From: Leclercia sp. S52
GTDB taxonomy: Bacteria; Pseudomonadota; Gammaproteobacteria; Enterobacterales; Enterobacteriaceae
DNA length: 64,000 bases
NCBI RefSeq assembly: GCF_039727615.1
Contig: NZ_CP152474.1
Location: forward strand, 2,542,001 to 2,606,000
Direction of reading: 5' to 3'
In this document: positions 1 through 64,000 of the stretch, piece by piece
Position numbering within the stretch: the first letter of the stretch is position 1
Layout of the letters: every line of letters begins with the position of its first letter
Position numbers and translations under genes: made by a program
The notes under the pieces: generated by a model
What the model saw: the letters and a program-made list of their open reading frames with translations, nothing else
What the model was told of the DNA's origin: nothing
Database searches by the model: none

Positions 1-539
1 ATATCGGAGCCGTGCTGCTGGCGGATCATCTCAAGGCAGCAATCAAACGCCGCAACGGTGCCAGCGGAGGTCACGATATTGCCATCCGTCACATACAGCA
101 CATCCGGTCGAAACTTCGCGTCAGGGAAACGGCGGGCAAAAATCTCGCGGGCAACCCAGTGGGTCGTCGCCTCCCGCCCGGCAAGCAACCCGGCAGCGCC
201 GAGTACGAAGGCTCCTAGGCAAAACCCGACTATCGGTTTCCCCTGCGCATTGGCGGCTTGCAGCGCCTCAATAATGTCATCCGGCACCTCTTCTTCCGGA
301 TCTTTCCAGGCCGGAACCACGACAATATCGGCCTCCTCCATCGCCTCCAGACCGGATGAAACGCTAATCGGTAGCCCTTGATCGCTGATGATAAGCCCCG
401 GGGACTGGGCACAGTACTGCACATCATAGGCCGGGAAACCTGCGGGCTTATTCACAACGCCGAAGGCAACGGCAGGCACAGAAAGCTGAAACAGACTGAC
501 TCCTTCAAAAGCCAGGACCACAATACGAACCGCAGACAC
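1..539 (-). CDS. GlxA-family AraC-type regulator, N-terminal part (cut by window edge)
   Basis: An open frame runs from a GTG at 539 to the left edge without a stop and encodes about 179 residues of a DJ-1/PfpI-like domain. The nucleophile-elbow motif GFCLGAF and the flanking pattern are typical of the amidase-like N-terminal domain of GlxA-type transcription factors, whose AraC helix-turn-helix would lie beyond position 1. GAGAGG sits five bases before the GTG, which is why I chose that start. A stand-alone DJ-1 protein is the alternative; the missing C-terminus would decide. Family assignment is firm, target genes unknown. Confidence 0.75.
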   Translation of the reverse strand, partial: MSAVRIVVLAFEGVSLFQLSVPAVAFGVVNKPAGFPAYDVQYCAQSPGLIISDQGLPISVSSGLEAMEEADIVVVPAWKDPEEEVPDDIIEALQAANAQGKPIVGFCLGAFVLGAAGLLAGREATTHWVAREIFARRFPDAKFRPDVLYVTDGNIVTSAGTVAAFDCCLEMIRQQHGSD

Positions 540-608
540 GGAAACCTCTCAGACAAAAACAGGGACATAAAGGACAGCAGAGCCCTGTACCAATAACATA
601 CTTCGCCG

Positions 609-641
609 CCTGTCCGCGATCTTTAGCAAGTCGCGGACAGG
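609..641 (-). terminator. Stem-loop downstream of dsbG
   Basis: CCTGTCCGCGA (609-619) pairs perfectly with TCGCGGACAGG (631-641) around an 11-base loop, just past the dsbG stop and before the divergent regulator start. No run of U follows on either strand, so it may be a weak or Rho-assisted terminator or only an mRNA-stabilising hairpin. Confidence 0.4.
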
Positions 642-659
642 GTTAATCACCGGAGAGGT

Positions 660-1415
660 TTATTTACAGGCAACCAGATCGGCCATTTGCTCAGCATCAG
701 GCAAGCCGATGATTTGTTGCAAAGTACGCGCCTTATTCAGGTAATAAATGGCAGGCGTACCGCTGGCGCCTGTCTGCTCCATAAGCTGCTGATTGTGCTG
801 TATCTGCTTAAATACGGCAGGCGGGGTGCTACCTTGCAGCGCCGGCTTTGTTTTTCCGTCGCTACTCTCAAGGTCATACCAGACTTTAGCCGGATCCTTC
901 GCGGAGAGGATTGCCGCCGCGTACTGCGCACTGTCCGGGCGGATCACGCCAACCAGCAACGTTTTGGTACTGATGCTTTTATCTTTGATAAAAGGCTGGG
1001 CCTGGTGCCAGAACTTATTGCAGTAGGGGCAGAAGGGATCGGCAAATACAACCACCTGGCACTTCGCGTCCGCGCTGCCTTCGGCGATCCCTGGCGCGGC
1101 GGTGAGCTGCTTCCACATCTCGCGCCCGGCAGGAATATAAATCTCATCATTAATGATTTTCTCGCTCAGGTTATTTCCCTCGGCATCATACATATAGCCT
1201 GAGATCACATGCTTTTTATCCGGGGTGAGATAAAGCGTGACGCCCATGTCCTGATATTTACCCAACCACCCTTCCACACCTCCGGGTGCGCTGAACGGCT
1301 TAATAATTTCAATGCCCTGCTTCTCCATTTGTTTAACCGGTTCAGGTAAGTCAGCGGTCTGCGCCTGAGTGGTCGCACTCATCAGCAGAATTAACAGTGA
1401 CAGGATCTTGTTCAT
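660..1415 (-). CDS. dsbG: Periplasmic disulfide isomerase/chaperone DsbG
   Basis: 251-residue protein with a signal peptide ending near residue 19 and the thioredoxin active site CPYC at about 129-132 in the context DPFCPYC, followed by a cis-proline loop (GTPAIYY). The N-terminal dimerisation segment (KYQDMGV, YLTPD, ISGYMY, PAGREMW) matches E. coli DsbG closely. Known role: a periplasmic protein that keeps single cysteines reduced and assists disulfide isomerisation. Its ATG overlaps the scsB stop by one base (TAATG), so the two are co-translated; the DsbD-like neighbour is the natural electron donor. In E. coli dsbG is not in such an operon. Confidence 0.85.
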   Translation of the reverse strand: MNKILSLLILLMSATTQAQTADLPEPVKQMEKQGIEIIKPFSAPGGVEGWLGKYQDMGVTLYLTPDKKHVISGYMYDAEGNNLSEKIINDEIYIPAGREMWKQLTAAPGIAEGSADAKCQVVVFADPFCPYCNKFWHQAQPFIKDKSISTKTLLVGVIRPDSAQYAAAILSAKDPAKVWYDLESSDGKTKPALQGSTPPAVFKQIQHNQQLMEQTGASGTPAIYYLNKARTLQQIIGLPDAEQMADLVACK

Positions 1416-3433
1416 TATTTTTCCTCAGTGAAATCAGGTGACGTGGCCGCACTCGCACTCATCAGGGTGGTCAGCAGCGCGTCTTTGTTAAGAAGGGAGA
1501 GCAAAACATGCCCCTGCGGAATTGCAGGGCCAAAAATGGCGTTAAAAGGGATGCCGCTTGCGCCGTAGCGGCGCAGGAATTGCTCGATTTCAGCAGAAGG
1601 CTGACTCCAGTTACCCTGCAGCAGCACAACGTCGTCGCGGTTTAAGGCAGCAACCACCTCGGGGCGATGAAGCACCAGCACTTCATTAACCCGGCAGTTC
1701 AGGCACCAGTCGGCGGTAATATCCACCAGCACGCGCTTTCTGGCATTCAGCGCTTCGCTGAGCGCCGCTTCACTGAGCGGTTGCCAGTTCAGGGGGGAGT
1801 CGTCCTTCCCCTGAGGCTGGGGAGCCAGAAAAGCATACAGTCCCGCACCAAACAGCACGCCAAACACCAGGCTGCGCAGATTCTCCCGGTGGTTCGGCAT
1901 GGCCTTCGCGCAGCGGAAAAGGAAAAACGCCACCATCAGACCGCCACCGATCAGCACATAGCGTGCGCCCCACTCTTTCACCAGCAGCGACATCAACCAG
2001 AGACAGGAGCCCAGCATCAGGAGCACCAGCCCCAGACGCAGTTTTCCCATCCAGGGGCCGGGTTTAGGCAACCAGCGCGCCACGCCGGGAAAAATACTGA
2101 TTGCCAGCCAGGGAAGACTCATTCCGACACCCAACGCAAAAAAGATGAGCCACAGCTGATGCACGGGCGCCGCTAACGCGAACGTCACGGCAGTGCCAAG
2201 GAATGGCGCCGTGCAAGGGGTGGCAAGCAGGGTCGCAAACGCGCCTTCAAGAAAACTCCCGCCGATACCCTTCCCACCGGCGGTAGCCAGCCGGGTGGAC
2301 AGACCGGAAGGGAGGCGGATCTCAAGCAGGCCGGCCAGGCTGAAACAAAAAATCCACGTCACCAGAACCATAGTGGCAATGAACCACGGGCTCTGGAACT
2401 GGAAGCCCCAGCCAATCCAGGCACCGGACAGCCGCAGGCCGGTAATGACCGCCGCCAGCACCAGAAACGAGAAAATGATCCCAGCTGCCGTTGCCAGAAA
2501 ACGCAGCCGCGTCTGACGGCGGCTACTCTCTGCCAGGGTCATCAGTGATGCGAGTTTTATCCCGAGTACAGGCAGAACACAGGGCATCAGGTTGAGGATA
2601 AGGCCACCCGCTAACGCCACGGCCATGATCTGCCATAGCATCGTGGACGGGCTGATATCAACCCTAAGCTGCTGACTCTGCTCACCATTGCTGACCAGCA
2701 GAGAAAGCTGCTGCAACCGGGAGGCCTCCAGCGGTTTGCCCTGCTTATCGCTGACGCTAAACCGGGCGGTCAGCGTGTCACCAAGGATCTCGGTCTGCGG
2801 CGGCGACAGACTCACCCCGGTCGGGTTGTCAGGAAAGAGATCGGGCTGAGACCAGCCCTCCGGCGAGGTCAGTTTGACGGTCAGCGTGTCATTGTCAGCG
2901 GTGACGGATTTGAGAGCCACAGTGCCGTTATCTGGCGGAACAGCGCCCATCGCGTTGTCCCAGGCCTCGGCAAAGTGCGCTGACGAACCGGAGGCCAGGT
3001 TGATATCCAGCGGGAAGGTATTGACCACGCAGAGATTGCTGCACAGCGAAAGCGTCAGTTTTCCGCGCAATCGCTGCAGCTGGCCGGTGGTCACTTCCAG
3101 CGGAAACACGACGCGGCGATCGTAGCCGACTGAGCTGAAGCCGGCGGAATCAAACCGGACCGGCCGGGGCCAGTGCCACTGCGTTTTTGCCTGCGGTTCC
3201 CACGCGATGGTTGGCCGAAAGCCGCCGTCACCGGGGGTTCGCCAGTAGGTTTTCCACCCTTCATTGGGGGTCACGTCCAGCAGCAGGCGAACTTTCCCCT
3301 CTGCGGGCGCATCATGCCAGACATGAACCTGAGCATGGAAATTTTCAGGTTTCATCGACCAGCCCGGTACCGCAGCTGAGGCCGCAGACAGGCTGAATAA
3401 CAGGAACCACAGGCTCCTGAAAAAGGTTTTCAT
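1415..3433 (-). CDS. ScsB/DsbD-family inner-membrane thiol reductase
   Basis: 672 residues. There is a signal peptide, then a periplasmic DsbD-alpha-like domain (roughly 25-260), a block of about eight membrane helices containing the redox-active proline/cysteine helix starts (NLMPCVLPVLG and ATPCTAPFLG), and a C-terminal thioredoxin domain with DWCLNC at about 577. This is the ScsB layout, in which electrons pass from cytoplasmic thioredoxin across the membrane to periplasmic partners. It lies between a ScsA-like gene and dsbG, so its client here is probably DsbG rather than the usual ScsC. A C6 run inside the gene is in frame. Confidence 0.8.
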   Translation of the reverse strand: MKTFFRSLWFLLFSLSAASAAVPGWSMKPENFHAQVHVWHDAPAEGKVRLLLDVTPNEGWKTYWRTPGDGGFRPTIAWEPQAKTQWHWPRPVRFDSAGFSSVGYDRRVVFPLEVTTGQLQRLRGKLTLSLCSNLCVVNTFPLDINLASGSSAHFAEAWDNAMGAVPPDNGTVALKSVTADNDTLTVKLTSPEGWSQPDLFPDNPTGVSLSPPQTEILGDTLTARFSVSDKQGKPLEASRLQQLSLLVSNGEQSQQLRVDISPSTMLWQIMAVALAGGLILNLMPCVLPVLGIKLASLMTLAESSRRQTRLRFLATAAGIIFSFLVLAAVITGLRLSGAWIGWGFQFQSPWFIATMVLVTWIFCFSLAGLLEIRLPSGLSTRLATAGGKGIGGSFLEGAFATLLATPCTAPFLGTAVTFALAAPVHQLWLIFFALGVGMSLPWLAISIFPGVARWLPKPGPWMGKLRLGLVLLMLGSCLWLMSLLVKEWGARYVLIGGGLMVAFFLFRCAKAMPNHRENLRSLVFGVLFGAGLYAFLAPQPQGKDDSPLNWQPLSEAALSEALNARKRVLVDITADWCLNCRVNEVLVLHRPEVVAALNRDDVVLLQGNWSQPSAEIEQFLRRYGASGIPFNAIFGPAIPQGHVLLSLLNKDALLTTLMSASAATSPDFTEEK

Positions 3434-3479
3434 ATATTTTCTCCGTGAAAAATTAACTAAACAGGAACGTCCTGTTCAG

Positions 3480-3875
3480 TCATTCACGGAAAACGCAGTT
3501 TTTGAGGTGTATTCGCAGTAAAGGGGGTCGAAAAAGGATCACCGGTCTCGGCAGGACGCTGATGTTGATCAGCACCGCTAACAGCAGAACCAGCAGACCG
3601 GGTAAAAGCAGGACGGTATCGAAATGAAGGGGCTGCGCGGTAAGCAGCGAGTGGGCACTGAGCTCACAGGGGGACAACCCTGGCGACGTAAGTTCCTGGG
3701 GGCTGTTATCAGCAGTCAAAGAGAGCGTGGCGGCTTTGACCTGCATATGATGCAAAATACTGGCCCGCTGGGTCAGACAGATCAGCATGACAAAACAGGC
3801 AACCACCAGAAGCACGATCGCTTTCAGTTGCCTGTTTTTATGATGAGCCGGACCTGTCAGGATAGTCATGGGCAA
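3480..3875 (-). CDS. Small membrane protein, ScsA/DUF2946-like
   Basis: 131 residues with an N-terminal membrane helix (about 18-35), a periplasmic-looking middle containing one Cys, a second helix (about 88-108) and the C-terminal ending RIHLKNCVFRE, which resembles the tail of ScsA-type copper-sensitivity suppressor proteins. It is the first gene of a three-gene operon, 46 bases before scsB. Function is inferred from position: protection of the envelope against copper or oxidative thiol damage. The family call rests on the C-terminal pattern and context only. Confidence 0.55.
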   Translation of the reverse strand: MPMTILTGPAHHKNRQLKAIVLLVVACFVMLICLTQRASILHHMQVKAATLSLTADNSPQELTSPGLSPCELSAHSLLTAQPLHFDTVLLLPGLLVLLLAVLINISVLPRPVILFRPPLLRIHLKNCVFRE

Positions 3876-3983
3876 TGAGAATAGTGAGCGACCCGGCTAC
3901 GGGCAAGCGGCAATTTGTAAAGTAATGCCAACCAGAGTGGTTGATTCCCCCCTGTCACAGGTTCTCTTTCAACCGCTACTGTC

Positions 3984-4015
3984 GCCGTAAGTGGGAAACT
4001 GCTTACGGCTTTTTT
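3984..4015 (+). terminator. Hairpin with T6 tract at the 3' end of the HxlR gene
   Basis: GCCGTAAG (3984-3991) pairs with CTTACGGC (4002-4009), followed by T6 (4010-4015) on the plus strand. It overlaps the last codons of the HxlR gene. The U-tract faces plus-strand transcription, for which no gene lies upstream, so it may stop antisense transcription. Confidence 0.45.
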
Positions 4016-4425
4016 GGTTGCAGGCTGGGATCCACAGCGGATTCAGACGACGCCGCCTGATAACAGGCCTCCATTTCATCCAGTGCGGATTGATTATCTA
4101 ATCCCCACTGGTACATTTGCTCAATGGGTTCGGCGAAGGTTCTGCCAAGTGGGGTCAGACGGTAATCGACTTTGGGTGGGATCACGTCATACACATGGCG
4201 GGCAATCAAACCCCGCATCTCCAGCTCTTTGAGCGTCTGGAACAGCATTTTTTTGGAAATCCCCTGCAGGCTACGCTGTAACTCACCCGTGCGGGCGCGT
4301 TCATCCGGCCAGTGATACAGCGCGTGCAGCACCATCGTGCTCCACTTAACTGAAAAGAGTTCCATCAGGCGGCGCGGCGGCGAGTCCGCATAGAAAAAGA
4401 GTTTACCCTCAACCCAGGCTGGCAC
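4003..4425 (-). CDS. HxlR-family winged-helix transcriptional regulator
   Basis: 140 residues with the HxlR fold: a winged helix around 25-100 including KWSTMVLHAL, the recognition-helix segment ISKKMLFQTLKELE and the wing DYRLTPLGR. HxlR proteins usually respond to reactive aldehydes or quinones and control the oxidoreductase next to them. It is divergent from the YahK-like dehydrogenase across 113 bases with an inverted repeat in between, so it probably regulates that gene and itself. The family call is firm, the ligand unknown. Confidence 0.85.
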   Translation of the reverse strand: MPAWVEGKLFFYADSPPRRLMELFSVKWSTMVLHALYHWPDERARTGELQRSLQGISKKMLFQTLKELEMRGLIARHVYDVIPPKVDYRLTPLGRTFAEPIEQMYQWGLDNQSALDEMEACYQAASSESAVDPSLQPKKP

Positions 4426-4445
4426 TGTTCTGTCCTCTGCTTATG

Positions 4446-4461
4446 GTCACCAAATGGTAAC
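4446..4461. promoter_or_regulatory. Candidate HxlR operator
   Basis: GTCACC-AAAT-GGTAAC forms an inverted repeat (five of six positions per arm) in the divergent spacer, 20 bases from the HxlR start and 77 from the dehydrogenase start. A spaced palindrome is what HxlR dimers usually bind. Binding is inferred. Confidence 0.4.
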
Positions 4462-4538
4462 TACTATCAATATGGGATCCTGTTGACTATAGTCTGCCCC
4501 CCTTGAGTTAGCAAGAACCAGCACATTCCTGAGGTAAG

Positions 4539-5588
4539 ATGAAAATCAACGCATTAGTCGCCCATGACGCGGCACAACCCTTAACATCAGGCCAGGTTTC
4601 GCTGCGCGCGTTACAAAAGCAGGATATCAAAATCGAGATCCCCTTTTGCGGCGTGTGCCACTCCGATCTTCATATGGCGCGTAACGAATGGGCGGTGAGC
4701 CAGTATCCCCTGGTGCCGGGACATGAAATCGTCGGACGCGTCGTGGACGTTGGGGACGAAGCCACCCGTTTTAAGCCCGGTGATATCGTCGGAGTGGGCG
4801 TGATGGTCGACTCCTGCCGCGAGTGCCATTTCTGCAAGCATCACGAAGAGCAGTACTGTGAGTCGGGTTTTACGGCGACCTACAACGGCATGGATAAATA
4901 TACCGGCGAAAGAACCCGGGGCGGCTATGCGCAGAGCGTGATTGTCGATCAAGATTTTGTTGTTTCTGTACCGCAAAACCTGCCGCTTGCCGGGGTGGCA
5001 CCGCTGTTGTGTGCGGGCGTCACTGTCTGGTCGCCGCTGCGCCATTTCAACGTCAAAGCAGGCGACCGTGTGGGTGTTGTGGGGCTGGGTGGATTAGGCC
5101 ATATGGCAGTGAAGCTTGCCAGTGCGATGGGAGCGGAAGTGACGCTGTTTACGACCTCCCCGGAGAAGGGAAAAGATGCCCGTCGAATGGGGGCAAAACA
5201 GGTCGTGGTATCGCGCGATGCCGCGCAAATGGCTGCCTGCCAGACCTCGCTGGATTTTATCATTGACTGCGTAGCTGCACCGCACGATCTGGATCCTTAT
5301 CTGGCCACGCTGAAAACCAATGGCCGCCTGGTGCTGGTGGGCATTCCGGACCAGCCGCACAACGCACCGGATATTACGCCGATGGTGTTCCGACGTTTAA
5401 GCATCAGCGGTTCGTCGATTGGCAGCATTCAGGAAACCCAGGAGATGCTGAACTTCTGCGGCGAGCACAATATTACCGCCGATATTGAAATGATTGCTGG
5501 CGAGGAGATCGAGGCTGCCTTCGCCCGCATGCTTAAAGGAGACGTTAAGTATCGCTTTGTTATTGATATGCAGGCAACGAGCTGGTAG
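4539..5588 (+). CDS. Zinc-dependent alcohol/aldehyde dehydrogenase, YahK-like
   Basis: 349 residues, the same length as E. coli YahK. The GroES-like domain has the catalytic zinc ligands in FCGVCHSD and GHEIVGRV and the structural-zinc cysteine set in CRECHFCKHHEEQYC. The Rossmann domain has GLGGLGHMAVK. These features place it in the cinnamyl-alcohol-dehydrogenase branch of NADPH-dependent aldehyde reductases. Facing an HxlR regulator, its likely role is reduction of toxic aldehydes in the cytoplasm. The physiological substrate cannot be read from sequence. Confidence 0.85.
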   Translation: MKINALVAHDAAQPLTSGQVSLRALQKQDIKIEIPFCGVCHSDLHMARNEWAVSQYPLVPGHEIVGRVVDVGDEATRFKPGDIVGVGVMVDSCRECHFCKHHEEQYCESGFTATYNGMDKYTGERTRGGYAQSVIVDQDFVVSVPQNLPLAGVAPLLCAGVTVWSPLRHFNVKAGDRVGVVGLGGLGHMAVKLASAMGAEVTLFTTSPEKGKDARRMGAKQVVVSRDAAQMAACQTSLDFIIDCVAAPHDLDPYLATLKTNGRLVLVGIPDQPHNAPDITPMVFRRLSISGSSIGSIQETQEMLNFCGEHNITADIEMIAGEEIEAAFARMLKGDVKYRFVIDMQATSW

Positions 5589-5616
5589 TGACGCGACAGA
5601 CTCGTAGACGTTCCGG

Positions 5617-5634
5617 GCGGCCATTTCAGGCCGC
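5617..5634 (+). terminator. Weak terminator after the dehydrogenase gene
   Basis: GCGGCC (5617-5622) and GGCCGC (5629-5634) form a GC-only six-base stem with loop ATTTCA, followed by only TTT. It partly overlaps the dispersed palindrome at 5631-5650. Confidence 0.4.
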
Positions 5635-5650
5635 TTTGTGCCAGAAGCGG
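5631..5650. repeat. Dispersed intergenic palindrome, copy 1
   Basis: The 20 bases here are the exact reverse complement of 13876-13895. Each copy can fold with a CCGCTT/AAGCGG stem around a TGGCAC-type loop. Both lie between genes, so this looks like a small dispersed repeat of the host genome. Confidence 0.5.
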
Positions 5651-5658
5651 ACGTTATG

Positions 5659-6868
5659 CTAATCATCGATGAGATGATTTGGTTGGAGCGTACGCTTAGC
5701 CAGTTTCTTTTGCAGAATAATAACGATGATGGGGAACCCTGATGCGGAAATTGCACATATCCCCAGCAACGTGTTCATATTTTGTGGTGCTATGGCGTGC
5801 CCACGTAATAGAAAAGCAGACAGAAAAAATGCGACTGTTGTGATCAGGTACATTATTGATGACTGCAATGAAGAGAATCCCGCTCGTTGCATGTCATCAG
5901 GAAACTGAATGCTCACCGCCGAAGAGGAAACCAGACGACTGTAAGATGCACCGAGAAATAAAATAATAAATATCGCCGGATTCGAATAGCCCATAACAGG
6001 TATTAGCAAAGCGAGTAAAAAAACGAAAGTTGACGCTGTAGCCAGACTCACAGCAGAAAAATGCGGAATTAACGCGCCTGTCATTTTTGTTGACAGGTAT
6101 CCTGCAACGCCCCCGGCGAAAAACAGCCATGGCAGCAGGTATTGAGAGCCCCCCCAGCTGTTGGGTCATTAATGGTACCAAAACAGGAATGACCAGCATC
6201 GGGCTAAACTGTACCAGCGCATTACTGGAAGCGAACAGTAAAGTATTAACGTCGAGAGGCAGTGCGTGGGGTGTGTCGAAAGAGACTGGATCCTGAGGGA
6301 TGATGGAAACAATCAGTGGCAATGCCAACAAACACAGCGTACTGATTAGCCACGAAGCGACATGCCAGCCGTAATGAGCACACAAAAATAGTATCGTGGG
6401 CATTCCGACAATGCTTACCATCGAAAATGATGCAATTACCGTCGCCAACATTTTTCCTCGCAAGTTAGTTGGTGCGAGATTTATCAATATACTGATACTC
6501 ACCCCCATCGTTGTGCCTCCAACCAATCCGGCACAGAATCGTAATGTAAGCAGAAGGCTAAAGCTGGAGTTAAATGTCGTCAAAAGTGTCAGTAGGCCGA
6601 GTAGTGCCATATTGGCGATTAAAAAACGTTTCTTATTGAAACGACCAATCCAGTAAAAGGCGATAATTCCCGACAGGACCGCCCCGGAGGTGTACATGCC
6701 GGATACGTAGCCTGAGAATGATACGGGAACGGCGAAGTCTGCTGCCATAAAAGCAAAAACAGGATTGAACATCATATATTCCAGTGCATTTGTGAACTGG
6801 ATAAAAGCCATGACAAACGCTATCCGGATGAGGGCTTTATGATTAAACGTTGTTGTGACTAATGACAT
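5659..6868 (-). pseudogene. MFS transporter, apparent +1 frameshift
   Basis: Two overlapping minus-strand frames (6868 to about 6150, then to 5659) together make one 12-helix MFS permease of about 400 residues. The first half holds the loop-2/3 region (FYWIGRFNKKRF) and an arginine-rich central motif (NLRGKML). Removing one base from the C7 run at 6149-6155 joins them as QLGG followed by SQYLLPWLFFAGGVAGY, a natural helix. Most similar in type to YfcJ/AraJ-like drug or sugar exporters. Divergent from a LysR gene that is also frameshifted. It may be intact in the cell if the extra base is a read error. Confidence 0.75.
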
Positions 6869-6971
6869 AGCAAGCGACCTGTGGATAAAAGATATCCGAG
6901 TTTAATTGCTATCAATCTTGTTCAGTAGATGGTAAAAATGGCATTTATTGTTATCATTTGTGGGACAGTCG

Positions 6972-7891
6972 ATGCGGCCAGCTCTTGATTTTAATACCCT
7001 GAAAGTTTTCATTGCGGTGGTTGAAAGAGAAAGTTTTATTGGGGCATCTAAAGTCCTTGAAATGCCGACATCAAACGTGAGTCGTTGTATTTCTCAGTTA
7101 GAGGACAGACTGAATCTTCAGCTCATTGAGCGCAGCACCCGACATATGAAGCTCACACAAGCGGGGCACCTGCTCTATTCCCGGGCGAAGCCATTAATGG
7201 ATGCACTTGAGCAGACTGAAACAGAATTAACGTTGCAGCAGATGCAGCTCAAGGGGCCACTCCGTATCTGTATTCCCAATGAAATAGGTCCTGCACTGCT
7301 GGGTTCTGTGATCGCCGATTTCGCCTGCCAGCACCCGGATCTGGAAATAAACTGTGTCACAAATTTGTCTGGTCTTGAATCCCTGAGAGACGATCTGGAT
7401 TTAGCCATCATCGTGAGCCGTGGCCAGATGGATGACGGTGATTACATAGCCCGTCACCTGGTGACGATCCCTTGCACTATCGTTGCAGCCCCCCTCCGTC
7501 ATTCAGCGTTATGGCATACCTTCTCGTATACAGCAATTTGAAGAATTACCCTGTATTACCACGGTGAATGCACTTAAAGGTGCTCCCTGGCAGTTTGTGA
7601 ATAAAAAGGGGGGGATTCGAGACTATAAAGGTTAAAAGCCATTACCGGGTAAACAGTGGAGAGATGGCAGGACGCGCAGCGGTAGCGGGTGTTGGTTTCG
7701 CTATTCTTTCGAAACAGGCCTGTCAACCCTACATCGACGATGGACGGCTGATCGAGACTAAGTTGGAACAACCGCCAGCCCCACTTCAATTGTTCGCACT
7801 TTATTCAGACAGGCGTTATTTGCCAGCTAAAACACGAGCGCTTATTGAATACATCAAGCAGAATTTGAGCAATACATCCTTAGCAACCTAA
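6972..7891 (+). pseudogene. LysR-family regulator with two apparent +1 frameshifts
   Basis: The N-terminal helix-turn-helix (about 1-65: FNTLKVFIAV, ASKVLEMPTSNVSRCISQLE) and start of the effector domain are intact. The frame then breaks at a C6 run (7489-7494): dropping one C restores VAAPSVIQRYG. A second break at a G7 run (7608-7614) is repaired the same way, giving KKGGFETIKVKSHYRVNSGE and the usual LysR C-terminus to 7891. The repaired length is about 305 residues, normal for the family. The ATG at 6972 was preferred over an upstream TTG. It probably controls the divergent MFS gene 104 bases away. Confidence 0.75.
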
Positions 7892-7964
7892 GGATACATT
7901 AAACAGCCACAGAGAGACCCAGTGTTACAATGATGTTATTTTCTTACACGTCGGGAGGAAGCTT

Positions 7965-8600
7965 TTGTCTCAAATGATCCTGCATATTCTGGATGCTCAG
8001 AAGAAACTCACCGCTCACAGTCAATGGCTTCATACCTGCCTGACTGCTACTCACGAACAAGCAAAAAGAGTAATGCACATCCCTCCACTTGATGTGGTGG
8101 TAAAAACGGGAAAATTTGTCATTCCGGAAAAAGGGCATCTTGGATATTGTCCCGAGCCCGGACTGGTGTATTTAACTGTTGATCCTGAAAACCCTGCCTT
8201 GAGAAAAAATGCCGCTAAGTCTTTTGAACGCATGTTTGCTCATGAACTGCACCATGCGGCAAGATGGGCTGGGCCTGGATATGGCGTAACCTTAGGCGAG
8301 GCTATGGTCTCTGAGGGCCTGGCAGGACATTTTGTTCTTGAGCTTTTTGGCGGTGAACCGGAACCCTGGGAAAGCATTAATTCAGATATTGTTCAAACCT
8401 ACAATTCACAATTCAAAGCATTCTGGGACCGTACCGATTACGATCACAACAGGTGGTTTTTCGGTACGGGTGATTTGCCACAGTGGTTAGGGTATACCGC
8501 AGGGTTTAATCTGGTTTCCAGGTATTTTGCAACGACACCCCATCTGCGCTCTTCAATGCTCTCGAATGTAAATGCAGATGAGTTGAAAGCATTTCTTTAA
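7965..8600 (+). CDS. DUF2268-type putative zinc metalloprotease
   Basis: 211 residues with HELHH at about 93-97 and a downstream glutamate helix (EAMVSEGLAGHF), the two-part zinc-binding pattern of gluzincin-like proteases. No signal peptide, so it is probably cytoplasmic. It is read from a TTG at 7965 just after a GGGAGG; an ATG nine bases further (7974) is an alternative. A GNAT gene follows after 23 bases in the same direction. The proteolytic role is inferred from the motif; the substrate is unknown. Confidence 0.75.
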   Translation: MSQMILHILDAQKKLTAHSQWLHTCLTATHEQAKRVMHIPPLDVVVKTGKFVIPEKGHLGYCPEPGLVYLTVDPENPALRKNAAKSFERMFAHELHHAARWAGPGYGVTLGEAMVSEGLAGHFVLELFGGEPEPWESINSDIVQTYNSQFKAFWDRTDYDHNRWFFGTGDLPQWLGYTAGFNLVSRYFATTPHLRSSMLSNVNADELKAFL

Positions 8601-8623
8601 TCTTCACGTAAGAGGAACAGCAG

Positions 8624-9139
8624 ATGGATTTAGAAACACCCCGTTTAAAACTTGAACCTTATGATGACTCTCATTACGAAGGCTTGAGGGTAATGGATAG
8701 TGATGCCGGTGTGATGCGTTATATCACCGGAGGTATCGTTAAAACGCCTGAAGAAACCTGGGAAGGTATCAGAAGAGTCCAGGCTCGTTGGGATAAGTAC
8801 AACTTCTCATGGTGGGCTATCAGAGAGAAGTCCTCTGGCGCGATCGTTGGTGCAGCATGCCTCCAGCACCTGGCAAACGTGGATGGCGCACCATTAGAGA
8901 TTGGCTGGCGTCTCGTCCCGGAACACAATGGCAAGGGGTATGCAACAGAGGCAGCTAAAGCGATCGTTAATTACGCGGCGGAACAGGTAGGAGCAACGTA
9001 TCTGGTTGCTGTTGCCGATCCTGAAAATATCCCCTCGCAGCGTGTGATGCAGAGGTTAGGTATGACTTACAAAGCAATAGAGCAGCATTACGATGTGCCA
9101 TGTGTGGTATATGAGCTTAATATACGCAGGCCTGCTTAA
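8624..9139 (+). CDS. GNAT N-acetyltransferase, RimJ/RimL-type
   Basis: 171 residues beginning with the RimJ-like opening ETPRLKLEPYDD, with the acetyl-CoA loop in VPEHNGKGYATEA and the closing pattern NIPSQRVMQRLGM. Members transfer acetyl groups to protein N-termini, amino acids or antibiotics. AAGAGGAA lies 10 bases before the ATG. It follows the metalloprotease-like gene closely and may be co-transcribed with it. Substrate unknown. Confidence 0.85.
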   Translation: MDLETPRLKLEPYDDSHYEGLRVMDSDAGVMRYITGGIVKTPEETWEGIRRVQARWDKYNFSWWAIREKSSGAIVGAACLQHLANVDGAPLEIGWRLVPEHNGKGYATEAAKAIVNYAAEQVGATYLVAVADPENIPSQRVMQRLGMTYKAIEQHYDVPCVVYELNIRRPA

Positions 9140-9243
9140 GTATTGGCTACCCCGTACAAACGAGGGTTATGCCATTTCCATATTGCAACCGAATCGTCAC
9201 TATTTCAGTTGGTGGCTTATTCACTTTAAAGAAGGCCTGCGAC

Positions 9244-9621
9244 ATGAGTAATGTAATAAGAACGAACTATCCTGAATTAGGTGAAGTCAAGGCACCGTAC
9301 GTCCATTCAGTAAAGCATGGCAACACGCTCTATATTTCCGGTCTTACTGCCTTTGGCACCGCGGCTCAGCATAAGGGTATTACTGAGCAGGCTGAAGAGA
9401 TATTCAGCCAAATCAGAAAAATCGCCAGCGCAGAAGGCACTGATTTTTCCGCCCTGATTAAAGTGACCATATTCATCACCTCTTTTGCGGAGATCGACGC
9501 GCTACGTAAGGTGTTGTTCCAGAATTACGGCGAACACTTGCCAGCCAGTTCGCTCGTGGAAGTGAGCCGTCTCTTCTCACCCGATCTTTTAATTGAAATT
9601 GAGGCTGTATTCGGCCTTTGA
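9244..9621 (+). CDS. Rid-family (YjgF/UK114) protein lacking the deaminase arginine
   Basis: 125 residues with the Rid trimer fold pattern (LYISGLTAFG, QIRKIASAEGTDFSALIKVTIFITS, EIEAVFGL). In RidA-type imine deaminases the segment corresponding to residues 100-104 reads P-x-R-S; here it is PASS, so the substrate-binding arginine is replaced by serine. That argues against RidA activity and for one of the arginine-less Rid subgroups. The ATG at 9244 fits the family length better than one 75 bases upstream. Monocistronic, convergent with the SRPBCC gene. Confidence 0.8.
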   Translation: MSNVIRTNYPELGEVKAPYVHSVKHGNTLYISGLTAFGTAAQHKGITEQAEEIFSQIRKIASAEGTDFSALIKVTIFITSFAEIDALRKVLFQNYGEHLPASSLVEVSRLFSPDLLIEIEAVFGL

Positions 9622-9626
9622 TTCTT

Positions 9627-10103
9627 TTACCCTTCATCCACCTCTACCCGCCGACCTAATCGCCGGGCTAACCCTTTCGCGCCGTCGCGCATCACCCTGT
9701 CGTGGTTCCAGCGAAAAACGGGCCCTGCCAGCGGCGCAACAAGGTTCATCCAGCGGGTATTGGTGCGGATATCCCAGTCATAGCGGACGAGGGTCTCCCG
9801 CCCCCGTTCGGTCAACGACCACAGGCCACGCCCTTCCACCTCGCCGCTGGCTTCCCCTTCCAGCAGGCATAACGGCTGGATCGTTAAGACGTGAATATCA
9901 AAGGTGATGCGATACGGGAGCGCGCCCTTCCAGGTATAGCGATGCAGGGCGCCAATCCCCCGCACATCGCCTTTCCTGATTTCGATAACCTGCACCAGGC
10001 TGCCCCACCATTCGGGCCAATCATCCGGATGGGACAGGATCTCCCAGACCTCCTGAACCGATGCTTCAACCCGCCAGACGGTGGAAAACCGATAGTCCGC
10101 CAT
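9627..10103 (-). CDS. SRPBCC (START-like) family protein
   Basis: 158 residues with the helix-grip signature: an N-terminal WRVEASVQEVWEILSHPDDWPEWW and beta strands ending in VRYDWDIRTN. SRPBCC proteins bind hydrophobic ligands in a deep cavity and include polyketide cyclases and lipid-transfer proteins. GGAGAGG lies six bases upstream of the ATG. It follows the LolA-like gene by 15 bases, so the two form an operon that may handle a lipid or polyketide-like ligand. No signal peptide; function not assigned. Confidence 0.7.
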   Translation of the reverse strand: MADYRFSTVWRVEASVQEVWEILSHPDDWPEWWGSLVQVIEIRKGDVRGIGALHRYTWKGALPYRITFDIHVLTIQPLCLLEGEASGEVEGRGLWSLTERGRETLVRYDWDIRTNTRWMNLVAPLAGPVFRWNHDRVMRDGAKGLARRLGRRVEVDEG

Positions 10104-10118
10104 AGCCCACCTCTCCTG

Positions 10119-10845
10119 TCAGGGTGCGAAGAAATCCGGAGGGAAACGCACGTTGATCGTCATGGCCTCCATCAGCACGGTTTCCAGTAATTTGCCCCCC
10201 CAGCCCATAGCTGACCACTTTGGCAGGCAATCCGGATTGTTTATCGAACCACACCTCATAGCGATGAACCGCATCGACGGCCTTACCTTCCGGGCCGACC
10301 ACCGACAGATGTATGGCCGGTTTCCCGGCGACCGTCTCTTCACCGGGAAGAGCGGTGGTGCCCCCCTGCTGCAGTCGACGAATGTTATTCAGCAGTACGC
10401 CAATGTCGGATTGATCCACCCGATGACCATTTTCATCCGTGATCAGTGAATCCGTGGGCGACAGGTTCAACATCGGGAATGTCCCCGCGCCAAAGGGCCA
10501 CAGCTTCACTTTGCCGTTGGCCGGATTATAGATAAGCACCGCCCCGGCATGGGGAGTGGAAAAATCCATCCGCACATAGCCCGGTTTTCGGTAGCTATAG
10601 CGGATGACTTTGGTTTCATCCTGCGAGGAGACGGAACGCACCATCACCTGGTAAGAGTGGAGTTGGGCAAAACGTTGCAGGCCGCGCGCAACGGGATCGG
10701 CGGCGGTCGAGCCCTGCAAAAAAGCTGCGGCCACCACCATCCTGTCCGCGGCGTGCGCAGGCTCGTGAACGCTAAAGAGCAGTAATGTTGTCAGCATGAC
10801 TGCCACAGAGAGAAAGCCGCTGATGATGGTCTCCTGCAATAACAT
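10119..10845 (-). pseudogene. LolA-like/DUF1571 exported protein, apparent +1 frameshift near the C-terminus
   Basis: Signal peptide with AHA cleavage site near residue 32, then a LolA-like beta sheet pattern (VIRYSYRKPGYVRMDF, AVLIYNPANGKVKLWPFG, RYEVWFDKQSGLP). The frame slips at the C7 run 10195-10201; with one C fewer the protein ends with KLLETVLMEAMTINV and PPDFF at 10119, as such proteins do. Without that correction the frame runs wrongly into the SRPBCC gene to 10066. Likely a periplasmic lipid- or lipoprotein-binding protein. About 241 residues after repair. Confidence 0.65.
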
Positions 10846-10899
10846 GACCGGGAATAGGATCAGTATGTCGGATAACCATTGAATGTGCCGGGCAGGTCG

Positions 10900-11652
10900 T
10901 TAAACGCGGTTCCCTGCCATCTCCCACGCATCCTCTCCGGCGGGTAAACGGATTGGCGTATCCGGATCGTTTGCCATCTGCCAGATGGCCTGTGCCACCT
11001 CCCCGGAGCGGGTCACCTTCGCGCGCTCATCCTGCATGCCGCGGAAGATTTGCTGGCTAAACGCGGCATACGCCTCGGGGATCGCCCCCATGACGCGTTG
11101 CGCATTTTCGCCGAAACGGGTCTCGGGCGAGCGTCCGGGCAGAACCAGGCCCACGCGGATATTAAAGGGCGCAAGCTCAAGCGCCAGCGATTCGGTGAAC
11201 GCATTAACCGCCACCTTACTGGCGCTATAAACCGCCAGCAGCGGCAGCGGTTTCAGGGTGACAGCGGACGTGACATTGACGATCGTGCCAGAACGTCGTT
11301 GCCTGAACTGCGGGAGTACTGCCCGGGTCATGGCGATGGTGCCAAGGGTGTTGGTTTCGAAAACCTCCCTCACCGCCTCCGGGGAGACGCCTTCCAGCGC
11401 GTTTAACATGCCGACGCCAGCATTGTTTACCAGAACATCGATATCGCCAGCGTCTGAGACAGCCCGATCGATACTCTGCTGAGAGGTGACGTCGAGCGCC
11501 AGGAGGCGCAAACGATCGCTTTGCGGGATGAGCCCCTCCTGCGGGGTGCGCATTGTCGCAATCACTTTCCAGCCCTGCTCAAGAAAGTAACGCGCAGTTT
11601 CCAGACCAAAACCGGATGAACAGCCAGTAATCATAACCGTTTTCATATTCAC
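10900..11652 (-). CDS. Short-chain dehydrogenase/reductase
   Basis: 250 residues with the classical SDR elements: TGCSSGFGLETA cofactor loop at the start, NNAGVG, the catalytic Ser in NVTSAV and Tyr/Lys in YSASKVA. An NADP-dependent carbonyl reductase role is likely. It is divergent from an AraC regulator 92 bases away that probably controls it. The last 20 residues vary in the family. The substrate cannot be inferred. Confidence 0.85.
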   Translation of the reverse strand: MNMKTVMITGCSSGFGLETARYFLEQGWKVIATMRTPQEGLIPQSDRLRLLALDVTSQQSIDRAVSDAGDIDVLVNNAGVGMLNALEGVSPEAVREVFETNTLGTIAMTRAVLPQFRQRRSGTIVNVTSAVTLKPLPLLAVYSASKVAVNAFTESLALELAPFNIRVGLVLPGRSPETRFGENAQRVMGAIPEAYAAFSQQIFRGMQDERAKVTRSGEVAQAIWQMANDPDTPIRLPAGEDAWEMAGNRV

Positions 11653-11744
11653 TCCTGATGGGGGTTGACCTGAGCAAATAATAGACAGCTTTCTCCGGAC
11701 GAACTATATTCAAAAATCCATTATTCATTAGCAGGAGTCCGGAA

Positions 11745-12659
11745 ATGAACGACCCGTTAGCCGAAGCCATCGCCATGTTGAAGCTTAAAGCCGTGCTGAC
11801 CAAAACGGTGACTGGCGCGGGCAGTTGGCGAGTGCGCCGTTCAGACGCCGGGCTGTCATTCTACTGCGCGGTGCTTGAAGGGGCGTGTCGGCTTGAGCTG
11901 GAAGGCCACGATCCCCTCACGCTTCATGCCGGTGATTTCATTTTGATCCCCGCTGCGTATCACTTTGCATTGACGAGCTTAGTTCCGCCTGCGTCGCCGG
12001 AGGTAAACACCACGCCCGTCGAAATCGCAGACCGGCATTTCAGGCTTGGCGATACGCAAGCTGCCCCGGAAATGCTGGCGCTGGTCGGCCACTGCATGTC
12101 TGAATCGCCCGATGCGGGGCTGCTGGTATCTCTGTTGCCGGAGTTTGTTGTTGTGCGTGATGAAAAGCGTCTTTCGCTGTTTGTGGGGTTACTGAAAGAT
12201 GAAGCCCAGGCGCAGCGCGCCGGAAAAGCGTTCGTTCTGGCGCGCATCATTGAGCTGCTGTTTATTGAGGCCATCCGCTCTGCCACGCCCCTCGCCACGC
12301 CCGGGCTGGTGCGCGGCCTGGCCGATCCGCGTATCGGCCAGGCGATACGGCTGATACATCAGGATCCTTCCCGGCGGTGGACGGTGAACGCGCTGGCCAG
12401 CAGCTGCGCGTTATCGCGCTCGACGCTGTTTGAGCGCTTTACGGAGCTGACCGGCGTTACGCCGATGGGCTACCTCCTCTCCTGGCGCATGACGCTCGCC
12501 ATGCAGCAGCTTTGCCAGACCGGCGTCACGGTCGCGGAGGTGGCAGAGCGCACGGGTTACGGCTCTGCCAGTGCCTTCAGCGTGGCCTTTACCCGCTATG
12601 TCGGTGTTCCCCCGGGGAAATACGCGCAGCATCGCGCGGCGGTAACAAACAGCGGGTAG
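11745..12659 (+). CDS. AraC-family regulator with cupin sensor domain
   Basis: 304 residues. An AraC_binding_2-like cupin domain (about 20-180, with CAVLEGACRLELEG and LHAGDFILIPA) precedes a double helix-turn-helix (about 200-300: SRSTLFERFTELTGVTPMGYLLSWRM and VAERTGYGSASAFSVAFTRYVGVPP). This is the arrangement of regulators that sense a small molecule and switch on a divergent SDR. GCAGGAGT lies about 12 bases upstream of the ATG. Confidence 0.85.
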   Translation: MNDPLAEAIAMLKLKAVLTKTVTGAGSWRVRRSDAGLSFYCAVLEGACRLELEGHDPLTLHAGDFILIPAAYHFALTSLVPPASPEVNTTPVEIADRHFRLGDTQAAPEMLALVGHCMSESPDAGLLVSLLPEFVVVRDEKRLSLFVGLLKDEAQAQRAGKAFVLARIIELLFIEAIRSATPLATPGLVRGLADPRIGQAIRLIHQDPSRRWTVNALASSCALSRSTLFERFTELTGVTPMGYLLSWRMTLAMQQLCQTGVTVAEVAERTGYGSASAFSVAFTRYVGVPPGKYAQHRAAVTNSG

Positions 12660-12734
12660 GTTCGTCATGCCGGGGTACAGGTCTACTGTGAGCGAGAAGC
12701 GGTCCTTGTTATGTAAGCAGCGCTATGGGGATTA

Positions 12735-12971
12735 TTATTGCTCCATCTTCACTGGCGGGAGAGATCGCCTGGCCTCCGAAATCAATTTTTCCACTGCTGC
12801 AAGAGGGATGTTCTCTTCGTAGCAGGTCAAAAAGAATTCATGGGTAATGTCAGAATAAAAGACTTCAGCAACTTGCCGTAAAGGGGTTGTATCACTAACA
12901 GAGAGTTCCAGGTACATACCATCGCGTAACACGTCACTTCCACGACTCATTTCAAATTTAATTCTGGACAT
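12735..12971 (-). CDS. Small protein of unknown function
   Basis: 78 residues, mixed charge, one Cys, no membrane segment or signal. The predicted pattern is two beta strands (IKFEMS, MYLELSVSD) followed by helices. AAAGG lies nine bases before the ATG. The segment is more AT-rich than its neighbours, as is the lipoprotein gene that follows, which suggests this stretch was acquired. I do not recognise a family. Confidence 0.55.
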   Translation of the reverse strand: MSRIKFEMSRGSDVLRDGMYLELSVSDTTPLRQVAEVFYSDITHEFFLTCYEENIPLAAVEKLISEARRSLPPVKMEQ

Positions 12972-13211
12972 ATACGAATACCTTTTTTCAGCGAAAGAAT
13001 GCTTTGCGTAAGCATAATAAAAAATTTAACTATGATACGACCAGATATATTCTCCTCACTGAATCCTGGACCATAAACACCCCTGAGGATAATCCTAAAA
13101 TTAACAAAATCTTCAGGCTACACACCCATGAATCCTGAGAATTACCCTTTGAAATTACTGGAAAATTATTGTATTAAATACGGATAAATAATCCACTGAA
13201 TTAAGGACGAT

Positions 13212-13733
13212 ATGAAATTTAATAAAATCCTAATCTTAGGCGTTATCTTTATTGGCCTTACAGGATGTGCCAAGGTATTACCTCTTGATTATGATAATTA
13301 CAATGGAAGTGACGCAGCGACATTGTATGTTCTTAACCGGCAGGGAAATGTAGGCACCATCTATCTGGGGTCTTACATCTGGAACAGCAAAGATAATTGC
13401 TACGATATGTCCGATCGCTATGAACTTGACTCAAATGTTTTTCAAGCTAAAGGGAACATAGTGATAAGTAAGGTCAAACCTGATGTCCTGTACTCAGTGT
13501 CGCAGCTCGAAAGTTCCGGACATTTCGTTCAAAGCACTCACTCCTCACTCATTCCAGAAGCGGGAAAATATTACTATGTAGCCTCGGGAACCAAGGCTGT
13601 TGAGGTTCCTACCGACTTCGTTCCTGACGCGTCAATAAACTCCGATGAAGTAGTCAAAAAATATGGCATGAACCCGGTCAGATACTGGAATGTTAAAAAA
13701 ATTTGTAGCCGACCATTCTGGAAGATCGGCTAA
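13212..13733 (+). CDS. Putative lipoprotein of unknown function
   Basis: 173 residues with a clear lipoprotein signal: a positively charged start, a hydrophobic stretch and the lipobox LTGC with Cys at residue 19. The mature part has two further Cys residues that could pair, and beta-rich segments (LYVLNRQGNVGTIYLG, YYYVASGTKAVEVP). AAGGACG sits six bases before the ATG. Codon use is AT-rich compared with the flanking GC-rich genes, suggesting horizontal origin. No family recognised; probably an outer-membrane-anchored protein. Confidence 0.65.
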   Translation: MKFNKILILGVIFIGLTGCAKVLPLDYDNYNGSDAATLYVLNRQGNVGTIYLGSYIWNSKDNCYDMSDRYELDSNVFQAKGNIVISKVKPDVLYSVSQLESSGHFVQSTHSSLIPEAGKYYYVASGTKAVEVPTDFVPDASINSDEVVKKYGMNPVRYWNVKKICSRPFWKIG

Positions 13734-13871
13734 TTAAAACCCATTATTCTCAATGGGTAACTTCCAGTTCAGAGAGCGCTAACAATCCAGTTTATGGCTT
13801 ACCATTTTGTCGGGAGCATGACATCAACTGGACTGACTCACTCATCAATAACCATATCATGGGGTATATCA

Positions 13872-13897
13872 TGTCCGCTTCTGGCACAAAGCGGACA
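13872..13897. repeat. Dispersed intergenic palindrome, copy 2
   Basis: TGTCCGCTT (13872-13880) pairs perfectly with AAGCGGACA (13889-13897) around an eight-base loop. Its inner 20 bases are the exact reverse complement of 5631-5650. The surrounding 250 bases (13734-13985) otherwise hold only a short ACCCATT/AATGGGT hairpin just after the lipoprotein stop (13739-13758) and no gene. Confidence 0.5.
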
Positions 13898-13985
13898 TTC
13901 CGGCCTTTTACCTTCTTCTCACGTTAGTTAGCTCAGTCTTGCAGCAGGCACAAACTCTCGCACGTTGATTGGCGAACCGGCCGCC

Positions 13986-14245
13986 TTAATTTCCGTCTTT
14001 TTTACCGGTCAGTACAACCTGAGCCTCAATTTTTTGCCGGCTCTCTTCTGTTGCCGGGTTAAACACCAGCATCGCCAGATCCGGTCGCCCCTCCACCGTA
14101 AAGGTCGAAAACTCAAGGTCTATCGCCCCGACCTGTGGAACCATGACTGCCGACATCATTGTTGCGCCACCAGGCATCGAACTCAGGGCTCTGGCGGGAC
14201 AGCCCGGCAATCAGGTTGTCGGTCTCCGGCGATGTTCCTGCTCGC
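13986..14245 (-). pseudogene. Remnant of an XRE regulator with MmyB-like ligand domain
   Basis: Reading leftwards, one frame gives DNLIAGLSRQSPEFDAWW and then breaks; another resumes with QVGAIDLEFSTFTVEG followed by ending segments LAMLVFNPATEESRQK. Both pieces match, in order, the C-terminal part of the MmyB-like (MLTR) ligand-binding domain found after an XRE helix-turn-helix. The DNA-binding part is absent: the TetR gene starts within a few bases. So this is a decayed fragment left by a deletion, not only a frameshift. Confidence 0.5.
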
Positions 14246-14251
14246 GCCACG

Positions 14252-14866
14252 TCAGCGCGGAAGTAACTGCTCCATTGCCAGACCTGCCAGCCGCACGGTC
14301 TCCTGCAGACGCGCCAGGCTATCTCCGGCCCGGGCTTTCGCGGACAGACCCGACATCAGCGTACTGATAAAGTCCGTCAGCCGAACGGCCTCCTGCGGGT
14401 GCTGTTCGGCGATATAAGCCCGAATGCTATTTTCAGCAGCCGTATGCAAACCGCACGCCGCCTCGCGCGCTTCGGGATCGTTGCAGTGGGTGCCTTCCAG
14501 CACCAGACACCCGGCCGCCGTCGGATCGGCAACATAGCGTCTGGCCGCCTCGTTCAGAACGTCCATCAGGCAGTCAGCTACCGGACGATCGTGACGCAAA
14601 AGCGACGTTAAGGGGATCGCGCCGGTGTGGTTATAACGCTCAAGGACGCGGGTATAGAGCCCGAATTTACTGCCAAAGGCCGCATAGAAGCTGGGCGGAT
14701 TGATGCCGAACGCCTTTGTCAGGTCCGCAATACTGACCGCGTCATACCCGCGGGAATGAAAGAGATATTGTGCAGTTTCAATGGCCTGCTCAGGATCAAA
14801 CCGGCGAGGCCGCCCTGGGGTACGACTATTTTTTGTAGTGACCACTACATTACTCCTTGACGGCAC
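14252..14866 (-). CDS. TetR/AcrR-family transcriptional repressor
   Basis: 204 residues. The N-terminal helix-turn-helix (about 16-65) includes AQYLFHSRGYDAVSIADLTKAFGINPPSFYAAFGSK, followed by the ligand domain. It is divergent from an SDR gene; the 52-base spacer contains TAGTGACCACTACA and CCCTCACTACAATATC, related half-sites that could be its operator. It likely represses the SDR until an inducer binds. Confidence 0.85.
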   Translation of the reverse strand: MPSRSNVVVTTKNSRTPGRPRRFDPEQAIETAQYLFHSRGYDAVSIADLTKAFGINPPSFYAAFGSKFGLYTRVLERYNHTGAIPLTSLLRHDRPVADCLMDVLNEAARRYVADPTAAGCLVLEGTHCNDPEAREAACGLHTAAENSIRAYIAEQHPQEAVRLTDFISTLMSGLSAKARAGDSLARLQETVRLAGLAMEQLLPR

Positions 14867-14918
14867 GCGTTGCCGACGAATATTGTAACCCTCACTACAA
14901 TATCATGAGGCACAGGTT

Positions 14919-15632
14919 ATGGCTGCATTACAAAAGAGATCGGTACTGGTTTTGGGCGGGAGTCGTGGGATCGGCGCGGCTATCGTCCGGCGCTTTGCGG
15001 CAGATGGCGCATCGGTGGTCTTCAGCTACGCCGGCTCGCCAGACGCCGCCGCGCAGCTGGCCGCTGAAACCGCAAGCGTTGCGGTACAGGCCGATAGCGC
15101 CGACCGGGATGCGGTGATCAAACTGGTGCGTGACCGCGGGCCGCTGGATGTGCTGATCGTCAATGCGGGGATCGCTCTGTTCGGTGATGCCCTGGAGCTG
15201 GACAGCGATGCCGTCGATCGTCTGTTCCGTATCAACATCCACGCGCCTTACCATGCTGCGGTCGAGGCTGCCCGGCAGATGCCGGACGGCGGACGGATTA
15301 TTGTCATCGGTTCCGTGAACGGCGATCGCATGCCCGTCCCGGGCATGGCCTCCTATGCGGTCAGCAAATCCGCACTCCAGGGGCTGGCGCGCGGCCTGGC
15401 ACGTGACTTCGGTCCACGCGGCATTACGGTTAACGTCGTGCAGCCTGGCCCCATCGACACCGATGCAAATCCGGAGAGTGGTCCCATGAAGGAGCTGATG
15501 CACAGCTTTATGGCCATCAAACGGCACGGGCGTCCGGAAGAGGTGGCGGGCATGGTCGCCTGGCTGGCTGGCCCGGAAGCCTCCTTCGTGACCGGAGCAA
15601 TGCACACCATCGACGGCGCGTTTGGCGCGTAA
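14919..15632 (+). CDS. Short-chain dehydrogenase/reductase (TetR-paired)
   Basis: 237 residues with LGGSRGIGAAIV, NAGIALFG, the Ser/Tyr/Lys set in GSVNGDRMPVPGMASYAVSKSA and the FabG-like tail VAWLAGPEASFVTGAMHTIDG. This TetR-SDR pair is common in enterobacteria; the enzyme is related to BdcA, a protein linked to cyclic-di-GMP-dependent biofilm dispersal, and the TetR to BdcR. That relationship is an inference from layout and sequence style, not proven. A stem (15659-15666 with 15683-15690) follows the gene without a U-tract. Confidence 0.75.
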   Translation: MAALQKRSVLVLGGSRGIGAAIVRRFAADGASVVFSYAGSPDAAAQLAAETASVAVQADSADRDAVIKLVRDRGPLDVLIVNAGIALFGDALELDSDAVDRLFRINIHAPYHAAVEAARQMPDGGRIIVIGSVNGDRMPVPGMASYAVSKSALQGLARGLARDFGPRGITVNVVQPGPIDTDANPESGPMKELMHSFMAIKRHGRPEEVAGMVAWLAGPEASFVTGAMHTIDGAFGA

Positions 15633-15712
15633 TGGTTAAACGTTGAAGTGAAGTGTAACGGGGCGTACCGGCTATAGTTGTGACGCCCCGCTAAAGCTGG
15701 CGCGCCGCACAT

Positions 15713-15736
15713 TGCTTTTAAATAAAAATAAATGCA
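15713..15736. promoter_or_regulatory. Operator site 1 of the catabolic island (gntR promoter)
   Basis: TGCTTTT-N10-AAATGCA, one mismatch from the consensus TGCATTT-N10-AAATGCA, ending 49 bases upstream of the GntR start. A further TGCATTT half-site lies at 15754-15760. The position suggests autoregulation. Confidence 0.6.
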
Positions 15737-15785
15737 ATAATATTTTTTAAATTTGCATTTATCTCTCCTGACTCAGGGCGCCTGC

Positions 15786-16679
15786 ATGAAAATTAGTGCA
15801 CTCACTGAACGTATTTCACAGAAAATCATGGGCTTAATCGACAACGGTGATATTGCTCCGGGATCGCATCTCAGCGTGCCGAAGCTGGCCGATACCTTCG
15901 ATGTCTCCCGCTCCCCGGTCCGCGAAGCCTTAGTGTATCTGGAACAGAAAGGGGTCCTGCTGCAAAAGCAAAACCGCGGGTTTTTCGTCAAAGAGGATTA
16001 CGCCCCGCAGGCGGATACGAAGCAAGAGCTGTCCGAGGAACTTGATCTGCCAGAGTATTACCAGCTTGCCGAAGACTGGCTGCGGGACGAAATCGAGTCG
16101 GAAGTGACCGAGCTGTTCCTGATGAAGCGTTATAACCTCACCAAGAGCCAGCTGTCCACCGTGCTCGCGCGCGGGATCAGCGAGGGCTGGGTTGAGCGTA
16201 AACAGGGCTACGGCTGGCGTTTTTTACCGGTGGCAAAAACCAAAACCGCGCTGGAACAGATTTTCAGCTTCCGTATGGTTATTGAGCCGATGGCCATCCT
16301 GGAGCCCACCTTTAATGCGCCCCAGGAGAAGATCAATGAGATCCGCCGCGAGCTGGAGATGCTGCTGGAGAGCGGGATTGAACGTCTCTCCCCTACCCAG
16401 CTGCAGCTGGCCGGGTACCGCTTCCACGAAACCATTATCGCCTTTTCCAACAATCCCTTTTTTGAGATCTCGCTGCGCAACGTTAACCGTATGCGTCGGC
16501 TGATGGACTATCGCATCATGGATGACCGCAACCGTTATTACGCTGAGGTGAAAGACCATATGCGGATCCTGGCTCTGATCGAAACCGGGCAGCGCATCGA
16601 GGCCTCCTATACCATGAAGCAGCACCTCTCCGTCGCCCTCGATAATAAGAAAATGCGCCGAATCAGCGCGGAAAGTTAA
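15786..16679 (+). CDS. GntR-family regulator with duplicated winged helix and FCD domain
   Basis: 297 residues from the ATG at 15786 (an upstream ATG at 15753 lies inside the operator region). The first winged helix (about 1-72: SVPKLADTFDVSRSPVREALVYLEQKG) is followed by a second winged-helix-like segment (about 90-155: LMKRYNLTKSQLSTVLARGISEGWVERKQG) and then an FCD-type helical effector domain (LEQIFSFRMVIEPMAI to the end). The doubled DNA-binding region is unusual for FadR-type proteins. It is the only regulator with its own site copy at the head of the island, hence the likely owner of the five operators. A strong terminator follows. Confidence 0.85.
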   Translation: MKISALTERISQKIMGLIDNGDIAPGSHLSVPKLADTFDVSRSPVREALVYLEQKGVLLQKQNRGFFVKEDYAPQADTKQELSEELDLPEYYQLAEDWLRDEIESEVTELFLMKRYNLTKSQLSTVLARGISEGWVERKQGYGWRFLPVAKTKTALEQIFSFRMVIEPMAILEPTFNAPQEKINEIRRELEMLLESGIERLSPTQLQLAGYRFHETIIAFSNNPFFEISLRNVNRMRRLMDYRIMDDRNRYYAEVKDHMRILALIETGQRIEASYTMKQHLSVALDNKKMRRISAES

Positions 16680-16688
16680 ACCCTCCCC

Positions 16689-16722
16689 AAAAAAAAACGG
16701 CTCACTCTGTGAGCCGGTTTTC
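16689..16722. terminator. Bidirectional intrinsic terminator
   Basis: GGCTCAC (16699-16705), TCT loop, GTGAGCC (16709-16715), flanked by A9 on the left and a T-rich run on the right. It separates the convergent gntR and CitMHS genes and can serve both strands. Confidence 0.75.
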
Positions 16723-16724
16723 TG

Positions 16725-18062
16725 TTAACTGGCGACCGAATAGACGGGGTAAAGCCCCAGCAATAATCCCGATCCCAGGAAGACCATGCACAGCAGGAAT
16801 GCCCACTTGAAGGTGTATTTTTGATGGTCGCTGAACTCAACCCCTGCCAGCCCCACCAGCAGATAGGTCGAGGCCACCAGCGGGCTTAACAAATGTACCG
16901 GCTGCCCCACCAGCGATGCCCGCCCAATCTCCACCGGATCGATGCCGTAGGCTTTTGCCGCCTCGGCCAGGACCGGCAACACGCCATAATAGAAGGCGTC
17001 GTTGGACATAAAGAAGGTGCCCGGAAGGCTGATCAGCGCGGTAATCGGTGCCAGATACGGACCCCAGGACTGCGGCAGAACGTCCAGCAGCGTGTTGGAC
17101 ATGGCGGTAACCATACCCGTTCCCGACAGGATCCCCGCGAAGATCCCCGCCGCGAGGAAAATAGAGGTCTGATTCAGCGCGGCGGGCGCGTGTGCCGCAA
17201 TGCGCTGGCGCTGTGCATCCAGATGCGGATAGTTAATCAGCAGCGCGATGGCAAAGGCTACCATGAACAGCACGGAGAGCGGGAGCAGTTCCATTACCAG
17301 CGAGGCCATCAGCGCCAGCGTTAAGGCGGCATTTAACCAGAACATTTTCGGCCGACGCAGCTCATCATTCACCTCATTGATGGCCGGCAGATAGCTTTCG
17401 GCATCTTCTTCAGTCACCGAACCATGCCCATTGGTCTGAATACTCAGTTTGCCCAGCCGACGACGTTCGCGGATGCCGATATACCAGGAGAGTACCAGCA
17501 CCCCCACCAGGCCGCAGATCATCGAGGGGATCAGCGGTATAAACAGCTCGCTGGATTCCACCTTTAATGACGCTGAGACGCGCGCCAGCGGGCCGCCCCA
17601 CGGCAGCAGGTTGGTGACGCTCCCGGAGAGAAACACCACACAGGTCAGGGCCAGCGGGTCGAGACGAATACGTTTAAACAGCGGAAGCATCGCCGTAACA
17701 CAAATCATGTAGGTGGTGGAACCGTCCCCGTCGAGAGAGACCATCGCCGCCAGCAGCGCCGTACACATCACCGCTTTGACCGGATCGCCATCAATAATGC
17801 GCAGGAAGAAACGAATTATCGGATCGAATAAACCCGTGTCGAACATGGTACAAAAATAGAGAATCGCGAAAATAACCATAATCGCGGTGGGCGCGACCTT
17901 CTTTAATCCCTCAATCATCATATCGCCCATTTCGCCACCGAAACCGGCAATAAGCGCAAACAGGATAGGAATAATAGTCAGGGCGGTCAGAGCGGATAAT
18001 TTTTTGGTCATGATCAGGATCATAAAGACCACAATCATGCCGTAACCCAGTAACGAGAGCAT
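16725..18062 (-). CDS. CitMHS-family carboxylate transporter 1
   Basis: 445 residues, about 12 membrane helices. The family's re-entrant signatures are present as SLDGDGSTTY and LLPWGGPLARVSA. CitMHS carriers bring citrate, often as a metal complex, or related carboxylates into the cell with protons. It follows the SDR gene by 73 bases and has no operator of its own, so it shares the SDR promoter. A second, diverged CitMHS carrier sits at 30939-32240 in the same island. Confidence 0.85.
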   Translation of the reverse strand: MLSLLGYGMIVVFMILIMTKKLSALTALTIIPILFALIAGFGGEMGDMMIEGLKKVAPTAIMVIFAILYFCTMFDTGLFDPIIRFFLRIIDGDPVKAVMCTALLAAMVSLDGDGSTTYMICVTAMLPLFKRIRLDPLALTCVVFLSGSVTNLLPWGGPLARVSASLKVESSELFIPLIPSMICGLVGVLVLSWYIGIRERRRLGKLSIQTNGHGSVTEEDAESYLPAINEVNDELRRPKMFWLNAALTLALMASLVMELLPLSVLFMVAFAIALLINYPHLDAQRQRIAAHAPAALNQTSIFLAAGIFAGILSGTGMVTAMSNTLLDVLPQSWGPYLAPITALISLPGTFFMSNDAFYYGVLPVLAEAAKAYGIDPVEIGRASLVGQPVHLLSPLVASTYLLVGLAGVEFSDHQKYTFKWAFLLCMVFLGSGLLLGLYPVYSVAS

Positions 18063-18135
18063 AAGGGTCTCCGACGCAGATATTGCTAACTGCGTAATGA
18101 AGGAATTTACGTTATTAAATTTTTTGGGGAAGCAA

Positions 18136-18879
18136 TTAACTCATGTGCATGCCGCCATTGACGGAGAAATTAGCCCCGGTGGCATAACCCGCCTCATCAG
18201 AAGCCAGCCAGGCGCAAATGGAGGCGATCTCTTTTGGCGAGCCCAGACGCCTGACCGGTATTTCCTGAACAATTTTATCGATGACCTGAACGGGGGTGAC
18301 CGTTTTCAGTTTGCTGGTGGCCAGATACCCGGGGGAGACGGTATTTACCGTCACGCCGCGCGCCGAAACCTCGCGCGCCAGGGCCCGCGTGAAGCCACGC
18401 ACGGCATATTTTGCAGTGGAGTAGTTAACCTGTCCGACGGTGCCAATCTGCGCATTGAGGGAGGAGATATTAATAATGCGCCCCCAGCCGCGCGCCATCA
18501 TGCTGTCCACCACCTGACGCGTCACGTTAAATAAAGAGTTCATGTTGGTATCAATAACCGCCTGCCACTCCTGAGGCTGCATATCGCGAAATAACACATT
18601 GCGCGCGGTCCCGGAATTATTAATCAGCACATCCACCTCACCCACCTCGGCGCGGATTTTTTCAAAGGCTTTCACCGTTGAATTCCAGTCTGCAACGTTG
18701 CCCTCAGAGGCAATAAAATCAAAACCTAACTTCCTGTTATCTTCCAGCCAGGCATCCTTTCTTTTTGAATTGGGCCCGCAACCGGCCACGACAATAAAGC
18801 CATCCTGCGCTAACCGACGACAAATAGCCGTACCGAGACTACCCATTCCAGATGTGACATACGCGATACGTTGGGTCAT
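18136..18879 (-). CDS. Short-chain dehydrogenase, PhbB/FabG-like
   Basis: 247 residues: VTSGMGSLGTAICRRLA cofactor loop, NNSGTARN, Ser in NISSLNAQIG, YSTAKYA, and the tail ASDEAGYATGANFSVNGGMHM. The closest family type is acetoacetyl-CoA reductase, but in this setting oxidation of a hydroxy-acid is more plausible. GGGAGAGGGGT lies directly before the ATG. First gene of a two-gene unit with the CitMHS carrier; operator site 2 lies 118 bases upstream. Confidence 0.8.
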   Translation of the reverse strand: MTQRIAYVTSGMGSLGTAICRRLAQDGFIVVAGCGPNSKRKDAWLEDNRKLGFDFIASEGNVADWNSTVKAFEKIRAEVGEVDVLINNSGTARNVLFRDMQPQEWQAVIDTNMNSLFNVTRQVVDSMMARGWGRIINISSLNAQIGTVGQVNYSTAKYAVRGFTRALAREVSARGVTVNTVSPGYLATSKLKTVTPVQVIDKIVQEIPVRRLGSPKEIASICAWLASDEAGYATGANFSVNGGMHMS

Positions 18880-18996
18880 ACCCCTCTCCCGTTGCAGTTT
18901 ATTAACATTCGCTCACTTCTTATTAACATTAAGCGGGGCACCGTGTGATTCCGCAACCTGACCTTGTTGGAAATGTGAGCAGGATCGTTCAAATTC

Positions 18997-19020
18997 TGCA
19001 TTTATCATCATTCAAATGCA
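18997..19020. promoter_or_regulatory. Operator site 2 (SDR-CitMHS promoter side)
   Basis: Perfect TGCATTT-N10-AAATGCA, between the divergent SDR and lactonase genes. The rest of the 310-base spacer (18880-19189) holds operator 3 and no gene. Confidence 0.7.
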
Positions 19021-19147
19021 ATTTAAGCGAGGTGCCAAAAACTGCACCTGCGCTTTTGGTTTCTCTGAACAAGGCTGAATAACGCTTTAAGCCACGAGCA
19101 AAGGGAGGACCGGCAGAGAAGTGAGAGAAATATCACAACATGTTAAA

Positions 19148-19171
19148 TGCATTTGTTATATAAAAAATGCA
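19148..19171. promoter_or_regulatory. Operator site 3 (lactonase promoter)
   Basis: Perfect TGCATTT-N10-AAATGCA ending 18 bases before the lactonase ATG, overlapping the likely transcript start, which fits repression. An extra half-site makes the palindrome AAATGCATTT at 19145-19154. Confidence 0.7.
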
Positions 19172-19189
19172 AACAGAATGGGAGTAATC

Positions 19190-20281
19190 ATGACAACCTA
19201 TGCTTATGTTGGCTGCCGGACCTCGGCATGGCGCGGCGCGCGCGGAAAGGGGATCAGCGTGTACCGGATTGCAGATTCGGGTCATTGGGAACTGCTGCAA
19301 TGCGTTGCCTCCGTGCAGGATAACCCCTCCTGGCTGACGCTCGATCTGCCGCGTAACCGTCTCTACGTGTTGCACGGCGATGGCGACCGCGTCGCGGTAT
19401 TTAACCGCGATCCTGACACCGGCCTGCTGAGCCTGTATCAGGATCAAACCACCGGCCCCCGCCACAGCAACCCGGATCTGGATCCCGCCCGCAGAAACAA
19501 TCCGGTCGGAGCCTCGCTGACGCCCGACGGCAACACCCTGCTGATCGCCAATCATGAAGGAGGCAACATTGCCGCCCTGCCCGTCAGCGATCGGGGCCTG
19601 GAGCCGCCAGTGCATCTTACCGCCATCGAAGGCCATACCGCCGCGCATGCCACCCTGTCGCGTCCGCATGAAATCGTTTTTGCCCCAGGAAGCGCGCTTT
19701 TTGCCGTGCCGGTTCAGGGCCGAAAGGCCGGGAGCGGCATCGACATGATCCGCCTCTATCACTGGGAGCGGACCCGCTCCTGTTTGGCCGATGAGGTTCA
19801 GCTCCCGGAAGGTAGCTGGCCGCGTCACGTTGATTTTCATCCTAACGGCAAGTGGCTGTATGGCATCAGCGAGCTGAGCAGCACCGTCACGGTTTGTCAT
19901 GTTGACCGGGAAAAGGGGACGCTTTCGCTCCAGCAAACTCTCAGCGCACTGCCTGCGGGCTATGCCAGCCGGAGCGATGCCAGTGAGATAGAGGTGCATC
20001 CGTCCGGGCGTTTTGTCTATGCCGCCAATCGGGGCCACGACTCCATCGCCGTGTTCAGCATCAATCAGCAGGATGGCTCGCTGACGCCCACTGGATGGGT
20101 GCCGTGCGGCGGGAAAACGCCCCGCTTCACCACCTTGTCACCCGATGGCGCACGCTTCTTCAGCGCCAATGAAGATTCCGACACCCTTCAGGTGTTCGAT
20201 GTCGACGGGGAAACCGGGATGCTGTCAGCAACAGAGATTTCAGTTCCTTCAGCCAGCCCAACCTGCGTCTGTTTTGTCTGA
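19190..20281 (+). CDS. Beta-propeller lactonase (6-phosphogluconolactonase-like)
   Basis: 363 residues from the ATG at 19190, which has GGGAG five bases upstream. The repeated WD-like blades characteristic of the lactonase family are visible: VASVQDNPSWLTLD, NRLYVLHGDGD, NTLLIANHEGG, HVDFHPNGKWLYGISE, EIEVHPSGRFVYAANRG and FTTLSPDGARFFSANE. The family includes E. coli Pgl and fungal carboxy-cis,cis-muconate lactonising enzyme. It probably opens a sugar-acid or polycarboxylate lactone in this pathway. The 3' end overlaps the convergent LysR gene by 33 bases. Confidence 0.85.
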   Translation: MTTYAYVGCRTSAWRGARGKGISVYRIADSGHWELLQCVASVQDNPSWLTLDLPRNRLYVLHGDGDRVAVFNRDPDTGLLSLYQDQTTGPRHSNPDLDPARRNNPVGASLTPDGNTLLIANHEGGNIAALPVSDRGLEPPVHLTAIEGHTAAHATLSRPHEIVFAPGSALFAVPVQGRKAGSGIDMIRLYHWERTRSCLADEVQLPEGSWPRHVDFHPNGKWLYGISELSSTVTVCHVDREKGTLSLQQTLSALPAGYASRSDASEIEVHPSGRFVYAANRGHDSIAVFSINQQDGSLTPTGWVPCGGKTPRFTTLSPDGARFFSANEDSDTLQVFDVDGETGMLSATEISVPSASPTCVCFV

Positions 20282-21191
20282 TCCCGCAGCCTGCTCCGTC
20301 GGGAGCAGGCTACCGATAAGCGTTTTTACCGACGGAGAAGCCTGCCCGTAGTCCCGGACACCAACAAGCAGCTCCCGTTTCGCCCAGGGCTCCGCTAATG
20401 GAATGACCCTGACGCCACTGTGCAGGGTTGAGGATGCCACTTCATTTACCGGCAGCACGGCAATCCCCAGCTGCTGCGCCACCAGCTCGGCCATCGAGAC
20501 AAAGCTGCTCACGCGCAGCCCAACGTTGAGGGTTTTACCCAAGGCGCGCGCCTGCCGTTCAAGGATATGGCTCACGGCGCTGTTGCGGTGCGAACCGATC
20601 AGTTTCTCATTGACGATGTCGGCAAAGGTCAGCTCGCTGCGCGCGGCCAGGGGGGTGATCGGGCCACACCAGCACCGAGAGGAGATCGTGCTGCCAGGGC
20701 CAGAACACGATCCCTGCCGCGGGCGTCCAGCTTGAGAAGAAGCCGACATCGGCCTCTCCTGCCAGTAACCCCTGCACCACGTTCATCCCGGTTTGCTCTT
20801 CGATCTCAATGTCGGTCTGCGGATAGAGCGACAGATAGTCACTCACCACCCGTGGCAGATGGTTCATCAGCGCCGCAGAGATGGTGTAAATACGGATATG
20901 CCCGCGGATACCGGCGGCATAATCACTCAGCTCCTCCTCCATCTTCTCAAGATTGCGGAACACCTGACGCGCATGATAGAGCAGGGAGTGACCCGCCGGG
21001 GTCAGGGTGATACCCCTCGGCAGACGCAGCATCAGCTGGGTGCCCACCTGCTGCTCCAGCTCGGCGATACGCTTGCTCACCGCGGATACCGCCGTGTGCT
21101 TCCTGCGGGCTGCATGGGTGAGGTTTTGCGTCTCCGCGACCGCCACGAAGAGTGATAAAGAGACCAGATCAAAGCGCATCGTTTTATCCAT
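20249..21191 (-). pseudogene. LysR-family regulator, apparent +1 frameshift, last gene of the catabolic operon
   Basis: The N-terminal helix-turn-helix (LSLFVAVAETQNLTHAA, TAVSAVSKRIAELE) and first effector subdomain read well until VWPDHP, where a G6 run (plus strand 20650-20655) shifts the frame. With five bases the protein continues LAARSELTFADIVNEKLIG to the stop at 20249, giving about 313 residues. The start lies two bases from the aconitase stop, so it is translated from the same mRNA. A LysR inside the operon suggests a second, pathway-specific control layer. A hairpin (20289-20297 with 20302-20310) in its 3' coding end may help end lactonase transcripts. Confidence 0.7.
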
Positions 21192-21193
21192 AG

Positions 21194-23842
21194 TTAATGC
21201 TTCAGTGTTTGCTGAATGACGTAAGGCAAAATGCCCCCGTGCCGGAGATAGCGCAACTCCTGCTGCGAATCCAGGGTCAGCGTCAGCCTGAATTCGCCCA
21301 GCAGGTCTGTGCCGCGCCGGATACGCATTCTCAGGGGCATGCAACCCGTCTGTAGATTATCCAGCCCGTCAACGTCAATCTCCTCTCGCCCGTCCATCTC
21401 CGGTAAACCCGCCGCCTCGTCAGGGGCGATATGCAAAGGCAAAATCCCCATTCCGATCAGGTTGGTACGATGGATACGCTCAAAACTGTGCGCCACCACC
21501 GCTTTCACGCCGAGCAGCGCCTGGGCTTTAGCCGCCCAGTCCCGGCTGGAGCCCGCGCCATAACGCTCCCCGGCAAAGATCACCAGCGGCGTCTCACGCT
21601 GGAGCCAGCTTTGCGCCGCGTCATACGCCGGCAGGATCTGCTGATGCTGCGCATCCCAGGCCTTGCCGCCGCCGCTGCGCTGCGCCGGCGGGAGCAGGCG
21701 GTTGACCAGGGCGGTATTGGTGAACGCGCCGCGAACCATCACCTCGTGATTGCTGCGCCGCGTGGAGTAAAGGTTCAGGTCCTGCGGATCCTCATGATGG
21801 TCAACCAGCCATTGCCCTGCCAGACTCGCAAGCGGGATCGCCCCGGCCGGTGAGATATGATCGGTGGTGACATCATCGCCTAACCACAGGAAAGGATGCG
21901 CGCCGGAGAGGGTCAGGGGCGCGGCGGGATCCCGGGGTAAGCGTTCCAGATAACCCGGACGACGCAGATAGGTGGAGGTCGCCTCCCAGGGATAGTGCAC
22001 GCTGCCGTGGGCTTCAATCTGCTGCCAGTGCGGAGTTCCCTGCCAGATAATGTCCCGGCGTTTTACGTAGTGCTCCGGCGTCATGATCCGTCCAAGCCAC
22101 ATTTCGATCTCCTCCCGGGAGGGCATTAAATCGCGCATGGTCAATGGGCGCCCGGCATCGTCAACGCCCAGCGGGTCGTTCACCATGTCGTGGGAGATAT
22201 GCCCGGCGATCGCCCAGGCAATCACCAGCGCCGGGGAGGTGAGATAGCCGTGCCCGAGTGAAGGGTTCACGCGGCGGGGAAAGTTACGGTTGCCGGACAG
22301 AACGCACACCGCCTGCAGCCCCTCGCTGACCAGCGTCTCCATCGCCGGTTGCAGGGCCCCCGAACTGCCAATGCAGGTCATGCACCCGTAGCCAGTGACG
22401 TCAAAGCCCACCTTCTCCAGTTCAGACAACAAACCCGACGCGCTGAGATAGTCGGTGACCGCCCGGGAGCCCGGCGAGAATGAGGTTTTGACCCACGGCT
22501 TTGGTCTGAGCCCGTGTTTCGCTGCGTTGCGGGCAAAGAGTGCCGCCTGAACGATCAGCCAGGGGTTTGCGGTGGTGGTGCAAGTGGTAATGGCGGCGAT
22601 GGCCACCGCGCCCTGACGGATCGGCTCCGGGTATTCAGGCCGAGCCCAGTGGCGATCCTTCGCGTTCGGGCTAAGCGTGTCGGCGAAGCTGCTGGCCGCC
22701 TGGCCCAGCGGGATCTGTTGATGAGGATTAACCGGCCCGGCCATGCAGGGTTCGATGGTCGACAGGTCGAGCGCAATCAGCTGGCTGAATTCAGGCTGCG
22801 GCCCATCCGCCGTGCGCCAAAGGTGTTGCGCCTGCATGTAAGTCCTGATGAGGGCCTGTTTCTCTTCGCTACGCCCGGTTAAGGCCACGTATTCCTCGCT
22901 GCGTTCGTCAAAGGGAAAGAACACCACCGTCGCGCCGTACTCCGGGGCCATGTTGGCGATGGTGGCCCGGGATTCAACGGACATGCTGGCTAACGCAGGC
23001 CCGGTGAACTCAACAAATTTACCGACCACGCCGGTTTCGCGCAGCAGACGGGTAATATGCAGGGCCAAATCGCTGTCGCTGACATCCGGTGACAGCGTGC
23101 CTGATACCGAAATGCCGATCACCTCGGGGAAGCTCAGGGTGACGGGTTCCCCCACCAGCGCGGCCTGCCCTTCAAGCCCGCCCACGCCCCACCCCAGAAT
23201 ACCGAGGGCGTTGATCATCGGAGTATGGCTATCAGTGGCGATCATGCAGTCCGCATGCAGGAGCGGCACCGGCGCGGTGGTATCCACCGTGACCACCTCG
23301 GCAATGGCCTCAAGGTTCATCAGATGGATGATCCCGGTGCCCGGCGGAATGACGCGGAAATTATCCAGACTCTTTTCAGCCCAGCGGATGAAGCGGTAGC
23401 GCTCCGCGTTGCGGCGAAAATCGAACTGCAGGTTCTCTTCCAGCGCCGAAGTGGAGGCATAGCTTTCGACAATCACCGAGTGGTCGATGGTCAGCACCGC
23501 CGGAATACGCGGGTTTATCGCCGTGGCGTCGCCGCCCAACTCGGTCGTAAGATCGCGCATCGCCGCGAAATCCGCCAGCGCCGGTAGACAGGTGGTGTCG
23601 TGGAACATCAGCCGATCGGGATAGAACTCCACCTCGCCTTTGTCTGCCGCCCCGGCCAGCATCTGTAAAAACCGCGGGAGTGCGTTCGGGGAGCGCAGCG
23701 CGACGTTTTCCAGCAGCACACGCAGGCTGAAAGGGATTGTCTCCAGCTGCGCCAGGGGCAGCAGCTGCGTGAGATCCACAAAGTGATAGCGCTGATGATC
23801 AATCACCAGATCTGAACGTTCGAGAGGCAGGGTTGATGTCAT
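21194..23842 (-). CDS. Aconitase-family hydratase (AcnA-like)
   Basis: 882 residues from an ATG preceded by GGAAG; a 54-base longer frame is possible. The 4Fe-4S ligands are present: one Cys in AITTCTTTANPW and two in GYGCMTCIGSSG. The swivel domain has AGERYGAGSSRDWAAK and the active-site DSHT and HLMNLEAIAEVV segments are kept. AcnA from central metabolism normally has SCTNTSNP and CTTCIGNSG, so this is a diverged paralogue. It probably dehydrates or rehydrates a tricarboxylate or hydroxy-acid of this pathway, paired with the dehydrogenase at 27571-28641. AcnD-like 2-methylcitrate dehydratase is an alternative, but no prp genes are near. Confidence 0.8.
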   Translation of the reverse strand: MTSTLPLERSDLVIDHQRYHFVDLTQLLPLAQLETIPFSLRVLLENVALRSPNALPRFLQMLAGAADKGEVEFYPDRLMFHDTTCLPALADFAAMRDLTTELGGDATAINPRIPAVLTIDHSVIVESYASTSALEENLQFDFRRNAERYRFIRWAEKSLDNFRVIPPGTGIIHLMNLEAIAEVVTVDTTAPVPLLHADCMIATDSHTPMINALGILGWGVGGLEGQAALVGEPVTLSFPEVIGISVSGTLSPDVSDSDLALHITRLLRETGVVGKFVEFTGPALASMSVESRATIANMAPEYGATVVFFPFDERSEEYVALTGRSEEKQALIRTYMQAQHLWRTADGPQPEFSQLIALDLSTIEPCMAGPVNPHQQIPLGQAASSFADTLSPNAKDRHWARPEYPEPIRQGAVAIAAITTCTTTANPWLIVQAALFARNAAKHGLRPKPWVKTSFSPGSRAVTDYLSASGLLSELEKVGFDVTGYGCMTCIGSSGALQPAMETLVSEGLQAVCVLSGNRNFPRRVNPSLGHGYLTSPALVIAWAIAGHISHDMVNDPLGVDDAGRPLTMRDLMPSREEIEMWLGRIMTPEHYVKRRDIIWQGTPHWQQIEAHGSVHYPWEATSTYLRRPGYLERLPRDPAAPLTLSGAHPFLWLGDDVTTDHISPAGAIPLASLAGQWLVDHHEDPQDLNLYSTRRSNHEVMVRGAFTNTALVNRLLPPAQRSGGGKAWDAQHQQILPAYDAAQSWLQRETPLVIFAGERYGAGSSRDWAAKAQALLGVKAVVAHSFERIHRTNLIGMGILPLHIAPDEAAGLPEMDGREEIDVDGLDNLQTGCMPLRMRIRRGTDLLGEFRLTLTLDSQQELRYLRHGGILPYVIQQTLKH

Positions 23843-23966
23843 AGGATCTTCCGTCACAGCAGTATTGTTATGTTCGTATGGGGATAACGTTGCCATGCCC
23901 GGGATGCGGTGAAAATTGAACTTTTGATAAGATAGCGTTCTCCGATGGAGAACGCTAAGAGGAGAG

Positions 23967-24644
23967 TCACGAAACGGCTAATTCTCTGTCGATAATCTGC
24001 TGCACGCTGCCCTCCGCCTGCCATCGGGTCAGGAGCGCAACGAGGTCCTGAAAGCGTTCATCGTTACCCCGCGGAACGCAGATAGCCTGGTTTATCTGAC
24101 CGAAATTGTCCGGCAAGACCCGGTATCCGGGGTGTTCCACGGCGGCGCGCGCCAGCGGCTGGCGAATGCCGGCCGCCATATCCCCTTCGCCGTTAAGAAA
24201 CGCATCGATGGCGGCCTGAGATGAGGCGAGCCGGTTCAACGTGGCGTTTTTCAGCTCGCGCGTCAGATGAAGATCGTAGGCCGCACCTTTACCGACGTTA
24301 ATCACCACCCCGGTTTTATCCATCTGCGCCACGCTGTGCCACGGACTACTGTCGTTAACCAAAACGGTTCCCTGAATCTGGATATAGGGCTGGGTAAAGT
24401 GCAGCACCTCTTCGCGCTGAGGGTCGACCGCCAGAAACGCGATATCCCAGAGCCCCTTCTGCGCGTCGTCCACCACCTTTCCGGCGGTCGGATAGGTTTT
24501 GAACTGCGCCGTTCTGCCCCACTCCGCGGCGATTTTATGCGCCAGTTCCACCGTGATCCCGCCTGGATTGCCGTCCGGCAGTTCCTTTGCAAGTACGGCA
24601 TTACCCAGATTAATGGCAAAACGCAGGGGTTCAATGGCTGACAT
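23967..24644 (-). CDS. Solute-binding-protein-fold protein without signal peptide
   Basis: 226 residues from an ATG with GGAGG six bases upstream. It has the SBP_bac_3 (type II periplasmic binding) pattern: ELPDGNPGGITVELAHKIAAEWG, KGLWDIAFLAVDPQREEVLHFTQPY, VINVGKGAAYDLHL. There is no signal peptide in this or the longer reading, and no ABC permease is nearby. The fold is also used by cyclohexadienyl dehydratase and by cytosolic enzymes or sensors, so it may be an enzyme or an intracellular sensor of the substrate. It overlaps the MFS gene by 14 bases. Confidence 0.7.
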   Translation of the reverse strand: MSAIEPLRFAINLGNAVLAKELPDGNPGGITVELAHKIAAEWGRTAQFKTYPTAGKVVDDAQKGLWDIAFLAVDPQREEVLHFTQPYIQIQGTVLVNDSSPWHSVAQMDKTGVVINVGKGAAYDLHLTRELKNATLNRLASSQAAIDAFLNGEGDMAAGIRQPLARAAVEHPGYRVLPDNFGQINQAICVPRGNDERFQDLVALLTRWQAEGSVQQIIDRELAVS

Positions 24645-26010
24645 GGGGTTCCTCCGGAAGACGGTTGCGGTCATGATTTTCGGTGTCAAAACTCAGGCGC
24701 TGAATTTTGCCGGCGACGAATAAATAACAGCACAAATTCAGGAAAGCGCAGACGCCCACGAAAATCAGCGCGCCGTTAAATGAGCCGGTGTCTTTAATAA
24801 TGTAGGCAATGATAATCGGCGTGAAGATCCCCGAAATATTACCGATCATATTAAACAGCCCGCCGCTTAAGCCGATCGCCTCTTTCGGAGAGAAGTCGGA
24901 GACCACACACCACCCCATCGCCCCGAATCCTTTACCGAAGAAGGCCAGGGACATGATGGCCACCACAATCCACGCAGAGTCCACGTAGTTGCAAATCACC
25001 ATGCTGACGGCCAACAGCATACCGATCACAATCGGCGTTTTACGGGCCGCGGAGAGGCTAAAGCCGCGGGAGAGCATGTAATCCGACAGTACGCCCCCCA
25101 ACAGCGCACCGGCGCAACCGCACAGCGCGGGTAACGAGGCGACGAACCCGGCTTTCAGAATGGTCATCCCGCGATCGTGAACCAGATAAACCGGGAACCA
25201 GGTCAGGAAGAAATACGAGAGCACGGTAAAGAAGAACTGCCCCATATAGACCCCAAGCGCCAGTCGGTTGGTCAGCAGTTTACGGGTATAGCCCTTGCCC
25301 GCTGTGTCACCCTTTTTGCTGGCTTTCAGGTTGGTCAGCCCCCCGCCAGACTGGATGTAATCCAGCTCTTCACTGTTGACCAGCGGATGGACCTTTGGGG
25401 TATCGGCCAGTACCCGGTGCATAAGCAGGGAGACCAGGATCCCCAGCCCGCCCATAAACCAGAACACCGACTCCCAGCCGAAGCGGTACGAGAACCAGCC
25501 CATCAGGGGTAAAAAGACCACCAGCGCGAAGTACTGCGCAGCGGTGGTAAAACCGGAGGCTTTGCCGCGTTCGCGCGCCGGGAACCAGGCTGCCAGAAAG
25601 CGCGAGTTGGCCGGAAGCGTCGGGGCTTCAATTAACCCCATCATAAAAATAAAGCCGAACATCATCACTCGGGTAACCCAGACGTTGTCAAACGAGGTGC
25701 TGAACCCCACCAGGAAAACGAATAGCGACCAGGTAAAGACCCCGGTGACCAGCACCCGTTTTGATCCAAAACGGTCGAGTAACCAGCCGCCCGGATACTG
25801 CCCAAGGACGTAAGCCCAGGTAAAGGTGGAGATCAGATAACCCAGCGCCACAATATCCAGGCCAGCGGCTATGACCATATCGGTCCCGGCAATGGAGAAG
25901 GTGGCGCGATCGTCGTGGTTTAAGGCGATACTTAAGAACACCATCAGCAAAATCATATAGCGATAGTGTGTGGGTCTCTTTTTTGCAGAAACAGAGTCAG
26001 GAGTTGTCAT
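24631..26010 (-). CDS. MFS transporter, anion:cation symporter (GudP/GarP-like)
   Basis: 459 residues, 12 helices, with the family patterns LNHDDRATFSIAG near the start, GGWLLDRFGSKRV, LPANSRFLAAWFPARERGKASG and the central loop PKVHPLVNSEELDYI. These are hallmarks of the ACS group that carries glucarate, galactarate, galactonate and similar acids with protons. It lies in the middle of the operon between the binding-fold protein and the amidohydrolase, so it is a third carrier for this pathway. Confidence 0.85.
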   Translation of the reverse strand: MTTPDSVSAKKRPTHYRYMILLMVFLSIALNHDDRATFSIAGTDMVIAAGLDIVALGYLISTFTWAYVLGQYPGGWLLDRFGSKRVLVTGVFTWSLFVFLVGFSTSFDNVWVTRVMMFGFIFMMGLIEAPTLPANSRFLAAWFPARERGKASGFTTAAQYFALVVFLPLMGWFSYRFGWESVFWFMGGLGILVSLLMHRVLADTPKVHPLVNSEELDYIQSGGGLTNLKASKKGDTAGKGYTRKLLTNRLALGVYMGQFFFTVLSYFFLTWFPVYLVHDRGMTILKAGFVASLPALCGCAGALLGGVLSDYMLSRGFSLSAARKTPIVIGMLLAVSMVICNYVDSAWIVVAIMSLAFFGKGFGAMGWCVVSDFSPKEAIGLSGGLFNMIGNISGIFTPIIIAYIIKDTGSFNGALIFVGVCAFLNLCCYLFVAGKIQRLSFDTENHDRNRLPEEPHVSH

Positions 26011-26024
26011 TCTTTTCGGCCTTA

Positions 26025-26864
26025 TCAGGAAGACGAAGCGTTAAATCCGTAAAGTTCAGCCGGGTTGTCGACAAATAATCTCTGCCGCACCCGGTCATGA
26101 CTTGCCCAGTGAAAAATCCTTGAGAGGATCAGGGCATCATCGGGCATGTTCTTATTGGCACTGATGAGGTTCGGGTGTGGCCAGTCGCTTCCCCAGAGCA
26201 CGCGCTCGGTGGCTTCATGTAAAAATCCTTTGATCACCCCCGCCATATCAGCCACGTCATCCCGTTGCGACTGATGGTAAAGCGCCGACAGTTTTACCCA
26301 GCAGCGCCCCGTCCCGATTAAGTCCCAGGCAAGTTTCCAGGCCGGATGCGACATCGGTTCGGGCTGCGGCAGCCGAAAGAAATGGTCTACCACCAGCCTG
26401 CCGGGGACCTGTTTAAGCAAAGAACGCAGTGCCCATAGCTGGTCAGCGGTGGCGTGGATCTGCACGTGCCAGCCGCGTTCGGCCACCCGGGACGCCAGCG
26501 GCAGCAGCATCTCTGGCGTGGTGATACAGCCCGCACCAAAGTTGAAGCGGATCCCGGTCACCCCGGCGGCAGCAAGGCCGTCCAGTTCAGCGTCGCTGAC
26601 GGTATCGGTGACCACGGCTTCGCCTCGCGCCGCCGCCCCAAATGCACGAAGCGCATCGAGCAAACAGCGGTTATCTGCCCCATAAGAGGAAGGCTGAACC
26701 AGCACATGACGCGTAAAACCCAGCCACTGCTTAAACGCGCGATAATCGCTGACGGTGGCGTCGGGTAAATTGCGCTTATCGTCCGGCGCATACGGAAAAC
26801 GCCGGTCAAAAATATGATGGTGGCAGTCACAGCTGTTCGCGGGTAATACGACATCGGGCAGCAC
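26025..26864 (-). CDS. Amidohydrolase-2 family lactonase (PDC-lactonase/galactarolactone isomerase type)
   Basis: 279 residues. The TIM-barrel metal motif CDCHHHIFD opens the protein; VLVQPSSYGADN, HVQIHATADQ, LVVDHF and the terminal VLWGSDWPHPN carry the remaining active-site His and Asp residues. This is the subgroup of 2-pyrone-4,6-dicarboxylate hydrolase and galactarolactone isomerase, which act on lactones of dicarboxylic acids. It follows the racemase gene after one base. A second lactone-acting enzyme beside the beta-propeller one suggests a lactone intermediate. Confidence 0.8.
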   Translation of the reverse strand: MLPDVVLPANSCDCHHHIFDRRFPYAPDDKRNLPDATVSDYRAFKQWLGFTRHVLVQPSSYGADNRCLLDALRAFGAAARGEAVVTDTVSDAELDGLAAAGVTGIRFNFGAGCITTPEMLLPLASRVAERGWHVQIHATADQLWALRSLLKQVPGRLVVDHFFRLPQPEPMSHPAWKLAWDLIGTGRCWVKLSALYHQSQRDDVADMAGVIKGFLHEATERVLWGSDWPHPNLISANKNMPDDALILSRIFHWASHDRVRQRLFVDNPAELYGFNASSS

Positions 26865-26865
26865 G

Positions 26866-27519
26866 TTAATTCATCACCCGTTTTAATTTATTTACCGCGG
26901 ACTGCGGGCTACTTAATACCGCGCAGGAAACGGCAGAACTGACCTGCGGGTAAGCGATCTCCATCGAGAAATGCGCCAGCAGAATGGCGTCGGCGTCCTG
27001 ATGCTGCAGGGCCGCCTCGACAATCAGCTGGTTATGAAGAGGGGCATTGCCAGCATTCAGAGCATCTCGCGCCCCCGGCACCACATAACTGCTCAGCGTG
27101 GCATCTACCTGACGCGCCGCCGCCAGCTCCCTGAACTCCTCTTCCATCCCTTTAACCGCAGGCCCGAAGGTGGCGAGCATGACGATATTCCGCCCTTTCC
27201 CCAGCGCATCCTCGAACATGGCTTCGTTAGGCTTTAGCACGGGTAAGTCTTTTACCTTCGCGCAGGCCTCAATGGCAGCGCCAAAGGCCGAACAGGTAAA
27301 CAGCACCGCGGCGGCATCAATGCTGGTGGCATAGTTCACCAGGGCATCAATACGCTGATACAGGCGCGGGGTGAGTATGGATTCTTTTGAGCGATCGACG
27401 CTCAGGGCGTCGTCCAGCAGATTGCTGATTTCGGCTTCCGGCCACAGCTGTTTAAAGGTGTCATTGATCGGCGTTACGGCCAGAGGGGTAGCGTGGATCA
27501 GGACAATACGTTGACTCAT
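26866..27519 (-). CDS. Asp/Glu/hydantoin racemase-family protein
   Basis: 217 residues with the two-cysteine racemase scaffold: LFTCSAFGAAIEAC carries the first Cys, while the usual second Cys region reads AILLAHFSMEIAYPQ, without a cysteine at the expected place. One-cysteine members include arylmalonate decarboxylase and maleate isomerase relatives, so an isomerase or decarboxylase of a dicarboxylate is more likely than an amino-acid racemase. Co-transcribed with the dehydrogenase upstream and the amidohydrolase downstream. Confidence 0.7.
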   Translation of the reverse strand: MSQRIVLIHATPLAVTPINDTFKQLWPEAEISNLLDDALSVDRSKESILTPRLYQRIDALVNYATSIDAAAVLFTCSAFGAAIEACAKVKDLPVLKPNEAMFEDALGKGRNIVMLATFGPAVKGMEEEFRELAAARQVDATLSSYVVPGARDALNAGNAPLHNQLIVEAALQHQDADAILLAHFSMEIAYPQVSSAVSCAVLSSPQSAVNKLKRVMN

Positions 27520-27537
27520 GGCTCTCTCCAGTTAACA

Positions 27538-27559
27538 GGCTGCCCGGGTTCGGGCAGCC
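27538..27559 (-). promoter_or_regulatory. Intra-operon hairpin
   Basis: GGCTGCCCG (27538-27546), loop GGTT, CGGGCAGCC (27551-27559): a perfect nine-base stem in the 51-base gap between the dehydrogenase stop and the racemase start. No U-tract, so probably a processing or stabilising element that favours the first gene. Confidence 0.45.
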
Positions 27560-27570
27560 ACAACCCCTAC

Positions 27571-28641
27571 TCAGGAGCGAATAGCCGCTGCCACTTTTTC
27601 CGCAAAGGCTTTGGTGCCGCATGTGCCGCCCAGATCCGGGGTGCGGGTCGCCGGGTTCTCCAGCACTTCGTCCACTGCACGGCTGATTTCGTCCGCCGCT
27701 TTCAGGAACTTCGGCTGGTTATGCTTCTCGGCATACCAGGCCAGCATCATCGCCGCAGAGAGGATCATTGAAACCGGGTTGGCTTTGTCCTGATTTTGAA
27801 TATCCGGCGCGGAACCGTGTTGTGCCTGAGCACAGCAGTGGGTGTCGCTGGCCATAATGGAACCCGCCAGGCCCAGGCTGCCAGAGAGTTCGCTGGCCAG
27901 ATCGCTAATAATGTCGCCGTAGAAGTTGGTCGCCACCAGCACGTCGAAGCGTTCCGGGTTACGCACCAGGTGTGCGGTGGAGGCGTCCACCAGCAGGTCA
28001 TCCAGCTGCACTTCCGGGAACTCTTTTGCTACGGTGCGCACGGCTTCGAGGAACAGACCATCCGTCATATGGAAACTGTTGGCTTTGTGGATAGCCGTCA
28101 CTTTTTTCCTGCGCTGCATTGCCAGTTCAAAGGCTTTACGCGCGATACGTTCAGAGCAATGGCGGGTGATTTTGCGGGTGGACAGCGCCATATCCGGGCT
28201 CGGCATGACCTCTCCCCAGCCGCGGGTCATATTACGATCCGGATAAAAACCTTCCGTGGCCTCACGCATGATCACCAGATCCATGGTTTTGCCCTCTTTC
28301 ATGTTCGACGTCAGGAACGGACGTGTGCGTGCTGGACGCACGTTCGCATAGAGATCCAGACCGATACGGAAGCCCGCCGAGACGTTACGTCCACCCTTTT
28401 CAGGCGCGGGATAGTCCGCGTGTGACTGGGTACCAAGGATGATGCCATCGTAAGTTTTTGCTTTATCCAGAGAGTCCTGGCGGAGCGTGGTGCCATATTT
28501 TTCCAGGCTCTTAAAGCCTACGTCTTCGTAATCAAACTCAAAACCCAGGCCGAAGGCTTTATCCAGTGAATTCAGCACTGTTACTGCTGCTGAGGTGATT
28601 TCAGGGCCGATACCGTCACATGGCAGAACCAGAATGCGCAT
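27571..28641 (-). CDS. Isocitrate/isopropylmalate/tartrate dehydrogenase-family enzyme
   Basis: 356 residues: LPCDGIGPEITSAAV at the start, the substrate segment NVRPAR, TEGFYPDRN, the Lys in IHKANSFHMTDGLF, and the metal-binding aspartates in NFYGDIISDLASEL. This family oxidises a (2R,3S)-type hydroxy acid and decarboxylates the product using NAD(P). The wording is closest to tartrate dehydrogenase and 3-isopropylmalate-like enzymes of catabolic clusters. First gene of a seven-gene operon (to 20249); operator site 4 lies 30 bases upstream. The natural substrate is probably the aconitase-family product. Confidence 0.8.
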   Translation of the reverse strand: MRILVLPCDGIGPEITSAAVTVLNSLDKAFGLGFEFDYEDVGFKSLEKYGTTLRQDSLDKAKTYDGIILGTQSHADYPAPEKGGRNVSAGFRIGLDLYANVRPARTRPFLTSNMKEGKTMDLVIMREATEGFYPDRNMTRGWGEVMPSPDMALSTRKITRHCSERIARKAFELAMQRRKKVTAIHKANSFHMTDGLFLEAVRTVAKEFPEVQLDDLLVDASTAHLVRNPERFDVLVATNFYGDIISDLASELSGSLGLAGSIMASDTHCCAQAQHGSAPDIQNQDKANPVSMILSAAMMLAWYAEKHNQPKFLKAADEISRAVDEVLENPATRTPDLGGTCGTKAFAEKVAAAIRS

Positions 28642-28671
28642 AAAAACTCCAATAGGTTGTTTGCTTTCGAT

Positions 28672-28695
28672 TGCATTTTTATATCAATAAATGCA
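28672..28695. promoter_or_regulatory. Operator site 4 (dehydrogenase operon promoter)
   Basis: Perfect TGCATTT-N10-AAATGCA, starting 30 bases upstream of the dehydrogenase ATG. The 324-base divergent spacer (28642-28965) also holds operator 5 and no gene. Confidence 0.7.
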
Positions 28696-28906
28696 TATAG
28701 CACAAGGTGATGGCGATCACATTTATCTGATTAATCTTTTTTGATTTAGCATTTTGTTTACCTTTCATGCACTTGCGTACCGTAAATTTTTACCGCACCA
28801 AGCGCCTGTCTTCTCTGAACATCCCTTCCATTGGGCCACAAGTGCTCTGATGTCTCAAATAAGGTGAAAAGTGTGATCTTAACCACGCTTTAACAATCAT
28901 CGTATT

Positions 28907-28930
28907 TGCATTTATAAATACATAAAAGCA
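28907..28930. promoter_or_regulatory. Operator site 5 (kinase operon promoter)
   Basis: TGCATTT-N10-AAAAGCA, one mismatch, ending 35 bases upstream of the kinase ATG. The variant arm is the reverse complement of the variant arm in site 1. Confidence 0.6.
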
Positions 28931-28965
28931 GTATAGCGACATTAACGGGTGTATGAGGAATGAAC

Positions 28966-30225
28966 ATGACCAAGTTAGGCGTTATCGCCGATGACTTTAC
29001 CGGGGCTACCGACATAGCCAGCTTTATGGTCAATGCCGGCTGGAAAGTGGTGCTTTTTAATGGCGTGCCTACGGGCGCATTCGACGCGCAGGATACCGAC
29101 GCTATTGTGATTGCTCTGAAGAGCCGTTCGATCCCGGTCAACGAGGCGGTGGAGCTGTCATTATCAGCCTCGACGTGGCTGCAGGCCCAGGGGTGCCAGC
29201 GACAGCTTTTTAAGTACTGTTCAACTTTTGACTCGACCGCTCAGGGCAATATTGGCCCGGTGACCGATGCCCTGATGAAGTTCCTCAATACCCCGGCGAC
29301 GCTTGTTTGCCCGGCGGTTCCGGATAATGGCCGCACCATTGTGCATGGCCATCTGTTCGTTAAAGGGGAACTGCTTAATGAGAGCGGCATGGAGCACCAT
29401 CCCGTCACGCCGATGATGCACTCCTCTCTGAAAAAGCTGATGGAGGCGCAGTCGGTGGGGCTGTGCGGAATGATTAATCTGGATAAGGTGAAAAACCACC
29501 CGGAAGAAATAGCGTCTGAGATTGAAAAACAGCTGGCAAACAAGGCCCGTTATTTCATCCTGGACGTGCTCGATAATCAGGATCTGCTGACTGTCGCCCG
29601 GGCCACGGCGAACTTCCCGCTTGTCACCGGCGCCGCCGGGCTGGGCTACGCCATTGCCACCCTGGATGAACAACGCGCGTCGTCCGGGAAGCAGTTGATG
29701 CACATTGATGCCCGCGGGGCCGGGGTGGTGCTCTCAGGCAGTTGTTCCGCTATGACCAATCAGCAGGTGGATTTCTATCAACAACGCGCCTCCTCCCTGG
29801 CACTGGATGTGGAAAAAATCATCCACGATCCCGCTTACCTGGAAACCGTCTCGCAATGGGTTGTCGCCCATGCCGCGGAACCGCTGGCACCGATGGTCTA
29901 CGCCACCCAGCCGCCGCAAATTATTGAACTTATCCAGAAACACTACGGTGCTGAATTCGTCAGCGACAGGATTGAAACCTTCTTCTCGACGCTGGCCCGG
30001 TCGCTGACCCTGGCAGGCTTTAACAAGTTCATTGTCGCAGGAGGCGAAACCTCCGGTGCGGTGACGCAGGGGTTGAACATTGAGGGGATGGTAATCGGTG
30101 AGCCGGTCGCGCCTGGCGTGCCCTGGACTCAGGTCCTCAACAAACCGCAGTGGGTCATTCTCAAATCCGGGAACTTCGGCAGCCAGGATTTCTTCCAGAA
30201 AGCACAGGAACATTATCATGAGTGA
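28966..30225 (+). CDS. DUF1537 four-carbon acid sugar kinase, OtnK-like
   Basis: 419 residues from the ATG at 28966; GAGGA lies six bases upstream. Domain 1 has GVIADDFTGATDIASFMVNAG and the domain-2 nucleotide site has IVAGGETSGAV and VPWTQV, both typical of DUF1537 kinases. Described members phosphorylate 3-oxo-tetronate, D-threonate or D-erythronate; those in OtnK position are followed by the OtnC decarboxylase, as here. It therefore probably makes a 3-oxo-tetronate 4-phosphate or a close analogue. Overlaps the next gene by eight bases. Confidence 0.85.
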   Translation: MTKLGVIADDFTGATDIASFMVNAGWKVVLFNGVPTGAFDAQDTDAIVIALKSRSIPVNEAVELSLSASTWLQAQGCQRQLFKYCSTFDSTAQGNIGPVTDALMKFLNTPATLVCPAVPDNGRTIVHGHLFVKGELLNESGMEHHPVTPMMHSSLKKLMEAQSVGLCGMINLDKVKNHPEEIASEIEKQLANKARYFILDVLDNQDLLTVARATANFPLVTGAAGLGYAIATLDEQRASSGKQLMHIDARGAGVVLSGSCSAMTNQQVDFYQQRASSLALDVEKIIHDPAYLETVSQWVVAHAAEPLAPMVYATQPPQIIELIQKHYGAEFVSDRIETFFSTLARSLTLAGFNKFIVAGGETSGAVTQGLNIEGMVIGEPVAPGVPWTQVLNKPQWVILKSGNFGSQDFFQKAQEHYHE

Positions 30226-30857
30226 AAAACAGTTAAGAGAGGATATGGTTCGCTATGCACGCTCCATGTTTGAACGCGGATACAGCAGCGGCGGCGCGGG
30301 CAATATCAGCCTGAAACTCCCGGACGGTCATATTCTGGCGACGCCGACGAACTCCAGCTTCGGCGATCTCGATGCGGACGCGCTGAGTAAAGTCACCATG
30401 CAGGGGGGAGCTCCTGTCCGGGGAGAAAGCCTCAAAAGAGGTGCTGATGCACCTGGCGATGTACCGCCAGCGCCCGCACTGCGGCGGCATCGTCCATCTG
30501 CACTCTCCCTGGCTTACCGCCCTGTCGTGCCTGCCGGGTATCGACCCTGAAAATGCCCTGCCGCCAATCACCCCTTATTACGTGATGCGCGTGGGTAAAC
30601 TGCCCGTGGTGCCTTATATTCGTCCGGGCTCGCCGCTGATTGCTGAGCACGTTGAAAAGCTGGCAGCGGAACATAATGCTATTCTATTAGCTAATCACGG
30701 CCCGATTATTTCTGGCAAAAATATCCGCGAGGCGGTATTTAATGCCGAAGAGTTAGAGGAGACGGCAAAACTTTATTTTATGCTCAAGCCTTTTGGCATG
30801 AATACCCTGACTCAGGAAAACGTCGACGAACTCAACGCCACATTTAATATGAAATAA
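30218..30857 (+). pseudogene. OtnC-like class II aldolase/decarboxylase, apparent +1 frameshift
   Basis: The first frame gives the class II aldolase start (YARSMFERGYSSGGAGNISLKL, LATPTNSSFG) and breaks at a G6 run (30403-30408). With five G the protein continues MQGELLSGEKASKEVLMHLA and on through HCGGIVHLHSPW, carrying the metal histidines, and AILLANHGPIISG to the stop at 30857, about 212 residues, normal for OtnC. Family role: decarboxylation of 3-oxo-tetronate 4-phosphate to dihydroxyacetone phosphate. If the extra G is real, the pathway would stall after the kinase. Confidence 0.75.
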
Positions 30858-30938
30858 ATAATAACGAGAAGCCCCTGCGTTAAATTATGACGCAGGGTTA
30901 GCCCTGCCTGTGTCACCCAAATTATAATAAGGTCGCTT

Positions 30939-32240
30939 ATGTCTCTTATGCTTATCACCGGGATAGTTATGTTTGTCATATTAACCTGGTGTCTTCTGAA
31001 AAACATATTTCCCCCCAGTATCTTATTTATTCTCCTGCCTACCGCTGCCGCCTTAGTGTGTGGTTTCGGTTTTAAAGAGTTAGGCGACTATGTTGCCCAG
31101 GGGCTGAAATCGGTGGTGGGAACGGCGACGCTCGTTGCTTTCAGCGCCATGTTTTTCACCCTGATGAAAGAAGCCGGGGTGTTTGACGTGATTGTTCGCT
31201 TCATCCTGCGCTTCATTACCCCGTCCACCTTTTCGGTGCTACTCGCGACGCTGGTGATTGCTTCCATTTGCAGTCTTGACGGTAATGCCTACGCCACTCT
31301 GCTGGTGACGGTGCCTGCCCTGCTGCCCATTTATGAGAAGATGAACATCAGTAAAAAGACGCTGTTACTGCTGATCACCGTGGGTGTGGGCGTAACAGGG
31401 ATCACCCCCTGGGGCGGCTCGCTCAACAGAGCGATCGCGGTGACGCATCTGGATATTCTCGACGTCTATTACCGGCTGATCCCGCTGCAGGCCATTCTTT
31501 TTGTGTTGGGCGTGATACTTTGCTGGTTTATGGCAAAGATTGAAAACAGAAGCGGCTCGGGTATTTCCCCGGATGAGTTTCACCTTATGCGCGCCGATAT
31601 GCTCACCTGCAAAACCGATCATAACCCCTGGCTGTTGAAGCTGAATTTTTCCTTAGTCATCGCCACCATCGTTATTCTGGTATCAGGCCTGGTAGCCGGG
31701 AATTATCTGTTTATGATCGCTTTCTCGCTGGCGGTCATTATTAATTATCCTGACGCGAAGAAAGCCCAGCAGAAAATTAAAGAGTATGCGCTGACAATAT
31801 TCCCGGTGATCGTCATCTTCCTGACCATCGGCGTATTCGTTGGCATTCTGCAAAACACCGGCATTATTAAAGTGCTGGTTAACGAGATTGCCGAAATTTT
31901 CCCCACCAGCCTGGGGCCCTATCTGTACCTTATTCTCGCGGCCTTCAGCGTGCCAATCGTTATTCTGATAGGTTCCGATGCGTTCTACTTTGCGCTGTTA
32001 CCTCTCGCGGTCGGCCTGGGCCAGAGCTTCGGCGTATCACCTCTGCACGTGACCATTGCCATGCTTATCACCGAGCAGATTGGCTTGCTGCTGAGCCCGG
32101 TGATACCGGCCACGCATCTCGGGCTGAGCCTGCTTAACCTGCGCGTTGATGAACATATCCGTCACTCTATGGCTAAGGTGTGGGTAATGAGTGTCTGCGC
32201 CCTTCTCGCTGCTTTGGCGTTCGGGATTATTCCGCTGTAA
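30939..32240 (+). CDS. CitMHS-family carboxylate transporter 2
   Basis: 433 residues, about 12 helices, with SLDGNAYATLLV and ITPWGGSLNRAIAV replacing the two motifs seen in carrier 1. It is clearly a relative but strongly diverged, so the two probably differ in substrate or affinity. It ends the kinase-aldolase operon, 81 bases after the aldolase. Confidence 0.85.
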   Translation: MSLMLITGIVMFVILTWCLLKNIFPPSILFILLPTAAALVCGFGFKELGDYVAQGLKSVVGTATLVAFSAMFFTLMKEAGVFDVIVRFILRFITPSTFSVLLATLVIASICSLDGNAYATLLVTVPALLPIYEKMNISKKTLLLLITVGVGVTGITPWGGSLNRAIAVTHLDILDVYYRLIPLQAILFVLGVILCWFMAKIENRSGSGISPDEFHLMRADMLTCKTDHNPWLLKLNFSLVIATIVILVSGLVAGNYLFMIAFSLAVIINYPDAKKAQQKIKEYALTIFPVIVIFLTIGVFVGILQNTGIIKVLVNEIAEIFPTSLGPYLYLILAAFSVPIVILIGSDAFYFALLPLAVGLGQSFGVSPLHVTIAMLITEQIGLLLSPVIPATHLGLSLLNLRVDEHIRHSMAKVWVMSVCALLAALAFGIIPL

Positions 32241-32250
32241 AGACAGCACT

Positions 32251-32277
32251 AAAAAGGGGCAGAGGACGATCTGCCCC
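32251..32277 (-). terminator. Intrinsic terminator of mipA
   Basis: GGGGCAGA (32256-32263) pairs with TCTGCCCC (32270-32277); an A5 run on the left becomes U5 on the minus strand. It lies between the convergent carrier and MipA genes. Confidence 0.65.
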
Positions 32278-32292
32278 CGCGTGCGGGTTAAA

Positions 32293-33069
32293 TCAGAAGG
32301 TATAAAACGCCCCTACCGTAAGCACAAAATAATCCTCTTTATCCACGACAGGACTATGGCTTACGCGGTTTGCCAGAGTGGTGTATCGCAGGTCTGCGTA
32401 ACCAGACCAGTTTTGACTAAATGAATGCTGCCAGTTAATACCATAATCGACGCTGGTTAATCCCCAGTCGGCATTAAATTGCCTGAACCCTGTATTCGCA
32501 CTTTGCTTTTCACTGACACCAAACCAGGTATTATTATACCGCGCATCGCCATAATTTCTGATGGTACTGACGGTGAGGGTGTCGCTGTCATCATTAAACA
32601 AAACCACATTCAAACCGATGTTATACAGCACCCCCTGACTTTCCGTCAGCGGTGCAATAATATTCCCTTCAAATCCAATCCAGGGAGCCATCCACCACCC
32701 CATGGTGGTTGTTGAGTTTAACGCTGTTTTAATTTTCCCCATGCCTTTAAGATGTTTCGATCCATCCTGCAACCATGAATCATCATCATCCGTGCGTCCC
32801 CATGTGTAGCCCAGCGCCTGCCCCAGGTATAAGCCATTATCGAAGGAGTGCGTTATCCCAACACCTTTTTCTGAATTGACGAACCAGGTTCCGTTAGTCC
32901 AGTCAAAATAAGGCGCCACCGTAGCATCATATTTATCCGCCCCGATATATTGCGGTGCATATTGCGTTCCAATACCAACGGTAATCTCGGATTTATTTAT
33001 TTCAGAAGCGGCGTAAGTTACAGAGGGCAATAAAAATAGCGTGGACAGGATGGTATTTAATTCCTTCAT
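32293..33069 (-). CDS. MipA/OmpV-family outer-membrane protein
   Basis: 258 residues from an ATG with GGGAG six bases upstream. Signal peptide ends near SVTYA-A; the mature part has alternating beta strands and ends with the aromatic VGAFYTF, typical of outer-membrane barrels. Family members scaffold MltA and PBP1B or take part in antibiotic and antimicrobial-peptide response. It is divergent from an OmpR-type response regulator, 103 bases away, which may control it. Confidence 0.8.
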   Translation of the reverse strand: MKELNTILSTLFLLPSVTYAASEINKSEITVGIGTQYAPQYIGADKYDATVAPYFDWTNGTWFVNSEKGVGITHSFDNGLYLGQALGYTWGRTDDDDSWLQDGSKHLKGMGKIKTALNSTTTMGWWMAPWIGFEGNIIAPLTESQGVLYNIGLNVVLFNDDSDTLTVSTIRNYGDARYNNTWFGVSEKQSANTGFRQFNADWGLTSVDYGINWQHSFSQNWSGYADLRYTTLANRVSHSPVVDKEDYFVLTVGAFYTF

Positions 33070-33172
33070 AAAACTCCCGGAATGAATTATGCTGCGTAAC
33101 AGGAACGGGAGTATGCCCACTAATAATCAAGAACTCTGCAAGACTTTATCAAGGTTTAATCAAGGTGCTTAT

Positions 33173-33859
33173 GTGAAACGTGTCTTAATCATTGAAGACG
33201 ATCTGGATGCAGCCAATGTACTTGAGGCTTATCTCAAACGTGAACAGTTCCAGACATCGATTGCCAGTGACGGGCAGCGTGGTCTGGATCTGATTTTCAG
33301 CTGGAAGCCCGATCTCATCCTCCTTGATGTGATGTTGCCCTCCATGAGCGGAACGGATGTCCTGCTTGCGGTCAGGCGCCGCAGCGACACTCCGGTGATC
33401 ATGATCACCGCCATTAGTGACGGAGCAGATAAAATCAGCGCGCTCCGTTACGGCGCCGATGACTATGTGGTTAAGCCCTATAATCCAGGCGAGGTTGTTG
33501 CCCGTGTTCATGCGGTCCTCAGGCGTTATTCTGGCCAGCGCAGCGGGGATATTCTCCAGTTCAGAAACATTAAAGCCGATATGGACTCCATGATTGTCAC
33601 CGTGGAAAAAGAGGGCGTTCCCCCGCTGCCACTGGAGCTGACCCCCACAGAGCTGTCGCTGCTGATGACGTTCCTGAAATCGCCCTCCAAAGCTTTTACC
33701 CGCCAGGCATTGCTGGAAGCCTGCCTGCCGGAAAGTGATGCCCTCGAGCGGGTAGTGGATACCCATATTTATAACCTGCGTAAAAAGCTCGATGCAGCGG
33801 GTCAGCCAGACCTGCTGATCAACGTCCGCGGAATCGGTTACAGGTTTGCCAACGCATGA
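33173..33859 (+). CDS. OmpR/AdeR-like response regulator
   Basis: 228 residues from a GTG at 33173 with AAGGTG five bases upstream; a longer frame from 33089 lacks family support. Receiver domain with acidic pair at 9-10, phospho-acceptor Asp52 in LILLDVMLP and Lys in GADDYVVKPYNPGEVVARV; then an OmpR winged helix ending NVRGIGYRFAN. The receiver wording is close to AdeR and BaeR, regulators of RND pumps. Its stop overlaps the kinase ATG by four bases. Confidence 0.85.
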   Translation: MKRVLIIEDDLDAANVLEAYLKREQFQTSIASDGQRGLDLIFSWKPDLILLDVMLPSMSGTDVLLAVRRRSDTPVIMITAISDGADKISALRYGADDYVVKPYNPGEVVARVHAVLRRYSGQRSGDILQFRNIKADMDSMIVTVEKEGVPPLPLELTPTELSLLMTFLKSPSKAFTRQALLEACLPESDALERVVDTHIYNLRKKLDAAGQPDLLINVRGIGYRFANA

Positions 33860-35043
33860 ACCGCACACGCTTTGCCTCAAAAAGTGAAAATAGCTCCCTG
33901 TGGAACTGGATTTGCCGCAAGGTGATTTCGCTGGCCGTCGGCAGTATTATCCTGATCGCGTTCTGTATGTGGCTGCGCTTTTATATCGACAGCAAGTGGC
34001 ATGAGTATCGGATGCCAGCTGACGTCAGGGCAGAACTGGCCAGGCTGGTTAAGGATCCTGAACAGAACATCAATCGCTATCACGCGATCATCGATCGCTG
34101 GTACGGGGTTGATTACTGGCCACCGGGGATGGGGATCACTGACTGGCTAATCCTCGCGGTGCTGGTCCTTATTGTCATGCCTGTCATTTTTACGCTGACG
34201 CTGAGAACCGCCCGCCCGCTTTCCGTGCAGATAAGCGCGCTGGCAAATGCCGCTAAATCGGTTGCCCAGGGCAGTTTTGGCAATAACGTCACCATCCCGG
34301 AGCACCTGCCTCTGGAATTACGCAGCCTTAGTGAAAGTTTTAACGGCATGTCGATGCAGCTTGAACGATATGAAAAGGAGCTCAAAAAATCCCATGTTGC
34401 CATGGCTCATGAACTCCGTTCTCCGCTGACCGCCGCAACAGGCAGGCTCCAGGGGATGCTCGACGGCGTATTTGAGCCCAACGAAACCCAGTTAAAAATG
34501 GTTATGCGACAGCTTAACGAGCTAAACCGGCTGGTTGAAGATCTGCACTTATTGAAGCTTGCTGATGCCGGCCAGTTGAATCTGAACATTGTTCCTGCCG
34601 GTCTGAGTGAGATTGTCAGGGAGAAAATGGCCTGGATTGCGCCTTCTGCCGGGCGCGCTGGGATGTCTATCCAACACACTCAGAACCTGATGCTTAGCGG
34701 CATGGTAGACCCTTATCGTATCGGGCAGGTCTTCCTGATCCTGATGGATAACGCACTACGGTATGCCGCAGAGGGTGGCGTGCTTGAAATTAGCTATGAG
34801 GCTACGCCTGACACCGTATCGGTTATTTTCAGGGACAAAGGTCCCGCCGTACCGGATGAACTGCTTGACGATATCTTCACACCCTTTGTTCGGGAAGAGG
34901 TCTCCCGCTCGAGGCATTCAGGGGGTTCAGGGCTGGGGCTTTCTATTGCGCGGGCAATCTGTGAAGCCCACGGAGGAAGGCTGGAGGTTGAGAAGCATGA
35001 AAAAGGTGGACTGGTCTTCAGGGTATCGTTGAGAAAAGCGTAA
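33856..35043 (+). CDS. Sensor histidine kinase, AdeS-like
   Basis: 395 residues: two membrane helices (about 22-40 and 97-115) bracket a short periplasmic sensor domain, then a HAMP domain, the phospho-acceptor His185 in AHELRSPLTA, and the ATPase motifs LMDNALRYA and GSGLGLSIARAI. It partners the upstream response regulator and lies beside RND-pump genes, an arrangement like AdeRS. The signal it senses is unknown. Confidence 0.85.
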   Translation: MNRTRFASKSENSSLWNWICRKVISLAVGSIILIAFCMWLRFYIDSKWHEYRMPADVRAELARLVKDPEQNINRYHAIIDRWYGVDYWPPGMGITDWLILAVLVLIVMPVIFTLTLRTARPLSVQISALANAAKSVAQGSFGNNVTIPEHLPLELRSLSESFNGMSMQLERYEKELKKSHVAMAHELRSPLTAATGRLQGMLDGVFEPNETQLKMVMRQLNELNRLVEDLHLLKLADAGQLNLNIVPAGLSEIVREKMAWIAPSAGRAGMSIQHTQNLMLSGMVDPYRIGQVFLILMDNALRYAAEGGVLEISYEATPDTVSVIFRDKGPAVPDELLDDIFTPFVREEVSRSRHSGGSGLGLSIARAICEAHGGRLEVEKHEKGGLVFRVSLRKA

Positions 35044-35110
35044 TCTTCCTGACCTTTGAGGGTTCCTTCACAGCAGGCACACGGAATCTTGATAATCCGC
35101 TGATTAAATA

Positions 35111-35134
35111 CATGGTAAACGGGAGTTTACCATG
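35111..35134 (+). promoter_or_regulatory. Perfect hairpin enclosing ribosome-binding site and start codon
   Basis: CATGGTAAAC (35111-35120), loop GGGA, GTTTACCATG (35125-35134). The loop and first stem base form the Shine-Dalgarno GGGAG, and the last stem bases contain the ATG of the 50-residue gene. Formed in mRNA it would hide the start codon; as DNA it is a 24-base palindrome that a dimeric regulator could bind. Confidence 0.55.
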
Positions 35135-35284
35135 TGGTTATTTTTCGACTGTATCAGTGCGGCGATTAATCGAATTAACGATGAAAACGTCTATATTATT
35201 GCAGGCGCCCTATCAGGTTTCGTCTTTCAACTTATTATCGTCGCCGTACTGGAGGCGCGATTGAGCAGACATGACAGAGAATAA
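35132..35284 (+). CDS. 50-residue single-pass membrane protein
   Basis: Starts MWLFFDCISAAIN, has one hydrophobic segment (about 22-42, IIAGALSGFVFQLIIVAVLEA) and a charged end LSRHDRE. GGGAG seven bases before the ATG. Below the length most gene finders keep. It sits between the two-component system and the Mig-14 gene; small proteins of this type often modulate sensor kinases or pumps. No family recognised. Confidence 0.5.
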   Translation: MWLFFDCISAAINRINDENVYIIAGALSGFVFQLIIVAVLEARLSRHDRE

Positions 35285-35305
35285 AGGGCAACAGCGTAGT
35301 ACTCA

Positions 35306-36196
35306 TTAAAAGCCAATCACTTTACCTGTCTTCGCGGTATCGGCCCACCGTAATTTATATTCCCACTCTTGCTCATACAGCCCTATAGAGAACACCATCT
35401 CTTTTTCCTGAGCAGAGCACAGGTTACGCGCATCTGAAATATTGGCCCACATCAGCATGCTTCCCGGGCTGAATGTCGAATATTTCGGATCAACGCCGCC
35501 GTTTGGCACGTCAAAATAGACCAGGCTATCACTACCCGCACTGAGCACCAGATCAATCGCACATGGCGCATCGGCATAGAACAACACATTACCAAAAATT
35601 AGCTGCGGTACGGCGGATAGCAGTGCCTCAATCTTCTCCTCTTCATAGCAGCGCACCCTGTCCGCAAACCGCAGCTTAAACAGTCGTACATACAGCCCGG
35701 CTATCTCTTTTGGTGACATATCTGACAGGCGATAGCACTGCCCGCCCATGCCCATAAACTTTCTCAACTCTCCGTTTCGTTTCTTGCTGGTTTTGCCTGA
35801 AAACGCGGTTTTCACCCGACATATCCGCCGTTTTGTTCTGTAGAAGAAAGTTGAATTAATGATGTTGTCACGATGACGGGATGACAAACGGTTAGTCTTA
35901 TCAGGCAACCAGATTTTCTGTTCTGCCGAAACAGGAAGCATGACTTCATCGAAGGATACCGGATATTCCCGCCAGACGTTCAGCCCCACCTCTTTATTAT
36001 TAACTGTAAAATACGCTGCGCAGACTGCACCATTTTTACGGTATTGCCAGAAGGAAAAATCACGCTGACCTTTTCTCATAAAAAACTCAACAATGCCGGG
36101 GTGCATATTAACGCTACCGCCATACTTCTGGTATGTTTCAGCATAAACATCAAAACCACAGGACTCCCACCCTGTAATGGCGTGCTTCAGACTCAT
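35306..36196 (-). CDS. Mig-14 family protein
   Basis: 296 residues. The opening pattern GWESCGFDVYAETYQKYGG with HP nearby and the internal REYPVSFDEVMLP and SPGSMLMWANISDA match the Mig-14 family, which has a GNAT-like fold. In Salmonella Mig-14 is inner-membrane-associated and supports survival of cationic antimicrobial peptides. There is no signal peptide. Codon use is AT-richer than the neighbouring pump genes. It is the last gene of the minus strand block before NodT, 29 bases apart, same direction. Confidence 0.75.
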   Translation of the reverse strand: MSLKHAITGWESCGFDVYAETYQKYGGSVNMHPGIVEFFMRKGQRDFSFWQYRKNGAVCAAYFTVNNKEVGLNVWREYPVSFDEVMLPVSAEQKIWLPDKTNRLSSRHRDNIINSTFFYRTKRRICRVKTAFSGKTSKKRNGELRKFMGMGGQCYRLSDMSPKEIAGLYVRLFKLRFADRVRCYEEEKIEALLSAVPQLIFGNVLFYADAPCAIDLVLSAGSDSLVYFDVPNGGVDPKYSTFSPGSMLMWANISDARNLCSAQEKEMVFSIGLYEQEWEYKLRWADTAKTGKVIGF

Positions 36197-36225
36197 AATA
36201 ATAACCTGATAGTGAGATTAACGGT

Positions 36226-37645
36226 TTAAATTGAATTATCCCCGCCGAGGACGGAAAAAAGTTTTATACCCTGAATCAGGTATTTCAGCCGCGCATCCAG
36301 CATCTGTTGCCGCACCGCAAGCAGCTCGTTGTTTTTTTGCAGTACCGCTTCGTTGCTGATCTGGCCGGCATCCCGCGTGGCTTCAGCCATCCGGTACTGC
36401 TCCCGGGCAGTATCAAAAGACGCTGCTGCCTGGAGGGTCTGTTTTTTCAGGGATAACTGCCCCGCCAGAGCGTCAGACACATCTCTGAACGCCTGCTGTA
36501 TCGCTTTTTGATAACTGACGATCTCACTCTTTTTTATTGAGTTCAGCCATGCTGAGGTTGGCCTGATTCTTACCGCCATCGAAAATAGGTAGCGCGATCG
36601 TGGGGACAAAGATCCAGTTAGCGGTGCCAGCGGAAAGCAGTTTGCTCAGGTCAGCTGTAGACGAACCGCCTTCGGCGGAAAGGGAAACAGAAGGGAAAAA
36701 CGCTGCTCTCGCCGCGCCGATACGTGCATTGGCCGCTTTTAACTGATACTCCGCGGCAATAATATCGGGGCGTTTAAGCAACACCTCGGACGGGATCCCG
36801 GCTTTCAGTAGCGGAAACGCCCAGTCATGCTCCGGGGAGACAATGAGCAGCGAATCGGGCAGCGGGGAGCCGACCAGTAGCTGAAGCGCGTTAAGATCCT
36901 GCTGCGCCTGCAACTGCATCTGATACAAACCTATGCGTGCGTCGTTCACGGCACTGTCGGCATCCATCAGGTTATTTTGGGTCAGGCCACCGGCCGCGAA
37001 GGCCCGTTGTTCCATGTGACGCAGTTGCAGAACATTGTTCAGCTTCTGGCGAGCAATATCGATGTTTTCCCGATCGGCAAGATAGATCAGATAAGCGCTG
37101 ACCACCTGCTCAATAAGGCTGATTTTCAGGGCTCGGGATGACGCATCAGCCGCCAGATAGTTATTAAGGGAGGCTTCCCGGAGGCTGCGCAAACGGCCCC
37201 AGAAATCGATCTCCCAGGAAGCGGAGACCAGCTTCACGTCGTACTGATGGTAAGTCACCGACCCGGTATCAAGGGTATCAAAAATACCTGCGGGCTCATG
37301 TGCGGCGGTTTCTTCTGCCGTCAAAGTGATACCCGGCAGCCCGGACAGTTTCTCAACCCCGTACTGTACGCCGTATTTTTGCAGGTTCAGCGCCGAGAGT
37401 TCGAGATCCTTGTTGTTGGCGATGGTCAGCGTTATCAGCTGCTGTAGCTTGCTGTCCCTGAAAAAAGGCCCGGCTAAAGCCTGCGTACTGCCCTCTTCGA
37501 CAGACGTCTCTCCCGCTGACCAGGATAGCGGTAACGGGGCGTGCGGCCTCTCATAGGCCGGTACCATCGTACAGCCAGAAAGTAATAAAGAGGTCATTGC
37601 CACAATGGCTGATACATGAAGCTTTATCGCTACCGGAACCACCAT
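36226..37645 (-). pseudogene. NodT-family outer-membrane efflux lipoprotein, apparent +1 frameshift
   Basis: Starts at ATG 37645 (AGGAG upstream) with lipobox LLSGC and the TolC-fold pattern KRPDIIAAEYQLKAANARIGAARAAFFPS. The frame breaks at MAELNKK because of a T6 run (36530-36535, A6 on the coding strand). With five bases it continues SEIVSYQKAIQQAFRDVSDALAG to 36226, giving about 472 residues, the normal length. It faces the adaptor gene and would be the outer-membrane channel of that pump. Confidence 0.75.
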
Positions 37646-37874
37646 TTCCACTCCTGTTGTCCGTTAAATGTTCTGCAGACAACCCGATGCGCCCGCCGGG
37701 ATAATTATCCCGAACTCTGTCAATGAACAATCAAGAGCCATACAAGGGGGGATGCAATATGCGGCGAATTTTTGAGGAAACGGGCCCAGGTTGACCATTT
37801 CTTGATAATCCCTGAAAGGTTCCTTGTTCTTTATGCGGTTAGATGCGGAGATTAAATTTACAGAGAGCCCCTCA

Positions 37875-38978
37875 ATGCCATACCCAACTCACGCCCGCAA
37901 AAGATGTTACGCATTATTAAGCCGGGCCCCTGTAGCCTTGCTGATTGTCACAGGTCTGGTTCTCACGGGATGCGACGAACCTGTCCGTGAGACACCGCCA
38001 CAGCGTCAGGTCAGGACCTGGGTTGCCACACAGCAGCACCTGCCCGCGACAACATGGACGGGCACCATTGAGCCTGCAGAGGAAGTGACGCTGCAGTTCC
38101 GTCTGGATGGCCGGTTGGCGACCCGGCCCGTGGATGTGGGCAGCAGAGTAACAAAGGACCAGGTGGTGGCCACGCTTACCGGTTCGCAGAGCAAAGAGGA
38201 TACGGCCGCTATCCTTGCGGAATATCAGGAGGCACTGGCCGCTGAGCATAGCGGCCGACTGGCGCTGGAGCGGGTACAAAAGCTCTATACCATTGGCACC
38301 GCTTCGCGTGCGCAGCTGGAGGAAGCCCGGGCATCGATGGCCACGCTTTCTGCCCGCAAAATCCGGGCGCAGGCGCAAAAATCAGGCGCACTCAATGAGT
38401 CGGGATTCAGCGCCTTGACCTCGCCATTCGCAGGTGTCGTGACGCGTTATTTCTTCTCTCCCGGGCAAAATATCGCCGCCGGGCAGGATGTGGTCAAAAT
38501 TGCCTCTGATACGGCGGAAGTCGAGTTTAGCGTTCCGGCGCATGTGAGCACTCACCTGCATCCGGGCGATGTTTTGTCAGTTAATACGGATGGCGTCTGG
38601 TCTGAAGCCCGGGTTCGCTATGTCTCCCCGCAACTCGATAACGTCACCCGCACCAGCCTGGTCAGGGCGAAGCTGGACTCCTCCGATGATGCGCCAGTAT
38701 TTGGCCGGGCGGTAACGATCGGGTTGAAGACCTCAGGCAAACTCTATTTCCCCGTCCCGGCCTCGTCCCTGACGCGCTCAGGGAACCACCCTGCCGTTTT
38801 TGTCGTTAACCCTCAGACCGGCAAACTTGAATTTCGACAGGTTGTTATCGACCGTTATTCAGCAGACAGGGTGTGGATTTCTCAGGGGCTGGCTTCAGGC
38901 GAGCGCGTTGTCACTGCGGGTGTGAGTACCCTGGAAAGCGGCGAGAACGTGGCGATTATCGCTGGAGAGACAAAATGA
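37875..38978 (+). CDS. RND efflux periplasmic adaptor lipoprotein
   Basis: 367 residues from the ATG at 37875. Lipobox LVLTGC near residue 35, then the lipoyl/hairpin/beta-barrel order of adaptor proteins (LQFRLDGRLATRPVDVGSRV, ALTSPFAGVVTRYFFSPGQ, VWISQGLASGERVVTAGV). It bridges an inner-membrane pump and the outer channel. Its stop overlaps the permease ATG by four bases. The closest style is the MexC/AcrA-like adaptors of narrow MmpL/RND systems. Confidence 0.85.
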   Translation: MPYPTHARKRCYALLSRAPVALLIVTGLVLTGCDEPVRETPPQRQVRTWVATQQHLPATTWTGTIEPAEEVTLQFRLDGRLATRPVDVGSRVTKDQVVATLTGSQSKEDTAAILAEYQEALAAEHSGRLALERVQKLYTIGTASRAQLEEARASMATLSARKIRAQAQKSGALNESGFSALTSPFAGVVTRYFFSPGQNIAAGQDVVKIASDTAEVEFSVPAHVSTHLHPGDVLSVNTDGVWSEARVRYVSPQLDNVTRTSLVRAKLDSSDDAPVFGRAVTIGLKTSGKLYFPVPASSLTRSGNHPAVFVVNPQTGKLEFRQVVIDRYSADRVWISQGLASGERVVTAGVSTLESGENVAIIAGETK

Positions 38979-41900
38979 GTAGCGTTAAATTCAACCTCTC
39001 GTCATGGGCAATCGCCCACCAGCAGCTGGTCAGCTTCCTGTTGCTCATTATTATGGCTGGCGGCTACCTCTCATTCACCTCACTGTCACGCGATGAAGAT
39101 CCGGCCTTCACCATCAAAACGGCGGTTATCTCTGCGCAATGGCCGGGGGCAACACCGGAGGAGATGGTGAGTCTGGTCACCGATCCCATTGAGAAGGCTG
39201 TTCAGGAGCTCCCCCTGGTTCGACAGCGTGGAAAGCCAGACCCGAAAGGGTTCCACTGAAGTCACGCTGAATCTGCGGGATGATACCCCGCCAGACCAGG
39301 TCAAACCTGTCTGGCAGCAGTTAAGAAAGAAGATGCAGGACATCACGGCTTTGCTGCCTGAGCAGGTCAGCCCGCCGGTGGTGAACGATGAATACGATGC
39401 GACCTACGGGACAATTTACGGTATTACCGCAGAGGGATTTTCTCTCAGTGAAACGCGGGATGTAGTTGATAATATTCAGCGTTAGCTCAGAAGCGTTAAG
39501 GATATCGGAAGAACAATCCAGGTTGGCATACAGACCGAACAACTGGTGCTGAGTTTCTCTGCCCGCCAGCTTGCCGCTATGGGGATCGCCCCTGATGAGA
39601 TTATCGCCGCAATCCGGAGCAACAACGCCGTCACCCCCTCAGGGACACTGCGCACGGAGCGCGATCGCCTGAGTGTGGATGTCACCGGGACGCGAATGAC
39701 TGAAGAAACGCTGAAACATATCACCCTGCGTAAGGGCGACCGAACCCTGGCCCTTAGCGATATTGTCACCGTTGAGAGAAAACCGGAGAGCACGCCTTCC
39801 CCGGTCTTTCATGTTAACGGGCAGCCAGCGATGGGGATCGCCGTCGCGATGTTGCCCGGCGGGAATATGCTTCAGTTTGGTCAGGATCTCGACCTGCAGC
39901 TGGCGAAGATCCAGTCCGGCCTGCCGCATGGAATCACCATCACCAAAATTGCCAATCAGCCCGCCATTGTGGATGAAGCCGTTGACGGTTTTCTGCATGT
40001 GCTGATGGAGGCGATTGTGATTGTTCTCGCAGTGTCATTTGTCTCACTTGGACTACGGGCCGGGCTGGTGGTTGCCGTGGCGATCCCGATTGTTCTGGCC
40101 CTCACCTTCACCGGGATGGAACTCGCCGGAATCGGCCTTCAGCGTATCTCTCTGGGGGCCTTGATCATTGCGCTGGGGTTGCTGGTGGATGATGCCATGA
40201 TCACCATCGAATCTATGATATCTCACCTTGAAAAAGGAGAGCCTTTACGCAAGGCGGCGTCCAGTGCCTTCGTTAAAACGGCCTTCCCCATGTTGACCGG
40301 AACCCTGGTGATGATTGCGGGTTTTATCCCCGTAGGGTTTGCCAAATCGATGGCCGGGGAATACTGCTACTCCCTGTTCGCGGTGATCCTGATTTCGCTT
40401 ATCAGCTCCTGGATTGTGGCGGTGCTTTTCTCGCCGCTGAGTGGCGTCTGGCTGCTTTCTGGCGCGAGGGTGCAGCATCATGAGAAGAGTCAGGGTCGGT
40501 TCTTCCGCGCCTGGGAGCACATCATCACGCTCACGCTGCAATACCGCCTGGCCGTTACGCTTTCATCCGTCGTGCTGCTGGGACTCTCTCTCTGGGGCAG
40601 CCAGTGGCTGAAAAGCGAATTCTTTCCGGCCTCTGACCGTCCGGAACTGCTGATCAGCCTGACGCTACCGGAGAACAGCACCCAGCAGTTAACGGAAAAG
40701 GAAACCCACCGGCTTGAGGCGATCCTCAGCAAAGAAGAAGGCGTGAAGCAGTATTCCAGCTATATCGGGACCGGTGCCGTGCGTTTTTACCTGCCGATGG
40801 ATCTGTTGTCCGATGCCGAAAATATTGCCCAACTGGTTGTCGTCGCGAAAGACCTGGACGCCCGTAATACTCTGCAAACGAAACTCTCCGCTATTCTGCG
40901 CGATCGGTTCAGCGATATCGTGACTCGCATTTCGCCTCTGGAGCTGGGGCCACCCGTAGGATGGCCGCTGAAGTACAGGGTGAGCGGGCCTGACTTCAAC
41001 CAGGCCCGAATCTCTGCCCGCCAGCTATCCGCTCTGCTGGCGAAGGATAGCCGCATCACGGGACTGAATCTGACCGCCGGGGATCCGCAGCGTACTGTCG
41101 ATGTGAAGGTCAATCAGGCTTCAGCCAGCATGGCTGGCCTCACCAACGAACAGATCGCAAACCTCCTGAATATGTTCTATACCGGTTTGCCGGTGACCGC
41201 GCTGCGCGAACAGAACCGTCAGACCGAGGTGGTGTTGCAGGGCAATGATACCGACAGGCGCGATCTGTTTAATCTGGAAGGCACGCTGCTCACCACCCAG
41301 ACCGGCGCGAAAGTCCCACTCTCGCAGGTGGCGTCTTTCTCATGGGAGCTAACAAATCCTGTGATTCAGCGCCGCGATCGGGAAGCTTCAGTGACGGTAC
41401 AAGGCGATGTGACGAGTGGGCAAAATGTGGACAGCGTGGTGTCAGATTTAACCCCGGTTATCGCGCAGTTCAGACAACGACTCCCTCCCGGTTATTCGCT
41501 GGCCGTAAGTGGTGTGTCTGAGGAGTCTGACAAGGGGAATGATTCGCTGATGTCGGTTCTGCCTGTCACCGTCATTATCATGCTCGGGGTGATGATGATC
41601 CAACTCCAGAGCTATTCGCGCATCATCCTCGCCACCCTGATGGCCCCTTTCGGCTTTATCGGTGTTGTCGGTGCGCTCCTTCCGAGCGGGACGCCATTAG
41701 GTTTTGTGGCACTGCTGGGCGTTATTGCGCTGAGTGGCATGATCATCCGTAATGCCATCATCCTGATTAGCGAAGTCGATGAAAACCTCAAAGCAGGACT
41801 GGGCGATAGCGAGTCAATCCGACGTGCCACTCTGCACAGGTCCAGGCCGATCATGCTTACTGCCTGCGCGGCGATATTTGGCATGATCCCCATCGCGGGA

Positions 41901-42044
41901 CAGGTGTTCTGGGGCCCCATGGCGTTTGCGATTATCGGCGGACTGGTTGCGGCGACATTCTTTACCCTCACCCTGCTTCCGGCACTGCTCAGCTATTTGC
42001 TTGAGTACGAACGTGCAAAACAACCGGGAAAACAGACCCGCTGA
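38975..42044 (+). pseudogene. RND efflux permease broken by a +1 frameshift and an in-frame TAG
   Basis: About 1020 residues when repaired. N-terminus SSWAIAHQQLVSFLLLIIMAG, then the frame slips at a C5 run (39211-39215); one C fewer gives ELPWFDSVESQTRKGSTEV. The second break is a TAG at 39483-39485 after NIQR, where the family continues with L-R-S-V-K-D. From 39546 the frame is open through the TM4 aspartates (GLLVDDAMITIESM) and SGMIIRNAIILISEVDE. The TAG is not homopolymer-related, so loss of function is credible. The surrounding adaptor and regulators are open. Confidence 0.8.
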
Positions 42045-42085
42045 AACGGAATTGGGTGCAGATGATATAACCCCGGCGAGAGTTA

Positions 42086-42529
42086 TCACACAGCAGGAGG
42101 ATCGGCGAGGCGCTTAACGAAGCGCTTCCTGACCTCCTGATAACCGTTATTTTCATAAAAATGGTGCGCCCTGACGCGTCTTTCACTGCTCGAAAGCTCC
42201 ATCTGCGTACAGCCTTTATCAAGGGCGTGCTGCTCAGCGGCGATAAGGAGTTTCTGGCCTATCCCTGTTCCTCTTGCAGACTCATCGATCACCAGGGCGG
42301 AGATCAATGCCCACAGGCCATTCTCATGCACAGGGGTGATAAAGTTCACCACAATCACGCCGCAAACGCCCTGTTCTGCTTCAGCCACTAACACGTTGAA
42401 ACCGGTATTTGCTTCAGTAATGTGTCGTTTCAGGTTCTCAGGCTCTGTCTGGTAGCCCAACTGCAGAAAAAGCGTTTGCAGAGAGGGAATATCGTTTAAC
42501 GCTGCCGCCCTTGTTAAGGCCATTGCCAT
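42086..42529 (-). CDS. GNAT N-acetyltransferase
   Basis: 147 residues with the acetyl-CoA motif SARGTGIGQKLLIAAEQHA and the terminal RAHHFYENNGYQEVRKRFVK, the pattern of small-molecule acetyltransferases. The ATG is preceded by AGGAGTTAATGGCA. Substrate unknown. Lies tail-to-tail with the broken pump. Confidence 0.8.
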   Translation of the reverse strand: MAMALTRAAALNDIPSLQTLFLQLGYQTEPENLKRHITEANTGFNVLVAEAEQGVCGVIVVNFITPVHENGLWALISALVIDESARGTGIGQKLLIAAEQHALDKGCTQMELSSSERRVRAHHFYENNGYQEVRKRFVKRLADPPAV

Positions 42530-42572
42530 TAACTCCTCTGTTATGAATGCTAACCGCGCATAACGTTAGCGG

Positions 42573-43475
42573 TTAGTTGGGCCGATCGCCGGAGAACCGC
42601 TCCACCATCCAGTCAATGAATAATCGCAGGCGCGCATTGAGCTGTTTGGTCGGGGGGTAGATCAGTGAGACCGGAAATTGCGTGCTGGTTATGTTTTCAA
42701 GAATGGGTACAAGCTCGCCTGATTCCACAAAGCGCCTGGCGACGGAAGCATGTGTTTGTCCGATCCCCATGCCGTGAAGCAGCATACCTGTCAGCGTGGC
42801 GCTGTCATTTGCGGCAATATCGAAGCGGGCGATCAGGCTATCCCCTCCCCGACCGCGGAAACGCAGAGGCCAGGCCTCACCTGTAGCGGCGCTGAAATAC
42901 CCGACGATCCTGTGCCCATTTTCAAGCTCAGACAGGTTTTCGGGGACGCCATACTGCTTAAGGTAGCCGGGGCTGGCGCAGGTCAGTAAGCGATCTTTAT
43001 ATAAGGTTCGCGCTACCAATGACGAATCCGCCAGTTCACCGGCACGAATCACGCAGTCAACACCTTCCTCGATGAGGTTTACCGGGCGATCGCCTATCCC
43101 CAGCGCCAGCTGGATCCGGGGATAACGCTCGCGAAACTCCTCCAGGATGGGGAGCAGGACAAAGTTGGCCAATGAGGAGTGAAGATCGATTCGCAGCCTG
43201 CCTTTCGCTGCGGCCCCCATATCCCGCAGGGCACCCTCGGTCTCATCCAGCTTCGCGACAATTTTGCTGACCTTGCGGTAATACTCGGCCCCCTCGGTCG
43301 TTAAGGTGATCGAACGGGTCGTACGTTGCAGAAGCTTTATGCCCAAATGTGCTTCCAGTTCCCTGAGCATTTTGCTGACAGTGGAGCGCGGCAATCCGAG
43401 GTGTGCTGCGGCCTTTGTGAAAGAGTGCGTCTCAACGATGCGCTGAAATGTGCGTATAGCTAACAGATGATCCAT
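42573..43475 (-). CDS. LysR-family regulator
   Basis: 300 residues: helix-turn-helix 1-60 (AIRTFQRIVETHSFTKAAAHLGLPRSTVSKMLRELE) and the CrgA/DsdC-like effector domain (RLRIDLHSSLANFVLLPILEEFRERYP). Divergent from a nitroreductase gene with 129 bases between; probably its activator or repressor. Confidence 0.85.
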   Translation of the reverse strand: MDHLLAIRTFQRIVETHSFTKAAAHLGLPRSTVSKMLRELEAHLGIKLLQRTTRSITLTTEGAEYYRKVSKIVAKLDETEGALRDMGAAAKGRLRIDLHSSLANFVLLPILEEFRERYPRIQLALGIGDRPVNLIEEGVDCVIRAGELADSSLVARTLYKDRLLTCASPGYLKQYGVPENLSELENGHRIVGYFSAATGEAWPLRFRGRGGDSLIARFDIAANDSATLTGMLLHGMGIGQTHASVARRFVESGELVPILENITSTQFPVSLIYPPTKQLNARLRLFIDWMVERFSGDRPN

Positions 43476-43604
43476 AAAGCCATTCTATAAGATGCCAGCC
43501 GATTGTGCACAGCTATGAATACTGAAGCCGCAATTCAGGAGATTATCTGAGTCGATAAGCCCGTTATCCTGCGCTCATCAATCAGGCAACAGGAGCACAA
43601 AACG

Positions 43605-44456
43605 ATGACCACCCCTACCCCGACACAGCAGGCGTTGCTCGAGGCACGCTACGGAGCAGAATAGCAGAAACCCGAGAATATGCTCTGGACGCCGCAGGTC
43701 GAAGCCCTGCTGAGCCACAAATCCGTCAGGTCATTTCTGCCTGAAGCGCTTCCCGAGGGAGCCATTGAGACGATGGTCGCTGCGGCGCAGTCAGCATCCA
43801 ACTCCTCTTCCCTGAACCAGTGGAGCCTGGTGGCAGTAACGGATCCGGCGCTAAAACAGCAAATCGCAGACCGGGTAGCGCGTTCGGTACCGGTGGCGCG
43901 TATTCCGTGGATTGAAGAGGCCCCCGCGTTATTACTCTGGGTGGCGGACCTGTCGCGTGGTGCCGAAATCACACAGGGTGCCGGGAAAGAGCCGGTGGTG
44001 CTCGACTACCTCGACTCCTTCCTGATGGCCTCCATTGACGCCGCGCTTGCAGCCCAGAATGCCGCAGTGGCAGCAGAATCGCTCGGTCTTGGGATCGTCT
44101 ATCTCGGCGTGATGCGTAACATTGCGAAAGAGCTGGCGGAGATGGTAAACCTGCCTCAGCACAGCTTTATCACCTTTGGCATGGCGGCAGGCGTGCCCGA
44201 TCCCGCACGGAGCAGCAGTATTCGCCCACGGCCTGCTCAGCCTGCGGTGTTGCATTATAACCAGTACCAACAGGATCCTGATCGTGCCTGGCTTAGCGAT
44301 TACGAAGCGGCTTATCAGACGTTCCGTAAGCGTCAGAATATGAGTGAGAAAACATGGGCGGGCGCCGTGGTTGAATCAGCGACCAGCATGGATTATTTAG
44401 GCGGCAGAAAGGCGTTGCGTGAAACGGTTATCCAGCGAGGTTTCTCGTTAAAATAG
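43605..44456 (+). pseudogene. NADPH nitroreductase-family protein with in-frame TAG near the N-terminus
   Basis: The natural start appears to be the ATG at 43605 (AGGAG upstream), giving MTTPTPTQQALLEARYGAE before TAG at 43662-43664; most likely a Trp codon TGG became TAG. After it the frame is open to 44456: KSVRSFLPEALPEGAIETMVAAAQSASNSSSLNQW is the FMN-binding start of the NfsA-like group. Re-initiation at the ATG at 43680 is possible and would give 258 residues with the flavin site kept. So it may still function. Confidence 0.7.
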
Positions 44457-44651
44457 TTCTCTCCTTATACCGTCAGTTCCGAACAGGGCTGGCGGTATAT
44501 TTATTCTTTCCTCTTTATTTGCTCATTATTGTTATCCATCCTCGCCTGAACTCCATAAAAACTCCTTATTCCTTCCATTTTTCACATCCAGAAATATTCA
44601 TTCAATATGTAAATAAAAAAAGCCTTTCCAATACACTCCCAAAATGCATAA

Positions 44652-44669
44652 TGAGAACGATCATTCTCA
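44652..44669. promoter_or_regulatory. Candidate TetR (EefR) operator
   Basis: TGAGAACGATCATTCTCA, an almost perfect palindrome 20 bases upstream of the TetR ATG. Its position fits autoregulation by the adjacent repressor. The remainder of the 233-base spacer from 44457 is AT-rich and without a gene. Confidence 0.5.
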
Positions 44670-44689
44670 CTTTTACAGGATAGCCCTCG

Positions 44690-45259
44690 ATGAGCACAAA
44701 ACTGGAAGAACGACAGAGACAGCGCCAGGACGAGATCATCATCGCCGCGCGACGCTGCTTTCGCGCCAGCGGATTTCATGCCGCCAGCATGTCGCAAATC
44801 GCCGGCGAGGCGAAGCTCAGCGTCGGGCAAATCTATCGTTATTTCAGTAACAAAGACGCCATTATCGAAGAGATGATCCGCCGCATCATCGACTCGCGCA
44901 TCGAGGAGATGCAGGGCAAAACCCTGGTGGAAGGGATGCCGCAGGCGCTCGCCTGGCGACAGACCCTCAGCGAAGACGATGACGCGCTGATGCTTGAGAT
45001 GTCCGCCGAGGCGACGCGTAACCCGCAGGTGGCCGCCATGCTGATCGAGGCGGAAGCCCGGATGTTTACCAACGCCTGTGAACATCTGAAAAAGCAGTTT
45101 CCCCACCTGAGCGATGAACATATTCGCTGCTGCGTGGAAATCACCGCGGTGATGATCGAGGGGACCATTTACCGTCGACTCACGCCGTTAAAAGTTCCCT
45201 CAGAACAATTAGAGCCCATTTATCAGAATATTCTAAAACTACTTTTCTCTGCGAAGTAA
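44690..45259 (+). CDS. eefR: TetR-family repressor of the eef efflux operon
   Basis: 189 residues. Helix-turn-helix about 12-58 (AARRCFRASGFHAASMSQIAGEAKLSVGQIYRYFSNKDA), ligand domain after that. It lies 148 bases upstream of eefA in the same direction, separated by a terminator. The eefR name rests on this position and on the similarity of the following genes to EefABC. Confidence 0.65.
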   Translation: MSTKLEERQRQRQDEIIIAARRCFRASGFHAASMSQIAGEAKLSVGQIYRYFSNKDAIIEEMIRRIIDSRIEEMQGKTLVEGMPQALAWRQTLSEDDDALMLEMSAEATRNPQVAAMLIEAEARMFTNACEHLKKQFPHLSDEHIRCCVEITAVMIEGTIYRRLTPLKVPSEQLEPIYQNILKLLFSAK

Positions 45260-45278
45260 TCGCATGTGAATAATTAAC

Positions 45279-45301
45279 GGGAATAAGTTATTCCCCTTTT
45301 T
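45279..45301 (+). terminator. Intrinsic terminator after eefR
   Basis: GGGAAT-AAGTT-ATTCCC followed by CTTTTT. It separates eefR transcription from eefABC. Confidence 0.65.
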
Positions 45302-45407
45302 GTCATTTCCGGCGCTGCCGGAGATGCGGGATCGCTGTGCCTTTAAATAGCCCTCCTCCCTGTTAAGCCATTAACAGGGCGGGCATCGTTCACCCTGGAA
45401 AAAGATT

Positions 45408-46529
45408 ATGAAAACCAGAATCACCTCCATCGCGGCATTACTCCTCCTGACGGGGTGCGATAATGCGCAAACATCTGCCCCCCAGCGTCCTCTTCCGGAA
45501 GTGGGGATTGTCACCCTGATGAGCCAGCCGGTGCCCGTCGTCAGCGAGCTGACCGGTCGCACCACCGCCGCCATGAGCGCCGAAGTGCGCCCGCAGGTGG
45601 GCGGCATTATTCAAAAAAGGCTCTTCACCGAAGGTGATAGCGTCAAAGCCGGACAGGCGCTGTATCAGATCGATCCCTCCAGCTACCGCGCCGCGTACAA
45701 CGAAGCCGCCGCGGCGCTGAAGCAGGCGCAAGCGCTGGTGCAGGCCGACTGCCAGAAAGCCCAGCGCTATGCGCAGCTGGTGAAAGACGACGGCGTATCG
45801 CGCCAGGACGCGGAAGATGCCAAATCCACCTGTGCGCAGGACAAAGCCAGCGTCGAGTCAAAGAAAGCCGCGCAGGAGAGCGCCCGCATTAACCTCAACT
45901 GGACCACCATTACTGCGCCCATTGCCGGACGCATCGGGATCTCCTCCGTCACGCCTGGCGCACTGGTCACCGCCCAGCAGGATACCGCCCTGGCCACCGT
46001 TCGCGGGCTGGACAGCATGTATGTCGATCTCACCCGCTCCAGCGCCGATCTGCTGCGCCTACGCAAACAAACCCTCGCCACCAACAGCGATACGCTGAGC
46101 GTGGCGTTAACCCTGGAAGATGGCAGCACCTACAGCGAAAAAGGCCGCCTGGCGCTAACCGAAGTGGCGGTGGATGAATCAACCGGTTCGGTCACCCTGC
46201 GCGCCGTCTTTCCGAATCCGCAGCATCAGCTTCTGCCGGGGATGTTTGTCCGCGCCAGAGTGGATGAAGGCATCATGAGTGACGCCATCCTCGCCCCGCA
46301 GCAGGGCATCACCCGCGACGCCAAAGGTGCGGCCACTGCGCTGGTGGTGAACGCCAGCAACAAAGTCGAGCAGCGCCAGCTGGAGACGGGCGACACCTAC
46401 GGCGACAAATGGCTGGTCCTCAGCGGCCTCAAGGCCGGCGATAAGCTGATTGTGGAGGGCACCGACAAAGTCACCGTCGGTCAGGAAGTGAAAGCCGAAG
46501 AGATGAACACCCGCGGAGGAGACGCCTGA
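45408..46529 (+). CDS. eefA: Efflux periplasmic adaptor EefA
   Basis: 373 residues with lipobox LLLTGC near residue 19 and the AcrA-like order: lipoyl domain (RPQVGGIIQKRLFTEGDSVKAGQ), alpha hairpin (ALKQAQALVQADCQKAQRYAQLV), beta barrel (VTLRAVFPNPQHQLLPGMFVRARV). Its stop overlaps the eefB ATG by one base. In Klebsiella and Enterobacter EefABC is a normally silent AcrAB-like pump that exports several antibiotics and has been linked to acid tolerance and gut colonisation. Naming is by overall resemblance. Confidence 0.7.
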   Translation: MKTRITSIAALLLLTGCDNAQTSAPQRPLPEVGIVTLMSQPVPVVSELTGRTTAAMSAEVRPQVGGIIQKRLFTEGDSVKAGQALYQIDPSSYRAAYNEAAAALKQAQALVQADCQKAQRYAQLVKDDGVSRQDAEDAKSTCAQDKASVESKKAAQESARINLNWTTITAPIAGRIGISSVTPGALVTAQQDTALATVRGLDSMYVDLTRSSADLLRLRKQTLATNSDTLSVALTLEDGSTYSEKGRLALTEVAVDESTGSVTLRAVFPNPQHQLLPGMFVRARVDEGIMSDAILAPQQGITRDAKGAATALVVNASNKVEQRQLETGDTYGDKWLVLSGLKAGDKLIVEGTDKVTVGQEVKAEEMNTRGGDA

Positions 46530-49500
46530 TGTTTTCCCGTTTCTTCGTGCGCCGCCCGGTCTTTGCCTGGGTGATCGCCATTCTGATTATGCTCGCCGGG
46601 ATGCTGGCGATCCGCACCCTGCCGGTGGCGCAGTATCCGGATGTCGCCCCGCCGTCGATCAAAATCTCCGCCACCTACACCGGGGCCTCCGCGCAGACGC
46701 TGGAAAACAGCGTCACCCAGGTCATCGAACAGCAGCTAACCGGGCTGGATAACCTGCTCTACTTCAGCTCCACCAGCAGCTCGGACGGTTCGGTGAGCAT
46801 TAACGTCACCTTTGAACAGGGAACCGACCCGGACACCGCCCAGGTGCAGGTGCAGAACAAAGTCCAGCAGGCGGAGTCGCGCCTGCCGACCGAGGTGCAG
46901 CAGTCCGGCATCACGGTGGAAAAATCACAGAGCAACTTCCTGCTGATCATGGGCGTGTACGACAAAACCGACCAGGCCAGCAGTTCCGATATCGCCGACT
47001 GGCTGGTGAGTAATATGCAGGATCCGCTGGCGCGCGTGGAAGGCGTCGGCAGCCTGCAGGTGTTCGGGGCGGAATACGCCATGCGCATCTGGCTCGATCC
47101 GGCGAAGCTGGCCTCCTACGCGCTGATGCCGTCCGACGTGCAGAGCGCTATTGAGGCGCAGAACGTGCAGGTCTCTGCCGGTAAAATCGGCGCGTTACCC
47201 TCATCGAACGCGCAGCAGCTGACGGCCACCGTGCGCGCCCAGTCGCGCCTGCAGACGGTGGATCAGTTTAAAAACATCATCGTGAAGAGCCAGTCCAGCG
47301 GCGCAGTCGTCCACATCGGCGACGTGGCGCGAGTGGAGATGGGCAGCGAAGACTATACCGCCACCGCGAAGCTCAACGGCCACCCGGCGGCGGGTATGGC
47401 GGTAATGCTCTCACCAGGGGCGAACGCGCTCAATACCGCTACGGCGGTAAAAGATAAAATCGCTGAGTTCAAAAAGTCGATGCCGGAAGGCTACGACGTG
47501 GCCTACCCGAAAGACAGCACCGAGTTCATCAAGATCTCGGTTGAGGACGTGATTCAGACCCTGTTCGAAGCCATCATTTTAGTCGTGGTGGTGATGTACC
47601 TGTTCCTGCAGAACATCCGCGCGACGCTGATCCCGGCGCTGGCGGTACCGGTAGTTCTTTTAGGCACTTTCGGGGTGCTGGCGCTGTTCGGCTACTCCAT
47701 TAACACCCTGACGCTGTTTGCAATGGTGCTGGCGATAGGCCTGCTGGTGGATGACGCCATCGTGGTGGTGGAAAACGTCGAGCGTATTATGCGCGACGAA
47801 GGGCTACCCGCCCGGGAAGCCACCGAAAAATCGATGGGTGAAATCTCCGGCGCGCTGGTCGCCATTGCGCTGGTGCTCTCCGCGGTATTCCTGCCGATGG
47901 CCTTTTTCGGCGGCTCCACCGGAGTGATTTACCGCCAGTTCTCGGTCACCATTATCTCGGCGATGTTCCTCTCCGTGGTGGTGGCCCTGACCCTGACGCC
48001 TGCGCTCTGCGGCTCGATTCTGAGCCACACGGTACCGCACAAGAAAGGCTTCTTCGGCGCGTTTAACCGCTTCTACAGCAGGACCGAACGCGGGTATCAG
48101 AACAAGGTGCTGCGCGCCCTGCGCCGTTCCGGCGGCATGCTGGCGATCTACGCTCTGCTCTGCGGGGCGATGGGGTTCGCCATGCTGAAACTGCCGGGCA
48201 GCTTCCTGCCCACGGAAGATCAGGGCGAAATCATGGTGCAGTACACCCTGCCGGCAGGCGCAACGGCGGTGCGTACCGCTGAGGTCAGCCGCCAGGTGCG
48301 CGAGTGGTTCCTGAACAAAGAGAAAGCCAACACCGACGTGATCTTCACCGTCGAGGGCTTTAGCTTTAGCGGCAGCGGCCAGAACGCCGGGATGGCGTTT
48401 GTCTCCCTGAAAAACTGGTCCGAACGTAAGGGCGACGACAACACCGCCCAGGCTATCGCCCTGCGCGCCACCCAGCAGCTGAGCACCATCCGCGATGCCA
48501 CCATCTTTGCCATGACGCCACCGGCGGTGGACGGCCTGGGCCAGAGCAACGGCTTTACCTTCGAGCTGATGGCCAGCGGCGGCACCGACCGCGACACGCT
48601 GCTGAAGATGCGTAACCAGCTGATTGCTGAGGCCAACCAGGACAGCTCGCTGCACGCCGTGCGCGCCAACGATCTGCCGCAGATGCCGCAGCTGCAGGTG
48701 GATATTGATAACAACAAAGCCGTGTCGCTGGGGCTCTCCCTGAGCGACGTCACCAGCACCCTCTCCAGCGCCTGGGGCGGCACCTACGTGAACGACTTTA
48801 TCGACCGCGGTCGCGTGAAAAAGGTCTATATCCAGGGCGACAGCGACACCCGCGCCGTCCCGTCGGATCTCAATAAATGGTACGTGCGCGGCAGCGACAG
48901 CACCATGACCCCGTTCTCCGCCTTCGCCACCACCCGCTGGGAGTATGGCCCGGAAAGCCTGGTGCGCTACAACGGCTCGGCGGCGTATGAGATTCAGGGC
49001 GAAAACGCCAGCGGGGCCAGCTCCGGCACGGCAATGAGCAAAATGGAGCAGCTGGCGAACAACCTGCCGGGTGGCAGTACCTGGGCGTGGAGCGGTTTAT
49101 CGCTGCAGGAAAAGCTGGCCAGCGGTCAGGCGATGAGCCTGTATGCCCTCTCGATCCTGGTGGTGTTCCTCTGTCTGGCGGCGCTGTATGAGAGCTGGTC
49201 GGTGCCGATTTCGGTCATTCTGGTGATCCCGCTTGGGGTGCTGGGTGCGGCACTTGCCGCCACCCTGCGCGGCCTGAACAACGACGTCTACTTCCAGGTG
49301 GCGCTACTGACCACCATCGGCCTGTCGTCGAAAAACGCCATTTTGATTGTGGAGTTTGCCGAAGCCAAAGTCGCTGAAGGCTACTCCCTGACCCGCGCCG
49401 CCCTGCGTGCCGCCCAGACGCGTCTGCGCCCGATCATCATGACCTCGCTGGCGTTTATTGCCGGCGTCACGCCGCTGGCGATTGCCACCGGCGCCGGGGC

Positions 49501-49639
49501 CAACAGCCGCGTGGCGATCGGTACCGGCATCATCGGTGGGACCTTGGCCGCCACGCTGCTGGCGATTTTCTTCGTCCCCTTATTCTTTGTACTGGTGAAA
49601 CGTCTGTTCTCCGGTAAGCACGCAAACCGGAGGTCATAA
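46529..49639 (+). CDS. eefB: RND efflux permease EefB
   Basis: 1036 residues, the full HAE1 length. It opens MFSRFFVRRPVFAWVIAI, has the proton-relay aspartates in GLLVDDAIVVVENVERIM, both six-helix halves, the porter-domain signature GQSNGFTFELMA and ends SGKHANRRS. No frame problem. It exports hydrophobic and amphiphilic drugs across the envelope with EefA and EefC. Overlaps eefC by one base (TAATG), typical of tightly coupled translation. Confidence 0.75.
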   Translation: MFSRFFVRRPVFAWVIAILIMLAGMLAIRTLPVAQYPDVAPPSIKISATYTGASAQTLENSVTQVIEQQLTGLDNLLYFSSTSSSDGSVSINVTFEQGTDPDTAQVQVQNKVQQAESRLPTEVQQSGITVEKSQSNFLLIMGVYDKTDQASSSDIADWLVSNMQDPLARVEGVGSLQVFGAEYAMRIWLDPAKLASYALMPSDVQSAIEAQNVQVSAGKIGALPSSNAQQLTATVRAQSRLQTVDQFKNIIVKSQSSGAVVHIGDVARVEMGSEDYTATAKLNGHPAAGMAVMLSPGANALNTATAVKDKIAEFKKSMPEGYDVAYPKDSTEFIKISVEDVIQTLFEAIILVVVVMYLFLQNIRATLIPALAVPVVLLGTFGVLALFGYSINTLTLFAMVLAIGLLVDDAIVVVENVERIMRDEGLPAREATEKSMGEISGALVAIALVLSAVFLPMAFFGGSTGVIYRQFSVTIISAMFLSVVVALTLTPALCGSILSHTVPHKKGFFGAFNRFYSRTERGYQNKVLRALRRSGGMLAIYALLCGAMGFAMLKLPGSFLPTEDQGEIMVQYTLPAGATAVRTAEVSRQVREWFLNKEKANTDVIFTVEGFSFSGSGQNAGMAFVSLKNWSERKGDDNTAQAIALRATQQLSTIRDATIFAMTPPAVDGLGQSNGFTFELMASGGTDRDTLLKMRNQLIAEANQDSSLHAVRANDLPQMPQLQVDIDNNKAVSLGLSLSDVTSTLSSAWGGTYVNDFIDRGRVKKVYIQGDSDTRAVPSDLNKWYVRGSDSTMTPFSAFATTRWEYGPESLVRYNGSAAYEIQGENASGASSGTAMSKMEQLANNLPGGSTWAWSGLSLQEKLASGQAMSLYALSILVVFLCLAALYESWSVPISVILVIPLGVLGAALAATLRGLNNDVYFQVALLTTIGLSSKNAILIVEFAEAKVAEGYSLTRAALRAAQTRLRPIIMTSLAFIAGVTPLAIATGAGANSRVAIGTGIIGGTLAATLLAIFFVPLFFVLVKRLFSGKHANRRS

Positions 49640-51003
49640 TGTTTCGTGTCACTGTTTTAGCGTTAGCCCTGCTGAGCGCAGGCTGCGTGTCGTTAGATCC
49701 AACGTATCAGCGTCCGGACGCCCCCGTCCCGGCAACCTTGCCCGGCGCGCACGGCGAAGCCACCGCCGTGGTGAGCCATTGGCAGCAGGTGATGAACGAT
49801 GCGCGGCTGAAAAGCGTGGTGACGATGGGGCTTAACAGCAACCGCGACGTGCAAAAAGCGATTGGGGATATTGATGCCGCCCGCGCCCTGTATGGTGAAA
49901 CGCGCTCATCCCTGTTCCCGACGGTGGACGCCGGGCTGAGCCACACCCGCAGCCGTACGCTGGCAAGCGGCGTGACCACCAGCGACGAAGCCAACGGCGC
50001 GGTCTCAAGCTTCGAGCTGGATCTGTTTGGCCGCAACCAGAGCCTCTCCCGCGCCGCGCGTGAAACCTGGCTTGCCAGCGAGTTCACCGCGCAGAACACG
50101 CGCCTGACGATGGTCAGCGAGCTGACCACGGCCTGGATCACCCTGGCGGCGGACAACAGCAACCTGGCGCTGGCGGAATCGACCCAGGAGAGCGCAGCGA
50201 ACTCGCTCAGGATCGTGAAGCGCCAGCAGGCGGTCGGCGTGGCGGCGGCAACGGACGTCAGCGAGGCGATGGCGGTTTACCAGCAGGCGCGCGCCAGCGT
50301 GGCAAGCTACCAGACGCTGGTGATGCAGGACAAAAACGCCCTCAATCTGCTGGCGGGGGATACGGTGCCGGACACCCTGCTGCCCGGCACCCTGGAGAGC
50401 CTGAGCGATAACGCCATCACGTTGATTCCGGCGGGGGTCAGCTCCAGCACATTGTTACGTCGCCCGGATATTCAGGAGGCCGAGCATAACCTGCTGAGCG
50501 CCAACGCCAACATCGGTGCCGCACGCGCTAACTTCTTCCCGTCCATCTCACTGACGGCCAGCGCGGGTGTCGGCAGCGATTCGCTCTCGTCCCTGTTCAG
50601 CCACGGCATGAAAGTCTGGTCGTTCGCGCCGTCCATCACCCTGCCGCTGTTCAGCGGCGGGAATAACATGGCGCAGCTGCGCTACGCGGAAGCGGAGAAG
50701 AAGGGGCTGATCGCCACCTACGAGAAGACCATCCAGAGTGCGTTTAAGGACGTGGCGGATGCGCTGGCGCGCCGGGAAACGCTGAGCGAGCAGCTCGATG
50801 CCCAGCGTGAATACGTGGCCGCAGAGCAAAAAACGCTGGATGTGGCGACCCGCAGCTACAGGGCGGGCGCAGGGGATTATCTGACGGTACTGACCGCGCA
50901 GCGCTCGCTGTGGTCGGCGCAATCGTCGCTGATCGCGCTACAACAAACCGACCTGGAAAACCGTATCGCCCTGTGGCAGTCGCTCGGGGGCGGCATTCAG
51001 TGA
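49639..51003 (+). CDS. eefC: Outer-membrane efflux channel EefC
   Basis: 454 residues with lipobox LSAGC and the two TolC-fold repeats, including RRPDIQEAEHNLLSANANIGAARANFFPS and SYRAGAGDYLTVLTAQRSLW. An acylated NodT/OprM-type channel that completes the pump. The third gene of the operon; a REP-like element follows. Confidence 0.75.
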   Translation: MFRVTVLALALLSAGCVSLDPTYQRPDAPVPATLPGAHGEATAVVSHWQQVMNDARLKSVVTMGLNSNRDVQKAIGDIDAARALYGETRSSLFPTVDAGLSHTRSRTLASGVTTSDEANGAVSSFELDLFGRNQSLSRAARETWLASEFTAQNTRLTMVSELTTAWITLAADNSNLALAESTQESAANSLRIVKRQQAVGVAAATDVSEAMAVYQQARASVASYQTLVMQDKNALNLLAGDTVPDTLLPGTLESLSDNAITLIPAGVSSSTLLRRPDIQEAEHNLLSANANIGAARANFFPSISLTASAGVGSDSLSSLFSHGMKVWSFAPSITLPLFSGGNNMAQLRYAEAEKKGLIATYEKTIQSAFKDVADALARRETLSEQLDAQREYVAAEQKTLDVATRSYRAGAGDYLTVLTAQRSLWSAQSSLIALQQTDLENRIALWQSLGGGIQ

Positions 51004-51010
51004 TATCGTT

Positions 51011-51043
51011 GCCGGGCGGCGCGTTGCTTGCCCGGCCTACGGG
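51011..51043. repeat. REP-like palindrome
   Basis: GCCGGGCGG ... TTGCCCGGCCTACGGG, the arm sequences of enterobacterial REP elements, in the 65-base gap between eefC and the DapA-family gene. It may stabilise the eef transcript's 3' end. Confidence 0.65.
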
Positions 51044-51068
51044 CTCTATATCATTCAGGAGAAACAAC

Positions 51069-51962
51069 ATGTTCACCGGCTTGTGTGCTTTCCCGTTAAC
51101 CCCCTTCACTGCCAGCGGCATTGATGAAGAGGGATTCCGTAAAATTCTGGCCCGCCTGACGGCAGCCCGAGTGGATTCGCTGGGTATTCTGGGGTCAACC
51201 GGAAGCTACGCCTTCCTGACCCGGGAGCAGCGCCAGCGTGTTGTCACCCTGGCCAGGCAGCATGCCGGCGATATTCCCATGATGGTCTGCGTGGGCGCGG
51301 TCAGTACCGATGCCGTGTTGCGTCTGGCAGAGGATGCGCAGGCGGCAGGCGCGGATGCCCTGCTCCTTCCAGCGGTCAGCTACCAGCCGCTCAGGGAGGA
51401 CGAGGTATTTGGCCTCTTTGAAACCGTCACCCATCATGTTTCGGTTCCGATCTGCGTCTATGACAACCCCGGCACCACCCACTTTACCTTTACGGATGAC
51501 CTGCACGGACGCCTGTCGTCCCTGGACGGCGTGCGTTCGATTAAAATTCCGGGCGTCCCGGATACGCCAGCCGCAGCCGTCGATCGCGTCGCGGCGTTAC
51601 GCCACCGTCTTCGCCCTGACGTGACGGTTGGGATCAGCGGGGATGCGTTTGCCGGGCTGGGATTAAATGCCGGCTGTGAGGTGTGGTATTCCGTCTGCGG
51701 AGGACTGTTCCCGGAAACGGCCAAACAGATCACCCAGGCCGCGGCGATGAACGATCCTGCCCGCGTCACGGCCCTCACCGCCCGCCTGGAGCCTTTATGG
51801 GCGCTTTACCGTAAACATGGCGGAAGTATCCGGGTGATTGCCGCCGCCGCAGGCGTGCTGGGGCTGACCGATGCCGACTGCCTGCCCCGCCCGCTACAGC
51901 CGTTGCCAGCGGACGATATCGCGGAGATAGCCCGGACGATCGCCGGGCTTGAACTGCAATAA
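51069..51962 (+). CDS. DapA-family aldolase (dihydrodipicolinate synthase-like)
   Basis: 297 residues. TIM-barrel signatures: LGSTGSYAFLTREQR, the Tyr in CVYDNPGTTHF and the Schiff-base Lys in VRSIKIPGVPDT. The family includes N-acetylneuraminate lyase, 2-keto-3-deoxy-acid aldolases and DapA. CAGGAG lies nine bases upstream. The housekeeping dapA is not usually in this setting, so a catabolic pyruvate-dependent aldolase is likelier. The MFS gene downstream is convergent. Confidence 0.8.
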   Translation: MFTGLCAFPLTPFTASGIDEEGFRKILARLTAARVDSLGILGSTGSYAFLTREQRQRVVTLARQHAGDIPMMVCVGAVSTDAVLRLAEDAQAAGADALLLPAVSYQPLREDEVFGLFETVTHHVSVPICVYDNPGTTHFTFTDDLHGRLSSLDGVRSIKIPGVPDTPAAAVDRVAALRHRLRPDVTVGISGDAFAGLGLNAGCEVWYSVCGGLFPETAKQITQAAAMNDPARVTALTARLEPLWALYRKHGGSIRVIAAAAGVLGLTDADCLPRPLQPLPADDIAEIARTIAGLELQ

Positions 51963-51987
51963 CACGCCTCCGGGACCGGGTCAGACG

Positions 51988-53187
51988 TTAATGCGATCCT
52001 GTCAAAGCCCGACGTCCCGGAATCATCACCAGCAGCGCCAGCGCTAACGGCACCAGGGAGCCCCACAGCACGGCGTTCCAGCCGTACACATTCAGCAGTA
52101 CCCCGGACGAAAACGACCCCAGCATCATCACCCCAAAAACAACAAAATCATTCAGGGACTGGACGCGGGTCTTCTCTTCCGGCCGGTGATACTCAATGAT
52201 TTTGGCCGATGCGCCAATAAAGCCGAAGTTCCAGCCGATCCCCAGTAAAATCAGCGACAGCCAGTAATGGACAATCTCCGTCCCGCAGAGTCCGGCGACA
52301 ACCGATGCGGCAGAAATCAGTAAACCCGCCGCCGCCACCCGCATGGCACCAAAGCGGTCGATAAGCTTGCCGGTAAAAAATCCCGGCCCGTACATGGCGA
52401 TCACATGCCACTGGATCCCCAGGTTCGATACCTGCTGAGAAATGCCGTGCATGTGCATCGACAAGGGCGCGGCGGTCATCAGGAAGTTCATCACCATATA
52501 GATGACGGCGGCGCTGAATACCGTTCTCAGGAAGCCGGGCTGACGCACGATCTCGCCCAGAGGCCGCCCGGCGGAGGGCGTTGCCGCCGCCGCAGGCTCT
52601 GCCGGGATCACCCCCTTCAGAATCAAGGCGGAGATCGCTGCCACCAGCGCCTGGCCGAGAAAGGTGATGGCAAAGGTGTAAGGCGGCCAGAGGTTCATGG
52701 TGCTGGTCACCAGCATCGGGCCGATAACGCCCGCCAGCACACCGCCACCCATCACCAGCGACAGCGCCCGGGCCCGCCGTTCAGGCGCGACCCCGTCCGT
52801 GGCGGCAAAGCGGAAGCTGAGCGCCACCGCGGCATAGGCGCCGCCAAGAAACGCGGCGAGACAAAACAGCATAAATGAACCGATAACCACCGCCAGCGCA
52901 GCGATCAGGCCGGTAATCACCCCTGCCCCGGTACCGGCCATAAAGGCCGCTTTTCTTCCGTGCTTTCTTGCCAGCGCGCCGAAGGGCAAAATGCAGGCCG
53001 CCATCCCCAGCACAAACATAGTGACAGGCAGCGTGGAGAGCGACGCGCTGGGCGCGATGGCGTTACCGACAATCGCCCCGGTGGCGTAAAACACCACGGA
53101 GTTGGCCCCGGCAAGGGCCTGAGCCGCCGCCAGGCGCATGATATTGTTATTCTGTTCAGGGACGGAAAGAGCCTGCTCTGTGGTCAT
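51988..53187 (-). CDS. MFS transporter
   Basis: 399 residues, 12 helices, with GALARKHGRKAAFMAG after helix 2 and a second-half loop GKLIDRFGAMRVAAAG. It resembles the YgaY/YcaD-like drug/sugar exporter branch. It follows the SDR gene in the same direction by 79 bases and is probably co-transcribed with it. Confidence 0.75.
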   Translation of the reverse strand: MTTEQALSVPEQNNNIMRLAAAQALAGANSVVFYATGAIVGNAIAPSASLSTLPVTMFVLGMAACILPFGALARKHGRKAAFMAGTGAGVITGLIAALAVVIGSFMLFCLAAFLGGAYAAVALSFRFAATDGVAPERRARALSLVMGGGVLAGVIGPMLVTSTMNLWPPYTFAITFLGQALVAAISALILKGVIPAEPAAAATPSAGRPLGEIVRQPGFLRTVFSAAVIYMVMNFLMTAAPLSMHMHGISQQVSNLGIQWHVIAMYGPGFFTGKLIDRFGAMRVAAAGLLISAASVVAGLCGTEIVHYWLSLILLGIGWNFGFIGASAKIIEYHRPEEKTRVQSLNDFVVFGVMMLGSFSSGVLLNVYGWNAVLWGSLVPLALALLVMIPGRRALTGSH

Positions 53188-53266
53188 GTAATGCGCGATC
53201 TCCTGGCGTTAACGACGTTAAAATGTCCCGAATGCCGCACGCGGTTTACCCCGTGCGGCGACGTTA

Positions 53267-54043
53267 TCAGGCGTGACGACCCGCCATCACCCCACCGTCG
53301 ATATCCCAGATGGCCCCGGTGACCCAGCCCGCCTTGTCCGAGAGCAGGAAAGCCACGGTTTCTGCGATATCTTCCGGCGTACCGACGCGGCCGATCGGAT
53401 GGAAGCTGTCGAAGCTGTTCATCACCGCTTTTACGTCGTCTTTTGGAATGAAGCCTTCGTAGATCGGGGTATGCACCACCGCCGGAGAGACAGCATTCAC
53501 GCGGATACCTTTGCCGCCAAGCTCGATCGCCAGGTTTTTGGTCAACGCGTGCAGGCCCGCTTTCGCCATGGAATAAGCGGACGATGGTGTCGCCCCGATG
53601 GCCTGCTGCGCCCACATGGAGCCGATGTTAACGATGGCGCCTTTGATCCCCGCCTCAACCATATTGCGCACCACATCGCGGGTGATAAAGAAGGTCGCGC
53701 GGTTCAGGCTCATATAGAGATCGTAGTCAGCCATTTCATGTTCGGTGAAGGGTTTCGGGAAGAACACCCCGGCCGCATTCACCAGCAGGCTGATGTCTTT
53801 ATGTTCGGCGTTAATCACCTCAGTGACGTGCTTCATGCCGGCTTCCGTCATCAGATCGGCCACGATCAGCGACACCAGGCCATCAGCCGCCAGCGCCTGG
53901 CGCGCCTGTTCAGCTTTGTCCTGACGGTTGCCCACCAGCACCACGCTGCCGCCGTTTTTCAGAACCTTTTTCGCGGTTTCATACCCCATACCGCTTGTAC
54001 CACCGACCACTAACAGTTTTTTACCGGCAAAAGATGCGTTCAT
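53267..54043 (-). CDS. Short-chain dehydrogenase/reductase
   Basis: 258 residues: [27 protein letters not shown], Ser in [19 protein letters not shown], ending [13 protein letters not shown]. FabG-like NAD(P)H-dependent reductase. Divergent from a GcvA-type LysR gene with 160 bases between, so likely under its control. Substrate unknown. Confidence 0.85.
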
Positions 54044-54203
54044 CGCTAACCTCTTTGAAATGATGTAATGAATAAGGAAACTGTGGCAGCAGAATGCCAG
54101 CGCGCATCGGGATTGACGACTCAGAAGAAATTGCGAGACGAGAAAGAAAATCTATCTTACTGGCGTATACTGATCGTGCTTTCACGCTAAGAGGATTTTA
54201 ATA

Positions 54204-55112
54204 ATGCGATCGCTTAACCGACTGAAATGGTTGCACGCCTTTGAGGCCACCGCGCGACATGGCAGTTTTACCGGTGCTGCGCAGGAGCTGGGCGTGACGC
54301 CAGCCGCCGTAGGGCAGCTTGTCCGCTCGCTTGAAGCCTGGGTCGGGCACCCGCTGCTAAACCGCACCCGCACGGGTAAGGAACGGCTTACCCTGGTGGA
54401 TGAGGCCCAGGAGGCGCTGCAGGACATTACGCAGGGGCTGGATAAGCTGGAAACAGGGTTAAACAAGCTGCGAGGCCGCCGGGCGCGTTCGGTGGTGGTG
54501 CTGACCGCGTCACAGGTGCTGATGATGAACTGGCTGATGGATCGTCTCAACCGCTTTGCGGAAAGCCATGAAACGATCGATCTGCGGCTTAACGTGACCG
54601 AAAAGCTGATGGATGTCGCCCACGGTGAAGCCGATATCGGCATCCGCTGTGGTCAGGGAGACTGGCCCGGTGTGAACAAAACCTGGCTGATGGATGAAGA
54701 AGCCGTGCTGGTCTGCAGCCCGCGTCTGGTGCCCCCCGGGGGGGTCGCCTGCGGGGAGTGGCTCGCCACGCAAAAATTAATCCATGACGACACGCCTCAC
54801 CCCGGCGCAGATTTTCCCTCCTGGGAGGCGGTGCTGAGCGCGGTGAAGGCACCCGACGTCCGTGAAAGCCGGTTGCATATTAATTCGACCTCCGCAGTGA
54901 TACTGGCGGCCCTCAGCGGACGCGGCGTCGCCATTGTTCGTCGCGCACTGGTCAGTCAGCTGATTGAGACCGGACAACTCGTCCAGCTGCACCCTGACCA
55001 TCGCTGGCCGCTGAAATGGTCCTATTACGTGGTCACCCCCCCGGCAGTCCGTGATGCGCAGCGAAGTAAAACGCTTTCACGACTGGCTGGTGCAGGACGT
55101 GCTTGCCAGTAG
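54204..55112 (+). CDS. LysR-family regulator, GcvA-like
   Basis: 302 residues: LNRLKWLHAFEATARHGSFTGAAQELGVTPAAVGQLVRSLE is the GcvA-type DNA-binding start, followed by an effector domain with VAHGEADIGIRCGQGDWPG. It contains a C6G7 stretch around 54731-54743 that stays in frame, which is useful as a control for the homopolymer problem elsewhere. Confidence 0.85.
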   Translation: MRSLNRLKWLHAFEATARHGSFTGAAQELGVTPAAVGQLVRSLEAWVGHPLLNRTRTGKERLTLVDEAQEALQDITQGLDKLETGLNKLRGRRARSVVVLTASQVLMMNWLMDRLNRFAESHETIDLRLNVTEKLMDVAHGEADIGIRCGQGDWPGVNKTWLMDEEAVLVCSPRLVPPGGVACGEWLATQKLIHDDTPHPGADFPSWEAVLSAVKAPDVRESRLHINSTSAVILAALSGRGVAIVRRALVSQLIETGQLVQLHPDHRWPLKWSYYVVTPPAVRDAQRSKTLSRLAGAGRACQ

Positions 55113-55135
55113 CGAGCCGCTTCGGCCAGTTTAAA

Positions 55136-55627
55136 TCAGAGCGTCATCATCATTTCATGCCACGCCATCCCGCCGTGATCGGACACCGACGGTTTGATAT
55201 AGCGGTAGCCAAAATGGGCGTACAGATCGACGTGGCGATCTTTGCACATCAGGTGAATGGTCTTTTTGTTCATCGCCTTCAGGCGTGACACGAACTCACG
55301 CATCAGCAGTGACGAATAGCCTTTCCCCTGGAAATCCGGGTGTACCACCACCGACATGATCACCGCGTTTGGCGCATCCGGATCGTGGCCCACCAGCTCT
55401 TTAAATTCTTCGTCGGACATCACCACTTCCCACGCACAGCCCGCATTGATAAAACCGATAACTTTCCCCTCCAGCTCCATGCAGAGGAAGCCTTCCGGAT
55501 AGCGGTGAATGCGGGTAGCAATTTTTTCGCGCGTTGCCGCTTCATCCCCTTCGTAGGACGTCATTTCAATTTCGTAGCAACGATCGACGTCAGCTGGGGT
55601 TGCATGGCGGAATACCGGGGTGGTCAT
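55136..55627 (-). CDS. GNAT N-acetyltransferase, arylalkylamine-type
   Basis: 163 residues: FRHATPADVDRCYEIEMTSYEGDEAA, VVVHPDFQGKGYSSLLMREFVSRL and LMCKDRHVDLYAHFGYRYI show the AANAT/yeast-like branch acting on amines. It lies downstream of umuD, 57 bases apart in the same direction, and could be weakly co-transcribed with it. Confidence 0.8.
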   Translation of the reverse strand: MTTPVFRHATPADVDRCYEIEMTSYEGDEAATREKIATRIHRYPEGFLCMELEGKVIGFINAGCAWEVVMSDEEFKELVGHDPDAPNAVIMSVVVHPDFQGKGYSSLLMREFVSRLKAMNKKTIHLMCKDRHVDLYAHFGYRYIKPSVSDHGGMAWHEMMMTL

Positions 55628-55684
55628 GTTTTTGCCTCTTCATCATTTTGTGGGCGACAGGTTACCTTGTTCGGAGCATGCAGG

Positions 55685-56104
55685 CTAATCCGCCGATTTA
55701 ACGATATAGGTCACCACACCAAAGATATCGAGTGAATCTTCACTGCTCACGAGGATAGGTGAATAGGCGCTGTTCATCGGGTTAAGCTGCACCCGGGGCC
55801 TGAGCTGGAGGCGCTTTACCGTAAACTCGCCCTCCACTGCCGCGATCACGATATCCCCGTGCTGCGCCGTTCTGGCACTGTCGACAATCAGCAGATCGCC
55901 GTCGCCGATCCCGGCATCAATCATTGAATCCCCGGCCGCTTTTACAAAATAGGTCGAGCTGGGGTGCTGGATCAGCAATTTGTTCAGGTCGATACGCTGT
56001 TCCACGTAGTCCTGCGCCGGGCTGGGGAAGCCGCACTGCACGACATCGCTGAAAAGGGGTAGCGCGATCACCTCGCGCAGCGCTGCAAGTTGGTAAAACA
56101 CCAT
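55685..56104 (-). CDS. umuD: UmuD, DNA polymerase V autoproteolytic subunit (no umuC)
   Basis: 139 residues from the ATG at 56104, exactly the E. coli UmuD length; the longer upstream frame would run over the SOS box. Cleavage site Cys24-Gly25 (VVQCGFPSP), nucleophile Ser60 ([10 protein letters not shown]) and general-base Lys97 (FTVKRL) are all in place. RecA-stimulated self-cleavage gives UmuD', which normally joins UmuC in error-prone bypass synthesis. Here no umuC follows; the next gene is an acetyltransferase. It may serve a distant UmuC or act as a regulator. Confidence 0.85.
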
Positions 56105-56119
56105 GATTCGTTCCTCGAA

Positions 56120-56139
56120 TACTGTTTTTATATACAGTA
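56120..56139 (-). promoter_or_regulatory. LexA (SOS) box
   Basis: TACTGTTTTTATATACAGTA: perfect CTG-N10-CAG core with matching TA flanks, 15 bases upstream of the umuD ATG. Expected to be strongly LexA-repressed and SOS-induced. Confidence 0.9.
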
Positions 56140-56333
56140 GTCGTAGCGAGAAGCGCAGGCAAGTCACGGTGCAGCGGCGGCTGTTTATTGCTTAACCGCT
56201 TCGCTTATAAGTGATTAATGTGTTTGAGAATATTGATTTTGTAAATATTTCAGGGCGTTGCATGGAAGGCTTCCTCTCACTTGAGTGAACGGGACGGCTC
56301 CATTCGCTTTAGTGTATTGCTTCTACTGCGCTG

Positions 56334-56693
56334 TTACACGCCAACCAGGCTTTCGAGAGGAATACCAAGTTGAGCATGCAAACGGCGGATCATCGGTAAA
56401 GTGAGAGTCCGCGTTCCGTTCAAAATTTCGTAAACACGATTTGACTTACCGATGGCCGGCTCGAGATCTTTAGCACTCAGACCTTGCTGTTCCATGCGGA
56501 ACTTAATGGCCTCAACCGGCGAAGGTGGTTCAATCGGATAGTGCTTTTTCTCATAATCTTCGATTAAAAGGCACATCACTTCAAAATAATCACCTTCTGG
56601 TGTATCCAGTGCAGGTTCATTTTCGAACATCGGTTCGACCGCTTGAAGGGCCGTTTCATAATCTTGTTCAGTTCGGATAGGTTTAATATTCAT
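56334..56693 (-). CDS. higA: HigA-type antitoxin
   Basis: 119 residues. An N-terminal segment precedes an XRE helix-turn-helix (about 60-115: FRMEQQGLSAKDLEPAIGKSNRVYEILNGTRTLTLPMIRRL). The COG5499-type arrangement with the toxin gene first is the HigBA order. It starts three bases after the toxin stop. It would neutralise the toxin and repress the operon through the paired upstream palindromes. Confidence 0.85.
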   Translation of the reverse strand: MNIKPIRTEQDYETALQAVEPMFENEPALDTPEGDYFEVMCLLIEDYEKKHYPIEPPSPVEAIKFRMEQQGLSAKDLEPAIGKSNRVYEILNGTRTLTLPMIRRLHAQLGIPLESLVGV

Positions 56694-56696
56694 CGT

Positions 56697-56999
56697 TTAC
56701 TCCAGGTCAATCGTATCCGCGTCTACTGCATCATATTCCTTATGCGTTCCGATAAACTTAACGAAAATCCATCCACGCTGATAGGCAATTGCAACTATTA
56801 ATCGGTAACTGTTTCCTTTGATATTGAAGACCACGCGCCTGTCTTTAAGGATACTGGCACTGCGGTACTGTTCTTTAATTTCTGCTGGAGTTTTCCAGGC
56901 AGCTTTTGTAGCTTCATCCACCCAAGCCTTCAGCGGTTGTTCAGCATCGGGGTTCTCGGCCCAAAAATCCCTTAATATTTTTACCGATATGATCTTCAT
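56697..56999 (-). CDS. higB: HigB-type mRNA interferase toxin
   Basis: 100 residues from ATG 56999, preferred to a TTG six bases upstream. RelE-superfamily pattern of the HigB_toxin family: DFWAENPDAEQPLKAWVDEAT, RVVFNIKGNSYRLIVAIAY and VKFIGTHKEYDAVD. It cleaves mRNA on the ribosome when free of HigA. First gene of the operon. Confidence 0.85.
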   Translation of the reverse strand: MKIISVKILRDFWAENPDAEQPLKAWVDEATKAAWKTPAEIKEQYRSASILKDRRVVFNIKGNSYRLIVAIAYQRGWIFVKFIGTHKEYDAVDADTIDLE

Positions 57000-57010
57000 A
57001 TACAAATGAT

Positions 57011-57057
57011 AGTCCCAATATGGGACTACGGCAATCTTTTAGTCCCATATTGGGACA
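57011..57057 (-). promoter_or_regulatory. Paired HigBA operators
   Basis: AGTCCCAATATGGGACT (57011-57027) and AGTCCCATATTGGGAC (57041-57056) are palindromes with identical TGGGACT arms; the second is the reverse complement of the first over 16 bases. They sit just upstream of higB, centres 30 bases apart (three helical turns). Probable autoregulatory HigA/HigBA sites. Confidence 0.7.
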
Positions 57058-57235
57058 TGAATAATAAATAGTAGCCTTTGGCAAATGGCTAACCGACGCG
57101 TTACGCCAGGAGCAAGAGAAATCGCAGAACGACAGTATATTTTCCAGGCGCAACAAAAAGATACGGCGGGAATATCGAAGTAACAAGCCGGTAAGACCAT
57201 TCCCGGAAAGCGCCTCGCAAAACAGTTTGCTCGCA

Positions 57236-57275
57236 TGTCCCCCTTCACCCTAACCCTCAGGGAGAGGGAACGGCA
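57236..57275. repeat. Intergenic REP-like remnant
   Basis: CCCTTCACCCTAACCCTC and AGGGAGAGGG resemble a common enterobacterial intergenic repeat. The stretch 57058-57235 upstream has only a short unassigned open frame (57085-57183, 32 codons) and no clear gene. Confidence 0.4.
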
Positions 57276-57281
57276 CGACCT

Positions 57282-58160
57282 TCATCGGCCATATTTCCGC
57301 GAGCCAACCACACACAAAATCACCCCCAACGTAATCAACATCATCAGTGGGCTGACCCTCTCATGCAGTAGCGTGGCGGACAGCGCCAGCCCCAGAAACG
57401 GCTGTAGCAGCTGCAGTTGTCCGACGGCGGCAATCCCGCCCTGGGCCAGCCCTTTGTACCAGAAGATAAACCCGATCAGCATGCTGAACAGCGACACATA
57501 GCCAAGTGCGCTCCAGGCCGAAAACCCGATGCCGCTGAAGGTTGCCGGCATCGTCAGCAGGGAGGCCAGCACCATAAACGGCAACGCTAAAATCAACGCC
57601 CAGCTGATCACCTGCCAGCCGCCTGTCTCGCGGGTGAGCGCCGCCCCTTCGGCATAGCCCAGGCCGCAGACGATCACCGCCGCGAGCATCAGAAGATCGC
57701 CCCTAAGCGACAGCGCCGCGCCTTGCGAGAGCGCAAACCCCACCACCAGCAGGCTGCCCAGCACCGAGAAGATCCAGAAGGCCCGGGCAGGCCGCTCCTT
57801 GCCGCGCAGCACCGCGAAAATGGCGGTCATCAGCGGCAACAGCCCGAGAAACACAATCGAGTGGGCGGCGGTGACATGCTGCAATGCCAGGGCGGTGAGC
57901 AGCGGAAAGCCGACCACCACGCCCAGCGAGACCATCATCAGCGGCACAATCCGCGCGGCTGGCGGGCGTTTTTCCTTTAACCCGAGGATCAGCATCAGAG
58001 CCAGCCCCCCGGCAAGGGAGGCCCGGGCAAAGGTCAGGAAAAAGGGATCAAAATCCTGCACCGCAATCCGGGTGGCGGGCAAGGAGCCGCTGAAAATCAC
58101 TACCCCCAGCAGGCCGTTGAGCCAGCCTGATAGCGCGTTTTTATCTACCGCAACATCCAT
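57282..58160 (-). CDS. EamA-family (DMT superfamily) exporter
   Basis: 292 residues from ATG 58160; a TTG at 58214 would extend it. About ten helices in two EamA halves: FSGSLPATRIAVQDFDPFFLTFARA, and GMSLF-like second half LGYVSLFSMLIGFIFWYKGLAQGGIAAVGQLQLLQPFLGLALS. The RhtA/YdcZ-like family exports amino acids or metabolites. Divergent from a MocR-type regulator 90 bases away, a common regulator/exporter pair. Confidence 0.85.
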   Translation of the reverse strand: MDVAVDKNALSGWLNGLLGVVIFSGSLPATRIAVQDFDPFFLTFARASLAGGLALMLILGLKEKRPPAARIVPLMMVSLGVVVGFPLLTALALQHVTAAHSIVFLGLLPLMTAIFAVLRGKERPARAFWIFSVLGSLLVVGFALSQGAALSLRGDLLMLAAVIVCGLGYAEGAALTRETGGWQVISWALILALPFMVLASLLTMPATFSGIGFSAWSALGYVSLFSMLIGFIFWYKGLAQGGIAAVGQLQLLQPFLGLALSATLLHERVSPLMMLITLGVILCVVGSRKYGR

Positions 58161-58250
58161 TCCCGTTACCTTCCCGATCTTGAGCCTCTGTTGCGTGGAT
58201 GGTAGTCTCGCCAATCTAATACAATCAAATTATTGTCATGGATACATTTG

Positions 58251-59586
58251 ATGAAAGCCCGCTACAAAGGGATCGTGGATCGCTACGCTGCGTTGATTCG
58301 ATCTGCCGGGATCCCGGCAGGCACCCGCCTGCCCACGCACCGCACGCTCGCCGCCCGGGAGCATATCTCCCTCGCCACCGCGACGCGGGTCTATGCCGAG
58401 CTGGAGAAGATGGGGCTGGTCAGCGGCGAAACCGGGCGCGGGACCTTCGTCAGGGAGATCCTGCTGCCCTCGGGTCAGGGGATCGATCAGCAGGCGGTCG
58501 CTACCGATGTACTGGATCTGAACTTCAATTATCCCGCCCTGCCGGGCCAGGGGGGAGCTGCTGCGGGAGGCGCTCAGGCAGCTCGCCGCCGGAGGCGATA
58601 TCGAATCGCACCTGCGCTATCAGCCGCATGCCGGCAGACAGACCGAGCGGGAGATTGTCGCCGCACATCTCGCGGGGCCGCATTTTCAACCTTCGGCGGA
58701 CAATGTGCTGATTGTGAACGGTGCCCAGCACGGCCTGACCGTTGCAGTGATGGGGCTGCTCCGGCCCGGCGACGTGGTGGCGGTGGACGCCCTCACCTAC
58801 CCGGGCTTTAAAGCCCTGGCGGCGCTCTATCACCTGGAGCTGCTCGCCATCCCCTGCACGGCAACCGGCCCGGATCTGGCGGCGTTACGCCAGCTCTGCC
58901 AGCAGCGTCACGTGCGGGCGGTTTACACCATGCCGACCCTGCACAACCCGCTGGGCTGGGTCCTGAACCACAAGCAGCGCAGAATCCTGGCGGAGATTGC
59001 CCGGCAACACGATCTGCTGATCGTCGAAGACACCGCCTACGGCTGGCTGATCCGCCGTCCTCCTCCGCCCGTCGCCAGCTTCGCCCCGGAACGCACGGTG
59101 TATGTCACCTGCTTTTCGAAAAATGTCGCGACCGGTCTGCGGGTCGGAGCGGTAGTCTGCCCGCCGGATCTGCGTCCGGCCCTCGAGAGGGCCATCCGGG
59201 CCACCACCTGGAATACGCCGTCGGTGATGACCGCCATGGTGTGTCACTGGATCCAGGACGGCACCGTAGCCCGCTTTGAAACGCTGAAACGACGCGACGC
59301 CCGCCAGCGACAGGCCGTCCTGAAAGAAATGCTGGGAGATCTGCCCTGCATCACCCATCCCGATTCGTACTTTGCCTGGCTGCCCCTTGCAGACGGATCC
59401 AGAGCCGATCGGGTCGTTAAGCAGCTGATGGATAACAATATCTCCGTCTCGACCGCGGAGCCGTTCTCTACCTCCGGCACGGTGCCGCAGGCGATCCGCA
59501 TCGCCCTCGGGTCGGTTACGATAGATAATTTACGCCAGGCGTTAGTGCAGGTCAGAGCGGCGGTGGAACTGGAGCAGAGCCGTTAA
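58251..59586 (+). pseudogene. MocR/PdxR-type regulator (GntR + aminotransferase fold), apparent +1 frameshift
   Basis: From ATG 58251: GntR winged helix (about 1-75: RLPTHRTLAAREHISLATATRVYAELEKMGLVSGETGRG) then a fold-type-I aminotransferase domain with the PLP lysine in VTCFSKNVATGLRVGAV. The frame slips after YPALPGQG at a G6 run (58550-58555); five G give GELLREALRQLAAGGDIESHL. About 445 residues after repair, normal for the family. It probably activates or represses the divergent EamA gene in response to an amino acid or pyridoxal phosphate. Confidence 0.8.
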
Positions 59587-59599
59587 GCCGAGTCGCTGA

Positions 59600-59615
59600 T
59601 TAAGACTCGTCTTAA
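59600..59615. promoter_or_regulatory. Intergenic palindrome TTAAGAC-TC-GTCTTAA
   Basis: Perfect seven-base arms two bases apart, 14 bases after the MocR stop. It lies at the left end of a 307-base spacer (59587-59893) that otherwise holds only AT-rich DNA, presumably the promoter of the KGG gene. A weak terminator without U-tract or an operator. Confidence 0.35.
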
Positions 59616-59893
59616 ATTAGCCAGGAAAGTCAATTTTTCTGGCGCTTGATCACAGTAAATATCCCTCCCGAAATAATTCGCGCCACATGTAACTTTTGCT
59701 AACTTATTTATTAGCGTCGATATATTCTCCCCCCACCCACAAAAATGCCTAAAATATATTCAGACGGAGCACAAAAACGCACCGAAAGGCTTATTGAAGT
59801 TTCTGCCGTTCTGTCTACATTTATTTCTGCACACATTTGAAGAGGTTAATTTCCTCTCAACGAATATTCTCAACGAAACACTGGAGACATGTT

Positions 59894-60076
59894 ATGACTA
59901 AACATCGAGGCGGTTCCGGCAATTTCGCAGAAGACCGGGAGCGTGCATCCCAGGCGGGCCGCAAAGGTGGGCAGAGCAGCGGCGGGAATTTTAAAAATGA
60001 CCCGCAGCGCGCATCCGAAGCGGGAAAAAAAGGCGGGCAGAACAGCCGGGGCGGCGGCCGCAAACCAGCGGCGTAA
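59894..60076 (+). CDS. KGG-motif (Con-10/YciG/YmdF-type) stress protein
   Basis: 60 residues with two copies of the glycine-rich block (ERASQAGRKGGQSSGGNF and QRASEAGKKGGQNSRGGG), the KGG motif. The family's members are small, hydrophilic and highly induced by starvation or stress; YmdF and YciG are RpoS-dependent. GGAGA lies six bases before the ATG. It starts at 59894, not at the upstream in-frame ATG at 59837, which is not preceded by a ribosome-binding site. Confidence 0.85.
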   Translation: MTKHRGGSGNFAEDRERASQAGRKGGQSSGGNFKNDPQRASEAGKKGGQNSRGGGRKPAA

Positions 60077-60094
60077 GTTCTATAATATATTCTC

Positions 60095-60118
60095 TGTCTG
60101 ACCCATTTTTGTCAGACA
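60095..60118 (+). terminator. Hairpin after the KGG gene
   Basis: TGTCTGAC (60095-60102), loop CCATTTTT, GTCAGACA (60111-60118). No U-tract follows, so it may let some transcription reach the next small gene. Confidence 0.4.
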
Positions 60119-60192
60119 ATATATTGGAAACGGCGAGACGGTATAAATACCGTGCCATTTACAGGCAGTTCGATTAATTATGCGGAGGTTAT

Positions 60193-60411
60193 ATGCTGCA
60201 TTTGAGAAGAAGAGTTCGCAACGCACGTAATAATCATCGCACCAGTGATGATGTCGGCTGGATTATTCCGGGAGACGCAGAGCGTACCCGTTCGCCGGAC
60301 AGTGGCCCGGCACTCCAGCTGAGAAGAGAGAATGACGCCAGCAGTGAGGTGAGGCTCAGCCAGCGTCAGTCGTATCTGGTCAACGCTATGGCGCACCGCG
60401 ATCTGAAGTAA
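60193..60411 (+). CDS. Small basic hypothetical protein
   Basis: 72 residues, rich in Arg, Asn and Ser, with no Cys and no membrane segment; likely disordered. GCGGAGG lies five bases before the ATG and an intrinsic terminator follows at 60454, which together support a real gene. It is downstream of the KGG stress gene and may share its stress regulation. No family recognised. Confidence 0.6.
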   Translation: MLHLRRRVRNARNNHRTSDDVGWIIPGDAERTRSPDSGPALQLRRENDASSEVRLSQRQSYLVNAMAHRDLK

Positions 60412-60453
60412 GCAGCTGTTAAGTGATGCAAACTTGTTGTGCTTTGTTATTTG

Positions 60454-60479
60454 CCCGGCCTTCCCCGCCGGGTTTTTTT
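60454..60479 (+). terminator. Intrinsic terminator
   Basis: CCCGGC (60454-60459), loop CTTCCCC... , GCCGGG (60467-60472), T7 (60473-60479). Ends the KGG/small-protein unit before the convergent MFS gene. Confidence 0.8.
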
Positions 60480-61748
60480 ATGTCCGCAGCGGCAGCCCGG
60501 CGGTCTCTCTGGCACGCAGCACCGTCAGGAGAGTGATCAGCGCCGCCACCATGACGTACAGCGCCGGTGAGAGCGGATTGCCGGTCGCGGTCAGCAGCCA
60601 GGCCAACAGCCACGGCGTCACCCCGCCAAAGAGCGCCACCGCAAGATTATAGGCAATCGCCATGCTGCCATAGCGGATGCGGGTGGGGAACAGCTCCGCC
60701 ATCGCCGCATTGCTGGCGCCGTCAAAAGCGGCAATACACAGCCCGACCAGCAGCAGCCCCAGCACGGCAGAGAACACCTCTCCGCTCGCCATCATTTTCA
60801 TGGCTGGCCAGGCGACGAGGATCAATCCCAGACACCCCACCAGCATCAGCGGCTTACGGCCAATCCTGTCCGACAGATAGCCCATAAAAGGCACCAGTAC
60901 GGCGACGGCCAACAGCCCGAGGGTGGTGATGGTATAAGCATCCAGCGCCGGGTAGTGCAGCGCCGCCACCAGATAAGCAGGAATAAAAGTTTGCAGCATC
61001 CAGTGCACCACCGCCTTGATCGCCACAAACCCGATGCAAAAGCCCAGCGCCCGCCGGCCGGTGGTCACGGCCCTGTGCAGCGGCGCAGGTTCCGTTTGAC
61101 GGCTATTCACCAGCGCCTGAAATTCGGGGGGAGTCCTGAAGATTGTTGCGCAGATAAAGACCAATCCAGCCCAGCGGCCCGGCTAACAGAAACGGAATGC
61201 GCCAGCCCCAGTCGTTCATCGCCGCCTCCCCCCAGTATCGCGGTCAGCAGCAGCACCAGGCCCGATCCGGCGACAAAAGCCATAAAGCCGAAGCTGTCGG
61301 TCCAGCAGGTGAAGTAGCCCCGGCGATCGACCGGGGCATATTCGGCCAGAAAGGTGGTGGCCCCTGCGCTTTCGCCCCCGGCGGCAAATCCCTGGATCAT
61401 CCGCACCAGCACCAGCAGCACCGTGGCGAGCAGCCCGGCCTGCGCATAGGTGGGCAGTAACCCGATGGAAAAGGTGGCACCGGAGGTCAGCAGGATCACG
61501 GTCGCCAGCACCTTGCGCCGTCCAGTCCTGTCGCCGCGGGAGCCAAACCACAGCCCGCCGAGCGGGCGTATCACAAATCCGGCGCCAAACACCGCGAACG
61601 AGGAGAGCAGCGCCGTGGCCGGGTCGTCGGCCTGAAAGAACTGCATGCCGATAATGGTCGCCAGGGTACCGTAGAGCCCGAAATCGAACCATTCGACAAA
61701 ATGGCCGATGCCGGTGGCGAGCAGCACCTTACGCAGTTGGCGGGACAC
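60478..61748 (-). pseudogene. MFS metabolite:H+ symporter with two apparent +1 frameshifts
   Basis: Start MSRQLRKVLLATGIGHFVEWFDFGLYG is the MHS-family opening (ShiA/KgtP/ProP group). The frame breaks at a C6 run (61228-61233) and again at a G6 run (61126-61131). Dropping one base at each gives [30 protein letters not shown] and [14 protein letters not shown], then an open frame to 60478. About 422 residues after repair. Carries a carboxylate or osmolyte; substrate not inferable. Confidence 0.75.
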
Positions 61749-61757
61749 GGGCTGCCC

Positions 61758-62285
61758 TTAACGCTTCTTCGGCATCATGCGCAGCAGGGTATTGTCTTTC
61801 CAGAAGTAGTGATGAAGCAGCGCGGCAAAGGCATGAATACCGATAATGAAGTACCCCAGGTTCGCCAGGGTGACGTGCCAGGCTTTCAGCGTGTCCACCA
61901 GGTCGAAATTGCCCTCGGCGGCGTGCGGCATCCCCAGGCCAAAGGCAAACCAGGTATTGCCCCGGTTATACATCATCACCAGGCCAATCAGCGGCAGCGC
62001 AATAAACAGCAGGTAGATGGCAAGGTGGCCTAAATGGGATAAGCCGATATACATCGGTTTTGGCTTAGGCACGATCGGCGGCGCGGGATATTTAAGGCGC
62101 ACCAGCAGACGCGCCACCATCAATACCAGAATAGAGATACCGCAGGAGACGTGGATCATGTTGATCAGCGGGCGGTCACTGCGGGGGAAAAAGCCGCGAA
62201 ACTCCATGGCGCAGTAGGCCACGATCACCAGCAGAAAAACCAGCCAGTGAATAGCAATTTGCAGGCCGGTGTATTTATTGCGCAT
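61758..62285 (-). CDS. cybB: Cytochrome b561
   Basis: 175 residues, four helices, with the haem-ligand histidines in helix 1 (IAIHWLVF), helix 2 (INMIHVSCG) and helix 4 (GIHAFAALLHHYF). It is an inner-membrane superoxide:ubiquinone oxidoreductase in E. coli. Nearly the E. coli CybB length and next to gapC as in E. coli. Separated from the MFS gene by nine bases, same direction. Confidence 0.9.
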   Translation of the reverse strand: MRNKYTGLQIAIHWLVFLLVIVAYCAMEFRGFFPRSDRPLINMIHVSCGISILVLMVARLLVRLKYPAPPIVPKPKPMYIGLSHLGHLAIYLLFIALPLIGLVMMYNRGNTWFAFGLGMPHAAEGNFDLVDTLKAWHVTLANLGYFIIGIHAFAALLHHYFWKDNTLLRMMPKKR

Positions 62286-62467
62286 AGTCTTTCCTGATAG
62301 AAGCTAAAAAAATTTAAAATAACCAGCTTTCCTTAAAAATTCATTAACTTTTGTCCCCGACTTTTCAAAAACTTCCGTGCAGATGAGGCATCTTCAATTG
62401 CCTCGCTGGGCTTCATGGTCTAAGCCTGGATGAGTTTAACGTCCCGTACATCACACAGGAGAAGAGC

Positions 62468-63469
62468 ATGAGTAAGATTGGCATTAACGGATTTGGTCGT
62501 ATTGGCCGACTGGTGCTTCGTCGGTTACTGGAAACCCAGGACAGTAATAGCGTGGTGGCAATCAACGATTTAACCTCACCGAAAGTGCTGGCCTACCTGT
62601 TAAAACACGACTCCAACTACGGGCCCTTCCCCTGGAGCGTGGACTTCACGGAAGACTCCCTGATCGTCGACGGTAAATCCATTTCGGTGTATGCCGAAAA
62701 AGAGGCAAAACACATCCCGTGGAAAGCCGCCGGGGTGGATCTGGTGGTGGAGTGCACCGGGTTCTACACCTCGCAGGAGAAGTCGCAGGCGCATCTGGAC
62801 GCCGGTGCGAAAAAGGTGCTGATTTCCGCCCCCGCCGGGGAGATGAAAACCATCGTCTTTAACGTCAATGACGACACCATCGACGCCAGCGACACCATTA
62901 TCTCGGTCGCCTCCTGCACCACCAACTGCCTGGCACCGCTGGCGAAGGTGCTGCACGATTCGTTTGGCATCAAGGCGGGCACCATGACCACCATCCACGC
63001 CTACACCGGCACCCAGGCGCTGGTGGATGGTCCGCGCGGCAAAGATCTGCGTGCCTCGCGGGCCGCAGCGGAAAACATCATCCCGCATACCACCGGCGCG
63101 GCGAAGGCCATCGGGCTGGTGATCCCCGCGCTGAGCGGCAAGCTAAAGGGCCATGCCCAGCGCGTACCGGTCAAAACCGGCTCCGTGACCGAGCTGGTGT
63201 CGATTCTGGAGAAAAAAGTGAGTGTGGATGAGATCCACCAGGCGCTGAAAAAGGCCACCGAGGGCAATGAGTCCTTTGGCTATACCGATGAAGAGATTGT
63301 CTCGTCGGATGTGATCGGCTCGCACTTTGGTTCGGTCTTCGATGCCACCCAGACGGAAGTCACCGACGCGGGCGACGTCCAGCTGGTGAAAACCGTGGCC
63401 TGGTACGATAACGAATACGGCTTTGTGACCCAGCTGGTGCGCACCCTGGATAAGTTCGCGGCCCTGTAA
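62468..63469 (+). CDS. gapC: Glyceraldehyde-3-phosphate dehydrogenase, GapC-type
   Basis: 333 residues. NAD fold [18 protein letters not shown], catalytic Cys in [12 protein letters not shown] with its His partner downstream, substrate-site [15 protein letters not shown] and end segment [17 protein letters not shown]. Closest to GapC, a second GAPDH that is broken in E. coli K-12 but open here. It is divergent from cybB. AGGAGAAGAGC lies just upstream of the ATG. Confidence 0.9.
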
Positions 63470-63572
63470 TGCCACCGCGGACAGCCCTGCTGTCCGCAAC
63501 CTGTGAGTCGGTGCTGGTTTTCATTTTGTTAACCCTGATATAACAAAGGCTTTCCAGAGAGGGAGCCTTATC

Positions 63573-64000
63573 ATGGAGGCACTGAGCCGCGAAACATTAG
63601 AACAACAGATGGCGCAAGCCGTTAGCCGTTCGACTACCTTTACCATCTGGCCCGATCGTGAAGCCCCTGGCGCACGCACCAGCGACGCCGTTCTTACCCC
63701 TGAACCCCGCCACACGGGCACCTCCGACTACGATCGCGCCGTCACCGGCATCCGCGCGCCGGAGATCGCCGTTTACGCCCCTGCCCGCCCTAACGGCGTG
63801 GGTATTCTGGTGGCACCGGGCGGCTCTTATCGTCGGGTGGTGCTGGATAAAGAGGGCAGCGCGCTGGCCTCCTTCTTTAATGCCCGCGGCTATACCCTGT
63901 TTGTCATGACCTACCGCATGCCGGGGGATGGCCACGAAGAGGGGGCCGACGCGCCGCTGGCCGACGTTCAGCGGGCGATGCGCGCGATCCGTGCCGGTGC
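63573..64000 (+). CDS. Alpha/beta-hydrolase, esterase/acetyl-xylan-type (cut by window edge)
   Basis: About 142 residues from an ATG with GAGGGAG upstream, running off the right edge. GILVAPGGSYRRVVLDKEGSALASFFNARGYTLFVMTYR is the oxyanion-hole and strand-helix pattern of BD-FAE/Xynb-like carbohydrate esterases; the nucleophile Ser motif lies beyond the window. No signal peptide. Role as an acetyl-ester hydrolase is a family inference. Confidence 0.75.
   Translation, partial: MEALSRETLEQQMAQAVSRSTTFTIWPDREAPGARTSDAVLTPEPRHTGTSDYDRAVTGIRAPEIAVYAPARPNGVGILVAPGGSYRRVVLDKEGSALASFFNARGYTLFVMTYRMPGDGHEEGADAPLADVQRAMRAIRAG

Follow-up and report, generated by a model that had tools for sequence, protein, structure and literature searches.

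Which protein recognizes the inverted repeat TGCATTT-N10-AAATGCA that recurs through a catabolic cluster of Leclercia sp. S52, and how might it act there? The cluster covers 16.5 kb (15713-32240) of the window, the whole 64,000-nucleotide stretch of DNA that was analyzed. By gene order it has five transcription units, the minus-strand genes from idh (28641) to lysR (20249) being a single run. Its genes are as follows.

15786..16679, plus: gntR, GntR/FCD regulator, 297 aa (Pfam GntR 73.8 bits, cut-off 27; FCD 55.6 bits, cut-off 24.3)
16725..18062, minus: CitMHS transporter (TIGR00784 559 bits, cut-off 259.7)
18136..18879, minus: short-chain dehydrogenase, SDR (family profile search)
19190..20281, plus: 7-bladed propeller lactonase family protein (family profile search)
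20249..21344, minus: lysR, split over two frames in this genome
21194..23896, minus: aconitase-like protein, AcnA type (family profile search)
23967..24689, minus: family 3 solute-binding-like protein (family profile search)
24631..26010, minus: MFS transporter (family profile search)
26025..26864, minus: amidohydrolase 2 family protein (family profile search)
26866..27519, minus: Asp/Glu racemase family protein (family profile search)
27571..28641, minus: idh, isocitrate/isopropylmalate dehydrogenase family (family profile search)
28960..30225, plus: OtnK-type kinase (NF043035 519.6 bits, cut-off 350)
30217..30857, plus: OtnC-like class II aldolase, split over two frames in this genome
30939..32240, plus: second CitMHS-like transporter (230.8 bits, under the family cut-off of 259.7)

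The annotation suggests that the island serves the use of an organic acid as food. It shares with the tetronate (OtnK/OtnC) pathways an OtnC-like aldolase and an OtnK that passes the NCBIfam cut-off of 3-oxo-tetronate kinase. Unlike those pathways, it adds aconitase-like, isocitrate-dehydrogenase-family, lactonase, amidohydrolase, and racemase-like proteins and CitMHS carriers.

An earlier sequence-only reading of this DNA had described five repeats, two of them with the same imperfect arm, in three promoter regions. It placed one at every promoter of the island and named gntR as the only regulator with its own copy. All of this held. The arm TGCTTTT occurs in both one-mismatch sites (15713, 28907), the sites lie 18 to 117 bp from the start codon, one operator precedes each of the five units, and none stands directly ahead of lysR. 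The predicted operators are:

15713..15736: operator 1, one mismatch, in the gntR promoter (autoregulation), same place in relatives
18997..19020: operator 2, perfect, in the divergent SDR/lactonase promoter on the SDR-CitMHS side
19148..19171: operator 3, lactonase promoter, perfect, TATAAA in the spacer
28672..28695: operator 4, idh promoter, perfect, extended -10 (TGnTATAAA, minus strand) in the spacer
28907..28930: operator 5, otnK promoter, 1 mismatch

The rarity that the same reading had claimed was borne out by a whole-genome scan. The 4.93-Mb genome has exactly 5 matches at up to one mismatch and none outside the cluster, so that 5 of 5 sites are confined to the regulator's own cluster, as in a local regulon. 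At exactly two mismatches there are 10 further matches, all outside the window, while a backwards control pattern gave 14 genome matches at up to two. The window alone holds 8 matches at up to three mismatches versus 3.78 expected, a number reached in 3 of 100 shuffles. Since the loose window scan is near background, we rely on the five strong sites alone. Although the looser scans do show background (10 two-mismatch matches in the genome against 14 for the control), we reject a chance or compositional origin in AT-rich spacers as having next to no probability, given the genome scan, the clusters of relatives, the independent matrix described below, and the few matches that other arm permutations and spacers give in the same distant loci. 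A weak candidate for a third site, at 28748 (3 mismatches, matrix score 5.2), was also rejected as a further operator; aligned relatives have a similar stretch only in L098 and L099, and it was therefore left out of the count.

The sequence-only reading had called for a comparison with relatives, and those retaining the genes retain the sites. Neither this comparison nor the genome scan, two of the three refuting tests which that reading had named, went against it. Across 14 Enterobacterales genomes with gntR (the duplicates G331 and G252 taken as one, likewise G193 and G249), 65 of 74 matches at up to one mismatch are inside the cluster; of the 9 outside, one is perfect (G253 C40). Two or more perfect sites were found in only 3 of 246 genomes of the family, the three with gntR (Fisher 4e-7). 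No operator match was present in G213, which carries a relative of idh and, at the cut-off used, no gntR, in G315, of the same species and without gntR, or in L024/G255, where gntR is damaged. The operator tracks gntR, not the enzymes. As a separate observation, G125 (L108) has a single perfect site with no cluster gene nearby.

We also examined 70 distant loci picked by gntR alone, with gntR homologues 43-53% identical. Their neighbor genes differ: idh is kept in 62, the racemase-like gene in 56, otnK in 55, otnC in 50, acnA in 37, and the amidohydrolase gene in 15, counts lowered where loci end early, as many do. Transport genes were looked at in one locus, L030, which carries an ABC transporter. 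A matrix trained on the enterobacterial sites found 129 sites in 58 of the 70 loci (mean 2.1 and largest 15 in 40 controls); the other 12 had no site at the chosen matrix score. With a spacer of 10 and up to two mismatches there were 81 sites, leaving out L095-L097, versus a mean of 2.28 for 209 other arm permutations (largest 21). A spacer of 9 gave 29 at up to two mismatches, mostly the same sites one base off. The distant form of the operator is WTTGSN-TTTTW at each arm. A matrix fitted on the distant loci themselves (319 matches versus 30-100 in 20 column-permuted controls) was scored on its own training loci and was used for the profile only, so the enterobacterial matrix is the independent test. 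Finding the same kind of site beside distant relatives of gntR ties the operator to the GntR protein.

A different DNA-binding protein, either the LysR of the cluster or a global regulator, might instead own the operator with gntR merely a target. GntR is linked to the sites through sequence comparison, and lysR is a gene of the cluster that most relatives have intact. However, lysR is frameshifted in Leclercia sp. S52 and has no operator directly before it, the sites follow gntR over 70 loci chosen by gntR with differing neighbors, and they are gone where gntR is absent or damaged, making this very improbable. The GntR encoded at 15786 is in all likelihood the cognate regulator. We consider it quite probable that the five sites are GntR operators through which it represses a local regulon. 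GntR would control all five units including its own gene, making the regulon self-contained, and an organic acid bound by the FCD domain would release it.

The protein itself may account for the width of the operator. Its predicted domains are:

15798..15995, plus: winged helix 1, aa 5-70, detected by Pfam
16044..16235, plus: winged helix 2, aa 87-150, under Pfam cut-offs
16242..16652, plus: FCD domain, aa 153-289

By Pfam it has the N-terminal GntR winged helix and C-terminal FCD domain of the FCD (FadR) subfamily. Instead of the usual one winged helix per chain, a structure model and a profile match place two in tandem before the FCD; the model is a monomer with uncertain domain placement (pTM 0.62). 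The profiles of winged helices 2 and 1 match at 92.6% (E 4.6e-7) one way and 68% (E 4.8e-5) the other, and winged helix 2 together with the FCD superposes on entire FCD regulators. Searched alone against PDB sequences, winged helix 2 gave just one weak, unrelated match (E 0.65). A search of the open-access literature for GntR/FCD proteins that have a second winged helix found none. With two winged helices per chain in the model, the GntR of the island is a variant rather than a standard FCD member. Like FCD (FadR/VanR-type) regulators such as DgoR and Atu1419, it combines a winged helix with an FCD and would control catabolic genes locally; it differs from FCD regulators of organic-acid catabolism by the second winged helix. 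H214, H258, and H280, at positions where metal-binding FCD proteins have ligands, are conserved in 56 of 56 homologues, and a paper on DgoR names a metal-containing pocket in its title.

The operator TGCATTT-N10-AAATGCA does not fit the FadR-subfamily consensus NyGTM-N0-1-KACNy, which has named exceptions (PMC4494728). Both this departure from the consensus and the tandem winged helices ahead of the FCD are new here. Two tandem winged helices reading sub-boxes would explain a wide operator, each chain reading the TTG and TTT of an arm. That both contact the operator seems somewhat the better guess; the recognition helix is less conserved in winged helix 2 (0.45) than in winged helix 1 (0.67) among 69 of the 70 distant homologues (L053, with a stop, was left out). 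The GntR-family repressor BusR likewise has widely and fixedly spaced recognition elements, a bipartite motif 22 bp apart. In BusR the ruler is a coiled coil and the effector domain is RCK_C (PMC8517857), in contrast to the FCD and duplicated winged helix of the island GntR. The duplicated winged helix with its wide operator offers a clean case of an extra DNA-binding domain versus operator geometry.

The promoters suggest how repression could work. Using the CRP consensus, we located CRP-like sites at three operators and predicted -10 elements at two.

19122..19137, plus: CRP-like site, centred 30.0 bp upstream of the middle of operator 3
28706..28721, minus: CRP-like site, centred 30.0 bp upstream of the middle of operator 4
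28872..28887, plus: CRP-like site, centred 39.0 bp upstream of the middle of operator 5
19159..19164, plus: predicted -10, lactonase promoter
28678..28683, minus: predicted -10, idh promoter

These features are new, and the distances of 30.0, 30.0, and 39.0 bp are invariant in 13 of 13 clusters. The CRP-like sites had escaped the sequence-only reading, as had the second winged helix and the kept distance between paired operators. The mean -10 match in the idh spacer is 5.00 of 6 versus 3.46 in shuffled spacers (0 of 500 reach 5.00), and in the lactonase spacer 4.31 versus 3.71 (5 of 500 reach 4.31), controls that count related clusters as independent. No -10 is present at the equivalent spacer position of the otnK, SDR, and gntR operators. 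A CRP-like site where -41.5 would be, with a matching -10, occurs at idh and lactonase only, not at the other three promoters. In lac-like CRP-dependent promoters, the repressor lies over the -10/start region. The idh and lactonase promoters are similar, with the operator over the -10 and the CRP-like site at a would-be -41.5; they differ in that the operator spacer houses the -10 and the CRP distance is invariant. With the -10 inside the spacer at both 30-bp promoters, a lac-like blockade is likely there, bound GntR being predicted to exclude polymerase from CRP-dependent promoters.

GntR could instead be an activator, at least at some promoters. The SDR operator, which lies 117 bp ahead of the start codon and lacks a -10 in its spacer, could be an upstream site, and the FCD protein CitO is described as an activator (PMC4746285). 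The sites at idh and lactonase, however, cover the predicted -10, which fits repression, and activation is unlikely. Repression by covering the -10 region is the probable mode at these two promoters.

Whether GntR operators act singly or in pairs is a closer matter. The paired operators are 150-152 bp apart (140 in one cluster) and 233-236 bp apart (224 in one). A new feature is that both pairs hold this spacing across intervening DNA that is nearly unrelated, with near-shuffled similarity among clusters; about six independent lineages underlie the comparison, and an additional upstream site in L120 does not enter the distances. Large changes are limited to two of -11 bp, about one helical turn. 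Spacing kept in this way suggests looping, in which both operators at a divergent promoter would act jointly through a helically phased loop. The tetrameric GntR repressor Atu1419 recognizes a 10-bp palindrome and forms a loop between two sites separated by 190 bp (PMC7797058). The island too has two operators across divergent promoters, 151 and 235 bp apart; looping by Atu1419 was seen by electron microscopy, whereas in the island it is conserved spacing that points to it.

Alternatively, each operator may block its own promoter without looping, the spacing being kept for another reason. Every operator is near one start codon, the CRP-operator distances are rigid by themselves, and in divergons that, as in the island, lack a regulator gene, double sites act independently (PMC4494728). 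In a neutral simulation P was up to 0.34 for both pairs if indels were few and short, with the shorter segment set at 112 bp (actual length 98-100, and 88 in L103). L107, at 228 bp with one site missing, does not fit looping; this locus (G028, 49% complete, stop codons in gntR) was dropped from the spacing, CRP, and -10 counts. Against single action, length between the composite sites is kept while sequence is not, and both exceptions are -11 bp. We lean slightly towards operators acting singly and hold cooperation through a helically phased loop to be a possibility of lower standing.

An uncharacterized regulator thereby gains a specific predicted operator, regulon, and promoter mechanism, and the enterobacterial matrix can be used for scans across Proteobacteria. 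More speculatively, this GntR may be the founder of an FCD subfamily with two winged helices per chain and a four-box operator of ~26 bp (TTG-nn-TTT ... AAA-nn-CAA). Its code would be kept from Enterobacterales to Alphaproteobacteria in a portable regulon moving with catabolic genes, each divergent pair looped in helical phase via fixed CRP-operator modules; as a whole this remains doubtful. A search of the open-access literature for a gene cluster like this one found none, and the near-match search found no near match to the cluster in the E. coli collection. The regulator and island are patchy, occurring in 2 of 50 genomes sampled within the genus, suggesting that regulator, operators, and enzymes travel together. 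In the near-match search, one Pantoea plasmid matched 15% of the cluster at 77.6%.

The five inverted repeats proposed by the sequence-only reading lie in the window at the positions it gave and, as it held for every promoter of the cluster, one operator (TGCATTT-N10-AAATGCA) stands upstream of each of the five transcription units.

Transcription units of the cluster, each with its strand and the first base of its operator (units by gene order)
15713, (+): gntR
18997, (-): CitMHS, SDR
19148, (+): lactonase
28672, (-) run: idh, racemase-like, amidohydrolase, MFS, solute-binding-like, aconitase-like, lysR
28907, (+) run: OtnK, OtnC-like, CitMHS-like

An additional half-site, TGCATTT at 15754-15760, lies downstream of the gntR operator and is present in 6 of 12 alignable clusters. 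The lysR gene (20249-21344, (-)) is split over two overlapping frames in this genome and likewise in L116, and is a single open frame in most relatives compared; the split in the window may be real decay or a sequencing error. The OtnC-like aldolase (30217-30857, (+)) also occupies two frames here; L099, L115 and L120, the relatives that yielded a complete copy, each have it as one open frame.

To judge how closely the operator follows gntR, we scanned whole genomes. In our own genome (one contig, 4,932,897 bases) there are 5 matches with at most one mismatch, all 5 inside the cluster. Matches with exactly two mismatches number 10 and are scattered; the backwards control pattern gave 14 at up to two mismatches. 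Homologues were gathered by GntR protein similarity alone and the best 80 of 119 used, 10 being enterobacterial (L015-L024) and 70 distant (L025-L094). Nine of the 10 enterobacterial genomes together have 49 matches (at most one mismatch), 43 of them inside the cluster. The tenth, Chimaeribacter arupi, has no match at that threshold; its gntR match begins at residue 44 and the neighbours are found only as fragments. With our genome (5/5), G285 (5/5), G294 (4/4), G378 (5/6) and G028 (3/5), the tally is 65 of 74 matches in the cluster across 14 genomes with the gene. This comparison supports the view that the repeats form one operator family tied to the GntR protein. Fifteen further genomes scanned with them had 1 to 4 matches each, counted per genome. 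A perfect operator in L120 (324-347) lies 258 bp upstream of the one preceding gntR.

A sample of 246 genomes from the family includes 3 with the gene, each with three perfect sites, and 5 without it that have one perfect site each (Fisher, 4e-7). G213 encodes idh at 76% identity; neither gntR (E 1e-60) nor an operator match was found there. Near the main cluster of L019 lies a paralogous one (1680-6484), whose regulator is 34% and whose idh is 76% identical; it lacks the operator. Of 50 genomes sampled from the genus, our own included, 2 encode the regulator, as do 5 of 37 and 3 of 61 genomes of two genera reached via relatives; its distribution is rare and patchy. The closest named protein records are from Leclercia adecarboxylata (97-98%). 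One genome of the same species, G315, has neither the regulator nor an operator match. Just past the cluster, ORFs at 32293-35043 resemble an outer-membrane protein, a response regulator and a sensor kinase; this segment has no match in G315, so the variable region extends beyond the catabolic cluster.

The promoters were compared in 13 clusters (the window, L098-L106, L115, L116 and L120), with CRP-like sites defined by no more than 2 mismatches to the CRP consensus, TGTGA-N6-TCACA. In all 13, three operators each have such a site at a fixed distance: 30.0 bp for idh, 30.0 bp for lactonase and 39.0 bp for otnK. Were CRP at -41.5, the -10 would land in the operator spacer of the idh and lactonase promoters. 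The idh spacer contains TGnTATAAA in 13 of 13 clusters and the lactonase spacer matches 3 to 5 of the 6 -10 bases; only 0 and 5 of 500 shuffled spacers, respectively, do as well. The otnK, SDR and gntR spacers show no -10 enrichment (491, 119 and 500 of 500 shuffles as good). The predicted -10 at a fixed distance from the CRP-like site suggests that two promoters, idh and lactonase, carry a CRP-operator module, at which repressor and polymerase should be mutually exclusive. No fixed-position CRP-like site was found at the gntR and SDR promoters of these clusters; L100 alone has one, 46 bp from its gntR operator. A largely conserved TGTGA-N6-TCGTT block on the SDR side of the second operator (18974-18989) is possibly a degenerate CRP-like site. 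These sequences predict a catabolic regulon that behaves as if dependent on CRP and repressed locally. GntR regulons of local scope are common, and the finding is moderately surprising for its tandem winged helix, wide two-box operator and rigid promoter modules, for which the open-access literature searched yielded no counterpart.

The SDR and lactonase operators are separated by 150-152 bp (140 in L103), those of idh and otnK by 233-236 bp (224 in L100). Both pairs keep their spacing and both exceptions are shorter by 11 bp, which suggests helical phasing; the lineages are few, and L107, the cluster of G028, does not fit. Between the modules of six lineage representatives, DNA similarity is 0.47 versus 0.44 shuffled (SDR-lactonase) and 0.51 versus 0.46 (idh-otnK; one pair 0.61). 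For comparison, the gap from acnA to the next gene is about 74 to 136 bp in nine relatives (approximate, from tblastn ends). A neutral simulation of both pairs gave probabilities from 0.34 (few short indels) down to 0/4000. Atu1419 is a precedent for looping (PMC7797058); the survey in section 14 of PMC4494728 would predict independent sites at these divergent promoters, which counts against looping.

A matrix built from 66 enterobacterial sites (score threshold 12) found 129 sites in 58 of the 70 distant loci, versus a mean of 2.1 and a maximum of 15 for 40 column-permuted matrices. Of these site centres, 55 fall within mechanically called ORFs (200 aa or longer), which make up 83% of those loci. 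The distant arm is WTTG-SN-TTTTW, with 1.4-1.8 bits at each TTG and TTT position, 0.3 and 0.5 at the two bases between, and little information in the centre; this profile is self-fitted on the loci scored and only its shape is used. The operator departs from the FadR-subfamily consensus in section 5 of PMC4494728, and the cluster regulator is a variant FCD protein. By the self-fitted matrix, operators also stand close together in pairs at several distant loci; examples are a distance of 33 bp (L060, L068, L072) and one of 38 bp (L045, L064, L088). In L033 (12118-12148) and L042 (5841-5871) an overlapping pair with a 7-bp shift lies between the idh and transporter genes.
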